From Brachypodium distachyon (lineage: Eukaryota; Streptophyta; Magnoliopsida; Poales; Poaceae), in the NCBI RefSeq assembly GCF_000005505.3, contig NC_016132.3, forward strand, positions 682,001 through 746,000: a stretch of DNA of 64,000 nt. The letters run 5' to 3'. Position 1 is the first letter of the stretch, and each line of letters begins with the position of its first letter. Positions 1 to 64,000 of this stretch are shown in pieces. The notes under the pieces were generated by a model, which saw only the letters and a program-made list of their open reading frames with translations, was not told the DNA's origin and made no database searches. A program made the position numbers and the translations under genes.

Positions 1-275
1 CAGCTAGCCTGCAAGACGAATTTGCTGATCCTCCGAGGAAGATAAAAATTACAGCTAGCTAATCCCCTCCAAGAAAAGTTGGCTTCTTCGATGCTCAAGT
101 CCCATACGATCGATGAATCGATCGATATATTACAAGAGGAGCTACAAAGTACTTGTGGACTCCGGTATGTTAATTAATGCCAGCACATATGCATGATGCA
201 TATATTCTAGATGTACGTATAATTACATTGGTTTATAGATACATAAAAAATGTCGTTCACTTGCTATCAAACTTG

Positions 276-373
276 TACTTCTTTCGATACATAAAAAATG
301 TCGTTCAATTACTATAAAACTTGTACAGATTTTGTATAAAGTGGACGACATTTTTTATGGACGGGAGGAAGTA
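276..373. mobile_element. 98-bp MITE with long inverted arms
   Basis: The left arm begins TACTTCTTTCGATACATAAA and the right arm, read on the minus strand, begins TACTTCCTCCCGTCCATAAA. Both continue into AAAATGTCGTTC/AAAATGTCGTCC, so about 35 bp on each side can pair. A partial second copy of the left arm lies just upstream (238-275), suggesting nested insertion or local duplication. The CTTCCTCC-type terminus and flanking TA suggest a Stowaway (Tc1/mariner) MITE. Confidence 0.6.
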
Positions 374-2398
374 TAAATCTGCACACATGTATACGTCCGT
401 CCGTACGCAGCAGCGCTTTCCCACTTGCAAACCGGGATCTACTACGGAGTACTATATATATGCAAGTAATTAATTGATGTGTACTGCATAATGCATATAT
501 GGGGTCGTCTGAGATCGAAGTCGGAATCTCCTGCAGATTAGTTTATTCCAGCGGGATCAAATACTGATGCCCCGGACTGCTGATCAATTAGTTTAATTCC
601 AAGAGATTTCCTCAGTATCCATACACGTAGCAAATTCATCTGTCAGTAGCACTCCACCAGTAGTATAGTGGAGTGTACTAAATTTTTAGACGGCATGCAT
701 CGGCCAGCTAGCTCAGTCCCTGATAGTATTAATTAAGGGCTTTGAAATTAGCAGCTCTCCCCTTGTGAAAGGTGTGGATTTGGCTGTTCGATCGTACGTT
801 ACGTAGTTGTATGCGTCGTTGGATCCCGACGCTGTTAATTTAATTAATCTCTCCAATTAACCAAGTCTCGTCGTGTTTGTGCCGCTTTGACAGAAACAGC
901 TATCCTCTCTGTTATAATCTTACGTACGACAAAGTTGGCTAATTAATTAATTAATCATTTGGTTTTACTAATTTATTTACTAGCCAGGAATAAACCAGTG
1001 GTACATATCGTTAATCTGTAAGCAAGTCGTCTGTGTTTATTTGCTACGCATTTAAACAAAACGCCAATTGAGACTAGACTAGCTTAGCTAGGAGATTCCG
1101 TTTTAAAAAAGAGAGAAATTCAGTGGTCGGACAGCCGGCCTAGTTGGATCAGCTGACATGTAAAATTAATATCTTCCAGCTAGCTATCGGTCGACCACGA
1201 CGTACAAGCTAGCAGTGTTCTCAAGTTAATTAATTAACGCCCCCATTCCACTACTGATTGTGTATATATCGATCACACGGGTAATTTATATATATAGAAC
1301 GTACATTGCGTCCTAATTTGACCCCGAGTAAAAATCTAAATCAGCAGTAACCAATAATGACTTTACTATACATCATTGATCTTATTTAGGACGGAGGAAG
1401 TTAATATAATGCCGTCGGCGGCGGGCGATCGACCATGCTTGCGTCGTTGTTAACGCGGCCAGCCGGAGTCCGTCACCGTGCAGAGAAAATGTAACGGCAC
1501 GGCACGGAACGATAACGGGATGTCGTTATATTTGGGAGCTATAGCTAGACTCTAGCTAGGGTTGGGCGGATCGCGTGGTCGTTAAGCCAAAGGGAGACGA
1601 AAAGCTGATCGTCCGATATCGATATCGAGATGCTTTGCCTTGCCTTCATGGATCCCTTGGCTTGGCTTGCAGGCTTTGCTTCAGAGTTATCCATCCATAT
1701 ACATCCGTCGATGTTTGCCTTATCACGCCCCAAACGCACGATTAGAGAATAGTTAATCAACCCTTTGTTGTACGCCAGTGGCTAGCTGCTTTACTTGTCC
1801 AAGTCGATCTCAATTAATTGGTTATTAACCAAAGCTTTCTTTCCATCTTTCCTTCTTCCTTTTCTCCCTTTCCATGCTGCTATGCATGTCCACATGCATC
1901 TCTGTCGTACATCCTAATGCATGCAGCAGCAACTAGCAAGTTTCATCCAATTAAGTGCAACTTTTAAGCAGCCGACATGCAGAAATGCACGGCTAATTCT
2001 AGTACGTCACCGAATCGCAGTCACAGATGAATTATTAAAGGTTCTTCTTATTTTTTTTCAGGAGAAGATCGAGATAGACAGGTTCATTCAACCAGCACGT
2101 ACTCTGTTTTATCATCCCCTTTAATTACCATGTGTTTACACCAACGGAATATTGAAGCATGTAGTACTGCATATATATACTCAGCAGCCTGGAACTTGAC
2201 TTTGTCATGGCAGGCTAGATATTAGTAATTCTCAGGCCGGCCGCCGGATGAAACCATTCAGGTTTCAGAGTCGTGCCTAATTGCAGCCTAATCTTAGGTA
2301 CGTCATAACGTCAATGGTGGGGAACAGAAATTTTGGCACGGACAGACCGTCGACCATTGAATTGAATTGAATTGAAGTTCAAATTGGCCCTTCCATTG

Positions 2399-2639
2399 CG
2401 AACGAGTCTCTAGCCTAGTTGGTTAGGGGATCTAGTAGCACCCCTTTGATTCTGAGGACGCGAATTTCAGACCGAAGGGTTAAAAAAATCTCCTGGTCTG
2501 TCCCATACCAAAGCACAGGTCTAAGACCGGCTTTGATCTCACGTGGCATGAGGTTCAGAGATTTTTTAGACCTGTGTGAGAAGGTCTTCTTCTTTCAAAT
2601 GATACTCGGGGATTTCTTCCCCCCGCGGACCTAGTTTTT
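2399..2639 (+). mobile_element. tRNA-derived SINE with 18-bp target-site duplication
   Basis: A 241-bp insert is flanked by perfect 18-bp direct repeats AAATTGGCCCTTCCATTG at 2381-2398 and 2640-2657, the hallmark of LINE-machinery retroposition. Near its 5' end lies TAGCCTAGTTGG, a perfect match to the RNA polymerase III A-box consensus TRGCNNAGTNGG, followed by GTTAGGGG as in tRNA D-arms. A B-box is weak (GATTCTGAGG about 30 bp further on). The 3' end is T-rich rather than a long poly(A). The family name is unknown to me. Confidence 0.7.
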
Positions 2640-5600
2640 AAATTGGCCCTTCCATTGGGCTAGACTTAATTAGACGCCCTCCTAACGATCCTCCTACGTA
2701 CTACGTGTAAAATATACCACCAGGTTTAACTAAAGTTCTTGGGACGAAACACTCTCTAGTCTAGTAATCTGTCAGCATCATTAGGCCGGCCGGACTCGAA
2801 AGCAAGGAAAACCCGAGAATGTGTTTCACACGTAATTTGATCAAAACCAGGAGGGTAGAATTTGATCAGGCTGGTGTGAAAAGATCAGAGGCACACGTGA
2901 ACTAGTAAAGTTAATTAACTACCAGTAATCGCATAACTAAAAGAGATCAGTTAAAAGGCAAAATAAAAGAAGACGAAGACACTGGCAGAGAACGGGAATA
3001 AAGCTGTTTAGCAGGCGTTACGTTCGGACACCGTAACCATCAAGTATGCTTTTGCTTACGTGAGACACCTGACAAAGGGCCCCACCACCGGCCAGGAGCC
3101 ACGTGTCGCCTCCTTGCAACCCATGGCTCAGATCTTCGGCTCTTTGGTGCAAGCTGACGAGGACACCGTTTGTCTGTCGACGTGGATTAATTCGATCCTT
3201 CCGGACAATGCAGCCGACGGAGGAGAAAATTAAGAAAAGAAAATGGGTTCACTTATCCATCCAAGTTATTCTGTGCTTACGGATTAGCACTTGGATCAGA
3301 GTCAATCCATGCATGCATCGCACAAGAATAATCAGCAAGCTTACAGAAACGATCAGAGAATAATCGGCCGACGCTAACATATTCAATTCAGGTAAATGTG
3401 TTGGAATATAGCCAGACTCAGTCGGCGAGTGTGTGTATATATGCCCAAGAACACCGAACTTGTTCTTTCTGAATTTCTTTACCACTTATCCTCTCCCATA
3501 CCATTGTTTTGTAACAAAAAGAATATTATTGGCCGGCGAAACATGAATGAATTCTTTAGCTGTTGTTGTTGATCTCCCTCCTGGCTCCAATGCTTATCAT
3601 ACAAGTTAATTGGATTCCTTTACAGCAGTGCAGTGGGAAGGATGGATAGCACGCACGCATGCTCGTGTCCTTTTCGGTGAAAAGGTAGCTAGCAGGCATA
3701 CGTGAAGCTGCTAGATCGACCTGCAGTACGTGAGGGCAAACGAGATTCGTTGATGGCTAGCCATGGGAGTATATATCCAATCCAAACTTGCGTTTCTGAA
3801 GAAAGAATAGGAACGTGTAAAGATTATCCATTGCGGTTCTAAAAGGGCCTGCATTCAGGTTTTGCTAAAAGAGAAGTTAATTTATCGCAAGAAAGAAGAG
3901 GAGTTATAATGAAGTGTTGTAGTTGATGCAGTTTTCTTTTACCTCAGATTCTTCGGGTAGCAAAGGTTCGGTGAGGGTGCAGACGTGCGCGCTAGCGTTG
4001 TCTGACGACCGTGAAGCTTTTAGCTGAACAAATAAGCTCCACTGACCACACGACTTGAACGCGTCACGGCCGGGTAAAAACCAAAGAAGCCTGCAAAGCA
4101 AATCTGTTTTCGGCTTACAGGCTCTGGCTCTGCGACGCGCGCGTGTCATCGTATATGCTGATGAGAGCTGCTTGGCGTAACGACATCAGTACGACGTACG
4201 ATTAGCAACAGCCGTGGATTAAAACAATCAGATGTGGCACAGCCATGGATCACAGCGTCGTACAAGAATCGGATGGAAAAACATCGTACGCAAGGCAATT
4301 CCGTATACCGATCTGGCTACCAGTTTAATTTGGAGAAAATCTGTACATCTGCATACTCATATTACGCATTAATTAACCCTTCACAAGATCGTAAAAATCT
4401 GGGATAATCTACACAGCAAGTTTGCATACATGTCATGCCATGACTCTTGTCTCTGGGCGGGCCAACTCGTCAGGACGGCCCAACTTTGGGCGTATGGCCC
4501 ATGGAATGGAAGTAAGGTCATCTTGTACTGCCAAGACACACCCCAGGCAGTTTCTCAATGTTGTTGTTACACCTTACTAAAAAAAAAAAGAGTTATTGAT
4601 ACACCGTACGGAATACGTATTAACTACCCGAAAGTTGGGTGTACAACAGCATTACAAGGAAAGAAATCATCACATTTTTGTTTCTTGGTCGTGGGATACG
4701 ATTTCAACGGAACGAATAAACAGGATACAAGAGTGAGAAGATCCTAACACGTACTATTACTCTATTAGCAAACAAGGAACATATATTCAGCCGGGCGAGG
4801 GATATAGAAATGGAACGAACTTTTTTTTTTGAGGGAAAGAAATGGAACGAACTAAAGCAAATTAAACAGTGTCCTGACCGTGACCAGGCCTATTAAGTCG
4901 TTCGGACAATGGCATATAGCGATATCCTCTTGCAAAAAAAGTGCACACCCCTAGGCCCAACCACATCAAAGAACCACCAGGCCCAACAACACTGCTTGAT
5001 TCAGAAATGTTTTTTTTTTCTCATTTCGAAAACTCTATATATACAAATAAAGAAAAGAGACAAGAAAAATAAACCACCATTCAAAATAAAACCACTCCTT
5101 TGTTTTGGCAGGAGTAGAAAACAAAGTACTCGTATTGCCGGTTCTGCTAGCGCTAGCGAGTAACAACCAAATCTATCAACACTAACCATAGACGAGTGTA
5201 AGTTCTGCATGGAGCCGTGAAGCTTTAGCTGAAGAAATAAGCCAACGCGCGTGTGAGGCGAAAAGGAGAAGGGTGCAAGCGAAGGAAGGAGCGGCTGGGA
5301 ATCATTCAGAATGGACGGAATAGGAAAGTCTGCCGGTCAGCTTCTCCGACCAACCAGGCATCGATCGATATCCATGGCCAGCCGAGAGAAATGACATGAG
5401 CTTTCCTTCCCACCCACCCATTCTCACGACGCCCAGCCTCCTTCGCTCTCCCTACCAGAGCCCACAGGATAAGATACGATGAATGTATCTATTCTTAAAA
5501 AGGTCTAGATGTAATATTTGGACGACAATTTAAGATTCAAGAAAGTAGTGACGACAATTTAGGATCGAAGAAAATAGTATAACAGCAGCACCTCGTTGGT

Positions 5601-6252
5601 GCTCAGCTCAGTTGCAAACGGGGTGCTCAACTGGTTGCTTGCGAGATTCGGCCAATGTCGGTGCAACGGCAACATTAATGTGGGAATTAAACGTTACGGG
5701 TTTGTCTTGAATCAGGCAACCCTACAACACGGTACTACCTCTGAATGCAGCAGCTTTGCAATTGCAGGTAGTACGGTGCTCTGGCCGACTCGTCCCGTCG
5801 TGATCTGCCACTGTGCCACGCTACTAGTCTGGCCACCAACGGCTGAATTTCCTGGCAGCTAGTGGTGCCATACTGCCATTGCGTGGTGCTATAGTCTAGC
5901 TACCGATGATAATGGACAGAGGATAGGGCTTTGCAGGCTAGGGCTGGCTGGGTGCAAAATGACTGTTGACTACCCGTGGCCGTGGTCGTGATCGATCTAT
6001 TGACAGACGCCAGTGCAGCGGTGCCTTGCTTTACTTGACTCTGTCACTTGTTGTGCTGCAGCTTTGCTTGACCTATTGGCTACTGAGTCAAGGCTGAGAC
6101 CTGCATCGATGAGACGCTAGCTAGCTGGAGCACTGGGACGTACTGATGGGACTACACACGTCTAATATTGCAGACAAGTAAAGCTCAACCAAATTTTTTT
6201 CATGGCCGGGTCCAAACCAAATAGCCCCCGGTTACAAACGCTCACGTCTCAG

Positions 6253-6330
6253 CTCACATGCTCCCTTAATTCCCTTTGCAATCAATTCTTCTCACATGCT
6301 CCCTTAATTCCCTTTGCAATCAATTCTTTA
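6253..6330. repeat. 38-bp direct duplication
   Basis: A 38-bp unit beginning CTCACATGCTCCCTTAATTC and ending AATCAATTCTT occurs twice back to back, starting at 6253 and 6291, with no difference seen. This indicates a recent local slippage or double-strand-break repair event. Confidence 0.85.
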
Positions 6331-7032
6331 ATTCTTCGTCTTGTGAGAATCATATTTCTTTTTTTGCAAGAAGTGTGAGAATCATATTGGGCCGGAGCAA
6401 TCAATTTTTGAATTTAGGAAAATGGCCAGTGGGTTCTTAAGCGCCGGCACTCACATTTAGCGTTGGGGGCCGGCTGGAGATGCTTTTACCTCCCAAACCT
6501 TATTAATGCCCGCACCAATTTCACCTCTCGTTTTACCGAAATATCAACACATTTGAGTGTTGTTGATTTTAGAATGAGAAAGATGTAGTACAACAAATAT
6601 TGTTTACGTTTCATACTTCTCATGGACAGTCTTCTCGCATTTCCTGCTCACCAATAAACGGAGCTGGTATTTCTTATTTTCGACGTTGATTTGCTTTCAT
6701 GTTACCCCCAAAAAAAAAATTGCTTTCATGTTACCCGCAAAAAAAGTATTTGCTTTCAAGTTCAGAGATGGGCTTTCTAAACTGGAAAGCGTGTTGCACG
6801 AATGTGTTTGTCCATTGGCCCATGAATTTGTTAGTGTGTTTTCTTATTATCACTTTGACGAAGTGATACTAGAATTATGACTCTGAACTATATTGCTCGA
6901 AAGTCGAAACCATATATCGGTAAATACAGTTCGCTGCCGGCCATTTCCCCAGCAGTACTCCAAAGTCCAAACCCCTCCATTTCCTGCACCCCAGCCACCG
7001 GAAACTCGCAAAATCCGTCTCTCTCTGCCTCC

Positions 7033-10000
7033 ATGGAGGACGACGGCGGCGCCGAGGACCGCCTGAGCGCGCTCCCGGACGACGTGCTCATAGACATCCT
7101 CGTCAAGCTCGAGGACGCCGCGGCCGCCGCGCGGACCAGCATCCTCGCGCCCCGCTGGCGCCGCCTCTGGGCGCTCCTCCCGGAGATCCGCCTCTGCGTC
7201 AAGCACCACCGCATAGCCCCCGCCCTCGCCGCGCACCAAGCTCTCTCCTTCCGCCGCCTCGTGGTCGCCACCGGAGACGACGCCTCCCCCGGATCCCTCT
7301 CGGCCTGGCTCCCCGCCGCCTCTCCGGCTCCCTGGTCCTCGCGGTGGTCCGGCGGGATCAGGCCGCCGCTGAAGAAGAAAGAGCCGGAGCCGCCGTAGAT
7401 CTGCCCTGCTTCGAGAAAGCCACCTCGATCGCGCTCGATCTCGGCTTCCTCGCCCTCGCCCTGCCGTCTTCTTCTTCTTCTGGAGTATTCGCGCGGCTCA
7501 AACACCTCCATCTGGCCGGCATCCAGCTGCGCCATGGCAGCGACGGCAGTCAGTCCAAGCTCGGCCACGCCGTCTCCTCCGAGAAATGCCCGTCCTTGCA
7601 GAGCCTCCACGTTCAAGCCGTCCGGAGCCTGGAGGACGACTTCGCGATCCACTCGGAATCTCTGCTGCTCATAGAGCTCTGGGGACTCCATGACTTGCAG
7701 CGGCTCACCGTCGTGGCACCGGCGCTTCAACGGTTGAGAGTGGAGACTTTGCTTCGACGATGCTCCGAATCCGTGTGAGCCGGTTGTGAATGTCTCGGCG
7801 CCTCTGCTCGTGTTGCTCGATTGGATGGTTGGGTATGATCCAAGCTCTGTGGAGCTGGGCGAGTTGGCGCATCTCCATTGGCTCGGCATTGAACTTTCTG
7901 TTCTGGATGAAGAGGACGTAGAGGCTTTTGCAAACAATCACCATCGCATGAAGCATTTGCAGCGCTACGAGCGCGTCCTCGACTCTCTTAATATCGTTCT
8001 TTCCTTTCCGCCGGTGAGTACATTCTATGCCATTTTATCTCAGCTAAGTGTTTGGCTTGGACATGTCCTTGTGAACTGATGAACTTGTTATGTGCACCCA
8101 TCTCTATGGCTTCCTACAAATCTACAGGAAATTGGTACCAACCAATATTCGATGGAAGACATGCCAAGGCTCCCTAACGTTGTATTCTTGGCGCTGGGTA
8201 TAAGTTCGTATGGACATTCCTTTGCAGCCAGCTCATTTGATGTTCTCAGCAGCTGCCCTGGTATACAAAGGCTGGATCTTGATTTTCTTCCAGGAAGCCC
8301 ACCAGAGGTAGCTAGCTCTGTCCTTAATTGTTTTTCTTCTTCTTCTGATATTTCAGTTATGAGGGAACTCGTATTGACAATTCTATTTTGGTGTTAGTTT
8401 GAGCTGGTAGGTACCCTATTCTAGATTTTTGATTGGTATTTCGTGCTTGCTCCGTAAGTGTATGTCTTGAATATGGCTTATGTTAGCTCTCAATGGCAAT
8501 ACTTTGCTCTTCATCTTTCACAAATTTGCATAATACTTGGGTTTAGTAATAACTTGATAATAGCTTTACTTTTCAAACATTGATATAGTCTGTGCAAGCT
8601 AGAATAACTTGACAAATGTATGAATTCCTCTTTCTAGCAATGAAATGGGACCCCTTCTTTCTATACCCACTGAGATCTTAATAAATATGGAATAGAGATA
8701 AGAGATACCCGATGATTTGTCTGAATTAATGTTACAGGATGATCGTTGTACTTGTATATTTGCTAAAAAAAAGTTGTACTTGTATGATCACCAAAGTTTC
8801 TGCCATGAGTTGGCATCAACAAATTTCTAGGTGTTATTCTTTTCTAAATTTTGTCAATAGTATTATATATATGTCGAAGCTATCGGTGTCTAATAATTCT
8901 AATATTCTTATCTTTTGATTTTTGTCATAAGACTTCTGATTCAATACACCCCCCTCTTCCAACGAAAACACGAGAACGGTCCAGATCACTCCGTACCCCT
9001 TCATAAAAAAGGACATGATGGACATTAATTAATATTTTCTTCTCTTCTTTCCACCTGGCTCCGAACAACATTAGATGTTTTTGATTTTGCCGGAGATTGC
9101 ACCGTTGGATCGCGACGAAATTTCACGAGCTTGTAGTAGACACAATTCCACACAATCCCACTGAAGGGATCAGCGAAATACTTCTTGAGCCAGCAGGAAA
9201 CATGCTAACAATTCGGAGGTTTGTGCTGTCCCGCACGGCTGTGAGAAATCCAAACAACACTCGGTGTTTTGCAATTTTTCAAAGATTCCATCGTTGGGTC
9301 GCGATGAAATTTCACATTGTAGTGGTACACAAAATTCCGCACATTCTCACCGAAGGGATCGGCGAAATCTTTCTTGAGGCAGCGGGGAACATGCGAACAA
9401 TTTGGACGTTTGTGCTGTCTCGCAGGGTCGCGAGAAATTCAAACAACACTCGGTTTTTTCAAATTTTTTGGAGATTCCACCGTTGGATCGCGACAAAATT
9501 TTACACTATGCTAGTAGACAAAATTCCACACAATCTCACCGAAGGGATCGTCGAATAATGATTGGATCAACGGAAAACATGCGAACAAGTCAGACATTCG
9601 TGCTGTGACGCACGGCCGTGAGGAATCCGAACAACACTTCGTATTTTGGAGTTGGCCAGAGATTTCACCGTCGGATCTAGACGAAATTTCACACCGTCAT
9701 AGTAGACACAATTTGGCACAATCTCACCTATGGGATTGCCGAAATAATGCTTTAGAATGCAGATACTTTGCGAGAAAGGAGGCAGGAGGAAGGAAAAGAT
9801 TAGGCAAAAAGAGAGCAAAAGAAAATAAAAAGAAAAACGTGAAAAGACCATCCTGTCCTTCTGAGTTTGGGAAGGGGTTGTATTGAATTAGGCCTCTTGT
9901 CATAAACCTTGTCATATATACATGTATGCCCCTTGCTTCAGGAACGAACTCCATGCCCATCAGGTTGCGTTTGTCATCATCCGCAAAACTGGAGCACCGA

Positions 10001-10229
10001 TGAACTTGTGCTGAATTGCCTCGAAGAAGTGGAAATCCATGACTTGGGTGGAACTGAATATGAAGTTGATCTTGTGAAAAAGCTATTCGATTGGGCAACG
10101 GTGCTAAATCTGATGAGAGTATATTTTGCGGAATCAATCACTGAAAGCAAGGCCGAAGAGCTGCGTCAGCTGTTACTAAGCTTATCTAGGCCAGACATAT
10201 GTATGAAAGTTAGCATGTTCGTTCCATGA
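7033..10229 (+). pseudogene. F-box/LRR/FBD-type protein, frameshifted pseudogene
   Basis: Exons 7033-8013, 8128-8307 and 9942-10229 join in phase 0 with GT-AG introns. The ATG at 7033 opens an F-box (LSALPDDVLIDILVKL, then SILAPRWRRLW) typical of substrate adaptors of SCF ubiquitin ligases; leucine-rich repeats follow, and the last exon is an FBD domain (CPSGCVCHHPQNW, LNCLEEVEI). Two frameshifts break exon 1. Near 7314 one base is lost, so the frame runs into TAG at 7396-7398. Near 7748-7750 one T is gained (CTTT) and the original frame returns. Together they restore exon length (981 nt) but leave about 145 codons out of frame and an early stop. Intron 2 is swollen by a tandem repeat. The two shifts could be assembly errors, but as read this gene cannot make a full protein. 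Confidence 0.8.
9074..9760. repeat. Four-copy 189-bp tandem repeat inside the FBD gene intron
   Basis: The marker CCGTTGGATCGCGACGAAAT or close variants recurs at 9102, 9291, 9480 and 9668, giving periods of 189, 189 and 188 bp. Units also share phrases like CACAATCTCACCGAAGGGATC and GAGAAATCCAAACAACACTCGG. Copies differ by roughly 10-20 percent. Because 189 is divisible by three, one frame stays open across copies 1-3 (9097-9558) and encodes a 63-residue periodic peptide. I treat that frame as a by-product of the repeat. The source may be an internal array of a larger transposon. Confidence 0.85.
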
Positions 10230-10620
10230 TACTACTGGTAACCACGGTTTGTCGCTCACGGCGGTTATCAGTCCTGGCATTTTTGTGAGGCTGAACTTCT
10301 GTTTGCTTTAGTGGAAAGGGACTCCTTGTGTTCGTATTGGCTGGATAGCTGTGAATGTGATTGTCCTTGTCTCTTTTACTTATCTTGTTATGAAATAGTT
10401 TATCAAGCTTTAGAATCGATCGGTATGCTTTCCAAAATCTTGGCCTCTTCAGGAACCAAAATCTTTACAGATTGAATAAAATTGGCGGATGAGCCGTCGC
10501 GTGAGTGATCCGTGCCTGGGTCGAACACTCTAGCTAGCTTTGCTTGACCTGTTCGATCAAGCCTTGATTAATTAGCCATGACGGATTGAACGTGTCCTTA
10601 CGTACCAATTAATGCACACA
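10230..10620. other. 3' region of the FBD pseudogene; no gene seen
   Basis: This stretch follows the FBD stop codon. It contains no open frame of note. It probably includes the 3' UTR of the pseudogene and spacer up to the PepA promoter. Confidence 0.4.
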
Positions 10621-10630
10621 AGGGCCGGCC

Positions 10631-10923
10631 CACTTGACTTGGACCGACGACTCTGACCACTTGACTTTGGCCCCTGGCCTGATCCATGCGTCAGCACGCG
10701 CCACTACGGAGTAGTCCTCTGTCTCATGATTCTCGTCTCAAATTTGTTCGGAATGGATATATTTATTTCTAAAAAAGTCTAGATACATGTAATATTTCGA
10801 CAAGAATTATGGGACTCATGGAGTACATCTTAATTCAGCATGCATTGAGTTACTGCCGGGTACGACGTACTCTACTTTAATCTGCTCAGTAAACATGAAT
10901 TATAAGTACTCCATATATATAAA
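10631..10923 (+). promoter_or_regulatory. PepA upstream region: W-boxes and TATA
   Basis: Two TTGAC W-box cores (10634-10638 and 10661-10665) surround GACGACTCTGACC, which matches the GACGACTTTGACC block of the other peptide genes with one change that breaks its W-box. A TATATATAAA box at about 10913-10922 lies 135 bp before the ATG. A degenerate Stowaway-like sequence (10738-10832) has inserted between the two, which explains why the W-boxes are further from the ATG than in the paralogues. WRKY transcription factors are known to bind TTGAC(C/T). Confidence 0.5.
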
Positions 10924-11057
10924 CAAATGAGGGTAAGGCAAACTGGTACCCCCCTGCTTGGGTGCATTGCATATCACTTCACTGTTGTCGCTGTCACCTA
11001 ACATACGTATACACAGAAGCGCCGCACAAGGTGATTACTCGACAGCGTATCAAGATC

Positions 11058-11467
11058 ATGCATAGGCGCTCTGCTGCTGCGGCGGTCATCCTGGCTATCA
11101 TATGCTGCTCCCTGCCCTGCTCCATGGCAGTCCAAGGTACGTACGTTCCTCTAGCTAGCTACTACTCAAGTTCTGCAGGCAAGTATTTGTTGTGCATGCG
11201 GTTACAGATGATGGGTGACAAGCTATATATATGTGCACTTGCTGTGCAGTAGTAGTTCATCCGGAGGGAGACCGTCGGGAAGAGCTTCCTCCGTCGCCGT
11301 GGCCCGCGCGGGGGGTTAGATGCGGCCGTTGCATGTCGCCGAATGCAGCAACGACGACGACGGCGTCCGCGCTCCTTACGCTGCACCACCGTAAAAAGAC
11401 CCTGCAGAAGAAGCACGCCGTCGTCGTCGATCTTTACTATACCAAAGCACCACCCATGCTGCCATGA
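11058..11467 (+). CDS. PepA: small secreted proline-rich peptide precursor
   Basis: Exons 11058-11136 and 11250-11467 join in phase 1 to encode 98 residues. Exon 1 is a signal peptide (MHRRS, then hydrophobic AAAAVILAIICCSLPCSMAV) ending in the family-wide Q-G junction. Exon 2 encodes the mature region: a VVHPEGDR start, LPPSPWP, a CGRC (CxxC) pair, and HHRKKTLQKK, the family core with one extra Lys. The tail after the core is the longest of the family (to APPMLP). Codons and layout match the other copies downstream. I do not recognise the family. It resembles precursors of processed signalling peptides: a short secreted protein, a conserved basic motif near the C-terminus and proline-rich spacers. 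Function is not known. Confidence 0.72.
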
Positions 11468-11624
11468 CGTGCCACTAGCCTTGTACTCCTGTCAACCAGC
11501 TGTGTGCTCTTGTTTTGCTTTGATAAATAAAGTTTGCTTTGCGAAATGAGAAAAATAACCGATGGTTTTGGTATTAATTTCTCAGGCGACGACCTATCAA
11601 TGAATACATAAGACGGTAATAATA

Positions 11625-11735
11625 CTCTCTCCAATCCATATTAATTGTCGAAATATTACATGTATCTAGATGTTTTTGGGCATAGATATATACATCCATA
11701 TTTAGACAAATTTGAGATAATTATATATCGGAGGT
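11625..11735. mobile_element. Stowaway MITE (degenerate)
   Basis: The block starts TA-CTCTCTCCAATCC and has the usual Stowaway interior (GTCGAAATATTACATGTATC, then CATATTTAGACAAATTTGAG). The right terminus is worn. It sits between PepA and PepB. Confidence 0.65.
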
Positions 11736-11870
11736 TCACGTGGACGTGGACGTACCGTGGCGGCTCCTGTTCTGGAGCAACTCTCAAACAGTCACCGCGT
11801 GTGTCATTCTCATAAGGCAAAAATTCCAATTCTCCTCTATCGACCGGTCGACAGTCGACAACACAACTTC

Positions 11871-11911
11871 GATTGACCGGGACCTAGCTAGCTATAAATC
11901 GGAGTCTTTGC
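11871..11911 (+). promoter_or_regulatory. PepB promoter: W-box, TATA and GAGTCTTTGCG block
   Basis: TTGACC lies at 11873-11878, GCTATAAATC at 11891-11900 and GGAGTCTTTGCG from 11901. The same order (CGAC...TTGACC...GGAGTCTTTGCG) is seen upstream of PepC and PepE. A CATAAGGCAA block about 55 bp upstream of the W-box is also shared with PepC. The ATG is at 11985, so the TATA-like box is about 90 bp upstream. Confidence 0.55.
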
Positions 11912-11984
11912 GAGGCGATCGGTCCGCACTATCTTCAGAGTAGAAGCTTAAGCACCGGTTGTACCACCACAGCTGAGATAATTA

Positions 11985-12393
11985 ATGGAGCGATCTTCTT
12001 CTTGCTCAGTCGCTCCAGCAGCCGTGGCAATAATCCTGGCCATCATATGCTGCTCCTTGCCATGCTCGGTGGCCATCCAAGGTATGCATATCTAGGTATA
12101 TTGTACAGCAAGATTAAGATTAAGTTTAAGTACTACTTGAACTAGCATATGCAGCAGTAAGTATGTATTGATGCAAGTTAAGTTTACATTTAACACATGA
12201 TTGATGCATGATGTATTTACATGCAGTACATGATCCAGACGGATACCGTCCGGGACCGAGTCCTCCGGCACCGAGAGCCCAGCCTGGGCGTCGTCCATAT
12301 CCAGATCCACGACCACGATGCCCGGGCTGCCCGCTGCCGTCGCCGCACCGCAAGACCCTCCAGCAGCAGCAAATAGTACATACTATCAACTGA
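11985..12393 (+). CDS. PepB: small secreted proline-rich peptide precursor
   Basis: Exons 11985-12081 and 12227-12393 join in phase 1 for 87 residues. Exon 1 is a signal peptide (MERSSSCSVAPAA, core VAIILAIICCSLPCSVA, ending IQ-G/V). Exon 2 begins V-HDPDGYRPGPSPPAPR, is rich in Pro and Arg, carries a CPGC (CxxC) pair, then the core PHRKTLQQQQ and the tail IVHTIN. Donor AAG|GTATGC and acceptor TGCAG|TACATG are clean. Compared with PepA the core lacks the extra Lys and the tail is short. Family function unknown; secretion is inferred from the signal peptide. Confidence 0.75.
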
Positions 12394-12690
12394 TGTATCG
12401 ATGAATATTCACCGGAGACGGGGTGGATATGTATTTTACCCGGCCCTCAAGAGACTGCCTCTCGGAAATTATTTATCCCTTTGAAAGGGGAAATGTTATG
12501 TCATTCTGCCTGGCTGTGAGTTCACCCATCGGCCGTACGTGCTAAGGGCGTGGCATCTAGTACTAGTACTGTGTTCCTAGGGGTCTAGATGAAATTGTGG
12601 AGAGATTGGCTGTATCTCATTCCATCGTTTTATATCCATATTTTGGAATATGTTGCATGAATAAGCTAATATCGTACGCCTTTTTTCTTT
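12394..12690. other. 3' flank of PepB; no gene seen
   Basis: This follows the PepB stop and is probably its 3' UTR plus spacer. It leads into the reverse-oriented LINE remnant. No open frame or repeat stands out. Confidence 0.35.
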
Positions 12691-12699
12691 GACAAGTAA

Positions 12700-12900
12700 A
12701 ATACCTCTTTACTCATTGGCAATCAAAGTTACATCTTTAAGAAGAAGAGGTATAATACTATCAGAGGGATTTTCTACCAAACTAAATCTAGCTAAATAAG
12801 CCAATTCATGAGTAACCTCATTTGCCTCACGGGGACAATGAACAAAGGTAACTTTGACGAGATCAGATGCAAGATAATAATAATCATCAAACACCGCTCC
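12700..12900 (-). mobile_element. LINE remnant: RNase H-like C-terminal domain
   Basis: On the minus strand the frame 12709-12894 reads FDDYYYLASDLVKVTFVHCP, then REANEVTHELAYLAR and SIIPLLLKDVTLIANE. The phrase with PREAN-x-VTHELA-x-LAR is the hallmark end of the RNase H-like domain that terminates many plant L1-type LINE polyproteins. Only about 60 codons remain and I see no reverse transcriptase beside it, so this is a 5'-truncated fragment. Confidence 0.65.
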
Positions 12901-13007
12901 AAGTCCTCATGAACGGCCCTCTTGATTCATAACATCAATCACCTCAGTGCTATCGGAGTCCTACGGTACGCCTTCACACTGAGGAACATGACTCATAGAG
13001 TCTCTTT

Positions 13008-13690
13008 GTATTTTTTAGAGCAACAATCTGGCTTGGCTTTATCGATTCGAGCGACAAAGTACAAAAGATCGATACACGAACGAACACAAATAATAAAGAT
13101 ACTCAACAAAACTAAAAACTTCGTTGTAGTCCTTCGAAGTAAACTTTTCTTGATCCATCATTCGCATCTTGATACTTCTTCACATATTCGTTGACAAACT
13201 TGCAGAATACCATGCTTGCACAAGCTGAACTAACCTCGGAGGTTTTGAAAAGCTGCCCACCTCAAACGGTGAGAACTTAAGATCATTGAACGCACCATGT
13301 CCGGAGTAATACCCTTTGCAAAACAAGCTGTAAAACTGCTTTTCCGTCGATGAATACACAAGAAAAAAGACCAGCAACCCAAAAAAACGTGTCGTGAGAA
13401 TCACTAACTCCATGGCATAGGTTGCAACGTCTACACCAGGACAATGAAGGAGCCAGGACACCAATTTTCTAGACGACGGCGTCTCCATCGCCAAGCTAGA
13501 CGTCACCGAGAAACACACAAAAATCTAACAAAAGAAAGTACCAAAACTTGATGCCAGACATTGATCCGTGGTTCCCCTCGTCTCTTAAAGCCAGATCGGT
13601 CATGAAAGACGAGAGAAACCGCCGGAGATTGAAGTTTCTTCGAAGCTAGACGACGGCGGCTAGGTTTCTCTTAGGAACCGTAATAGACCC
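13008..13690 (-). repeat. Dispersed element, copy 1 (minus orientation)
   Basis: On the minus strand this reads from GAAACCTAGCCGCCGTCG (about 13690) to ...GATTGTTGCTCTAAAAAA (about 13008). A second copy lies at 18527-19160 with the same order of motifs: CCTAGCCGCCG start, GGGGAACCACG, AATGATCTTAAGTTCTCACC, GGTTAGTTCAGCTT and an A-rich end. A frame at 13180-13518 shares FNDLKFSP and RLVQL with the second copy's frame. The A-tail end and the truncated-LINE neighbour at 12700-12900 suggest a non-LTR-type retroelement, but no domain is recognised. Confidence 0.6.
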
Positions 13691-13699
13691 AGGAACTCA

Positions 13700-14200
13700 A
13701 ACAAGGTCTAGCTGCTAAGCCCCTGCTTAGTTAATTTGGGTCATCGGTTGCGTTGTGTGGACGGGCAGCTGGGCTGAAAACCCAGTTTGAGGATCGTGCT
13801 AGGTTGGGCTGAAATTCACTGAGCCGTCGCTAAAGGGTTTCGCAGGTTGCCTTTTTTTTTCTTTGAGAATGTTTCGCAGGTTTGCCTGACTGAGCTGGCC
13901 GGAAGACATGGACAAAGTTGGGCTTTCATTAGGCTTTCGGCCCAAGAAAGCGCGTTGTGACTGATGGCGCTCATAAGAGTTGTCGTGCTGCCTCTAAAAA
14001 AAAAGTTGTCATGCTGAAATCCTTCAAGTTGTGCTAAAATTCACTACTGGGGATTCACTTGACAAACGTAAGTACTCTCGATCGATATCGCTGGAGCTAC
14101 GTATGCACGTACTCCCAGACAATTGCGTGCCAGCTACTTGTCGAGTTGTCGTTGTCATAAGGCAATTAAATCTCCCAAAACCGATCCCTAGCTAGTAGCT
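13700..14200. other. Spacer before PepC; no gene seen
   Basis: This holds no gene that I can support. It ends in the conserved upstream block of the peptide family: GTCGTTGTCATAAGGCAATT from about 14148, which matches CATTCTCATAAGGCAAAAAT upstream of PepB and GTCGTTGTCAAAAGAGACG upstream of PepE. Confidence 0.4.
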
Positions 14201-14205
14201 ACGGT

Positions 14206-14270
14206 AGACCGGTCGGTGAGCCGACAACGACTTTGACCGGCTACAGCGGCTATTGGGAGTCTTTGCGCCA
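14206..14270 (+). promoter_or_regulatory. PepC promoter: W-box block
   Basis: The sequence AGACCGGTCGGTGAGCCGAC is followed by GACTTTGACC (W-box core 14233-14238) and GGGAGTCTTTGCG (14255-14267). The start AGACCGGTCGG recurs exactly at 14625, where it has become joined to the end of PepC exon 1 and serves as the PepD promoter. A TACATAAAC TATA-like box lies at about 14389. Confidence 0.55.
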
Positions 14271-14535
14271 TGAAACCGAGCTAGCACATGCAGCGGCAGT
14301 ACGGTACCGCGCATAGGACTAGTACTCCACTGTTAATGTTTGACCTCTTAATCTCTACTATGCTATGCATGCACGTGTACATAAACTAACGAGGTTACTC
14401 GATCTGTCGATCACAAGCAAGGCAAACGCTTGCTGACTTGTTATCACGTCGAAGCTAGCGTAACTCAGCCCAGTGAGCCCAGCCCACAGCCCCACAGCAG
14501 AGACAATTCTCAACAATCAAGAGGATCGATCATGC

Positions 14536-14727
14536 ATGGAGCCATCTTTTTCTTCAGTGGCACCAGCAGCCGTGGTCATCCTGGCCATCATATGCTGCTC
14601 CCTGCCATGCTCCGTTGCCTTGGAAGACCGGTCGGGAGCCGACAACTTTGACCGGCCAGCGGCTATACTGGTTGCTCCATCAAAGTGTGAAACCGAGCTA
14701 GCACACATGCGGTACAGTACCGCGTAG
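14536..14727 (+). pseudogene. PepC: orphan signal-peptide exon fused to the PepD promoter
   Basis: ATG at 14536 opens a normal family exon 1 (MEPSFSSVAPAA, core VVILAIICCSLPCSVAL, then E). At the exact exon/intron boundary the usual GAAG|GTATG reads GAAG|ACCGG: the intron and exon 2 are gone and the sequence continues directly into the duplicated promoter of PepD. The frame runs on through that promoter, W-box included (GADNFDRP), and stops at 14725-14727, giving a 63-residue open frame with a signal peptide and a wholly new tail ending AHMRYSTA. It lacks the RKTLQ core. Most likely it is a by-product of tandem duplication with a unit of about 419 bp (14206 to 14625). It might be a new secreted peptide if transcribed, or its exon 1 might splice from a cryptic donor. 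Confidence 0.7.
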
Positions 14728-14800
14728 GACGACCAGTCGACCAGTACTCCATATGAGGCTGTGTTTGAGGTAGTACTATATGCACGTGTATATAAACCAA
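14625..14800 (+). promoter_or_regulatory. PepD promoter (duplicated from PepC promoter)
   Basis: AGACCGGTCGGGAGCCGACA begins at 14625, with the W-box TTGACC at 14648-14653. The tract GTGAAACCGAGCTAGCACA (about 14687-14705) and the TATATAAACCAA box (14789-14800) repeat the PepC upstream region. The first 100 bp overlap the PepC open frame. Confidence 0.6.
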
Positions 14801-14889
14801 TGAGGTTACTCGATCTGTCGATCAAAAGGCAAGGTAAGCAGAGACGCAGGAGTACAATTTTCATCGACAATTAAGAGGATCGATCGACC

Positions 14890-15424
14890 ATGGAGCCATC
14901 TTCTTCTTCTTCAGTCGGAGCAGCAGCCGTGGTAATCCTGGCCATCATGTGCTGCTCCCTGCCATGCTCCATGGCCGTCGAAGGTATGCACGTAATATGT
15001 CATACTGTAATACTCCCTCCAATTCTAAATTAATTGTTGTCGAAATATTATATGTATTTAGACATTTTTTAAGAATAGATATATTCATATTTGGATAAAT
15101 TTGAGTTAAGAATTTAGAATCACAGAAAGTACTGTATCACGAGATTGCGTACTCGTACTATAGCATCCATGCAGTAATATGCATATGTAAATATTTTATG
15201 CAATTAAGCTTAAGTGACCATTGTGCATATTATAAATTCATGCAGTTAAAGGAAGCCATGTGGGGCCGCGTCCTCCGGCGCCGACGGGCCACCCGGCACC
15301 GCATGAATGCTGGGGTTGCGCGCCGCCGCCGCTGCCGCCGCCGGCACTTGCTGCCGCGGCGCCGCACCGCAAGACCCTGCAGCAGCAGCAGCAGCAGCAG
15401 CCGCCGCCTGTCCCTTACGTATGA
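14890..15424 (+). CDS. PepD: small secreted proline-rich peptide precursor
   Basis: Exons 14890-14983 and 15246-15424 join in phase 1 for 90 residues. The signal peptide is MEPSSSSSVGAAA plus VVILAIMCCSLPCSMAV, close to PepC. Exon 2 begins V-KGSHVGPRPPAPTGHP, has a CWGC (CxxC) pair, then APPPLPPPALAAAA and the core PHRKTLQ followed by a polyglutamine run (CAG repeats) and PPPVPYV. The intron holds a Stowaway-like MITE. The CAG tract after the core is likely length-variable between accessions. PepA, PepB and PepD form a CxxC subgroup distinct from PepE-G. Confidence 0.74.
15013..15132. mobile_element. Stowaway MITE in the PepD intron
   Basis: TA-CTCCCTCCAATTCTAAATT at 15011 begins a standard Stowaway; the right end (AATTTAGAATCACAGAAAGTA) is its inverted partner with a few changes. 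The insertion accounts for most of the extra length of this intron (262 bp against 82-145 bp in four paralogues). Confidence 0.75.
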
Positions 15425-15780
15425 TCAAAACACTAGCACTGATTGTGTAAAGACGAAGTTGTTTTCTGTTTGTAATTAAGGCTATTCGGGCGGCCCTTAT
15501 ATAATTGGGGGCTTTTACTTTGTTGTATTCTGGCCCCGCTAGCTGAGCTTTCTCTAGCCCTCACCACACAGTTGGGCCATCTTTCTTTTGTTGTATTTTG
15601 CAATATAGAACGACATTTAAAAACGAAGAAGTGCTTCTTCTGTTTTACTCCTGGTATAAAAAGATCTGAGAGATATGCTTTGTTTAATCCCGCCTGCAAC
15701 GAGCTTGCAATCACAATGATCAGAGAATCTGTTTATTGATGGTCAGCTACAGATTACAGATCGATCTCAAACAGTCTACT
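15425..15780. other. 3' flank of PepD; no gene seen
   Basis: Probable 3' UTR and spacer. I see no open frame, repeat or relic worth naming before the PepE promoter. Confidence 0.35.
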
Positions 15781-15850
15781 TGTCGTTGTCAAAAGAGACG
15801 AAATTTCCAGGTTCCCTTAATTCCCTATTGACCGATCCAGACCGGGAGGA

Positions 15851-15892
15851 CTTTGACCATTGGAGTCGTTGCGACTTGCGAGTTATATATAC
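15851..15892 (+). promoter_or_regulatory. PepE promoter: W-box, GGAGTCGTTGCG and TATA
   Basis: GGGAGGACTTTGACC holds the W-box at 15853-15858. TGGAGTCGTTGCG follows at 15861 and TTATATATAC at about 15883-15892. Spacing and order match PepB and PepC. A second TTGACC lies some 28 bp upstream, within CCCTATTGACCGATCC. Confidence 0.55.
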
Positions 15893-16109
15893 CGAGCCCT
15901 TCATCAATACGAGTCTTCAGCACGGGTCTACTATTACGTATAACTAGTACTACTGGAACGACTTAATTAATGTTCTGCTCCTTACTACGAGTGTACTCCA
16001 AGGAGTATAAAATTCGTATTCGATCCCAAGGCAAGGCACACACCGTCCCCCTGCAAACCTTACAAAACCACAGCTTACATACAGCAGATAATTAGTACTC
16101 CAAAGGATC

Positions 16110-16449
16110 ATGGCGCGAGCTTCTTCTTCTTCTTCCATCGGGCTCAAGCGCGGCGTTGTGCTCCTTGCTCTCATATGCTGTTTCTCGTTGGCGGAGGCCC
16201 AAGGTACGGAATTAATATTCTACGTTAAGTTGTGGTTGATCATTGATATATATGATCGATATGATCTTATATACACATGATGCAGTTCTTCATCCGGATG
16301 GAAACCGGGAGCCGTCGGTTCCCCCGTCGCCGCAGTCCGGGAAGCAGTTCGGGCAGGCGCCGTCCGAAGCTCCGCCGTCGCCGCCGCCACCGCCGGCAAC
16401 GTTTGCACCGAACCGCAAGACACTGCAGGCTGTTGCGGGCTTCCATTGA
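16110..16449 (+). CDS. PepE: small secreted proline-rich peptide precursor
   Basis: Exons 16110-16203 and 16286-16449 join in phase 1 for 85 residues, with the shortest intron of the family (82 bp). The signal peptide is MARASSSSSIGLKR plus GVVLLALICCFSLAEAQ-G. Exon 2 begins V-LHPDGNREPSVPPSPQ, then a proline-rich spacer (SEAPPSPPPPPATFA), the core PNRKTLQ and the tail AVAGFH. There is no CxxC pair. The HPDG, PPSP and RKTLQ landmarks are the clearest here, making this a good reference member. The tail (A-V-A-x-F-H) is shared only with PepF. Confidence 0.77.
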
Positions 16450-17100
16450 TTACACGCGCGTATGTATGAAGTATGAAGCACTGCTGAGCATGATGACCGA
16501 ATTAGATAAAGATGTTGTGTGTTTGTGCATGCGCCAGCCACACCTAGCTACCTGCTACCGGCCGGTGTCGATCAGAGTCTCATTTTCTTTCCGTGTTTCT
16601 ACTGAACCTCGAGGACCTCGATCTGGTTGATAAGTTACACTGTGAAAGTTGTTTGCAAGCCTGCCTAGGCAATATATGTGTAACTTACATAATTGTAAAC
16701 CTATTGAGATGTTGTATCATTTTTATCTACAATACAAAATCAGTTTTGCTATATATCTCTAAGACGAGTGAGAAATAAGTATGTCTATGTCGTCGATGCA
16801 AACATCAACTACGTGCAAGTGCAAATGACGAGAAAATAATTAATTCTAGAACTTGGAGTAGAGCACCGCGATGTACGTACATGTTCATCCTTGTCTTCTT
16901 TCTTGAACTTCTGTTTGGAAGATCATTTCTGAACTTAGCTTAATTAGCTGCTAGCTCCTGAATTTTCAGAAAAAAAAGATAGCATGTTCTCCAGCGTTTT
17001 GGACATGCATGTGGAGACACACGCGGAATGTCCACGCACACAGCACGTACTAGAACTGGCGCCACGCGGCCACGGGCACAAACATACACATGCATGCATG
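16450..17100. other. Spacer between PepE and PepF; no gene seen
   Basis: No gene is supported. A short stretch near 16921-16945 (GATCATTTCTGAACTTAGCT) resembles the GATCATTTCTGAACTTTAGC motif that is repeated in the X1 intron (21062 and 21259), hinting at a common small repeat or old duplication. Confidence 0.4.
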
Positions 17101-17127
17101 TATGCTGAATTTCCCAAAACACCCCTG

Positions 17128-17304
17128 TTGACCCCTGGACGACGACTTTGACCATTATTTGGAATCCTGTATGCGAGTCGTCGCCAAGAAGAGGAGAAGA
17201 GAAATTCCCTCTACCGATCTAGTTTTGACCATCTGCCACTCATCTGTACTCCGTATGTGACTGTCCCATATATTTCTACATGTGTGCATCGATCCTCTAT
17301 AAAA
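17128..17304 (+). promoter_or_regulatory. PepF promoter: three W-boxes and TATA
   Basis: TTGACC occurs at 17128-17133, 17148-17153 (within GACGACGACTTTGACC) and 17225-17230. A TATAAAA box begins at about 17298, roughly 70 bp before the ATG. GCGAGTCGTCGCC (about 17174) is a worn form of the GAGTCTTTGCG block. Confidence 0.55.
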
Positions 17305-17369
17305 TGCGCTAGAATTGATCACAACTAATTAAGCCGGGCGGAGACTGGAATTAAAATCGATCAAATCAT

Positions 17370-18105
17370 ATGGCGCGTTCGTCTTCGTCTTCTTCTTCTT
17401 CCTTGGCACGCGCCGTGGCAATGCTGCTTCTCATCACATGGATCTGCTCTTCCTTGGCTTCGGCGGCGCCCAAAGGTACACCCATCCATCCGGCCGGGCT
17501 TTTTTTTTTTTTACGAAATTAAGGAAGAGTATAATACAGAACAGAACAAAAGGCGAGGCTATACGTGTTAGTATATTTTTTAGTCACTAGTGTTTTTGCT
17601 ATTTGAGAGTTTTGGGTGTTCACCCAAAACACTTAAAAACCCAAATACTAGTGTTTTTAAAAAAAACACTAATTTGAGAAGTGTTTTAATTTGGTAAAAA
17701 ATGGAGTGTTTTGTTGGGAAAACTAGGAATAATCCCCTCCAAACCCTTCCTATCAAACAATCATTTGAGGTTTGCAGTGTTTTTCAATTTGGAGTGGTTT
17801 ATATCTTAGAAAACACTTAAAAACTCTAGTAGCAAACAGGGTCTAAAGGGGAAAAATAAAACAGCAGGGCCGGGCTTTATCATCATAACCTTCTGTCTCC
17901 TTCTACACTTACGTCCGGAATTAATTAATGATGGTCAATTGTTGCAGGTGCTCCGGCCGGAAACCGTGTGCCAATAATGACTCCTCCGTCGCCGCGCTTC
18001 CCGTCGCCGAGGCGGCCAGGCCAGGCGCCGTTCGTCGCTCCGCCGCCGCCACTGGCAACGTTTGCACCAAATCGCAAGACCCTGGCTGTTGCGAGCTTCC
18101 ATTGA
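17370..18105 (+). CDS. PepF: small secreted proline-rich peptide precursor
   Basis: Exons 17370-17475 and 17948-18105 join in phase 1 for 87 residues. The signal peptide is MARSSSSSSSSLAR plus AVAMLLLITWICSSLASAAPK-G. Exon 2 begins G-APAGNRVPIMTPPSPRFP, so HPDG has changed to APAG. PPSP, RRPGQAP and APPPPLATFA lead to the core PNRKTLA (Q to A) and tail VASFH. No cysteine is present in the mature region. It is closest to PepE in the C-terminal half. The intron (472 bp) is enlarged by an inserted element. Confidence 0.74.
17500..17880. mobile_element. Insertion in the PepF intron, possible MITE
   Basis: The intron contains self-complementary AT-rich sequence: TTTGGGTGTTCACCCAAA at about 17629 is a near-perfect palindrome, and GTGTTTT/AAAACAC motifs recur in both orientations between 17587 and 17830. 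Paralogous introns lack this block. The ends were not resolved, so the boundaries and class are uncertain. Confidence 0.4.
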
Positions 18106-18520
18106 TCATCGATCCTGCGTACGCTTGTATACGTACGTACTATGAAGTACAGTATGAACCACTGATGCACGGCCCAATTGGATGAAGATGTTGTTGTATG
18201 TTTGCATGTGCGCCTGTATAGGCATGGCCACACCTATTTAATTAACGGTCAACTAACTAGTTAGCGGTCAACTAACGGTAGTGAAATATTTATACCCTAC
18301 GCATAATTTGAGTGACAAATATGGAATTTCTGCATCCAATGTGCTGCAATATGCCTGCACATATATGAGTAATAAGATGTGTTATGCTTTCTCTTATGAT
18401 TTTAACATTAATTTTGCCTTACGAACGGCTCTGATCCACGCGGGTGCCACTGGTTCATGCATGCATGCGTTTTTATATTCATGATCTTTGAACGATTATT
18501 ATTGTGTCTCATTATACATG
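18106..18520. other. 3' flank of PepF; no gene seen
   Basis: Probable 3' UTR and spacer, leading into the second dispersed element. Contains a direct GGTCAACTAAC repeat near 18246-18275. No gene supported. Confidence 0.35.
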
Positions 18521-18526
18521 TATGGT

Positions 18527-19160
18527 TTTTTAGAACAACGATCTGCCTTTATTTATTCAACGAATAAAGTACATCTGATAGAAAAAACTAAAACGATAAC
18601 AAAGATTTTGGATAAATTAAAAGTTACATCAAAAATCTTTGAAGCCAACTTCTCTAACTGCGTCTTTTGCATATTGATGTTTCTCCAAATCTCAGGTGAC
18701 GAAACAGAAGAAGACCAAACCTACATAAGCTGAACTAGCCTTGTAGGTTTTACTGAGCTGCATGAGCCATCCACCCCAGCGGGTGAGAACTTAAGATCAT
18801 TAAACGTGCGGTGGCCGGGGACACACCTGTCGCAAGACAGGTTGTCAAACCATTGAATCATCGCCGAACCGATGAGAAAGAAGACCAAAATCACGAAATT
18901 ACGAGCCGTGAGATCCACAAATTTTATGGAGTAGACCATGATAGCCACGCCAGAACAGGGATGGAGCCGGGAGACCAAAAATCCGAACGTTATCGCCTCC
19001 ACCGTCAAGACGCCGTCGCCAAGGATACACAAAACCTTATAAAAAGGTACTAAGACGATGGCCAGATGTTGATTCGTGGTTCCCCTCACCTCCTGGTGGC
19101 CAATAGGCTACCGGAGATGAGGGGAACCGACGAAGACGGCACCAATGGTTTTGCTCCTTG
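18527..19160 (-). repeat. Dispersed element, copy 2 (minus orientation)
   Basis: This is the partner of the element at 13008-13690, same orientation. It shares the CCTAGCCGCCG start, GGGGAACCACGAATC, AATGATCTTAAGTTCTCACC and the terminal TTGTTCTAAAAAACC. The frame 18721-19089 shares FNDLKFSP and RLVQL with copy 1. The two copies bracket PepC to PepF and could act as substrates for unequal exchange. Confidence 0.6.
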
Positions 19161-19193
19161 CGGCGGCTAGGGTTTCACGAACTCTGGATATTA

Positions 19194-19306
19194 CTTCCTC
19201 CGTCCCATATTAAGTGACTTTTTATTACATGTATCTAGACGCATTTTAGACATAGATACATTCATATTTGGGCAAATTTGGGTCACTTAATATGGGACGG
19301 GGGAAG
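19194..19306. mobile_element. Stowaway MITE
   Basis: The left end is TA-CTTCCTCCGTCCCATATTAA and the right end TTAATATGGGACGGGGGAAG-TA. The termini are inverted repeats of about 22 bp with a TA target duplication. The interior has the usual ACATGTATCTAGACGC. Confidence 0.85.
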
Positions 19307-19309
19307 TAT

Positions 19310-19780
19310 ATATGTATGTAATATCTGTTCCGTGCTTAGGCGTTGCCTAAAATCCGTGCTTAGAAAATGCAAAACAAGGGAACAGCCAAACAGCCCAAAA
19401 AGCCAGCCTAAAACCTTGCTCTACACGAGAAAACTGGAAAACCTTGCCTAAAATCTGGCAAAGTTTTTGCCAACTCTGGGCTACTTTACGCCTTACGGTA
19501 GTGACCTAGCCTTGCACCCTCCTGTCCCCTGCTTAGGCGTTGGGCCTTTGGGCCGCGACAACGGGCCTCAAGCCTGTCGACGGACCTGCATTAGCGTACG
19601 CATGCATGTGTTCTCAACGGCGTTCGCTCAAAAAAAAAGTGTTCTCAACGGCTAGCATCACGACTGTAGATCTTCAGACATGCATATTCATATCCTAAAG
19701 GAAGATTACAGAAATTAATTAGTGAAGCACGGAGCATAGCCGCAAGGATCGGCGACTCTGATTTATAATGTGTTGTCCTG
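19310..19780. other. Spacer before PepG; no gene seen
   Basis: Contains GCTTAGGCGTTGCCTAAAAT-like short repeats between about 19336 and 19545 but no gene or relic that I can name. Confidence 0.35.
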
Positions 19781-19790
19781 TTGACCGATA

Positions 19791-19807
19791 GAGGGACGAC
19801 TTTGACC
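19791..19807 (+). promoter_or_regulatory. PepG promoter: paired W-boxes
   Basis: TTGACC at 19791-19796 and again at 19802-19807 within GGGACGACTTTGACCACC. The GACGACTTTGACC block is identical to that of PepF. The ATG is about 100 bp downstream; no clear TATA box was found. Confidence 0.5.
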
Positions 19808-19902
19808 ACCAGCGCCGCTAATATCGAGAAGATAAGTTTGAGCCTACCTACATATCTTCAGTGTAGGAAGCGCACAGCACAGCAGCATTACGGATGATTC
19901 AT

Positions 19903-20345
19903 ATGGAGCTAATCTCCTCCTCCTCCTCTTCTTCTTCTTCGCTCGCACGCAGCGGCGTCGCCTTCCTAGCTCTCACCATATGCTGTTCCATGGCATTTTG
20001 CTCGGCGGCGGCGGCGGCGGCCCAAGGTAATTACTCCAACTAAGGGTGTTTATTTACTGTATTTATATGCAAGTGCAAATGCAGTAAGTTCACAATGACG
20101 ATTGATTCATGATACGTATATGTATTAATGTATATATGTTATGTGTACGGATTGCAGATGCAGTAGATCATCCGGACGGAGGCCATGTGCCAGTTAATCC
20201 TCCCCCGTCGCCGTGGTTCCCGTGGCCAAGGCGGCCGGGAAAGGCGCCGCTCTTCGTTCTGGCGCCGCCACCGCCATTGCCGGAGACGAAGACGCTCGCA
20301 GGGCCGCACCGCAAGACCCTGCAGCAGAAGACTGTTGCGAATTAG
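19903..20345 (+). CDS. PepG: small secreted proline-rich peptide precursor
   Basis: Exons 19903-20026 and 20164-20345 join in phase 1 for 101 residues. An in-frame ATG at 19894 would add three residues. The signal peptide is MELI plus a Ser run, LARSGVAFLALTICCSMAFCS and an Ala run ending AQ-G. Exon 2 begins V-DHPDGGHVPVNPPPSPWFP, followed by WPRRPGKAPLFVLAPPPPLP, the core GPHRKTLQQ and tail KTVAN. Two acceptors six bases apart (after CAG at 20157 and at 20163) are both in frame; I chose the second because it gives the family's V-x-HPDG start, and the first would add two residues (D-A). No CxxC pair. Confidence 0.75.
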
Positions 20346-20670
20346 TAGTAGTAACTTTGTTTGAGATCAATCAATCAGTGGTCATTTCTTCCCCCACATT
20401 ATTGTAGGCTGGCCACTGATAGCCTATATGTACGTACACGTGGCGTGACTCTGTGTGTAACTTGCTTCAGATGCCTTTTCTTTAATTTTTCCCCACATTG
20501 TAATCTTTTTGTGACTCTTAATATTTGAGATGCTAATTGACTGCCCTGCTAGTGTGTGTGAGGCCGGTTCGCTTGTTAATTTGTTAATAAGTTAGACTTG
20601 AGATGTTCTGATGTAAGTGACGCGTCAGTAAGAAACGTACGTGTAAGCTAATACAGAGATCGATGTAGTT

Positions 20671-20718
20671 TTGACCGCAAGGATTTGGTTCGATACAGTC
20701 ATCAATGTATCACACGTG
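20671..20718 (+). promoter_or_regulatory. X1 promoter block: W-box and G-box
   Basis: GTAGTTTTGACCGCAAGGAT (W-box 20671-20676) is followed by CGATACAGTCATCAATGTAT and CACACGTGCG (CACGTG G-box). The same string with few changes lies upstream of X2 at about 28513-28570. Both blocks are roughly 110-300 bp before their ATGs. Confidence 0.55.
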
Positions 20719-20828
20719 CGAAACCAAAGATGCCTTTTCTCTGACAGCCTCCAACAAAAAGATTCAGAAACAAGACCAGAAGAGCAAAGGGATTCAGTGG
20801 AGATCGACACATCTTTCAGCGAGTGCTC

Positions 20829-21491
20829 ATGGAAGTAAAGCAGCAGCAGCAGCAGCGACGATACTGCCGCTCCTTCCTCGTCCATACGCTGCTGCTGCTG
20901 CTGTTCCTGACCATTTTCCCGGTGCTCAACGCCGGCTTACTCCTCACCGGAGGTAACGCCGCCACCGGCCTCCTCTTTACTGCTTCACAAATCATAAGCA
21001 GAGAAGTACAGCGCTGTGTTTATCCCCTTTATCTCCGATTTTCTGAATTTTATGTTTCCACGATCATTTCTGAACTTTAGCTTAGCATGGTCTACAGATG
21101 TATGTAAGAAGAAGCTTCGTTTCTTCTGACTGTCTGTCTGAATGTTCAACTGTTGGTCTCGATCAATTCTGTAGGAGAAATGTCTACAGCTGGGCGAGAC
21201 GGCGGCGGTTCTTCTGTCTGTCTGAATGATCAATTCTGTAGGAGAAATGTCTACAGACGATCATTTCTGAACTTTAGCTTAGTATGGTCTACGGACTACA
21301 GATAGCAGTGTGTATGTAAGTTGAAGCTTCGGTTCTTCGGTCTGTCTGAATGTTCAACTGTTGGTCTCAATTCTGTAGGAGAAAAGTCTATGGGAGGGCG
21401 AGACGGTGGCGGTTCTCCTCCGACACCGGCGTCCAGCGAGGACCCTCACCAGACTTCCTCGATGCCGCTGTCGCCGGACAAAGAAGGCTAG
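20829..21491 (+). CDS. X1: small secreted Gly/Pro-rich peptide precursor (second family)
   Basis: Predicted exons 20829-20952 and 21379-21491 join in phase 1 for 78 residues. Exon 1: MEVKQQQQQRRYCRSFLV, then hydrophobic HTLLLLLFLTIFPVLN and AGLLLTG, a signal peptide or anchor with a polyglutamine N-region. Exon 2: G-EKSMGGRDGGGSPPTPAS, SEDPHQTSS and a tail ending SPDKEG. X2 has the same exon 1 ending (LLTG-G) and shares MGGR-x-GGG-xx-PP-x-P-x-SS-x-DPH. The intron contains an extra decayed copy of the exon 2 start, so other acceptors are possible. The P-x-SS-x-DPH stretch faintly recalls CLE-type ends (P-x-G-x-D/N-P-x-H), but this is too weak to assign. Unrelated in sequence to PepA-G. Confidence 0.6.
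21061..21450 (+). repeat. 197-bp tandem duplication covering the X1 exon 2 start
   Basis: GATCATTTCTGAACTTTAGC begins at 21062 and again at 21259. Each unit continues through TGTCTGAATGTTCAACTG, TTCTGTAG|GAGAAA-GTCTA and GGGCGAGACGG-GGCGGTTCT. Only the second unit continues into an open exon 2; the first has a decayed version. Part of the unit (TTCTGTAGGAGAAATGTCTA) occurs a third time at about 21232. Confidence 0.75.
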
Positions 21492-22225
21492 TCCAACCGG
21501 CGACCGTGGCTTAAAGCTACAGGTTTCGTGCCGCCGGACTGTGTGGTTTCGGTTTTGGCAAATGAAGTCAGTTCATGGGAAGAAGGCCATCTCCCATTTA
21601 TTCTTCTTGGTGATAATTGTTGTTTCCTATGCGTATGCAACCAATGGAGCCTAACTGGATGTAATCCCTCACTTTTCCAGCGAACTGATGTAATTTTTGC
21701 ACTTGCATATGCCTTGCAGGCTGATTATTGTCGGTAAAACTTGCCTACCCCTTTTTTCCTTGCTAATCTTTGTGGATCGATTGTACAAAGGAGTAGAAGA
21801 ATTTCCGGGGAAAGAGAAAGATATGAGGCCCCAGCACTGCCAACAACAGCATATATCCTTATAAGTTATAACTTTGTGCAAGAACGCGCATAAAGAATGG
21901 AGTTCAGTACACAAGTGATACCATAACTTTGCAGGATACCATAGCTTCTACTGTCTAATTGAATGAGATTAACATTGTACAGAAAGAATAATAGTAATAG
22001 CACTAAAGAGTTCTCGAGGTTCCTTGGAGGTGCAAGAACAATAGAGGTTCTCTCCAGGCTGTTTGCATTTATATACGTTCCTGCAGAATGATAAACTGCC
22101 ATTTGATTAGCTCAGTTATATTCACATCAATTAAGCACCTTTTATTCGTAGTGTGAAACATCTTCTTTACATTGTATACAATAGAACCTTTCCTGATAGG
22201 TATGAAACTAGGAGATACAGGTATT
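21492..22225. other. Intergenic region between X1 and RK1 (convergent); no gene seen
   Basis: This holds the 3' flanks of X1 (plus) and RK1 (minus). Short frames have no recognisable features. Confidence 0.4.
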
Positions 22226-24414
22226 TCATTCTGAGAAACTACTTAACTCGGAAGATTGCCAGGAATCTGCAGCAGGGGCGTTGCCATCCCCACAGAAGAA
22301 CGGCTCAGGAGGTATATGCAGATCGTCGATGCCATCTTCGAGCATCTCTAACACCCTGCTCATCATCGGTCGATCATGTGGCCTCATCTGGATGCACCAG
22401 AGGCCAACAATGCACAGCTTCCTCTCCACTTGATGGATACCAACAGCCTCCGAAATCTCACTCACCTCTTGCCGAGTGAGTTGATTATACACCCATGCTG
22501 GGTAATATGTCTGGCTTCTTGCTGCTTGTTGATCCACGTTCCTCCGACCCCCAGCCATCTCCAGCAATAACATCCCGAAGCTATAAACATCAGACTTGCA
22601 CGATATAGCGCCAAAGCTACGGGATATCATCTCGGGAGCTATGTAGCCAACTGTTCCTCGCGCAGCACTCACCGGCAGAAAGCTGTTGTCCCTTGGGTAT
22701 AGTTTGGCAAGCCCAAAGTCAGCAATTTTTGGAGTGAAGTCATTGTCTAACAGGATGTTGTGCGGCTTGATGGCGAAGTGTAATATCTGCATATCACAAC
22801 CTCGATGCAGGTAGTCGATCCCTCTGGCAATGCCCAAAGCAATCTCATTGAGCTTGTCCCAGGAGAAACTCTTCTCAGATGGGAAGATATACTTATCAAG
22901 AGATCCATGGGGCATGTACTCATAAACAAGAGCCCTCCTCATTTCCTCCGAGCAGAAACCCACTAGACGCACTACATTGACATGGTGAATGCTTCCAATG
23001 CTGGACACTTCACTAATGAATTCTTCTCCGTCGGACGTGGAGTTGACCAACATTTTGGTGGCAACATGGGCATCGCCAGGAAGCACACCTTTATACACAC
23101 ACCCATAGCCTCCTTGACCCAGCTTCTCTCTGAAGCGGTTAGTGACCGCAGTGATATCTGTGTAGGCGTACCTTGTCGGGCCAAGAGCTAGTTGCATCTG
23201 GAGGAACTTCTCAACTGCGCCAATTGATATCTTTGTTTTCCAGTATTTTCAGGCAAGGAAGGTCAGTACGGACAATGGTGCAAAGAGTAACCTGGATAGT
23301 ACTGCAAACACTGCGCAAACAAGATTGCAGACTCGAGTTACATGTATACAATTATGTAGCCTTAATGATTAAATTATGCAATTCAGTCATACCGATAATG
23401 AACTTCACAGTACTTAAAGCATATACTATGATAGCTACTGCCCAATATAATTTAGTTTGATGGGGGTAGTTATTTACACATCCCAAGAAATGCATGTCGA
23501 TGCCAACAACCGCCGAAAACTGATTTTGGATGCTTGAACTAGACATCTGTTCGTGGAAGTCACTGCAAGTTATACATGGATTGGTAAGAAGATAAACAGC
23601 TTTGTGATAAGACAATCCAATTTGAGGTGCAAAATGCAACCTGGGAGAAGTATCTAGTTCACAGAGAGCAGACTCACCTCATTAAATCATTCAGGCATCT
23701 GTTGATGATCCAAGAACTTGTCCAGGCATTATCTACAGGAAATCTAACAGCAAACCCAGTCTTCATAAATTTTACGATATCTTCATAATCATAACTTGCA
23801 TCATCTGTTGTCCTCACACGCCAACTTCCCAAAGGAGTCATGGCCAAGTATCCACAAGAAGGCTCAACATTTCGAACCAGAAAAGCGAGCGCAGTAGTCA
23901 ATACATAAACAAAAGAACTATTTGTACTCTGGCAAGTGACAGGCCTATAAATAACATTATCTTTTATCATCCGTGAACAACTCACAAAGGCAGTCCATTT
24001 ATCTGCATCCGGCAATAACAGGATCCTGTTCTCTGATTGCAATCCATAGATATAAGGATGTTGATTCCTCTCAGGAATAGGGCAGCTGATATCATCCGAA
24101 CTGGCATCAACAACCCAGAAAATACGGTCACTGTAGGAGATGTTAGTCACGATGTATCTTCCTGTGTTGATGTAAACTATAGCCTGGCTATCAGTACAAA
24201 CTAGCTCATATTCTTGAACACCACAACCAGGTGGATCACTTTGCAAACGGAAAGGATACTGGATGTTTTGGAGATGTCCACAGGAGAAAGAGGGGCAAAC
24301 TGCTTGCCCCAGAATATCTGCTGCTTCACTCTTCGTTAGAAGAACTGAAAGTGTGGAGGAGATTGCTAATGCATGGAGTATAACAGAATGAAGAAATGCA
24401 GCAGAGTTCGTCAT
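22226..24414 (-). pseudogene. RK1: LRK10-like receptor kinase, dead (type A)
   Basis: Minus-strand exons 24414-23678, 23562-23393 and 23301-22226 give the same three-exon, phase 2/phase 1 structure as RK4. Exon 1 has a signal peptide and a GUB_WAK-type cysteine-rich ectodomain (CPSFSCGHLQNIQYPF, GCGVQEYELVC). Exon 3 gives the end of the transmembrane helix and a kinase with G-loop GQGGYGCV, Lys in VATKML, DFGLAK and CKSDVYSFG. Two lesions: an in-frame TGA at 23251-23249, just after the membrane helix, where RK4 has His (LFLAHKYW against TFLA-stop-KYW); and the catalytic loop reads HFAIKPHN instead of HFDIKPHN, losing the catalytic Asp. A product would be a membrane-anchored ectodomain without kinase. 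Confidence 0.85.
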
Positions 24415-24918
24415 GACTCATGAGAACACTTCACAGATGCAAGATCAAGCATGGAAGGTGGCACCCAATTTAAGGAGAAGGCTTGCCTGAGGGTTGACCA
24501 ATATATTATGGTCTCAGAATGATATAGGAAGATTTTGATGCATATAGACAAGAGAAAGAAAAATCAAACCTAGTGTCCTTCCTGACTGCTGGGTAATCTA
24601 TTACCAGTCATTTGGTCTTGTTAGTCAAACCAGTAGGCATAATCTTTGACTTTTTTATAGCAAAGATAAGCTTTGACTTATAGTGCATTTCCTTTGGCAT
24701 AGCAGGAAGCCAGGAACCAATAATTCTCTTCCATGGAAGAAAATGAAGAATCCGTCCAACTATTTCATGGGTCCATCATGGCATACTTAACAGTGACAAA
24801 CTGACCAAAGCCAAGCTTAGTAAGATCTTTCTCCTTTTTTATTCCAACATTATAAGAAATCCAGTTTTGTGGGCATAGCTTCATCTCCTTGCCTCCAATC
24901 TTCATTTTATCACAGAAA
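24415..24918. promoter_or_regulatory. Divergent promoter region between RK1 and RK2
   Basis: The ATGs of RK1 (minus, 24414) and RK2 (plus, 24919) are 504 bp apart, so both promoters and 5' UTRs must lie here. Head-to-head pairing of two LRK10-like subtypes is known in cereals (LRK/TAK pairs). I did not find a convincing shared motif with the RK3/RK4 spacer. Confidence 0.55.
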
Positions 24919-27257
24919 ATGTTTGAAGGTTTGGTTGTAGCTCTGATATTCTTAGTTCTTAATGATGGAATCAACAGGGTCACAGCAAGTGGAGATGGAG
25001 ATTTTTTCCATACCTGCATACCATCCAGGTGCAGTGAAGGCAGAATAGAAATCCGATTTCCGTTCCGCCTTACAACCAACCCCAAATCCTGTGGAGCACC
25101 TGGCATGGAGCTATCATGTTCTAGGGAAGCAGATACAATCCTACTTCACCCAATTCTTGGATTGTGCAAGGTCACTGCAATCGACTACAGTTCTGGTACT
25201 CTTACTGTCATCGCGCTTGAAGAATCATGGACTCGGTGCCCGCTTCAGAAGATCTCTACCACCAACCTATCAACTGGCGTATGCATACCTTACGCCCTTG
25301 AAACTGCAACCCTGATACGCTGTTCAAGAGAGTTCATACCAAAATACGAAGCCAGTATTTTACAAGGTTTGGGGGACAGTATTGTTGGCCCAATCTCTTG
25401 CCTGAGCAACACAAGCCAGTTTGTATATTTGATGGCCAGTGGTGAATCCATGTCTCTTCTTCCCTTAGATTGTACAGTGGTCTCCAACGGCATTCCGATA
25501 CCAGATGATTATCATAGCAAATCTGCTGCATCGTTCCCCAAGTTCCCCAAAAGGGCCAAAAGAATCATCACATCTGCTGAGGCAACGTTGAGTTGGTCGA
25601 TTCCTGACATTGCCAACATTTGTATAGAATGCGAGCAAAAAGGGCATCACTGTGGATTCAGCTCACAACGGAGGCAAGCATTCTGCAAGCACAATGGTAA
25701 TGGCTCATCTCCAATAATCAGTTAACCTATTTTCTTCTCACTTGTTCAAGAATTGTAAGTAAAAGTGCACATTTACGTTCGTTCTAAGATTGAAATATCT
25801 ATGATTGATAATGATATGTGTTCATCGCAAATCAGGATGCTGTCATGTCTGTACAATTCTTTAATGTCATGCTCTCATGAGTTGAATCGCTTTTCCATTC
25901 TGCCAAATAAAAAATGGCATGAGTTGGTGCTTTTTTTTCACCTAAAGAACAGTGGTAGACTTTTTTGTTTGCTTACAAAAAATAGAAATAAGAAGTTTGC
26001 CTGTCTATATTATTCTGCACCCAAAATCTAAATGCTTATTCCATGCACGCAGGTTCCCGGGTCAAAGTCATTGCAGGTATTGTACATACATCCTTTTCTC
26101 TAATCTATATAAGAGACATGAAAGAAAGGTTTTTAACCTAAGTCTTACTCATTATTTCCCTATGTTTTGCTTATTTAGCAACATCGTCAGTAGCCACATG
26201 TGTGGTTCTCTTGTTGGCGGCAGCCACTGCACTATATCTGTCCCTAAAATCAAAGACTGATGAAGAGGTACGTTTGAAGATCGAAATATTTCTCAAGGCA
26301 TACGGCACATCAAAACCAACAAGGTACACATTCTCCGAAGTTAAGAAAATAACAAGACGATTCAAAGATAAACTGGGGAACGGTGGCTTTGGAAGTGTAT
26401 ACAGAGGTCAGCTAGCAAGTGGAGTGCCTGTGGCAGTAAAGATGCTGGAGAACTCAAAGGGCAATGGAGAAGATTTCATAAATGAAGTTGCGACCATCGG
26501 TAGGATCCACCATGCCAATGTGGTTCGTCTCTTAGGATTTTACTCTGAAGGAACAAGGCGTGCTCTTATTTATCAATTCATGCCTAACGGATCACTGGAG
26601 AAATATATATTCGCACATGAATCAGATATTTTTCGGGAACTATTAGCACCCAACAAAATGCTGGAAATAGCATCAGGCATTGCACAAGGAATCGAATACC
26701 TGCATCAAGGGGGCAATCAGCGCATCCTCCACTTCGACATCAAACCTCACAACATCTTGCTTGACTGCAGCTTCAATCCAAAGATTTCAGACTTTGGCCT
26801 TGCAAAGCTGTGTGCAAGGGAACACAGCATCGTCACACTGACTGCAGCTAGAGGAACAATGGGCTACATTGCCCCAGAACTATATTCTCGTAACTTTGGG
26901 AGAATATCCAACAAGTCCGATGTTTATAGCTTTGGCATGCTAGTGTTGGAAATGGTGAGTGGGAGAAGGAACTCGGATGCATGGATCGAGAACCAAAATG
27001 AGCTTTACATGCCAGAGTGGATATATGAGAAAATCATCACGGAGCAAGAACTGGAATCAACAAGGGAGATGAAGCAAGAAGAGAAGGAGATAGTAAGAAA
27101 GCTGGCTATTGTGGCACTATGGTGCATCCAGTGGAACCCAAAAGATCGCCCATCTATGCCGAAAGTGTCAAACATGTTAACAGGAAGCTTGCTGAGCCTA
27201 ACAATGCCTCCTAAGCCATTTGTATCGTCTCCGGGCTACATTACGCGACAAATTTAA
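24919..27257 (+). CDS. RK2: LRK10-like receptor kinase (type B)
   Basis: Exons 24919-25696, 26053-26076 and 26179-27257 join in phase 1 throughout for 626 residues; the middle exon is only 24 bp (encoding SRVKVIA) and is identical in size in RK3. Signal peptide: MFEGLVVALIFLVLNDGINR. Ectodomain: cysteine-rich GUB_WAK-type (FFHTCIPSRCSEG, RFPFRLTTNPKSCGAPGMEL) with a second Cys cluster near the end (CIECEQKGHHCGF). Membrane helix: VATCVVLLLAAATALYLSL at about 272-290. Kinase: G-loop [53 protein letters not shown], all intact. It is a plasma-membrane Ser/Thr receptor kinase of the family that includes the wheat LRK10 rust-resistance-linked kinase. Ligand unknown. Divergent from RK1. Confidence 0.88.
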
Positions 27258-27605
27258 AATTTTCCTCTACAGATACTCTGAAAATGTGTTTCAGACATTG
27301 AGACTAGGTATGCTGCTTCTGCAGTAACAGCTATTGTATATGACACTTGATTTTCAACCCGATTAGCACATCTATGTAAACTGTATGGCGTGTCTACTTG
27401 AGATGTCGCAATTGTTTGCAATCTAATTTAGTAGTGGCATTTGTGTGTTTCAGAAAGGTGCTCATAGAAATTAGGACCAATGTACCTAGCATAGCATGTA
27501 TCGCATTTCGATCGAATTAGCTTTCCTACTATCAGCAAATTGAGTTTGTATTCCCATAACTACCCTGGTAACATCATACTTGTTTCACAGCAGATTGCAA
27601 CTTGG
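27258..27605. other. 3' flank of RK2, shared with the kinase relic
   Basis: No gene. Phrases such as TAACAGCTATTGTATATGAC and CATAGAAATTAGGACCAATG recur in order downstream of the kinase relic at 38.3-38.7 kb, so the whole 3' flank was duplicated with the kinase. Confidence 0.55.
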
Positions 27606-27607
27606 TA

Positions 27608-27721
27608 CTCCCTCTGATCCTAAATTCTTGACTCAAATTTGTCCAAATATGGATGTATCTATTCTTAAAAAGTGTCTAGATACATGTAATATTTCGACAA
27701 CAATTTAGGATCAGAGGGAGC
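27608..27721. mobile_element. Stowaway MITE
   Basis: The left end is TA-CTCCCTCTGATCCTAAATT and the right end AATTTAGGATCAGAGGGAG. The perfect inverted termini and short length make this the best-preserved Stowaway in the window. It is absent from the homologous flank at 38.7 kb. Confidence 0.9.
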
Positions 27722-27825
27722 AGTACTAGTCTGAAGATGCACACGAAATTGCTGCCTACCTGTCGCTCCTGCTGACTCCATTGTACAGTCTGACTAGTCG
27801 GCAAGTCAGCCTCATTGAATTACTA

Positions 27826-28430
27826 CTATTCCTCGGTAAGCTGTTGGTCGTCACCGCGTTGCCGAGTGCCGGCCGAATCCTTGCAACGCCCATCGATTGG
27901 CAGGGTGGGGTCCGCAAGCCCTTGCTTAGGCATAGGTAGGGCATACGCAAAGCTGTGAATTGTGACAAAATGGCAATGCACTATGCACATGAAGTAAGGG
28001 AAAATAAGAAGGGTCACCTTGCTCGACGCGGCGGCGGCGGAGGAGGAGGTTGGAGGCGGTTGTGAGCTACTGACGACGGCAGCGGTAGCGGCTGTGGGGC
28101 CCGAAAAAGTGAAGCTAGCTAGGGAAGAAGAGTGGCGGCCTTCCGCAGGAGAGGGCGGGCGACGAGAAGCCATCGGGAGTAGGGAAACGGTCCCGTTCGC
28201 CGCCGCCGCCGCCTGCCGCCGGAGTTACGCCGGGAAGGAGGAAGGGGATCAGGGGATGAGGGACTCTTTTGCAGAAAGTGCACGAGCTGGGCTGGGCCAT
28301 TAACAACATCATTTGATCCAACGGATCTCGGGCCTCTTCATGGGCCATGGAATTAATATTGGGCCGAACAGAGGCTGTACAAGAAGCAACAACATTGCAA
28401 CAAGTGAAGGCTTTCTGGAAATTTAAGATC
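27826..28430 (-). other. Relic of an F-box-family upstream region or small orphan gene
   Basis: On the minus strand a frame (28173-27826, 115 residues) starts MASRRPPSPAEGRHSSSLAS, and has a possible donor after SSAAAASSK. The C-terminal part resembles the frame ending at 38855 (MCI, then ...EEPLAEG against ...DQQLTEE). GC-rich strings such as GGAGCTCCGCCGGGAAG recur at 39.08 and 43.81 kb, the latter just upstream of FB1. I think this is a duplicated GC-rich upstream region of the F-box family, carried along with type B kinase copies; a small gene is less likely. Confidence 0.35.
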
Positions 28431-28512
28431 ATCGCTGCTTGGCGTTCATATGCGATGACGAGCCAGTAATCTATATACGAGTATTACTGCAGTTATTATT
28501 ATTCTTACCAGT

Positions 28513-28570
28513 AGTAGTTTTGACCGCAAGGATCCGGTGCGATACGGCCATCAATGTACGACACGTGCGA
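28513..28570 (+). promoter_or_regulatory. X2 promoter block: W-box and G-box
   Basis: AGTTTTGACCGCAAGGATCC (W-box 28520-28525) is followed by CGATACGGCCATCAATGTAC and GACACGTGCG (CACGTG). This repeats the X1 block almost base for base, although the two genes are 8 kb apart. Confidence 0.55.
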
Positions 28571-28814
28571 TCTTTATACAAAAAACCTTAAGAAGATGCT
28601 TGTGCATCCAGCCCTTCCTGCGGCTATCAGCTTCCGACAGAACTCAGAACGAAGCAGAAACACACAGCTGCTTTGGCCTACACGATCTGCATTCTCCGTC
28701 GGACTGTTACGAGCCAGAGAAGGAAGAAGAAAACAAAGAAACAATAGGAGGGATTCCATCACTCCATAGAGGATATAAGCATCACTTCAAACTTCAGAGT
28801 TAATTCAGAGAGAG

Positions 28815-29222
28815 ATGCAACAGCAGCAGCAGCAGCAGCATCGGCAGCGATACTACTGCTGCTACTTCCTCATCCATGCCCTGCTGCTGCTGTCTCTGAT
28901 TCTTCTCGCGGCGCTACTCAACATCAGCTTGCTCACCGGAGGTAATAACAATCTTTCTTCTTGCCTGACCTCATCTCCATTTCTGAACTTCAGATTGGGA
29001 TGTAAATCAAGAGCAGGTTCTACAGAATTTCGTTGGAAAGTAGCCTCTATTTCCCTTTCTTTCCTCTTCTGTCTGAATATTCAGCAGCAATTAAGCAGGC
29101 CGACCTCACCCACTGACTCACATTCTTCAACTCGATTTGCAGCAATGGCGATGGCGATGGGCGGGAGAGGCGGCGGCCGTGCGCCGCCGCCGCCGACCTC
29201 CAGCGGGGACCCTCACCCGTAG
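28815..29222 (+). CDS. X2: small secreted Gly/Pro-rich peptide precursor (second family)
   Basis: By analogy to X1, exons 28815-28941 and 29143-29222 join in phase 1 for 68 residues. Exon 1: M, seven Gln, HRQRYYCCYFLIHALLLL, then SLILLAALLNISLLTG, a signal peptide or anchor. Exon 2: A-MAMAMGGRGGGRAPPPPT, then SSGDPHP. It shares the LLTG-G junction and MGGR/DPH landmarks with X1 and lacks the C-terminal extension. The intron has no in-frame stop, so an unspliced 135-residue product (28815-29222) is also possible. Role unknown. Confidence 0.6.
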   Translation: MQQQQQQQHRQRYYCCYFLIHALLLLSLILLAALLNISLLTGGNNNLSSCLTSSPFLNFRLGCKSRAGSTEFRWKVASISLSFLFCLNIQQQLSRPTSPTDSHSSTRFAAMAMAMGGRGGGRAPPPPTSSGDPHP

Positions 29223-29890
29223 GAGCTATCTGCACGTACTACGGAGACCACCAAGAACGAGCATCAATGCATCATAACCTGCCTAAGCTGTATTTAGTAG
29301 TTGGACAGTGGAGAACTGCCAGTGAGGCATAGGTTCAATCTTCAGAATCACGATTTCAGGCTTCAATTTTGTTGACAGAAGGTGAGCTGCTTCGTGTTCC
29401 AGATAAAGGTAAAGGATCCATGCTACCTTCTGTGTATCACTCGATGTAAAGCTCCATTCCTTAATTTGGAGTTCAAATAGCACACAGAATCTCTAGTTGG
29501 CAACTTCTCCCGGTTTGATTTTGTGCAAAGGAAAAATACTGTCAACAGCTCGCGAGACTCTCCGCATGCCGCCAGTATTTCGGTCACATCTGAGTTCCCA
29601 GATTCATTTTAGTTTCGGTCGTCTCTGAATTCTTTGCACATGCTGCCATATTATCACTGACGCAACCAAACACACTATAAATGGATTTAGTCTCTCGAAT
29701 CGTTTTGAACCAAAGTGTAGAACTAAGACAAGATTACGAAGGTAAACATCGCAGTTCATGTACAGTTTGATAATGAAGCCGGAGGAAATAAAAAATTAGA
29801 GTTTGGAGACTAATGGTTTATTTTTCACTTTGAGCCGGTGTATTTCACCCTTCCCACGGCTTTTTTTTTTGAAATAGTATCTCTAAGCCT
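29223..29890. other. 3' flank of X2; no gene seen
   Basis: No gene or clear repeat. Sequence is moderately AT-rich with short frames only. Confidence 0.35.
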
Positions 29891-30156
29891 GGTCATGGTG
29901 GAGAGTAACATACACTAGTAACATGCATATGTTACTAGTCTATATTACTACTTCAACAGTGGGTAGTAACATATTCGTGATAACATAAAAGGCCTATTTA
30001 TTACCTTTATAGACTCATTGTATCTTGAGAAGTGTGATGTGATGGTAAACATATCTAGTTACCCCAACCCTCTCTTTCCTCGTTAATGACATGGCACATC
30101 ATCAAAATTGCTTAGTTAGCACTTTAGTTACCACTTTTGTTACTCCCACTATGACC
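29891..30156. mobile_element. Tourist-type (Harbinger) MITE, about 266 bp
   Basis: The left end is GGTCATGGTGGAGAGTAACA and the right end, on the minus strand, is GGTCATAGTGGGAGTAAC. The interior has the repeated GTAACAT...ACTAGTAACATG motif common in grass Harbinger MITEs. Confidence 0.75.
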
Positions 30157-30274
30157 ATTCTAACTTACTGCCAAGAATAATAATAATCACTTAACCCAAT
30201 CTCGTGCACAAATCTCAAAGCATCTTTCAGGGTGGATGCATTGCTGAGCCAAATCCATCATCCGTTGGCGTTTT

Positions 30275-31565
30275 AGGGTGCGTTTCGTTAGGGTGCTTTT
30301 CTGCTTTTGCTTTCGAAAAGCAGAAAAAGCTAACCAAAGGGTTATTTTCCACAACAAAAAGCAAAAAAACAATCTGCTTTTCGTAGTACAATTCTCAAAG
30401 TAGGTTTAGAGGTACTTTTGATTGCTTTTCCTTGCCAACTTAGAGTTATTTACCCACCTTTACCACCCATAAGTGAAAAACGATTCATTTTCTTTCTCTC
30501 CCAAACCGAACGAGAAACAAGTCGCTAACATGTCAGGGTTTCCCATCGAGCTCTTCCTCTGACCGGCCAGGAGGAACCCTAGCTCCGGCGGCCTCTCCAC
30601 CGGCGGCGGTCTCCTCCGGTGGCGTCGCGCACCCCCCGACCCCGGCCCGTCCGTCCCCGGCCGCCCCGGCCCACCCGTTCCCGACTTGCAGACGCCGCCA
30701 CCGCCCCTCCGATCCTCATGTACGTCTCATCCCGTCTGATCCCTCTCTGTGTCCCTTCTTCCTTTCTAATTTCTAGCAATTAAAGGTGTACGATTATGGG
30801 ATTGTGCTGGTATAGATTGTTGCATTGTCACTGAAGTAATGTTTGTCCCAAACTTTTTTATTGAAGTATGGGTGAGAAGGCAGTTTGGGATGAGGCAAAT
30901 GTCAAACATTTTGTTGATATTTGCAAGGAGGAGGTACTTGCTGGAAATAGTCCTACTACCTATTTGAACAACAAAGGTTGGAAGAATCTTGAGGATAAAT
31001 TTGCTGCAAAAACGGGAAAGAAACTAACCAAGACACAATTTAAGAACAAATGGGACAACATGAAAGTGGCGCATATTAAAATCTATGCCAAGTTTCAATC
31101 CTCGAGCACAAACGAGGATCATTCTAGCTTGCACTGCCTTGCACAATTTCATTCGTGATAGCAAGTTGCCCGATGTGGAATTCGATAGCTGTGATGCAGA
31201 TGAAGAGTACATGCCTGAAGGGGCCGAGGTGGGAACGACACAAGGGGATGACGGTCGACGGAGAGAACGGATATGTCGTTCCCGAGGGACCTGGCGTGGT
31301 TACCATGAACATCATTCGTGATAGGATCGCCAATGCTTTGTTTGCTGCGAGAGCGAGGTAGTTTAGCTATGTCCATGGCATACATTATCACGTGAACCAT
31401 GTATATTTTGTGTTATACTATGGAACGAAGGTCTTTATTTCTATGTAAACAATAATTAGAATCAAAATTAATTTTTTCTTTGTCGATTTACGATCAATTC
31501 GCATATAAACAGTCTTCAGATAATTACAAAAGCAAAAGTAGTTGTCGTAACCAAACACGCTTTCT
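30275..31565 (+). mobile_element. PIF/Harbinger deletion derivative
   Basis: The left terminus (GGTGCGTTTCGTTAGGGTGC then TTTTCTGCTTTTGC) pairs with the right terminus read inward (GCGTGTTTGGTTACGACAAC then TACTTTTGC). A GC-rich leader (30540-30720) precedes a frame at 30868 reading MGEKAVWDEANVKHFVDICK and GWKNLEDKFAAKTGKK, a Myb/SANT-like DNA-binding domain of Harbinger ORF1. It then jumps at about 31085 to RIILACTALHNFIRDSKLPD and EEYMPEGAEV, the C-terminal end of the DDE transposase. The middle of the transposase is deleted, so the element is non-autonomous. Exact termini and target duplication are uncertain because AAAAGCAG strings are also present outside. Confidence 0.7.
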
Positions 31566-31611
31566 GCTTTTCCACGGCAAGAAAAGCAAAGCAGCTTTCT
31601 CCGAAAGCTTT

Positions 31612-32622
31612 CGCCGCCAGCCGTCGCTCCCGCTGGTATTCTTCCAGTCCAGTAACTACGGCCACGACACCATCAACGTCCATGGCGCGGTCGACGCCTT
31701 GGACATGCGGCCAACCCCCGCCGTGCGCCGGCCCGTCCTCGGGTTCAAAGACTACTCCCCACGCCGTGGCTTCACCATCCACGCCTCCTGCGACGGCCTC
31801 CTCCTCCTGTCCCTCGGGAACCACCGCTTCTACCTCTGCAACCCGGCCACGCGCCAGTCGTGCGCGCTCCCGGATCTCACCGGCTGCAATGTCGCCGCTC
31901 TGTACCCTCACCGCCCCTCCGGCGAGTACCGCGTCCTCTACTCCAAGCACTCAGGGCGCAGCAGCGACGATAGAGTCTACCACGTCCTCACGGTATCCTC
32001 CTCCGGGGGACCGAGGTGCATCGGGCTGCCTCTGGAGAACGCCCCGAGACACTGGTTTGTTCCTGCCTGCCAGCACCAGCCCGTCCTGCTACATGACTGC
32101 CTGCACTGGCACCTTGGTAGGAATTGCAGCGACTCCTTGGTTGGTAAGGTAGTAGTTTTCGACACAGTGCTTGAGTCATTCAGGTTGATGCAGTCTCCCA
32201 TAGCCAGCAGATCGGTACATTTGCTTCAGATGGACGGTACACTTGGCATCAGACATATAGATCATGCTGCCACGATGACAGAATTATGGGTGCTGCGAGA
32301 CTATGAGATGGAGGGATGGTCATTAAAGTACCGAGCTGAATTGTGTGTGGCGGATATGAGGGAGCATATTACAGATAGGTGCATTTTAAGCAGGAAGGTT
32401 GTGTCTGAGAATGGAGATATGCTGGTAACTGGCAGCCCTAGTTTGTCCTACCACCTGCTTCACTGTGATAGCAACGGTAAGTTGCTGGAGAAATACCAAT
32501 GGCAGGGTGTTGCTACAAGTGTTCTTGGGCTCTGTTTCAAAGAAAGCCTTATAAGGCATGCGTTCTTCCAGAGGAAAGATGGCAGCCGTGTGAGGGTGCC
32601 GCGTTTTTTCCGAGGGCTATAG
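31612..32622 (+). pseudogene. F-box-associated domain protein, 5'-truncated
   Basis: The frame reads RRQPSLPLVFFQSSNYG, VDALDMRPTPAVRRPVLGF, then IHASCDGLLLLSLGNHRFYL, CNPATRQSCALPDL, EYRVLYSKH, PVLLHDCLHWHLG and a C-terminal FBA-like region ending PRFFRGL at 32622. This is the grass F-box-associated (FBA_3-like) family, whose members normally begin with an F-box about 60-100 residues earlier. Here the Harbinger element ends immediately upstream, and I found no F-box on its far side. The open frame does extend back to 31480, but that part is transposon sequence. Without the F-box it could not join an SCF complex; it may be a relic or a transposon-driven partial protein. Confidence 0.7.
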
Positions 32623-34410
32623 GGAGCATTGGCTCTCCTTGATGGTCTCCATGCTTACCTCCGTGAGTATCTAGAAAATAATATCTTGGAAGCATGAACT
32701 AAGCATCTTGTTTTTCTGTCTTATGCATTTCATGTTAAGACCATTTTATAATGCAAATGTTAATGAAGGTTTGTTTGCCATGCCTGTTCAAATTTCCGTT
32801 TCCTGTATTGCCACTCTATTACATATGCAGTAAATGTCATGTTATAGAAAAGCGTATCTCTTTAAATTAGCATGAACAATACTCCATACATATGTCACTA
32901 ATTCCCCTTTGGATCTATGATTTCCGTAAGATCACTGGTTTCATGATAAACCCATGATGCCAAAATTCATGTCTTATCCCTAGACAATCAACACATATAT
33001 GGTTAAAAAAGAAGGAGCAATCGTTTTCTACAAGATGAGCTTCATGCTTCCTTGGGAATCCGGTAGTGTCCCTATCTCAAGCTATGACCAGTCTCAAATA
33101 TATAAACCAGGCGTATTTAATTTGGGTGCCCAAACCAAATTTAAGCTCTCAACAACGACTGTGATTTAAAAGCTAATCGCCATGTCCCATGTTGTACATA
33201 TATATAGTAACAAAATACTCGAACAAGAAATTTACACTCAAAATTTGAATCTGGAAAGAAAAATTTAACATCATAAATTAGACTGGAATTATGATCAAAA
33301 TTTGAGCTTGGACAGAAAAAAACACTAACCTTGCAAATTCAGACTGGAATTAGCTAGGATTGACACTGGACACACCTTGGGACTGGGGAGTGGCTCCAAA
33401 ATATCCAAATACATGCGGGAAAACGCCTCAAGTTGGAATGGGCCGAAAATGAACCTAGGCCTGAGTGGAAAATAGTCTGCAATATAAGTTTAGAGGAAAA
33501 AATAGATCGTTAGTAGACTGGACTGGCGTTCGAAAATGTTTATTTTCCAATGGTTGAGTATTAAGGAACCAATAAATTTTCGTCGATGATTGTTCACTGC
33601 TTTTGGAGGAAGAGTTTGCGAAGGCCCGGCCTCTATCATGCAGTAATTTTGCTTGCATATGCTGCTACTCGGTTTATTTGTTTACGGCAGACTGCCGTTG
33701 GCATTTCTCCAGAGTTGATTGTTTTGCACTAGCAAGGACCTGAAGTCGATGAACGGAAGCTTGGAAATAAACGAATGAACGAACAAGTAAATGGAACTGA
33801 AGAGAAGAATGTCTAGATGGTTAGCAGTTTGGTTCTGAAGGCAAAACTGAAGAGAAAATGGTGGTAATGGTTCTTCTTCAGGCTGCTGTGGCTCGAGCTT
33901 TCCATGTTGTTTGATGTAGCAGTTACTGATATGTGTTAGAAAACTTGACATAGCAACATGTTTTCCTTGCACAAATTGTTGACTTTGTTCAAATATTTCT
34001 AACATCTGTGATGAAAATTTATTAGAATTGTGCAAGATCTTCATTTTTCATCATCTCCCAACTGTGGTGGTATTCTGCCACCTCAGAGTCAACCAAATCT
34101 AACTAAGATACAAGCTCTCAGCTCAACATGTCTCAACCGATAAAAACTGCCAAACAACATCTCAATTCAGCATGTTTCGATAGATATACAGGCTATCAAA
34201 CACACTCTGCAGTTGTCTGTACTCAGCACGTCTAGGGTCGGCATGTTGGTAAAAAAAAAAAGTCTAGGGTCGGCATGCATGGCTTAGGGAGGAAGGCCAT
34301 GCTAGGGTGGTGCAGCCTACCAAACAAGCCCTATGTGTACCAGACACATATCATGCACAAGTTTTAAGTGGAGCTCCTCCCCGGATGCTTGTGATGTTGT
34401 ACAATATTTA
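32623..34410. other. Intergenic; one unassigned minus-strand frame
   Basis: The only frame with some substance is 34044-33682 on the minus strand (120 residues; MKILHNSNKFSSQMLEIFEQ, FVQGKHVAMSSFLTHISNCY, PQQPEEEPLPPFS). I do not recognise it. It could be a captured gene fragment. Otherwise this is AT-rich spacer. Confidence 0.3.
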
Positions 34411-34413
34411 GTA

Positions 34414-34526
34414 CTCCTTCTGTTCCATATTAAGTGACTCAAATTTGACAAAATATGGATGTATCTATACCCAGAAAACGTCTAAATATATGTAATATTT
34501 CGTTATTTAATATGGGACGGAGGAAG
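34414..34526. mobile_element. Stowaway MITE
   Basis: The left end is TA-CTCCTTCTGTTCCATATTAA and the right end TTAATATGGGACGGAGGAAG-TA. It has standard interior motifs and a TA duplication. Confidence 0.85.
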
Positions 34527-34529
34527 TAT

Positions 34530-35434
34530 TTTCTTTTCCTTTCGCACTTTTGGCCCCTTCGACTCCTGAGTCTTGATAGCACCAATCCCTTAATATCTTC
34601 ACTTTACAAAGCTTGACTTGTATGACGACTTGTACTATCGAGATAGTTGGCTTGACAATGACACGCATAAAGTCCCAACCCCATAGCTGCCGGCATCATT
34701 GACCACTTCGAAGACTAATGCTTCGGCAAAGTGATAGATAATGGCAAATACACGTTGTTGTTGCCTTCCAGAGTTTGACGATCTGACTATCACCACAAAT
34801 GCATACATTAAATCAGCTATATTTACAAGTTAAAAAAATTCTGAAAAAAATTACAGGTACATATGAATGCATGCTACATATGTGTAAAATTTCGCTGATA
34901 AAGATTTTTCATTTATGGGTACAAAAAGAAGACCACAATACATAAATAGCTCGCATGTTAAATTATTTCTTAATGAAATTTTGGACAATGTAGTAATATG
35001 CACGTGTAGAATTTCTTGAAATTTCTAAACAAACGTCCGTTCTCACGACATGAAAACCTCTAATAAACCTTGTAAAAAAATAAAATCTAATAGAGCTCAG
35101 GCTCGTTCATGTTTTTGTGAGACCTGGACATACATTTACATCATATTTATAAAGGAAAAGGTATGTATCAAGAGAGTTTGAATGTGCTGTAAGGGTGTTC
35201 ACATGAACTTCAGAGGAGCTAAAAGGAAAGGTCCCATTATCACAAGCAAGTCAGGGCGATTGGGCCAGGCAAAACATTTTGTAGTGGAGGACAGCAGTGA
35301 GTTAGGTTTGACCGCTGGGCATTTTCAACACGCAAATCTTAGGGAAGAACACTGAAGCACTGAACCAGACCACTGTTCCTCCTTTATCATTACACCCAAC
35401 AAAAGTCCAATTACCAGCTTAACACACAGCACAA
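34530..35434. other. Upstream region of the thaumatin-type receptor kinase
   Basis: No gene. AT-rich spacer, with the PR5K-like promoter presumed in the last few hundred bases; GGTTTGACCGCTGGG at about 35307 contains a TTGACC W-box. Confidence 0.35.
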
Positions 35435-37360
35435 ATGGGAGTCATGGGAATTTTCCTGACTCTCCACAACCTGCCTCCCCTCCTCCTCTTCCTCCTCCTC
35501 AACTTTGTCCTGCCTGTTGTCACCACCAACTCCGGCCTCACCACCAACTCCGGCCTCACCGTCACACTGAACATCACCAACCGATGCTCCTACACTGTGT
35601 GGCCGGCCGCTTTGCCGGTAGGAGGCGGCATGCGGCTCGACACAGGGAAGACATGGACCCTCGACGTGCCCTATGACACCACTAGAGGGCGCGTGTGGGC
35701 TCGAACTGGCTGCTCATTTGACAGCAAAGGTCACGGATTTTGCCAGACAGGTGACTGCAGCGGCGTGCTAGATTGCAGGAGTGATGGTAACCCGCCTCTG
35801 ACAGTTGCTGACTTCTCCCTCAACCAGTACACCACTAACAGTTTCTTCGACATCTCCCTCTATAACGGCTTCAATGTACCCATGGAGTTCCTGCCAATAC
35901 AGGTCAAGGGGCAAGGATCACCAGGGTGCAGCAAGGGGCCCCATTGTGCGGCCAACATCACGTCACAGTGTCCGAGGGAGCTGAAGGCCCCGGGAGGCTG
36001 CAATAGCGCTTGTACGGTGTTGAACAACCAGTACTGCTGCTCTGGGGACGACTGTGATTCCAACAAATACTCTGCCTTCTTTGTGCGGATGTGCCCTGAG
36101 GCATTAAGTTACTCCAGGGATGCTCCCTTAAGCACTGCATTCACTTGCCCGTTCCAAACCAACTACCAGGTTACCTTCTGCCCACCGGTCGATCTAACTT
36201 CTTCACCTAAAAGTCCTCATGGAACAATTGCTATTGGGGCTAGTCTTGTTCTGGGTTCCGTGGTAGGTTTTATTTTAATCACCGCATTCATCTCTTACAT
36301 TGTGTATAGACGAAGAACACGACGGCACCAGAAGATGGAGGACGAAGAGGAAGATTTTGGAAACCTACAAGGAACACCAATGAGGTTCACATTTCAACAG
36401 TTAGAAGTAGCAACCAAGCAATTTAGAGAAAAGCTCGGTGAAGGAGGTTTTGGGTCTGTTTTCAAGGGGCAGTTTGGTGAGGAAAGAATTGCAGTGAAAC
36501 GTTTGGATCGAGCAGGTCAGGGAAAGAGAGAATTTTCGGCAGAGGTTCAGACAATCGGCAGCATTCATCATATCAATCTGGTGAGGTTAATTGGTTTCTG
36601 TGCAGAAACATCACACCGACTCCTGGTGTATGAGTATATGCCCAGAGGATCTTTGGACAGGTGGATTTATCATCGACAAGAAAATAGTGTTCCCCCCCTT
36701 GATTGGAAGACGCGATGCAAGATTGTTACTCACATAGCTAAGGGTCTCTCTTATCTTCACGAGGAGTGCACAAGAAGAATTGCTCATTTGGATGTCAAAC
36801 CACAAAATATCCTCTTAGACGAGAACTTCAATGCTAAGCTATCTGATTTTGGATTGTGCAAGCTCATTGATAGGGATATGAGCCAAGTGGTTACTAGAAT
36901 GAGAGGCACACCTGGGTATTTAGCTCCTGAATGGTTGACATCACAGATCACAGAAAAGGCCGATGTCTACAGCTTTGGCGTTGTGGTCATGGAAATCATC
37001 AGCGGACGAAAGAACCTCGACACTTCCCGATCTGAAGAGAGCATCCATCTCATCACCTTATTGGAAGAAAAGGTGAAAAGTGAACACTTGGTAGATTTGA
37101 TTGACAAGGACAATGATGACATGCAAGTACACAAGCAAGAAGTAATTCAGATGATGAAGCTCGCGATGTGGTGTTTGCAGATTGATTGCAAAAGAAGACC
37201 TGAAATGTCCGTGGTCGTCAAAGTCTTGGAAGGCACCATGGATGCAGAGACAAACATAGATCATAATTTTGTTGCAACAAGTCCAGCAAACCTTCGTATT
37301 GCCGGAAATGTAAATTGCTCAGCTCCACTCCTAGCCTCAGAAGTATCAGGCCCCAGGTGA
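35435..37360 (+). CDS. Thaumatin-domain receptor-like kinase (PR5K type)
   Basis: A single exon encodes 641 residues. Signal peptide: MGVMGIFLTLHNLPPLLLFL plus LLNFVLPVV. The ectodomain, from about residue 42 to 250, is a thaumatin/PR-5 domain with exactly 16 cysteines, the full disulfide set, and family landmarks NRCSYTVWPA, TGCSF, CQTGDC and FFDISLYNGFNVPM. Just before it, TTNSGL is repeated. Membrane helix: about 262-287 (GASLVLGSVVGFILITAFIS). Kinase: GEGGFGSV, IAVKRL, HLDVKPQNILLDE, DFGLCK, GTPGYLAPEW, KADVYSFGV; the catalytic Asp is present and HLD replaces HRD, as is usual in SD2-5/PR5K-like kinases (non-RD, often immune-related). Expected role: plasma-membrane Ser/Thr receptor kinase that may sense apoplastic carbohydrate or protein ligands. 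A thaumatin-domain relic at 55.6 kb shows a second copy once existed. Confidence 0.92.
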   Translation: MGVMGIFLTLHNLPPLLLFLLLNFVLPVVTTNSGLTTNSGLTVTLNITNRCSYTVWPAALPVGGGMRLDTGKTWTLDVPYDTTRGRVWARTGCSFDSKGHGFCQTGDCSGVLDCRSDGNPPLTVADFSLNQYTTNSFFDISLYNGFNVPMEFLPIQVKGQGSPGCSKGPHCAANITSQCPRELKAPGGCNSACTVLNNQYCCSGDDCDSNKYSAFFVRMCPEALSYSRDAPLSTAFTCPFQTNYQVTFCPPVDLTSSPKSPHGTIAIGASLVLGSVVGFILITAFISYIVYRRRTRRHQKMEDEEEDFGNLQGTPMRFTFQQLEVATKQFREKLGEGGFGSVFKGQFGEERIAVKRLDRAGQGKREFSAEVQTIGSIHHINLVRLIGFCAETSHRLLVYEYMPRGSLDRWIYHRQENSVPPLDWKTRCKIVTHIAKGLSYLHEECTRRIAHLDVKPQNILLDENFNAKLSDFGLCKLIDRDMSQVVTRMRGTPGYLAPEWLTSQITEKADVYSFGVVVMEIISGRKNLDTSRSEESIHLITLLEEKVKSEHLVDLIDKDNDDMQVHKQEVIQMMKLAMWCLQIDCKRRPEMSVVVKVLEGTMDAETNIDHNFVATSPANLRIAGNVNCSAPLLASEVSGPR

Positions 37361-38020
37361 AGTGAGATGATCCTGAGGAAATAACCAGTTAGGTTATGCG
37401 CGTCCAAAATAGCCATGGCCTCGAATGTTGTATTTTCCCATATATTACTACAGTCTGGAGTCCCTCATCTCGAATTTAATTTTACTAGCAGAATGTCGCT
37501 ATTGCAAACTCCAGCTCCATTTCTTTTGTTTGGTTTCCATATGTAACCCAAATTTGTTCCTAGTTTCTATAGTTGAAATGAATATCATGTTTGAAAATGC
37601 TCCTAGCTCTGCTAAAAATAAATAAAATAAAATAAACACACAGACTAAGGGCAAATCAGGAGTTTGAGGGGCAGAGGTTGATGACTCACGAGTCACCATA
37701 AATGCTTTTATGGCTTGTGCAAGTTCCACTGTGTTTTGACAACGGGTGGCGTACATATGGTTCCCAAGTTTACAAAGATTGATCGATTTCCTTAAGAAGG
37801 AAAAGGATGACCAATCTAGATAATATGCAAGTTTGCTACACTAGTTCATGGGTCATTGTTTTGTGCCACTAACTGCAGCTTTTCTAGTTGGGTTTCATAT
37901 CCACCTACCCAAACTTGATTGGGACTAAAGGCCACTGTTTTTTTTACTACAACTAGAGGATTGTGCTACAATGTCAATCCACAAAGTTTAGGTTTTTCTA
38001 CTTTCAAAGCTGTGTGTAGC
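37361..38020. other. 3' flank of the thaumatin-type kinase; no gene seen
   Basis: No gene. AT-rich spacer ahead of the kinase relic. Confidence 0.4.
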
Positions 38021-38027
38021 AGATATT

Positions 38028-38345
38028 GAAAGCATCGCCACACTGACTGCATCCAGAGCGACATCGCAGCAGAACTATATTCTCAGAACTTTGAGGCAAT
38101 ATTCCAGGAGTCAGAAGTTTATAACTTCAGCATGCTGTTGTTGGAAAAGGTGAGTGGGAATACAGGAAGTGGAAACTGGATCCCTGTATTGAGGACCAGA
38201 ATGAGATTTTATAACGACTCAAGGAGAAAGAGAATATAGCAAGAAAGCTGGTCACCCAAGCTGTAAGTTGCTTGTCCAGTAAACAGTTTACAGGAAGCTT
38301 GTCAAGTCTAGTGATACTTCCTAAGCCATTTGTTTCATCTCCCTA
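38028..38345 (+). pseudogene. Relic of a type B LRK10-like kinase C-terminus
   Basis: AGCATCGCCACACTGACTGC, CAGAACTATATTCTC, AGCATGCTGTTGTTGGAAA and GGTGAGTGGGA line up in order with the RK2 activation-loop and C-lobe coding sequence (about 26820-27240), and CTTCCTAAGCCATTTGTTTC matches the RK2 end. Many small indels and stops destroy the frame, and a stretch equivalent to about 100 bp is lost. The RK2 3' flank continues downstream in the same order, so a whole RK2-like gene once stood here. Confidence 0.75.
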
Positions 38346-38850
38346 CACCACAAACCTAGAGAGAAAAATCCTGAAAATATATTACCATGATTCTGGAAAT
38401 GTTCGAGACCTGGCAATCGGCATGTTACAGTAATGCCTGTTGTGTATGGCATTTGATTTCAACTAAATTAGCAGTATGATGACAAATGTTCGAGAGAGAA
38501 AAAAGTGCAGTCTGATGGTAAACTGTAAGGCATCAGATATTTCAACAAACTTGCAATCTAGTAGTTGGTTGGTACTGTACAAGGGAAGTTAGTCACCCAT
38601 CGCTTACTTTGTACTGCAAACATTGGCGTGTTCCAGAAATTACTACTCATAGAAAGACCAATCATGCTTAGCGCGTGCCACCATTTGACTGAATTATCAG
38701 CTACCGTGGACCATGTAATGCGATTACCCAGGTACATGGCATCAGATTTCATTTCACAACAGTTTGCAAGTTAACACAGCACTAGTCGGGAGGTGTATAA
38801 GATGTTGCTGCTTACCATCTAGCTCGTGCGAATCGATAATTAGGCCTTGC
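38346..38850. other. Flank homologous to RK2 3' region
   Basis: No gene. GGCATTTGATTTCAACTAAA, TTGCAATCTAGTAGTTGG and CATAGAAAGACCAATCATG parallel the RK2 3' flank at 27.34-27.50 kb. The Stowaway at 27608 is missing here, so it inserted after the duplication. Confidence 0.5.
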
Positions 38851-38854
38851 TGAA

Positions 38855-39270
38855 TTAGCCCTCGGCAAGCGGCTCCTCACCACCGTCGTTGCCGGCTGCT
38901 CGAATCCTCGCACGAGCGGTCGGCTGGTACGAGGAAGTGGAACCCCAAAATCTGTACTGAGGCACATACATACACACACCTGTGAGCTGTGAATCGCGGC
39001 AAGCTATTATACACATAGAATAGAAGAAGGTAAGGTTCACCGACCGAAAGCCATTGGGACTCGGGACCGCCGCCGCCGCCGGAGCTCCGCCGGGAAGGTG
39101 TTTTGTTTTTAGGGCGGCTGAGGAATGGGCTCTCTCTCTCCGGTCGATGCGGGCCAAGAAGGTTTGAACAAACGGATTTTGGGCCGTGTAGTAGGGCCGG
39201 TTAAAGTCGACGTGAGCTTTCATCATTGCCAATAGCATTGGAGCGGCACTCGTCAAAAAAAAAAATAGCA
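38855..39270 (-). other. GC-rich F-box-family upstream relic
   Basis: The GC-rich strings GGGACTCGGGACCGCCGCCG and GGAGCTCCGCCGGGAAG match the sequence just upstream of FB1 (about 43760-43822) and the relic at 27826-28430. A minus-strand frame of 138 residues crosses it but lacks family features. I read it as a promoter/leader copy without its F-box gene. Confidence 0.4.
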
Positions 39271-39684
39271 TTGGAGCGGCTGGTTGTTGGCAATGGTGTC
39301 AATAAAAGTGCTGCTGGCTAACTTCTTCCCGCCCAAAGTTTTGAGAAATACAGTTCTGTTATTCCGTTGTACGGAGTATTATGATATGTTTGGAATTGGA
39401 TTGAAGCTTTGATCGAGCAAGATGGTTGCAACTTGCGAGGCACAACTATGTAGTAAAGAAAGCAAGATACGGAGTACATGAAAATCAACTTGAAATATAT
39501 TACTAGGGGAAGTTGGAAATCCCTGGTTTAGGTAGTCAAGTTCATCTTGATACATAGGAAACTTAGCTACACTAAGGTACACACTTGCTAAGTTTCAGAT
39601 AATAATAACATAAACACTTCTTTTTTGTGAAAACATAAACAGTGCTACAGTACAATCTTAAGATTAATCAGTGAAGACTCAGCT

Positions 39685-42600
39685 TCATGAATGCCGTTGC
39701 TTGCAATGAAAACAGGAGTTCCAACACTTGTCAAGTCTTTCTTTTTTCAGATAACATATAAACAGTGCCAACCATATAAACTCGAAGAGAACTCCACCAG
39801 CCTTTCCTGCACCTGGAGAAAAACAAAATCATCACTTAGTAATCTGATACAGACACAGATACAGACAGAACCTATTAGTATCACCTATATGACATAATGA
39901 ATGAACAAGATGTGTGTACAAACTCATGGTCAGCTCAGCAACATAAAGAAAATCCCAGTAACAGATATCATATATCCCTGGCTGCATCTCCTAGGAATAC
40001 CAATGAGAACAAAATAAATCGCAGAGGACTTCCGAGATTGTTAATTTGTTGCAGTGGGGGAGTTGAATGCTGTGACTGATTTTGTAATAACACAAAATGG
40101 ACTAGTAATACATTGCAGTCAGATTATAGATTCACGAAACAGCTAAAACAAGGGAGAACTCTCGTCTGGATAACATTTAAGAACCAAAACACTGTCATTG
40201 TGCCTTGTCATGAACCATAGTTTCCGTCATGGGCGGAGGACGGAAAAAATTTAAGGTAGGGCAAAGTCTAAAGAATAAAAAAATTGATGAAAAAAATAAA
40301 AATAGTCCATCACATTAATCCTCCATCCCATATTAAGTGACTTAAATTTGTTTAAATATAGACGTATCTATATACTAAAATACGTCTAGATACATGTAAT
40401 ATTTCGGTACTTAATATGGGACGGAGGGAGTATAATTCTAAACATAATGACTTTAGTAAAATTAAAATCATTGCCAATTCAATGAAGCGGTAAACCGTAG
40501 GAAACATGATGTGCCTTTCGAGCTCGACCATCTTTTTAGTTAGTCTTGCAATATAAAGCAAGATTCCTCATATGAATAATGAATAACGCAAGAATATCTT
40601 CTATAGGCTCACGCTCATAATTAGAGAAACCATCCTAACAAATCTGTGTAAGATAAGCAATTATATTCACATTGAACCTAGCAAATGAGTCTCTCGGGCC
40701 AAGACAGGAGAAGCTATGAATCAACTGCGAAGATACCTCATTAAAGCAATGATCAAACAAAATCGTAATAGAATCTATGGCAACATAGAAGGTGTCCAGA
40801 CGGTAAAAATGATCACTGATGACCTCGTGTCTTCCCCCTTTCTCCCATTGTACCAAATAATTCGGTCCATACTTGATATTTCGATGTCATTTTCAGTGCT
40901 GCTGCCTGCTGGGCCCTGTCCCGCTGAGCAGCTGCTGCGGTGGCCCGTTGCTGGCACTCGCCTACTTACCCTACCCCGTGCCACCCCTGCCCACCAGGCT
41001 CGAGAGAAGCAGAGGCATGCCACGTGAGAACTGGACAAGGCAAATTGGTCATCTCCCGATTCCCGAACCAAGCACAACACAGCTTCCCCCACCGGCCAGG
41101 CCCACGGGCAATTCTCAGCCCAAGAAGGAAACCGGCAACCCAATTAATGGCAAGAATCACGCTACCTTCTCTCTACTTTCTCGCTCAATTAAAGCAAACT
41201 GCCGGATTTACAACTAAAGAAGACCTAATTAGTTTTCTGCCACAAATCAAGGTAGGACGGGCACCCCACCTCACCCTACCGAGAGCTCCGCCCATGGTTT
41301 CCGTCGTTATCTGTCTTACTCACATGCACGAATCCCTAATGCTGAAAGGACAGTTGCCTGCAGCCTACGGGTGCAAATTAACTACGTTGGCAGTTGGATA
41401 TTTTCCATAGGAAAATCAAACAGTCCAAATCTCACAAACTATATTCAGATGGTATTCTTACCAATCGAACCATTTCAGCATATTAGTACATCAAACAAGA
41501 CGGCCGTCCTATGTATCATGCACCATTTCAGGTCCATCACATCCACCAGCATTGGCTATGCCTAGAAGCAGAAGGAGTCAAGCAATTAACAGAATTTCCA
41601 AGGAAAAAAATTGGATAAGAGAAGATAGTTGTAGGTCAGTTGCCAACAAATATAACTTGAGAAAAATAACTCACTTTTAATACAGCTATATAACTCACTT
41701 TTTATAGATGCTTTAACCCATAGAAACTAGCAATGTATAAACAAAACCAAGTCTGTTCTAAAATGGAAAGACTATAATCCTGAAACCAGTAACTTGGTGA
41801 CCTCATAAGGAAGGCTTTAGCAGATAAATAATAAAATGTCTAGAATATTTCTAATGTAAATGCATCACATGTCATGCCAAGCAGACAAAATTAAAATATG
41901 CCAAAACTAGCAAACTCTAGCAATAAAAGTAATCTTTGGTAGTTAGTTCTAAATAAATGAAGCCTGATTAGAGACAAGAAATGAAATATATTTTTATGTG
42001 CTAAAGATGTACTAGTCACTTGCTGGAGGATCTTCCACAAGTGACAAAGAAAAACAACTATTTCAGAAGGTATTGATTCACTGAAAGTTGCTATTGAGCT
42101 AAGAAAATTAGCAAGATTAAACAGATAAATTTATATAACTAGCGTCGGCATTCCAAAGAGGCCAACTGAGCTTCTCATTTGACATGATTTTACAATATTT
42201 TACTAATTTTACATACGATTTGGCATCTCCCGAGAATGGAGACAGCTGCATTGATTGATAACATAGAAAACAATACAGCTATAAGTTTGTCTAGGTAGCA
42301 AAGGGAAACTGCTAATTACACTGATGTTGTGAGTGACTAAAGAAGCAGGATAAAATGTTGAAGCAACTATATGAAACATAACTGGATTGGATTGCTTTTG
42401 CAATATAAGTAGTAAGGATGACCAATCACCTGGTGTATAAAAACTAGTGAAAGGATAGTAGTTAGCAATATCACGGAAATCGATTTCATGAAGTCTCTTG
42501 GATTGCATTGACTTAAGTTGAACCATGTAGACAGTGAAGTCAATAATTATAAAAATTGCATTAGTATCCTCAGAATATCCCAGCATACATTGCATCGCTG

Positions 42601-43642
42601 TCCTCCCTCTCTCAATCTGAGGAAGCCCAAGTATTTTATGCTTGCGAATGGTCTTGTATAGCAACCATGTGGCAACACCATGGCAATCAACCTCCCTGTG
42701 CCACACTTGGATGCTAGGGTAAGAAAATATGACCAAGCCAAGAGCGCCATCCTCAGCCCGGATGATCTGGCGGGTGTAACTGAGGAAATCATATGTACTG
42801 GGAGGCCCCATGATCACAGCTAGGCTCTGTAGATCCAAATCAAATTCAAGTATCCTCAGCACAGATATTTCCTGTCCACCCAAATCAAATTCAAGTATAT
42901 CATCTGTCATAAGAAGCAACCAATAAAGGGCATTGCCAACAAGGGTACCAGTAATGCTAGCACCATAAATATCACTTGGAACCGCTGTTGTGATGAGATT
43001 GCCCCATATGCCAGTCTCCGAGGAGTAAACCCGCGCAATAGACCAATTATGGTCTTCTGTCAGGGACATCAAGACCACCTTAAAGGGGCTGGAGTGGCAG
43101 CTGCCGTGCACGTGGCCCCGGTCCGCGGCAGCGCAGACCACCTCTCCGTAGACAGAGTTCCTCGTGAACTCCGGCGGAGCAGTCACGCAGTGCTTACCGC
43201 CGGTGATGGGGTCACAGATAAGTACCTCTTTCCGCACCCTGTCCATGACGAGGACGCGACCGTGGCGGCACCCGAGAAACTGCTTGTCGCGTGGGGCGCC
43301 ATCAGTATCAGGAATGATGCAGTGGAGGCGCGCGGGAGGGATGCGGTCGGGAGGGTCCAGGACGGGGGTGAACACGAGCCCCGTGACGACGTACTTGAAG
43401 TAGCCGAGGAGGGGCGGCTTCCGGTGGTGGGCGATGAAGCACCGGAGGAACTTGGGGTCGGTGGCGAGCCGTTGCCACCGCTTGCAGACGGCGGAGGCGC
43501 GCGGGAGGGAGGACGGCTGCGGCGGGAGGCGGAGGAGGATCTCACGGAGGAGGTCGTCGTCGTCCGGCAGGGAGTCCGCCGCCGCTGGCGGCGATCTGCT
43601 GCGGCGGCGGCGGCGCGTCGGTTCGCCGCCCTCCTCGCTCAT
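39685..43642 (-). CDS. FB1: F-box protein (grass F-box family)
   Basis: Minus-strand exon 1 is 43642-42430, and the predicted exon 2 is 39812-39685 (phase 1), for 446 residues. I chose the ATG at 43642 (MSEEGGE) because FB3 and FB4 start the same way; the frame upstream only offers a TTG. F-box: SLPDDDDLLREILLRLPPQP, PRASAVCKRWQRLATDP. A C-terminal domain shared with FB2-FB4 follows: CRHGRVLV, CHSSPFKVVL, VYSSETGIW, NALYW, MVQLKSMQSKRL, SFYTPG. A local duplication (ILEFDL twice, about 42840-42900) adds some 15 residues absent from the paralogues. The short last exon (GAGKAGGVLFEF) is inferred by comparison with the other copies; here it reads on to CKQRHS. Expected role: SCF E3 ligase adaptor. 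The intron holds a Stowaway MITE. Confidence 0.75.
40321..40430. mobile_element. Stowaway MITE in the FB1 intron
   Basis: The left end is CTCCATCCCATATTAAGTGA and the right end TTAATATGGGACGGAGGGAG-TA. Termini are clearly inverted. Confidence 0.85.
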
Positions 43643-44944
43643 GACTCGTGACCTAGAGGAGGACAAAACTCGCGAAGTGTATAAGAAGTTGAGTTGTAGC
43701 TGGTGCGAATGGAGGCAAAAATATGCACACCTGTGGATCGCGGCAAGCTGTGAAGCTATTGGGACTCAGGACTCGGGCGGGCGGCGGTCCGAATCGCCGC
43801 CGACGGAGCTCCGCCGGGAAGTGTGATTGATATATTTCGAGGGCGGCGGAGGAAGGATCAAGGAAGGGGTCGGGGGCCCTCTCCTCGGTCCATCTGAATT
43901 CGGGGCCAAGAATGGTTTGGGGGGCTTCGATCGATATAGGCCGTGTAGTTGGGCCAGCCCAAGTAGAGGTGGGCTTTCACTGATATCACGGTGCATGCCA
44001 TCTGCGGCTTCCCTCAAAAAAAAAAAAGCCCTCTGCGGGGGCGGCGGCGCCTCCGTCACCGGCGGATGCGTTCTCACGAATCCTTCGGCAAACTGGTAAT
44101 TGCTCCGCTTCCTTCCTTCCTTCCCGTCCAGGCACCGCCGGGGATCTCCTCCCTCCTTCCCACCGGCTGTAAGATACCATCCCAGAGTTTTGAGAAATAC
44201 AGTTCTGCGGTGCCGCATTGTTCCTCCTGCTCTAGTCACTGTTGATCTTGCTGTGATCCCTTGTGCAGAGATTTGCAAGACCAATGTATGATATGTTTGG
44301 GATCGGATTGAAGCTTTGGTCCAGCAAGATGGTGTGAGGCTTTGGTCGTCATGATGCTCGAATCTGATGATGGTTCTGGACTCCTGGTAGACAGAGGTGA
44401 TAACCTCCAGAGTTCAGATAGCCATGGTAAATTGGTAATGATCCATTTGTTTTCCTCTCCTTTTGTTCTTAGAAAAAATTGTAGAATGTTAACTGTAAGT
44501 TTCTAGTTCCTGGTACTACACATTACATGATCAGTTCCCTGCCTACAGGGTCGTCGTTTGATTTTGAGATTTACAGAGTACTGGCTCACTCAGTTCAATT
44601 GAATGGAATGGGATGAAATGAGCATACAACATTATGAGTTTACGGACCTCCGTCGAGCTGTCCAGTGAGAGTCACTAGTGGACTACACCCTAAAATTTAT
44701 TTGGGGGAGATAAATCACGGCAATGAAGGATAAGGTACTTTGACATGTTCTCACCTTTCAACTATTATATTACATTGCAAATCCAGTATCATATTTTTCT
44801 AATTAATAGCATTACATGAGGATGGATTATAAGCTAGATCAGGTGCCCCAGTAGTTCACTAAGCAATTGAGCATTCTGCATGCTACGACATTACCATGCA
44901 ACACGTAAAATTGTAGTACAGCATGGTGATTTGTACTTGATGTT
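43643..44944. other. FB1 upstream region and RK3 3' flank; no separate gene
   Basis: The part to about 44020 is GC-rich FB1 promoter/leader sequence also found as relics at 27.8-28.4 and 38.9-39.3 kb. A motif TATGATATGTTTGGGATCGG at about 44287 recurs near 39383, extending that homology. The rest is the 3' flank of RK3. Confidence 0.45.
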
Positions 44945-47327
44945 TTATGGCATGGGGCGATGTTCAGATGAGACAAAGGGCTTAGGGGGGATCTGCAGAT
45001 TCTGCAACCTGCCTGTTAACATGTTTACCACCTTTGTCATTGATGGACGGTTTTGGGGGTTCCACTGAATACACCATAGTGCCACAATAGCCATCTGTTT
45101 CACCTTGTCTTTCTCTTGTGATGTCATTTCCGAAGGAAGCACCAATTCTTCCCCACTGATTACTTTCTCGTAGATCCACTCTGGGAGGTATACCTCGTCC
45201 TGGCTCTCAGTACTTGGGTCTGAGTTCCTCCTTCCGCTCACCATTTCTAACACCAGCATGCCAAAACTGTAAACATCTGATTTGTAGGATACACCCCCAA
45301 AGTTCCTAGAATAAATCTCTGGTGCAATGTAGCCCATAGTGCCTCTTGCTGCTGTCAACATAATGATGCTCTGGTCCCTTGAACACAGCTTTGCAAGACC
45401 AAAGTCTGAAATCTTCGGAGATAAGTTGTAGTCCAGCAAGATGTTGTGTGGCTTGATGTCAAAGTGGAGAATGCACTGGTTGCATCCTTGATGTAGGTAC
45501 TCCATTCCTCGGGCGATGCCTAAAGCAATGTCTAGCATTTTGTCAGGTACTAGGGGTTGTTGAGAAATATCTGAGTCATGCGAGAATATGTGTTTCTCCA
45601 GTGACTCGTTAGGCATATATTCATAAATAACAGCGCGTCTCGTCCCTTCCGAACAAAATCCTAGGAGGCGGACAATATTTGCATGGTGGATCAATCCGAT
45701 GGTTGCAATTTCATTGATGAATTCTTGTCCCTCTCCTGTAGAGTTTTCTAGCAGCTTGACTGCCACAGGAAGTCCATTTGGTAGCTCGCCTTTGTACACA
45801 CTTCCAAATCCGCCATGTCCTACTTTATCCTTAAACCGTCTTGTCATCTTCTTAACTTCAGGGAAAGTGTACCTTTTGGGTTTGGATGTGCCATATGTCT
45901 TGAGAAACATTTCAACCTTCAAATGTATCTCTTCGTTATATTTTATCTTCACTGAATGATACAGTGCAGTGACCAATATCAACAGAAGAGCAACAAATGT
46001 GGCTACCGATGATATAGCTGCATAAACAGGATATATGAAATAAGCATATTGAACTATGATACAAATCCATCACTTAGAGATGGACTAACCGTGATGAGGA
46101 TATGAGAAAGCATAGCCAAAATAGTCAACAATAAGAAATTTATGCATGTTAAATGGTTTTGTTTCTTTTCTTTTTATTTATTTTTTGATGAATGCATGGA
46201 AAGTGTGGATCGCGGACGTACCTGCAATGATTTTGACATGCAAACCTGCAAATATCAAAGAAGAGAATAAGATTCTACTGATGGTTTAGGAAATAAAAGG
46301 GAAAACCACTTCTTGGCAATAAAAGGCAAGACCACAGTTATATGAGGTAGCTGCTCCTGCTGCCATCTATTCAAGTTGAGTCTACTCTCATCTATTGCAA
46401 TCCCATTATCCCCCACTATGAAGCTATGTTAGAAAATAAAAATAGGTTTTGCGATCATATGGGGTTTTGTTCAGTTAGTTTCAAAGACAAAAGAAAAAGG
46501 AAAAGAAGAAGGAAAACGATACCATGAGGTTTGTGACGTATGCAGAATGTTTGATTCCTTTGCGAGCTGAATGCGCAACTTCGCCCTCCGAGTTCACATC
46601 TTGTGCAATGGAGCAATTTGTCTGAGTCAATCCAACTAATAGTTATTTCAGCAGAACTGATAATCCTTTCCGATATTTGCTTGAATGTTGCATCCAGGGA
46701 TCCAAATGGTATTGGAACATTTGAGACGACCTTGCAGTCCACTGGAAGCACATACATGTATGTACGAGCACTCACCAAATACATGAACTGGCTTTGGTTG
46801 CTAAAGCAAGAGATTGGGCCAACAATAAAATCGTCAGCATTTTTTACGAGGTAATCGTTATCAACTTCAGTAGCGCTGCTTGGTACAAACTCCCTTGAAC
46901 AGCTTATTATTTTTCCGGGCATGTGCATGTTTAATGCACAGTCGGAATAGACATCAGCTGATAGATTTTTGGAGATGAGCTTCTGAAGTGGGCATGGCGA
47001 CAAGGAGTCCGCGAGTGGGACTATGCTGAAGGCACCATGCCTGTAATCTATGGCAGCCACTTTGCATGGGCCAAGAAATGGGTGAAGTAGGATGGTGTCT
47101 TGGCCGGAGCAAGCCAGCTTCGCGCACGTTGCGCCGCACAATGACGATGAATTGCTGGTCTCAAGCCGAAGCGGAAACCGGATCTCAGGTCCATCCTTGC
47201 TGCACCGCGACGGTGGGCAGTATCGGAAGAAATCTGGGTCATCCCAACCTGTTGAAGCTGTGGCCATGCATGTTCTATGGTCGAGAACAGAGAGCACCAT
47301 GACTGCAAATATACTCATCTTTCTCAT
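44945..47327 (-). CDS. RK3: LRK10-like receptor kinase (type B)
   Basis: Minus-strand exons 47327-46523, 46245-46222 and 46017-44945 join in phase 1 for 633 residues; the 24-bp middle exon (encoding LHVKIIA) matches RK2. I use the ATG at 47327 (MRKMSIFAVMVLSVLDHRTC) because it gives a compact signal peptide; an upstream extension exists in the frame. Ectodomain: FFRYCPPSRCSKDGPEIRFP and a terminal Cys cluster (CTRCELGGRSCAF). Membrane helix: ATFVALLLILVTALYHSV. Kinase: [45 protein letters not shown], all intact. Closest in-window relative is RK2; likely a functional plasma-membrane receptor kinase. Divergent from RK4. Confidence 0.88.
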
Positions 47328-48434
47328 ACTGCACCGCAGAGGTTGGTGAATGTACATGAAGATGAAGGTAAGTAATGGATTATCAAGTAGATAACTGAAG
47401 AAGAGCAAGAAAATCTCTGGTCAAAGTCGTGCTTGCCTTAGGGGGAGTGCCTTTTACCTGCAAGTCGATGCAGCTGCTGCCATTTTTCAGTCGCGCTGGA
47501 TGTTGGAGCTCCTCTTTCTCTCCGTGGATGATAAGAGAGATCTAGCAGAGAGGGCGGCTGTGACAGAGATGGCCATGGAAGGTGAAGAGGATGGCAAGAA
47601 AGATATTACAACTTTGCAAGGGTGTGTACATATGAATAAATAATTGGTGCTTATTGCAAGTGCGAAGACCAACCAACCTTTGTACTGAGGAGAATTTAAC
47701 TGTGAATGCAACCTCCTGCAGCGTTCGTTCTAGTGGTCCACTGTGGAAATGCAGAGCAACCTGTGACTAAGGGCACTCCCAATGCATCATATCTTAAGGT
47801 TGTATTGTATCTTATGCATTAAGTATATATTTTAGATAGAACTCTCTCAATGGTTTCTATCCTATTTTTGTATCTAAAATAGTTGTCATTTAATAGTTTT
47901 GTGAGAGAGGAAACTTATTTTTTCTTGGGTTCCATGCTAACGTATTTTGCATAAGATACAATGCATCTCTCTTTCTTCATTAATTAGGCCTCCACATCAG
48001 CTTTTTGTCTGTGGCATACTACCTAATACTAATTGACTACTTTCCTTGTAGTTGCTGCAAGTCTCTCTACTTTGACTGGTTCCTCATGCGGGAGTGTGGT
48101 TGGCAGCAGTTCCCTGGTTTTCCTCTTGTGTTTGACCAAGCCAAGCCAATCCATCTTCGGGTGGCAACCATTAGCAACCAGCTCCTAAGGGCATCTCCAA
48201 CAGCAGGTCCTAGTCCTATGTGGAGGAGTGATAGATAGAAATAGACAGTACTATTTATTTGCAGAAGAGAATAAAAGGAGAAAGAGGAGAGAGAAGCCAT
48301 GAGATGAAAATTAGTACTCTGTAACAGCTTGCTACTGAGGATGCCCTAACTCCGGCTGCGTCTGCCTTTACTGTGATCTGTGAACCAAATGACCTACCAA
48401 GGCGGTCTGTGGTGAAATTCATCTCTCTACTACC
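47328..48434. promoter_or_regulatory. Divergent spacer between RK3 and RK4
   Basis: The ATGs are 1107 bp apart. The spacer contains a Tourist MITE (48189-48346) and an AT-rich block (47766-47990: GGGCACTCCCAATGCATCAT and its inverted echo ATAAGATACAATGCATCTC) that looks like another Harbinger-type MITE. Without them the spacer would be about as long as the 504-bp RK1/RK2 spacer doubled or less. Confidence 0.5.
48189..48346. mobile_element. Tourist (Harbinger) MITE with TAA target duplication
   Basis: The left end TAA-GGGCATCTCCAAC and right end GAGGATGCCC-TAA show a 3-bp TAA duplication and GGGCATC inverted termini. Length is 158 bp. It lies in the RK4 promoter. Confidence 0.85.
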
Positions 48435-50617
48435 ATGCAACTGTTAATCATCTTTGTTGTGCTTACAGTACTGGTGGGAGATGTCCAGGGACGACATCCG
48501 TGCCATCCTTTCTCCTGTGGACATCTCCGAAACGTGTCGCACCCGTTCCGCCGGCGGGACGATCCGCACAGGTGTGGTGTTCAATCCTATGAGCTGGTTT
48601 GCACCGAGAGCAAGGCTAGAATTCAGATCAACACAGGGACATACTTTGTCACCGAGATCAACTATACCGATTCATCTTTCTGGGTCGTAGATGCCAACTT
48701 GGACATGAACAGCAGCTGCCCTCTTCCTCGCTCGGATCAGTTTCCTTACTTCAATGGGGTCCAAGGTTCACACGAGAGACGCGAATTGGCCCCTGGTGAA
48801 ACAGTTATCAGGGCTAGCTTAGTGAACTGTTCGCGGGCACAGACTCCGTACTACTCACCGGTAGCTTGCCTGAGCAGCAAAAATTCTTTCGTTTATCTGC
48901 TGATTGACAGTGTGTATGTCGAAAACTTGGAGCCTTCTTGTGGATACTTGGCCATGTTTCTTTTGGGTGGTCGGGGAAACTATTATGATTTCAGTCATTA
49001 TGCAGATTTCCTAAAATACCTGAGGGGTGGATTCTCTGTTCAATTCCCTGAGACAGAAACTCCATTGAATTATATTCAGTACATCAACCGCTGCATCGAC
49101 TGGTCGATTCAGTGAGTTTTGGATTTTGTTCCATTTCATTCGCCCATGTATAAGCCTGAACCCCTTCGTTTCCTTTAATACCCTTTTATCTATCATGCAT
49201 GCAATGTTCTTGCAGTGACCCCAATAGACAGCCAGTGTTTAGTACAGGCGTCAGCATCAAGAATAGAACTGAGGACATCCTTTTTATTGACTTCCGTTTC
49301 TGGGCATGTATATTTGGTGTAAAGAGACCATATAACGACATACTTCTCTATATCAAGGACATGATTCGTTTCGATCCCTCACTTTATCATAAGTTGCCCC
49401 CAATACTTGCTATGTGGATTGTGAAGTGGATTGCTGGTATGTTAGAATCATCAATTATTTATTTTCCTTTTTCTATCTGCAACAAGTATGTATAAACTTG
49501 TTTGTATGCAGTACTATGCAGGTTTGTGTTGGCACCGCTGATGGTACTGCTATTCCTTGCCCACAAGTATTGGAAAACAAGAATTACAATCGACGCAGTT
49601 GAGAAGTTCCTCCGGATGCAACAAATGATCGGCCCAACAAGGTACACCTACACAGACATTGTTGCTGTCACAAGCCATTTCAGAGATAAATTGGGCCAAG
49701 GTGGCTATGGTTCCGTGTTCAAGGGCGTGCTGCACCCAGGTGATGTACATGTGGCAGTCAAGATGCTAGACAGTAAATCCAACTGCAATGGAGAAGATTT
49801 CATCAGTGAGGTCTCCACCATTGGCAGGATCCACCACGTCAATGTCGTGTGTCTGATCGGGTTCTGCTCAGAGGAAATGAGGAGGGCGCTTGTCTACGAG
49901 TACATGCCTCATGGTTCTCTGGACAAGTACATCTTCTCGGCCGAGAAGAGCTTCTCCTGGGACAAGCTCAATGAGATTGCCCTGGGCATCGCCAGGGGGA
50001 TCAACTACCTGCATCAGGGGTGCGAGATGCAGATTGTACACTTTGACATCAAGCCGCACAACATCCTTCTTGACAGCAATTTTGTCCCAAAGGTCGCGGA
50101 TTTCGGTCTTGCCAAGCTATACCCAAGGGACAACAGTTTTGTACCATTGAGTGCCCTACGGGGAACTATTGGGTACATAGCTCCTGAGATGATATCCCGG
50201 AGCTTCGGTGCCATATCCAGCAAGTCTGATGTCTACAGCTTCGGGATGCTGCTACTGGAGATGGCTGGAGGAAGAAGGAATGTTGATGCAAATGCAGTGA
50301 ACTCAAGCCAGTCTTACTATCCATCATGGGTGTATGACCAGCTAACCAGACAGGAGGAACTGGGTGAGATATCTGTTTCTGTTGCAGAAATGCATGAGTT
50401 GGAGAGGAAGCTATGCATCGTTGGTCTATGGTGCATCCAGATGAGGTCCCAAGATCGCCCGACAATGAGCGAGGTCATAGAGATGCTGGAAGGCAGTGTC
50501 GGTGGCCTGCAAATGCCTTCTAGGCCATTCTTCTGTGACGAGGGGCATATTCATATCGAGGACTCTTACCATTTCTCGTCAGAACTGACTGCAGTCTCTG
50601 AGGAGGAAGACGAGTGA
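48435..50617 (+). CDS. RK4: LRK10-like receptor kinase (type A)
   Basis: Exons 48435-49111, 49216-49436 and 49512-50617 (phases 2 and 1) encode 667 residues. Signal peptide: [19 protein letters not shown]. Ectodomain: [27 protein letters not shown] and [10 protein letters not shown]. Exon 2 is a stem leading into a long hydrophobic stretch ([20 protein letters not shown] then [14 protein letters not shown], about 284-317). Kinase: [53 protein letters not shown], with intact catalytic residues. It is the intact counterpart of RK1, sharing VEKFL, YTDI and the C-terminal (M/I)P-x-(R/E)PFFC. One oddity: the first mature residues contain FRRRDD in place of PFRL. Likely a functional plasma-membrane kinase. 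Confidence 0.88.
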
Positions 50618-51631
50618 AATTTATGTGCCATTGTTGTTATGGAATATATATGGTGTGATTTTCCTGCCATGCTTTGTCTTTTGAATGTTTGTTAGAAATC
50701 CGAACCTTATTGTGTATCAGAATGTGAAATGTCATGTGCTCCTATCCTTAGGATGCTCTGCCACTACTAAAGAAAGTTGTATATAACAGAGAACGAGTAA
50801 CCTACTTTTGTAACATTCTTGGACCAACAATTACTCACTTGAACGTTCTTGTTCAAAATATGAACATTTACATACACGTCTGTACAGGGAGTAACAGGTG
50901 CTCCTTTCTTAATCGTTTCCGCCTGGTTCGCACTGCCTTTTACACTTCTCGACGGCTCCAGGGCGGCTCTCCTGGCTTTACCCTTGTATTGTGAAAAGGT
51001 GAAATTATGGTTGTATCCAGCGTGGAATAATCGAATACCATGCTTCCTGAATCCTCCAATTAATTTGGTAAGCTTGGATAATAGCTGCTTGGTCTTAGAC
51101 AATGACACAACGTCATGCTATAATTGGTATTAGTATGCAAGACACTGCCTAGAGCAGCAACAAATTGCAGTGCCAGAGGAACTGACGGCAAGAACTTGAT
51201 GATGCCTAATTTCCAGATATAGCTGCAGTTTTCTTTTCTGCAACTGGCTGCTGGTTTCCTTGAAGAAATGATATGGTTCAATTTGAAAACAAATATTACT
51301 ATGATATAGTATGATTTTTGTTCCTTGAGGTCTAAGCAATCGATGCATCTCCATACAATTGAAAAAGGGTAATAAATTCCAGAGGGAATGCGATTTGGAG
51401 CAATGGTTGAATTTTGTCTACATCTGATAAGATATGACGAAGAAAATGAGTACTTGTTTTTCCTTTTTTCGCATCTTATTTTTTTTAATGCTTGATGGTG
51501 GTTAATGATGTAAGAAATGCAGTCCGAAATTCTCGTTGCCGAAGAGAACAGCTGCCAAGCAGAATCATGAAAAAAACAAGACACGGCAAGATTTCGACTA
51601 AAATATTACACGGGGAAGCTGAAGTTCCCTG
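50618..51631. other. Convergent spacer between RK4 and FB2; no gene seen
   Basis: Two minus-strand frames (51108-50767, 113 residues; 51584-51060, 174 residues) have no recognised domains and no paralogue in the window. They could be relics; I do not call genes. Confidence 0.35.
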
Positions 51632-51797
51632 GGTTGGAGATATTCATTTGAAAATCATCTCGGCACATTAGAAACTTGGCTAAGCTGGTTGGAGATATTC
51701 ATTTGAAAATCATCTCGGCACATTAGAAACTTGGCTAGGTTGGTTGCAGATATTCATTTGAAAATCATCTCGGCACGTTAGGAACTTGGCTAGGCTA
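51632..51797. repeat. Three 55-bp tandem repeats at the FB2 3' end
   Basis: TTGGAGATATTCATTTGAAA starts at 51634 and 51689, and its variant TTGCAGATATTC at 51744, a 55-bp period. Units end ACTTGGCTA-G/A-G. The array finishes at the FB2 stop codon, so it would form the start of the 3' UTR. Confidence 0.8.
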
Positions 51798-54700
51798 AGG
51801 CAAACCCATGCATTCAGCAAGCCTTTTCAGATAACATAAGCATTGCCGACCACATTGATGCAACGCGGCATGCTCAACGAGAACTGCAGCAACTGTTCCT
51901 GCACCTGGAGAAAACAACGCTGTCAATCCATAAGTAATCTGATATACAGACATAACCTAATAATAGCACCAAATAAAATGGAATGCTAACATTTTGCTTT
52001 CAGCTTATTGATTCTGAAACAGCTAAACCAAGGGAGAACTCATAAGGCATCGACAGATAAGCACACACAGGAAGTATCAACACCAACACATATTCAACAT
52101 CTTGATCATCTGGGATATAGGGTACAGTCATAAAGAGACATTTCCCTTTGGCATCACATTATTTTAGTTATATCTGTGTCATTCACAAGCTTGAATCCTT
52201 ATAGCAGAATGATAAGTGTGTAGGTGCATCCAACTTTGGCAACCAGATAATTTCATATTAAAAACTCACAAACGATATTCAGAAGATGCTCTTACCTGTT
52301 GAGCCATTTCAACACATTAGAACATCAAACCGGAAGAAGATTGAGAAGTATAGCAACCAGATTGGTGTAATTTCCAGATTAAACTATCGTGTTCATCAGA
52401 TAGTACAGTCCCAGCTACTAAGTGTTCTGGGTCATACCATTGTGCCATGAATCTAAGGTTGAAACCTCTCCAAAAGGATAGTTTCAGCTCCTCTCCATCC
52501 CAGACTTCATGAACAGAAACATTTTGTTGATTGCAAACAATACAGATGTCCCAAAACATGATTGCTAGGCTGGCATTACCTATCCATTGATTTTCCCAGA
52601 ATTTAACAGTTTTACCATTACCCACTTGCCATCTATAGCCCATTTTAGCAGCCCTGCGTGCCCATAGAACACCCTTCCAAAAAGGAGAGGTCTGCACCTC
52701 AGGAAGAGCAAAGATACTTGGATCATCTGCATCATATTTATATTGTATGACTTGTTTCCATATTTTGAGATCATCTAACTGATATCTTTTAATCCAGGAA
52801 GCTAGGAGAGAAATATTTAGATCTCTCAAATTGAGTATACCGAGCCCCCCAAAATATTTCTTCATACTAACTTAACTCCCAATTTACCAGATGGTATTTA
52901 AAGTTTCCTCATAATTGTACCATAAACATTGAGCCAACTGAGCATTAATGGCTTGAATGGACCAAGAAGGGATTTGTCATCTACATTTGTGTGAAAAAAG
53001 TAAGAAACCTAACCCTCGCCCTCCACTTCCCACATACTGTGCCATAGGAATAGGTTTTCCCCCACAGAGGACAATTCTCCATATGATGCCCAGTGTTACG
53101 ACACATAAAACAGGTCTAGGGCTTGATGCATATACCCACAAAATGCCCAGGTAAACGACAGTTGAAGCATACAATATCTCTGTATTTTGGGTCGACCGGC
53201 TGAGTTACCTCCTCAGTTGTCTGTTGGGGAGGTCGTTGAGGGCGGCATCCACCAGCAGGTCCACCTCATCCACCACCCCCGCGAGGGGCCTGATTCTGCT
53301 GCCCCTGTTGAGTCTGACGCTGCTGCTGCTGCTGCTGTTGAGGATCTGCTTGAATCTGCTGCTGCGGCTGTTGATGCCAACGCTGTGCAGGGAGCTGCTG
53401 CTGCTGCTGTGTCCTGATGTACTGATACGGATTTTGGCGACGCCGTTGCGCTTGATTGGCGCCCTGACCAGCCTGAAATGGTAGTTGTTATCATGTTGTA
53501 TAAAAGAATATAACTAGCTTTGAGGTCCCAAATGTACCAACTGAGTTAATCATTTCACATTTAATTCAGTATATCAGAAGAGTGAAAACAGATATATTGA
53601 ATGAAAACAATACAGGTATCCGAACAACCATGTGCAAAACATTACTGGATTGGGTTACTACAACAGTTAACAGTATAAGGACTAGGGATGAGCAATCACC
53701 TGGTGTATAGAAACTTTTGAAAGGATGAAACACCTGGACATAGGAGAGTTTTTCAGAAAGTTTCCTGGATTGCATTGCTTCAAGCTGAACCATGTAGACA
53801 TATGTGTCCACACATAAAAAAAATACACCATTATCCTCATCATAATCCAGTATTTCCTTAGACGTCCTCGCTCCCGTAATCTGGGGAGGGGGGGCGAGAA
53901 TGGTATCCATGTCAACGGTCTTGTGCCACAACCACGTAGCATGACCATGACAATTGACCTTCCTCTGCCATATTTCCATGTTAGGGTAAGATAACATGGC
54001 GACACCAATGTCGCCATCCTCTGCCTTGATGACCTGATGGCTGCTGGAACCTTTCATACTGGGAGGCCCCTTGGTCACAGCTAGGCTTTGCCCATCCAAA
54101 TCAATCTCAACTATTTTGACTAGGGCCGTATCCAGGACTGCGGGAGGCGTCGAGCAGCTCAACATGTGGCCTATTGTTGACATGGACGACCAATAAAGGA
54201 CATTACCGACGACGACCCCAGAGTTAGCAAAATGGTACTGCTCAGAAGGAGCTTTGGCCAAGGGGAGATTGTGCCATACGCCAGTCTCCGAGGAGTAAAC
54301 GAAAGCGATGGGCCTACTAGGGTCCCAATAGCCATATATGCACACCAGGACCACCTTGAAGGGGCTCGAGTGGCAGCTGCCGTGCACGTGGCTCCGGTCG
54401 GCGGCGGCGCAGAGCACCGCCCCCTTCACGAAGAAGGCTACCGGGTTGAACTCCCGTGGAGCATCCAAGCCGCAGAGCTCCCCGGTGACCGGGTCCAACA
54501 CCCAGATCTTGTTCCGGGGGAACTCCCTGACCAGGACGCGCCCGTGGCGGCACCCGAGCATGCCGTTCCGGGAGTTGTCGCCGAGGCCGAAGCGCTGGGG
54601 ATGGATGCGGTCGGGAGGGTCCAGAACGGAGCTGAAGATGATCCCCTCGTCGGTCCACTCGTAGTAGCCGAGGAGGGGCGGCTCCCGGTGGCGCGAGCGG

Positions 54701-54867
54701 AAGCATTCGAGGAACTTGGGGTCGGTGGCGACGGCTCGCCACCGCTTGCAGACGGCGGAGGCGCGCGGGAGGGAGGATGGCTGCGGCGGGAGGCGCAGGA
54801 GGATCTCACGGAGGAGATCGTCTTCGTCCGGCAGGGAGACGACAGCCGCCGGCAAGCTGCGGGCCAT
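51795..54867 (-). CDS. FB2: F-box protein (grass F-box family)
   Basis: Minus-strand exon 1 is 54867-53700, and the predicted exon 2 is 51904-51795 (phase 1), for 425 residues. I chose ATG 54867 (MARSLPAAVVS) since the F-box starts soon after, as in the paralogues; the open frame continues 54 codons upstream, which is probably 5' UTR. F-box: SLPDEDDLLREILLRLPPQP, CKRWRAVATDPKFL. Shared C-terminal landmarks: CRHGRVLV, CHSSPFKVVL, YSSETGVW, MVQLEAMQSRKL, SFYTPG. The last exon reads GAGTVAAVLVEHAALHQCGR and ends ECMGLP. The intron contains a decayed LINE in the same orientation. Expected role: SCF ligase adaptor with unknown target. Confidence 0.75.
52317..53494 (-). mobile_element. Decayed L1-type LINE inside the FB2 intron
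   Basis: On the minus strand, 53480-53000 encodes a Gln-rich gag-like (ORF1) segment ending in two CCHC zinc knuckles: CFNCRLPGHFVGIC and CFMCRNTGHHMENC, with a TAG between them and a TGA upstream. It is followed at 52865-52317 by the C-terminal part of a plant LINE reverse transcriptase/zf-RVT region (GGLGILNLRDLNISLLASWI, FWKGVLWARRAAKMGYRWQV, ENQWIGNASL). The endonuclease and RT core are missing, so a large internal deletion joined the two ends. Confidence 0.8.
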
Positions 54868-55610
54868 TTCGCCGCCGCCGGCGCTCACAGTCTCCACTGA
54901 TTTGGATTGGATTGGATTGGATTTCTTTTTCTGATTGTATACCCGGGAAGAGGTATTGGGCCCGGAAACAGTACCCGGCCTGGTAATATTATTGGGCCTG
55001 GGAACGATATTCGGCCAATATCCTCTCATTCCTTTCTTCTTGACGAGAATTTTGCAAAATACTCTACTCGGAGCAGCAGCAACTGCCAGCTCACTGTCAA
55101 TATAAGCTTAGCACAATTTCTGGAACCTGCAGGTACTTTCAGTAGAGCAGATGAGCACTTGTTTCCTGAATGAGGTTTCCTAACACCAAAATTTTCTTAG
55201 AATTCTTATGGTCCAAGGAGAACTCTCACCTGCATCATCTGCACAAATAAATTGTTTAAAAAAAAATCGAAATAGATGGTTCTCATAACTAAGAATTTCA
55301 TAAATACATAGTTTGCATGGTTCTAAAAAATAAGGATGCAAAATATGAACATATATACCGATCTCTCTTCTTTCTAATAGGCTGTACAGAACACAACGAC
55401 GTTCACAAAGATGCTTAGATTAAGAACAAAAATAAATAGATGACGACATGATTTGGACACCCTATTTGAGGACATGATAGGCCAGTCAGCAAGGAGTCCA
55501 AGCCCTCGAGCTGCTTTGGTGCCAAAGTATTTGCTTCGAAGTTGCTCCAGACTCCAGAATCCATATGTAACTCACTTTTCAAAAAGAAAAATCCAGATGT
55601 AACTGGCAGC
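54868..55610. other. FB2 upstream region; no gene seen
   Basis: FB2 promoter and spacer. GGATTGGATTGGATT near 54903 is a short microsatellite, and GGGCCCGGAAAC/GGGCCTGGGAAC strings repeat around 54957-55010. Confidence 0.4.
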
Positions 55611-55618
55611 AAAGGGAT

Positions 55619-55735
55619 TAATGACCAAGGGAGTGACAGGGTGCCGCAACGGGCCACGCTGTGCAACCAACATCAAGTCGCAGTGCCCAAGCGAGCTTCA
55701 GGCAACAAAGCACAAGTGTAGTGACAGCAAATGAG
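55619..55735 (+). pseudogene. Relic of a thaumatin-domain receptor
   Basis: The frame reads MTKGVTGCRNGPRCATNIKS, then QCPSELQATKHKCS and a stop. It lines up with PR5K residues starting VKGQGSPGCSKGPHCAANIT, SQCPRELKAPGGCN, conserving four cysteines of the thaumatin fold. About 35 codons survive. I see no kinase next to it. Confidence 0.7.
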
Positions 55736-55739
55736 CTGT

Positions 55740-56112
55740 TGTTGTATATAAAAATCAGCAGCGCAACCATGTAGAAAAGAAAGCAAGATACAGTAAAAAT
55801 CAAATTGACTAGAGTAAATAGACTAGAGTACTTTCAAAAAAAAATCAAATTGAAATATTACTAGGGGAAGTTGGAAATACCTGGTTTAGGTACTCTTCAT
55901 ACATAAGAAACTTAAATAGACTAGAGTACACACTAAGTTTTAGATGCCACATGAACACAGCTAAAGCCACATTACAATATTAAGAGAGATTAATCAGAGA
56001 AGACTCAGCTTCATGGATGCCATTGTTTTTCAAGAAAACAGGAGTTCTCATCATGTAGCTGAATATAGCCAATACTTCGCTAGACTAAGGTTCGCACTTG
56101 CCAAATCTTTTT
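55740..56112. other. FB3 3' flank
   Basis: No gene. CTAGGGGAAGTTGGAAATAC and GAGAAGACTCAGCTTCATGG match the FB1 3' flank (about 39504 and 39670), showing the F-box duplication unit reaches beyond the last exon. Confidence 0.5.
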
Positions 56113-58829
56113 TTAACATAAAAATAATGCCAACCATCTTGATGCAATGTGATAAAAAACGAAGAGAACTCCCACAGCCTTTCCTGCACCTGGAGAACAG
56201 AAAATCATCAGTATGTGAGTGATCTGATACAGATACAGATATAACCTATTAGTATCACCTACTATATGACACAGTGAATGAACAAGATGTCTGTACAAGC
56301 TCATAGTCAGGTCAGCAACATAAAGAAAACCCCTGAAACAGATATCATGTCCCTAGCTACATCTCCTAGAAATACAGATGACAACAAAATAAATCGTAGA
56401 GGACTTCAGAGATTGTTAATTTGTTGTAGTGGGGGAGTTGAATGCTGTGACTGATTTTTGTAATAACAAAAACTGGACGAGTAATATATTGCAGTCAGAT
56501 TATAGATTCATGAAACAGCTAAACCAAGGGAGAACTCTCATCTGGATAACATTTACGAACCAAAACACTGTCATTGTGCATTGTCTGTCTTACTCACATG
56601 CATGAATCCCTAATGCTGAAAGGACAGTTGCCTGCAGCCTACGGGTGCAAATTAACTAAGTTCGCAGTTGGATATTTTCCATAGGAAAATCAAACAGTCC
56701 AAATCTCACAAACTATATTCAGATGGTATTCTTACCACTCGAACCATTCCAGCACATTAGTACATCAAACAAGACGGCTGTCCTATGTATCACGCAACAT
56801 TTCAGCTCCATCACATCCACCAGCATTGGCTATGCCTAGAAGCACAAGGAGTCAAGCAATTAACGGAATTTCCAAGGAAAACACAAATGGATAAGAAAAG
56901 GCAGCTGTGGGTCAGCTGCCAACAAATGAGAAAATAACTCACTTTTAATACAACTATATAACTGACTTTTTATATATGCTTTAACTCATAGAAACTAGCA
57001 ATACATAAACAAAACCAAGTCTGTTCTAAAATGGAAAGAATACAATCCTGAAAACAGTAACTTAGCTACCTCGAAGGATTTAGCAGATAAGAAAAAAGAT
57101 GTCTGGAATATTTCTCATGTAAATGCATAACATGTCATGCCAAGCAGACAAAATTAGAAAATGCCAAAACTAGCAAACTCTAGAAACAAAAGTAGTCTTA
57201 GGTAGTTAGTTCTAAATAAATGAAGCCTGCAGATTAGAGACAAAGATATGAAATGTAATTTTGTGTGCTAAAGATGTTAGATGCTTAATGGAGGGTCCTC
57301 CACATGTGACAAAGAAAATAATTATTTCAGAAGGTATGGATTCAGCGAAATTTGCTTTTGAGTCAAGAAAATTAGCATGATTAAACAGATAAATGTATAT
57401 AACTAGCTTCGGCATTCCAAACAGGCCAACTGAGTTCTCATTTCACATGATTTTACAATATTTTACTAATTTTACATATGATTTGGCATCACCCGTGAAT
57501 GCAGACAGCTGCATTGATTGATAACATTAAGAACAATACAGCTATTAGTTTGTTTATGTAGCAAAGGGAAACTGCTAATTACACTGAGGTTGTGAGAGAC
57601 TAAAAGAGCAGAATAAAATGTTGAAGCAACCATATGAAACATAACTGGATTGGATTACTCCTACAATATAAGTAGTAAGGATGAACAATCACCTGGTGTA
57701 TAAAAACTTGTAAATGGATAGTAGTAAACGATATCATCGATTTCATGAAGTCTCTTGAAATGCATTGACTTAAGTTGAACCATGTAGACATTGGAGTCAA
57801 CATGAATAAAAATGGCATCTGTATCCTCAGTGTATCCCAGTATACTTTCCATCCCTCTCTCCCATTCCTCAAGCTGAGAAGGAAGCCCCAGAATATTATG
57901 AATGCCAACAGTCTTGCGCACAAACCAGGTGGCAACACCATGGCAATTGACCTTCCTCTCCCACATTTGGAAGCTGGGGTAAGACAATGTGACCAAGCCA
58001 ACATCACCATCCTCAACCTGAATTATCTGGCGCCTGCGGAAATCATCTGTAATGGGAGGCCCCGTGATAACAGATAGGCTCTGTTCATCCAAATCAAACT
58101 CAAGCATACCATTGCTCATGTACAACCAATAAAGAGCATTACCAACAAGGGTAGCAGGAGCGCCCATATCCCAAAGCTCACATGGAGCCGCTGTTGAGAT
58201 AACATTGCCCCATATGCCAGTTTCCGAAGAATAAACGCACGCGAGGGCTCGATTATCTTCTCTGCACATGCACACAAGGACCACCTTAAAGGGGCTCGAG
58301 TGGCAGCCTCCGTGCACATGGCCCAGGTCGCCGGCGGCACAGACCACCGTCCCGTTGAAAAAGCCCATGTTGAACTCTGGTGAAATGGTCACGCAGCGCT
58401 GCTCGCCAGAGATGGGCTCGCACACAACGGCCTCTTTCCGCAACCGGCATTTGACGAGGACGCGACCGTGGCGGCACCTGAGCACTTGGTTCTTGCGGAG
58501 ACTACTGCGCTGTGAAGGGAGAAGCACTCAGGAGAGATGCGGTCAGGTGGATCCAGGATTGGGATGAAGACGAAGTTGTCAAGGCATCGGAAGACGCTGA
58601 GGAGGGGCGGCTTTTTCCCATGGCGGGTGCGGAAGCGTTGGAGGAACTTGGGGTCGGTGACGAGCCGTCGCGACCGCTTGCAAACAGCGGAGGCACGTGG
58701 CAGGGAGGATGGCTCCGGCAGGAGCCGGAGGAGGATCTCACGGAGGAGGTCATCACCGTCCGGCAGGGAGGCAGGCGCTGCCGGTGAGCTGCCGTGGCGG
58801 TGGGCTATTTCGCCGCCTTCCTCGCTCAT
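56113..58829 (-). pseudogene. FB3: F-box protein, frameshifted
   Basis: Minus-strand exon 1 is 58829-57693 and predicted exon 2 is 56189-56113. The start MSEEGGEIAHRHG and F-box (SLPDGDDLLREILLRLLPEP, CKRSRRLVTDPKFL) are intact, but next to FB4 one base is missing between TTCTCCCTT and GTGCTCAGG (near 58500-58520; 29 against 30 nt), shifting the frame and ending translation at 58389. The rest of the protein is intact in the next frame: CRHGRVLV, CHSSPFKVVL, YSSETGIW, MVQLKSMHFKRL, FTSFYTPG. The last exon also carries one extra base relative to FB4 (A-run), altering the tail (GAGKAVGVLFVFYH). As read the gene gives an F-box-only protein of about 146 residues. Confidence 0.75.
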
Positions 58830-59540
58830 GTGGAATGGGGAACAGAGACAGACACACAGTGCGAAGACAGTACTTTTGCTGATTACAGGAAAAAGGGGCT
58901 GTGTATGTAGTGTGCAGGCACTTGTAGGCTTACGGGGTTCTCCCCTGGCAGATTAGGAAACCATGTCGATTTCACAGCAGAGCAGGTTGTTCCATTTTGT
59001 TGTGACGTAATTAACCCACCATTCCCCAAATTTACCACCTTCTTTCTCCTTGGGATTCTTTGTGCCATCTCCAGCCGCTGGGGGAGCTCTAAGCTCTTCC
59101 ATACACACAAATCTTCCTAACATAGTTACATATAGCAAGTATTCCAAAGAACAGATCCTCCCTCCAGGAAATACGTCCACCAGAAAAGAAGGAAAAGAGT
59201 ACATCCTAATTTTTTGGCTAGTCAGGTATGTCACATATTCAGTTCTAAGGAAAAATGACCTGAAAACTACCTAAATCAAACAAATACATGTGGAATGTAC
59301 ACAGCTTATCACCCAATGATCATAAAGTGTAGCTAACGAGATTTCACAAAATCAGTTCAGACAGCTCACACCCACACTTAGTCCACATACAACGTGGCAA
59401 GAACAAAATTGAAATCCTTGATGTGTGCATAGAAAAAATACACCGAACTCAGTTCCAAAACCAACACTCCCAATTATCTGGAACTGCTGAAACAAATTCA
59501 AATTGCTAGAATGCAAAACTAATTTCGCAGCAAAACTAAG
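58830..59540. other. FB3 upstream region; one unassigned frame
   Basis: A minus-strand frame (59140-58953) reads MLGRFVCMEELRAPPAAGDG and KFGEWWVNYVTTKWNNLL. It looks protein-like but I cannot place it; it might be a captured exon. I do not call a gene. Confidence 0.3.
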
Positions 59541-59549
59541 CAAGGTAAA

Positions 59550-60150
59550 ACTGCATCCTATATGATGGAAACTAAATCCAATATATAAAACATGTTGAAC
59601 ATATCTACAACAAGTATATAAGGTAATACTACATCTGTTATAGCAAAATTACATCCTATCATAACGAAACTATATCCTATCTCCATTTGAAAAGAAATAC
59701 TCCATCCTATGTATTTGAACATACATACCTACAACAAAACACAGTAAGGTGAAACTCCCTCCTGATATGAGAAAAACTGCATCGTGTATATCAAGCATAC
59801 CTGCACCATACCAAAATAAGGTAAAAATCCAGTATATCAAGCATATCTGCGGAGAAACTAAATAAGGTAAAAACTACATCTAATATAATAAACATACGTC
59901 CCGCTGTGAACATACCTTACATCTAATATAGAATCCTGCTCAGAGCATGCATGATAGAATTGTTTGATCCACAAGATTTGCATCTGAAAAGAAAGAACCC
60001 AAAGAAATGCCATGTCAGTTAACGGTCCAATTCATCCCTTAGGGGTTACATCTAATATAAATAATAATTACATCCAACATTATTACTTCCAAGAAGTGTT
60101 CTTTGTAGTTACACCTAATATAATGATTGTTGCATCTAATACTATATGTG
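59550..60150. repeat. Degenerate short repeats, ACATC(T/C)AATATAA type
   Basis: Variants of AAGGTAAAACTACATC and ACATCTAATATAATAA recur at irregular spacing at least ten times (e.g. 59545, 59620, 59650, 59750, 59830, 59865, 59935, 60050, 60110). This may be the decayed interior of a transposon with diverged subrepeats. Confidence 0.5.
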
Positions 60151-61019
60151 ACCATTTTTCAAATCGTTGACTGCTACCTAAACACACTGAAGTAAAAAAA
60201 AAAACAAGAAATATTCCACCAATTGCTTTAGTTTTCTCATAAAAAATAATTTCTATTTCAAAAGATCTAAAGACCGCAGCACATCCAAAAGTAGACTACT
60301 ATGTTGGTAGCAGTTTGACTAAATGATGCATAAATTCATGCAATTTTTTTTGAAGGAACCACTATGGACCGTTATGAATTGTGGCGTATATAACCCCGGG
60401 TAACAAAAACCAGAAGGTCCTTTGGACGTCTACGATTAATCTCACAAGCAACTGTGGCCTTTGTGGTTATGCCATACACTAGTACCTCGAAAGAAAGTTC
60501 CAAACTTCAATATTTAGAGATGAAAATTTAACAAGAAAACTTTGTAATCAAACACTTAATTATAACCATATATGAAATCAATAAAATAAGCAATAGATGT
60601 GCTGGTGAATTAGTAACCATATGCCCTTTAGCTTTCTTAACTGCAAGCCACATGACAAGGAAAAACAAATTATTTACCGAACTGATGTGCTTTTGAGGAA
60701 ATTCACAGAACACACAATCCAGATGGATGTGTCATGTATCAGCAAATTGCCTTAATGAGTCGCATAGCTCTAACCACATGAGACTGGAGATGGTGTCGTT
60801 GGGTACACATCTTAATACAAGCAATTTATTGACGACACATAAATCAAAGCCCAATTCTACTGCTACAGCCGGGAAACAGTCGAGGAAGATGGTATACATA
60901 TTAAGTTGATGAAGAAAACAGGAGTTCCAACATGGAGGCCCATCATGTAGCTGAATATAGCAAATACTTCGCTAGACAAAGGTGTGCTCTGGCCAAATCT
61001 TTTTAACATAGAAACGAGG
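60150..61019. other. FB4 3' flank; no gene seen
   Basis: Contains sequence like the flanks of FB1 and FB3 near its right end (ACAGGAGTTCCAACATGG; AGCTGAATATAGCAAATACT). No gene supported. Confidence 0.4.
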
Positions 61020-63747
61020 CTAACCATCTTGATGCAATGTGATATACTCGAAGAGAACTCCAACAGCCTTTCCTGCACCTGGAGAAAACAAAATCCTCAA
61101 TATGTTAGTGATCTGATACAGATACAGACAGCACCTATCAGTATCACCTATATGACACGGTGAATGAAAAAGATGCGTGTACAAACACATGGTCAGCTCA
61201 GCAACATAAAGAAAAACCCTGTAACAGATATCATGTCCCTGGCTATATCTCCTAGTAATACAGATGACAACAAAATTAATCTTAGAAGCCTTTTGAGATT
61301 GTTAATTTGTTGCGATAGGGGAGTTTAATGTTGTGACTGATTTTTGTACTAACAAAATGGACAAGTAATATATTCTTGTCAGCTTATAGAATATAGATTC
61401 CAAAACAGCTAAACCAAGGGAGAAGTGCAGAACTCTCATCTGGATAACATTTACGATCCAAAAAACTATCACTGTGCCTTGTCATCAACCAAAATCATCT
61501 GTGTTACTCACATGCATGAATCCCCAAAGCCGAAAGGACAGTTGCCTGCGGCCTACGGGTGCAAGCTAGCCACGTTGGCAGTTGGATATTTTCCATACAA
61601 AATCAAACAGTGTCTGACATACTATATACAGATGGTATACTTACCAGTCAAACCAATTTAGCAGATTAGAACATCAAACAAGACGGCCGTCCTATTTATG
61701 ATGCAACATTACAGCTCCATCACATCCACCAGAATTGGCTATGCCTAGAAGCATAAGGAGTCAAGGAATTAACGGAATTTCAAAGGATAACACAAACGGA
61801 TAAGAGAAGGCAGCTGTGGGCCAGTTGCCAACAAATGTAACTTGAAAAAATAACTCACTTTTCATATAGCTATATAACTCAATTTTTATACATGCCTTAT
61901 AGCCCATAGAAACTAGCAATACATAAAAAAACAAATCTGTTGTAAAATGTTAAGAATATAATCCTGAAAATAGTAACTTCGTTACCTCATGAGGAAGGTT
62001 TTAGCATGTAAGAAAAGAATGTATAGAATTTTTCACATGCAAATGCATCACATGTCATGCCAAGCAGACAAAATTAAAACATGCCAAAACTAGGAAACTC
62101 CAGCTAGCAACAAAAGTAATCTTGGGTAGTTAGTTCTATATGAATGAAGCCAGATTAGAGATAAGACACGAAATTTATTTTTGTGTGCTAAAGATGTACT
62201 AGTCACTTGCTGGAGGGTCTTCCACAAGTGACATAGAAAAGAATTATTTCAGAAGGTATAGATTAAGTGAAAGTTGTTATCGACTTAAGAAAATTAGTAT
62301 GATTGAACAGATAAATGTATATAAATAGCTTCGGCATTCCAAACAGGCCAACTGAGTTTCTCATTTGACATGATTTTAAAATACTTTACTAATTTTACAT
62401 TTGATTTGGCATCTCTCAGGAATGAAGACAGTTGCGTTGATTGATAACATGAAAAAACAATACAGCTATAAGTTTGCCCATGTAGTAAAGGGAAACTGCC
62501 AATTACGCTGAAGTTGTGAACGACTAAAGAAGCATAATAAAATGTTCAAGCAACATATGAAACATAACTGAATTGAATTGGATTACTCGTAAAAATACAC
62601 GTAGTAAGGATGACCAATCACCTGGTGTATAGAAACTCACAAAAGGATGGTAGTCAAAGACATAACGGGTTTCATGAAGTCTCTTGGATTGCATTGACTT
62701 AAGTTGAACCATGTAGACATTGGAGTCAACATATATAAAAATGTCATCGGTGTCCTCAGCATATCCCAGTATAGTTTCCATGCCTCTCGCCCGTAACAAA
62801 ATCTGAGGAGGAAGCCCAAGAATATTATGCATGTCAACAGTCTTCTGCACCAACCAGTTGGCAACACCATGGCAATTGACCTTCCTCTGCCAAATTTGGA
62901 TGCTAGGGTAAGAAAATATGACCAAGCCAATATTGCCATCCTCAGCCTGGATTATCTGGCGGCTGCCATCGCTGAAATCATCTGTAACGGGAGGCCCCTC
63001 GATCACAGAAAGGCTCTCCCCATCCAACCCAAACTCAAGTATACCATCTCTCATAGGTAACCAATAAAGAGAATTGCCAACAAGTGTACCAGGAGAGCCG
63101 GTATCAGATAGGCAACATTCTGCCGCTGTTGAGATGATATTGCCCCATATGCCAGTCTCCGAAGAGTAAACGCAGGCGAGGGGTCGATTATCTTCTCTGC
63201 TCATGGACACCAGGACCACCTTAAAGGGGCTCGAGTGGCAGCCTCCGTGCACATGGCCCTGGTCGCCGGCGGCACAGACCACCGCCCCGTTGAAAAAGCC
63301 GCACTTGAACGGCGACGGAACGGCCACGCGGCGCTGCTCGCCGGAGATGGGCTCGCACACAACGACCTCTTTCGTCGCGAAGCATTTGACGAGGACGCGA
63401 CCGTGGCGGCACCCGAGCACGCCGTTGTGGTGACGGCTGCGGCAGCTGCCAAGGGAGAAGCGGTCGGGGGAGATGCGATCGGGTGGGCCTAGGATGGGGT
63501 TGAAGACGAGCTCGCCAAGGGTCCGGAAGACGCCGAGGAGGGGCGGCTTCCCGTGGCGGGCGCGGAAGCACTGGAGGAACTTGGGGTCGGTGGCGAGCCC
63601 CCGCCACCGCTTGCAGACGGCGGAGGCGCGGACGAGGGAGGATGGCTGCGGCGGGAGGCGCACGAGTATCTCTCGGAGGAGGTCGTCGTCGTCCGGCAGG
63701 GAGGCAGCACCACGGCAGCGAGCCATTTCGCCGGCCTCCTCGCTCAT
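61020..63747 (-). CDS. FB4: F-box protein (grass F-box family)
   Basis: Minus-strand exon 1 is 63747-62622, and the predicted exon 2 is 61078-61020, joined in phase 1 across a 1543-bp intron, for 394 residues. ATG 63747 starts MSEEAGEMARCRGAA. F-box: SLPDDDDLLREILVRLPPQP, RASAVCKRWRGLATDPKFLQ. C-terminal landmarks: LGCRHGRVLV, CEPISGEQRRVAV, CHSSPFKVVL, VYSSETGIW, LYWLPM, MVQLKSMQSKRL, SFYTPG. The last exon reads GAGKAVGVLFEYITLHQDG, the best-preserved form, and agrees with FB2 at G-A-G, V-L, E and LHQ. Unspliced, the frame continues to 62524 with no homology to paralogue ends of the same kind. Expected role: substrate adaptor in an SCF ubiquitin ligase. Confidence 0.78.
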
Positions 63748-64000
63748 ATGGTGGGTTGGGGAATCGCAGGCGCCGTCGTGACCTAGAATACGACTCGCTG
63801 ATACGGGGTATTTTGCTCCTATACGTGGTATTGGGCCCTGAGCCCCTGACGAGTGCTATTGGTAATGGGCCTGCAAATTCCTATTTATTTATTTTTTGAG
63901 TGGAAGCAAATTGTTCTCGTGTCATTTTTTTTCCCGCAATGAATAGTTCGAATGTGACGATTTTTTTTTAAATATATAGCTCTCACATTATGTTCTTTAC
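63748..64000. other. FB4 promoter region
   Basis: Upstream sequence of FB4 up to the window edge. ATACGGGGTATTTTGC/ATACGTGGTATTGGGC and homopolymer T runs are present, with no gene. Confidence 0.4.

What the first reader, a model, noticed from the sequence alone, without database searches (positions are those of the whole stretch)
11058..20345. Tandem array of seven genes for an unrecognised family of secreted proline-rich peptides
Seven copies share one plan seen directly in the sequence: exon 1 is a signal peptide ending in a split Gly/Val codon, a phase-1 intron follows, and exon 2 has V-x-HPDG, PPSP, a proline-rich spacer and the core (P/H)(H/N)RKTLQ near the C-terminus. Precursor size is 85-101 residues. 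This is how families of processed signalling peptides usually look, but the core does not match CLE, CEP, IDA/PIP, PSK, PSY, RALF, RGF or Pep motifs that I know. The copies are too short for many gene callers.
Basis: partly seen in the sequence, partly recalled or inferred. Interest (0 to 1): 0.88.

Follow-up and report, generated by a model that had tools for sequence, protein, structure and literature searches.

The report
Grass family of secreted proline-rich peptides
A row of six small genes in the grass Brachypodium appears to make secreted, proline-rich proteins that share a short, well-kept tail; relatives turn up in wheat, barley and other cool-season grasses, and they look like precursors of a signalling peptide for which no name was found.

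Summary
The array is real. The window is Brachypodium distachyon. Six complete two-exon genes (A, B, D-G) plus an exon-1-only remnant (C) lie at 11058-20345, so 'seven copies' should read six. All six have a phase-1 intron and encode 85-101 residues: hydrophobic leader, PP(S/A)P block, proline-rich spacer, (H/N)RKTLQ-like core (exact in 4 of 6). Three capped protein searches returned 35 proteins, all from Brachypodium, Triticum, Aegilops, Hordeum, Alopecurus, Festuca, Puccinellia or the window itself. PPxP and core are the best-kept parts after the leader. E/F/G group with Triticeae and Poeae proteins to the exclusion of A/B/D, suggesting old diversity. No Pfam, NCBIfam or PDB match is convincing. 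Elsewhere in the genome only one broken copy was identified. Best reading: secreted pre-pro-peptides releasing a C-terminal HRKTLQ signal, built like PROSCOOPs but with another motif. Expression, secretion, processing and receptor are inferred. W-box-rich promoters hint at defence induction.

The parts
11058..11136 (+). copy A exon 1 (leader)
   Evidence: identical protein P0001 = BRADI_2g01103v3
11250..11467 (+). copy A exon 2; core HHRKKTLQ at 11384-11407; 98 aa in all
11985..12081 (+). copy B exon 1
12227..12393 (+). copy B exon 2; core PHRKTLQ at 12343-12363; 87 aa
   Evidence: public entry BRADI_2g01104v3 (P0013) has a different exon 1
14536..14626 (+). copy C: exon-1-only remnant, runs straight into the duplicated promoter of D
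14890..14983 (+). copy D exon 1
15246..15424 (+). copy D exon 2; core PHRKTLQ at 15362-15382; 90 aa
16110..16203 (+). copy E exon 1
16286..16449 (+). copy E exon 2; core PNRKTLQ at 16408-16428; 85 aa
17370..17475 (+). copy F exon 1
17948..18105 (+). copy F exon 2; core PNRKTLA at 18067-18087; 87 aa
19903..20026 (+). copy G exon 1
20164..20345 (+). copy G exon 2; core PHRKTLQ at 20304-20324; 101 aa
11873..11878 (+). TTGACC (W-box core) 112 bases before copy B
14647..14653 (+). TTTGACC 243 bases before copy D
15828..15858 (+). pair of TTGACC elements before copy E
17128..17230 (+). three TTGACC elements before copy F
19781..19807 (+). pair of TTGACC elements before copy G

Best explanation
The array encodes six small pre-pro-peptides of a grass (Pooideae) family. 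The leader (exon 1) sends the protein into the secretory pathway and is removed (inferred from sequence). The rest has no predicted fold. Prolines of the PPSP block and spacer are probably hydroxylated and perhaps glycosylated (inferred). An apoplastic protease then frees a short C-terminal peptide around (S/T)ALxPHRKTLQ, which acts as a ligand for a cell-surface receptor (inferred). Tandem duplication keeps several isoforms, most likely as a defence-linked signalling set under WRKY control (inferred from TTGACC/TTTGACC elements before most copies).
For: Two-exon plan with phase-1 intron in 6 of 6. Relatives with the same ends in three Pooideae tribes (taxonomy). Over 36 aligned members, PHRKTLQ is kept at Pro 33, His 29, Arg 34, Lys 36, Thr 31, Leu 28, Gln 28 of 36; PPxP at 35, 36, 36 of 36; Gly 35 of 36; most spacer columns are weakly conserved. 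Pair-summed pN/pS in the Brachypodium copies: exon 1 0.60, middle 0.99, core 0.52; without A 0.65, 0.85, 0.31. AlphaFold on P0003 gives one helix, the leader (5-24), and no other secondary structure, pTM 0.28, which argues against a folded enzyme or knottin. Barley genes ZWY2020_031247, _031249 and _031250, on contigs of one and the same length, fall in three different supported groups of the tree, one of them the E/F/G group. TTTGACC lies within 300 bases upstream of 5 of 7 copies (4 of the 6 complete ones) against 0.19 expected (0 of 20,000 draws); all W-box cores 10 against 2.24 expected (P 0.00165).
Against: No transcript, peptide or receptor data. The core is degenerate in A (extra Lys) and F (Gln to Ala). 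The G.R....PPSP block is about as well kept as the core, so the active part may lie there or there may be two peptides. The promoters descend from common duplicates, so the W-box count is not independent; A has none within 300 bases, and in the upstream alignment a stretch around the TATA box scored slightly above the W-box block (0.65 against 0.63), which aligned only in C-F. pN/pS in the core rests on few, non-independent changes. The relatives were found with profiles that include the core, which favours core-bearing hits; P0026 lacks the core in its annotated frame and was left out.
Confidence: 0.55

Rival explanations
1. Small secreted proline/arginine-rich antimicrobial peptides: the mature basic, proline-rich chain acts directly on microbes rather than on a plant receptor.
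For: Leader, high Pro, basic C-terminal core, tandem array and W-box-rich promoters would fit; disordered chains are usual for proline-rich antimicrobials (recalled).
Against: Conservation sits in two short blocks, one with a near-fixed RK, while spacer composition and length drift; one member at least has a glycine-rich rather than proline-rich spacer (P0019). Direct-acting peptides rarely need a fixed short sequence (recalled).
Confidence: 0.2
2. Small hydroxyproline-rich or arabinogalactan-type cell-wall peptides with a structural role.
For: SP, AP, PPSP and PPPP motifs are substrates of prolyl hydroxylation (recalled).
Against: By eye, no repeated SPPPP/YxY units and no hydrophobic C-terminal GPI tail in the six models; the conserved HRKTLQ end is not explained.
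Confidence: 0.15
3. The active product is the block just after the leader (V..DG.R....PPSP), or the precursor yields two peptides, with PHRKTLQ a second ligand or a recognition site for the processing protease.
For: Gly and PPxP of that block are as well kept as the core; in A and F the core is altered.
Against: In D the N-block is the degenerate one and the core is intact; active peptides of CLE, CEP, IDA and PIP precursors lie near the C-terminus (recalled).
Confidence: 0.25
4. Chance reading frames in GC-rich, proline-coding DNA, with no gene product.
For: Exon 2 has 61-73% GC, which by itself favours Pro codons; no RNA evidence here.
Against: Matching splice signals in 6 of 6, relatives in several genera, and fewer amino-acid-changing than silent differences per site in leader and core.
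Confidence: 0.03

Closest known systems
PROSCOOP / SCOOP family of Brassicaceae (PMC6382344: abstract start and passages seen; PMC7846792: passages seen)
   Same: Lineage-limited family (called Brassicaceae-specific); precursors of 72-117 aa with signal peptide; two or three exons; two tandem clusters, the larger with transposon vestiges and unannotated copies; divergent members with a short active peptide.
   Different: SCOOP epitopes are serine- and glycine-rich (SxS motif recalled); here the core is HRKTLQ and the spacer mostly proline-rich. The core motif differs and no receptor is known here; no direct sequence comparison with PROSCOOPs was run.
CLE, CEP, PIP, IDA peptide families
   Same: Small secreted precursors with a short conserved C-terminal stretch and often proline-rich surroundings (recalled).
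   Different: CEP and PIP domains carry SGPS and GxGH (passage of PMC9532867), and IDA, PIP and CEP peptides often an Arg-His-Asn motif (passage of PMC7846792; CLE recalled); none of the six models has these. No Pfam match above threshold.
PRP669, 'Pro-rich Protein Group 669' (66 in wheat, PMC9532867; 4 in tomato, PMC10515272; table rows seen)
   Same: Secreted proline-rich proteins of unknown function, classed as neither Cys-rich nor post-translationally modified.
   Different: Present in tomato, whereas no hit outside Pooideae was returned here; the PRP669 profile was not available, so identity could not be tested.
ZIP1 of maize (passages of PMC11371470)
   Same: Orphan immune peptide of a grass.
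   Different: Its precursor lacks a signal peptide and is reported to have evolved from a retrotransposon; motif not compared here.

Membership tests
PROSCOOP/SCOOP | Serine/glycine-rich C-terminal epitope with SxS | tested here: not met
   By eye: the C-terminal region of the six models and of the aligned relatives is HRKTLQ-like. SxS recalled.
PROSCOOP/SCOOP | Secreted precursor of about 70-120 aa, 2-3 exons, tandem arrays | tested here: met
   leader judged from sequence and the helix, no signal-peptide predictor run
CEP/PIP | SGPS and GxGH at the C-terminus | tested here: not met
   Absent from the six translations, by eye
CLE/IDA | C-terminal peptide with Arg-His-Asn-type ending | tested here: not met
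   Absent from the six translations, by eye
RALF, knottin, defensin and other Cys-rich peptides | Four or more conserved cysteines in the mature chain | tested here: not met
   C..C pair after the leader in 9 of 37 rows; in the alignment one half-conserved spacer Cys (14 of 29) and no other outside the leader
PRP669 | Match to the MtSSPdb PRP669 profile | not testable with these tools
   Profile not held; only its name and counts seen
Extensin/HRGP | Repeated SP3-5 with YxY | tested here: not met
   No such repeats in the six models, by eye
Processed signalling peptide (as a kind) | Secretion and proteolytic release of a short active peptide that binds a receptor | not testable with these tools
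   Needs peptidomics and bioassay

The most novel reading that the evidence does not exclude
A Pooideae-specific phytocytokine family, the temperate-cereal counterpart of the SCOOPs: wheat, barley and Brachypodium keep a tandem set of WRKY-driven precursors that release HRKTLQ peptides seen by a still unknown receptor, with two conserved blocks that may yield two peptides per precursor.
Probability: 0.3. Interest if true: 0.78.

Novelty: new member of a known kind. Interest (0 to 1): 0.52.

Why it matters
Few peptide signals are known that are peculiar to temperate cereals (recalled). A family defined by a seven-residue core, present in wheat and barley and compactly arrayed in a tractable model grass, can be tested at once with synthetic peptides and array deletion. 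It also suggests that annotation misses or mis-models such genes: in the three protein searches only A and B of the six appeared with named Brachypodium records, and B with a different exon 1.

Tried and rejected
Rejected: seven intact copies (C has no exon 2). Further paralogues in the genome: protein searches with G, P0002, B, P0016, P0011 and P0020 gave, outside the window, one clear B-like copy on contig C6 near 13.08 Mb (L013), with a stop in exon 1, and otherwise weak matches (best 9.5e-4, 1.5e-3) that I took for proline- or leader-driven. Of these weak ones only L004 was read (bases 1-3000 of 3153, by eye: no family gene seen); the rest were not inspected. Queries P0016 and P0011 found nothing even in the array, so genome searches are not exhaustive. 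The looser (P)NRKTL codon pattern gave 25 matches against 49 for its reversed control; two lie in the array, the rest are taken as chance.

Searches that led nowhere: Rfam none; Pfam only sub-threshold hits (DUF7096 in 6 of 31 members, best 0.0049; Mucin in 1, 0.02; others weaker); NCBIfam five families in 1 of 19 members each, best 0.051; PDB two hits at E 1.7 and 1.9. The ten literature searches showed no description of the family; one search listed 25 of 780 papers and 12 of 27, and the library lacks most subscription papers. The string RKTLQ occurs in 5 papers, unrelated as judged by title and abstract start. Relatives outside Pooideae were not returned, but each protein search scored only about 7,990 candidates, so absence from rice or maize is not shown.

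Rows dropped before counts: one search left out P0029 (odd exon 1, E 0.11) and P0001, P0009, P0013 (the window's own copies A, E, B); one search also left out P0026 (no core). Gene H beyond the array has no Pfam match and was not filed as a member.
Full report
What is there. The window lies in a 271-Mb genome at C3:682001-746000. Copy A is letter for letter BRADI_2g01103v3 of Brachypodium distachyon, and copy B matches BRADI_2g01104v3 except that the public entry has a different exon 1. Between 11058 and 20345 six genes stand head to tail on the + strand. Each has a short exon 1 (79-124 bases), an intron of 82-472 bases that splits a codon after its first base, and an exon 2 of 158-218 bases. 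Donors all read AAG|GTA and acceptors all end TGCAG; introns are 55-72% AT and second exons 61-73% GC. A seventh, exon-1-only piece at 14536-14626 runs without intron into a copy of the promoter that drives D.

The proteins (85-101 aa) begin, in most copies, with a serine-rich stretch, then a hydrophobic leader, a block with PP(S/A)P, a spacer rich in proline, and a core HRKTLQ or NRKTLQ followed by a variable tail.

Relatives. Three profile searches of 5.8 billion proteins returned 16, 25 and 24 hits at E cut-offs of 1, 10 and 10, 35 different proteins in all; the weakest, P0029, reached only 0.11. Three are copies of the window itself; the other 32 come, by the names given, from Triticum aestivum, T. 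urartu, T. turgidum, Aegilops tauschii, Ae. geniculata, Hordeum vulgare, Alopecurus aequalis, Festuca glaucescens and Puccinellia chinampoensis. The five species looked up (Brachypodium, Hordeum, Alopecurus, Festuca, Puccinellia) are Pooideae of the tribes Brachypodieae, Triticeae and Poeae; Triticum and Aegilops are placed there from memory. Each search scored only about 7,990 candidates, so distant relatives may be missed.

Conservation. In 36 aligned members the best-kept positions outside the leader are Gly (35/36), PPxP (35, 36, 36 of 36), a PP pair in the spacer (33/36, 33/35) and PHRKTLQ (33, 29, 34, 36, 31, 28, 28 of 36); most other spacer columns vary strongly. Core-bearing hits are favoured because the query profiles contain the core, and P0026, without core, was left out. 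Among Brachypodium copies the pair-summed pN/pS is lowest in the core and highest in the middle: 0.52 against 0.99, or 0.31 against 0.85 without A; exon 1 gives 0.60 and 0.65. These sums rest on few and non-independent changes.

History. A maximum-likelihood tree of 37 rows places E, F and G with Aegilops, Triticum, barley, Festuca and Puccinellia proteins on one branch (98/96); A, B and D lie outside it, B and D unresolved and A on a long branch. Well-supported branches force at least two changes of the Brachypodium label. Many inner forks are weak (16 of 34 drawn open) and the root is a midpoint. Barley genes ZWY2020_031247, _031249 and _031250, close in numbering and on contigs of the same length, fall in three different supported groups. 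The simplest reading is an old mixed array kept in barley and Brachypodium; synteny itself was not tested.

Regulation. TTGAC[C/T] cores number 10 in the 300 bases before the seven starts against 2.24 expected from the rest of the window (P 0.00165), and TTTGACC stands before 5 of 7 (C, D, E, F, G; 0.19 expected, 0 of 20,000 draws). Of 12 TTTGACC sites on the + strand of the window, 8 lie at 14232-20670; the - strand has 2. This is the W-box, the WRKY target (recalled). The promoters are duplicates of one another, A has no W-box core within 300 bases, B has only TTGACC, and an upstream alignment scores a stretch around the TATA box slightly above it, 0.65 against 0.63.

Structure. AlphaFold on Festuca P0003 with 26 sequences gives a helix at 5-24 and nothing else (mean pLDDT 68.2, pTM 0.28): a leader followed by a chain without predicted fold.

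How it most likely works. Shown: gene plan, family, pattern of conservation, tandem arrangement. Inferred: expression, leader cleavage, secretion, proline modification, protease release of a C-terminal peptide around PHRKTLQ, a receptor, and a defence role. PROSCOOPs are the nearest in plan (14 genes, 72-117 aa, 2-3 exons, tandem clusters with transposon vestiges; passages of PMC6382344) but not in motif. Three rivals stay open: direct antimicrobial action, wall structure, and a product from the N-terminal block.

Known or new. A wheat survey found 4,981 putative secreted peptides, of which 64% (3,191) were not confirmed by known peptide domains, and named two new families, DYY and CRP8CI, neither of which fits here by its description (passages of PMC9532867). 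Its PRP669 group could not be compared. No paper describing this family was seen in the ten searches listed.

Noticed in passing
window 20829-21491 (+): A further small two-exon frame just past the array (H): hydrophobic leader, phase-1 junction, then GRDGGGSPPTP...DPHQTSSMPLSPDKEG (read by eye); a TTTGACC lies at 20670. No Pfam match and no HRKTLQ; a partial repeat of its exon-2 start lies at 21163-21215. Could be an unrelated secreted peptide or a very divergent relative.
   Followed up: partly
G000 contig C6 about 13084757 (locus L013, 1146-1540): A dispersed broken copy resembling B, with a stop in exon 1 and the CPGC...PHRKTLQQQ end still readable.
   Followed up: yes
family rows: A C-x-x-C pair (often CPGC) after the leader in 9 of 37 members, among them A, B and D, and in none of the 11 rows of the E/F/G group; function unknown.
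   Followed up: partly
window 22226-27257, 44945-50617: Receptor kinases of the wall-associated/LRK10 type (name recalled): GUB_WAK_bind and kinase domains in the four frames run against Pfam; the rest judged from the ORF list. Receptor genes near a peptide array; no evidence of a link.
   Followed up: no
window 35435-37357 (+): Single open frame with a thaumatin domain and a kinase domain (Thaumatin 1.6e-53, kinase 1.9e-49), PR5K type (recalled).
   Followed up: no
window 42209-63855 (-): Several related F-box/beta-propeller genes on the - strand (one tested; others by resemblance).
   Followed up: no
P0009: The frame of copy E read from its intron into exon 2 is held from 3 contigs, the longest 1,716 bases; their origin is not given.
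   Followed up: no
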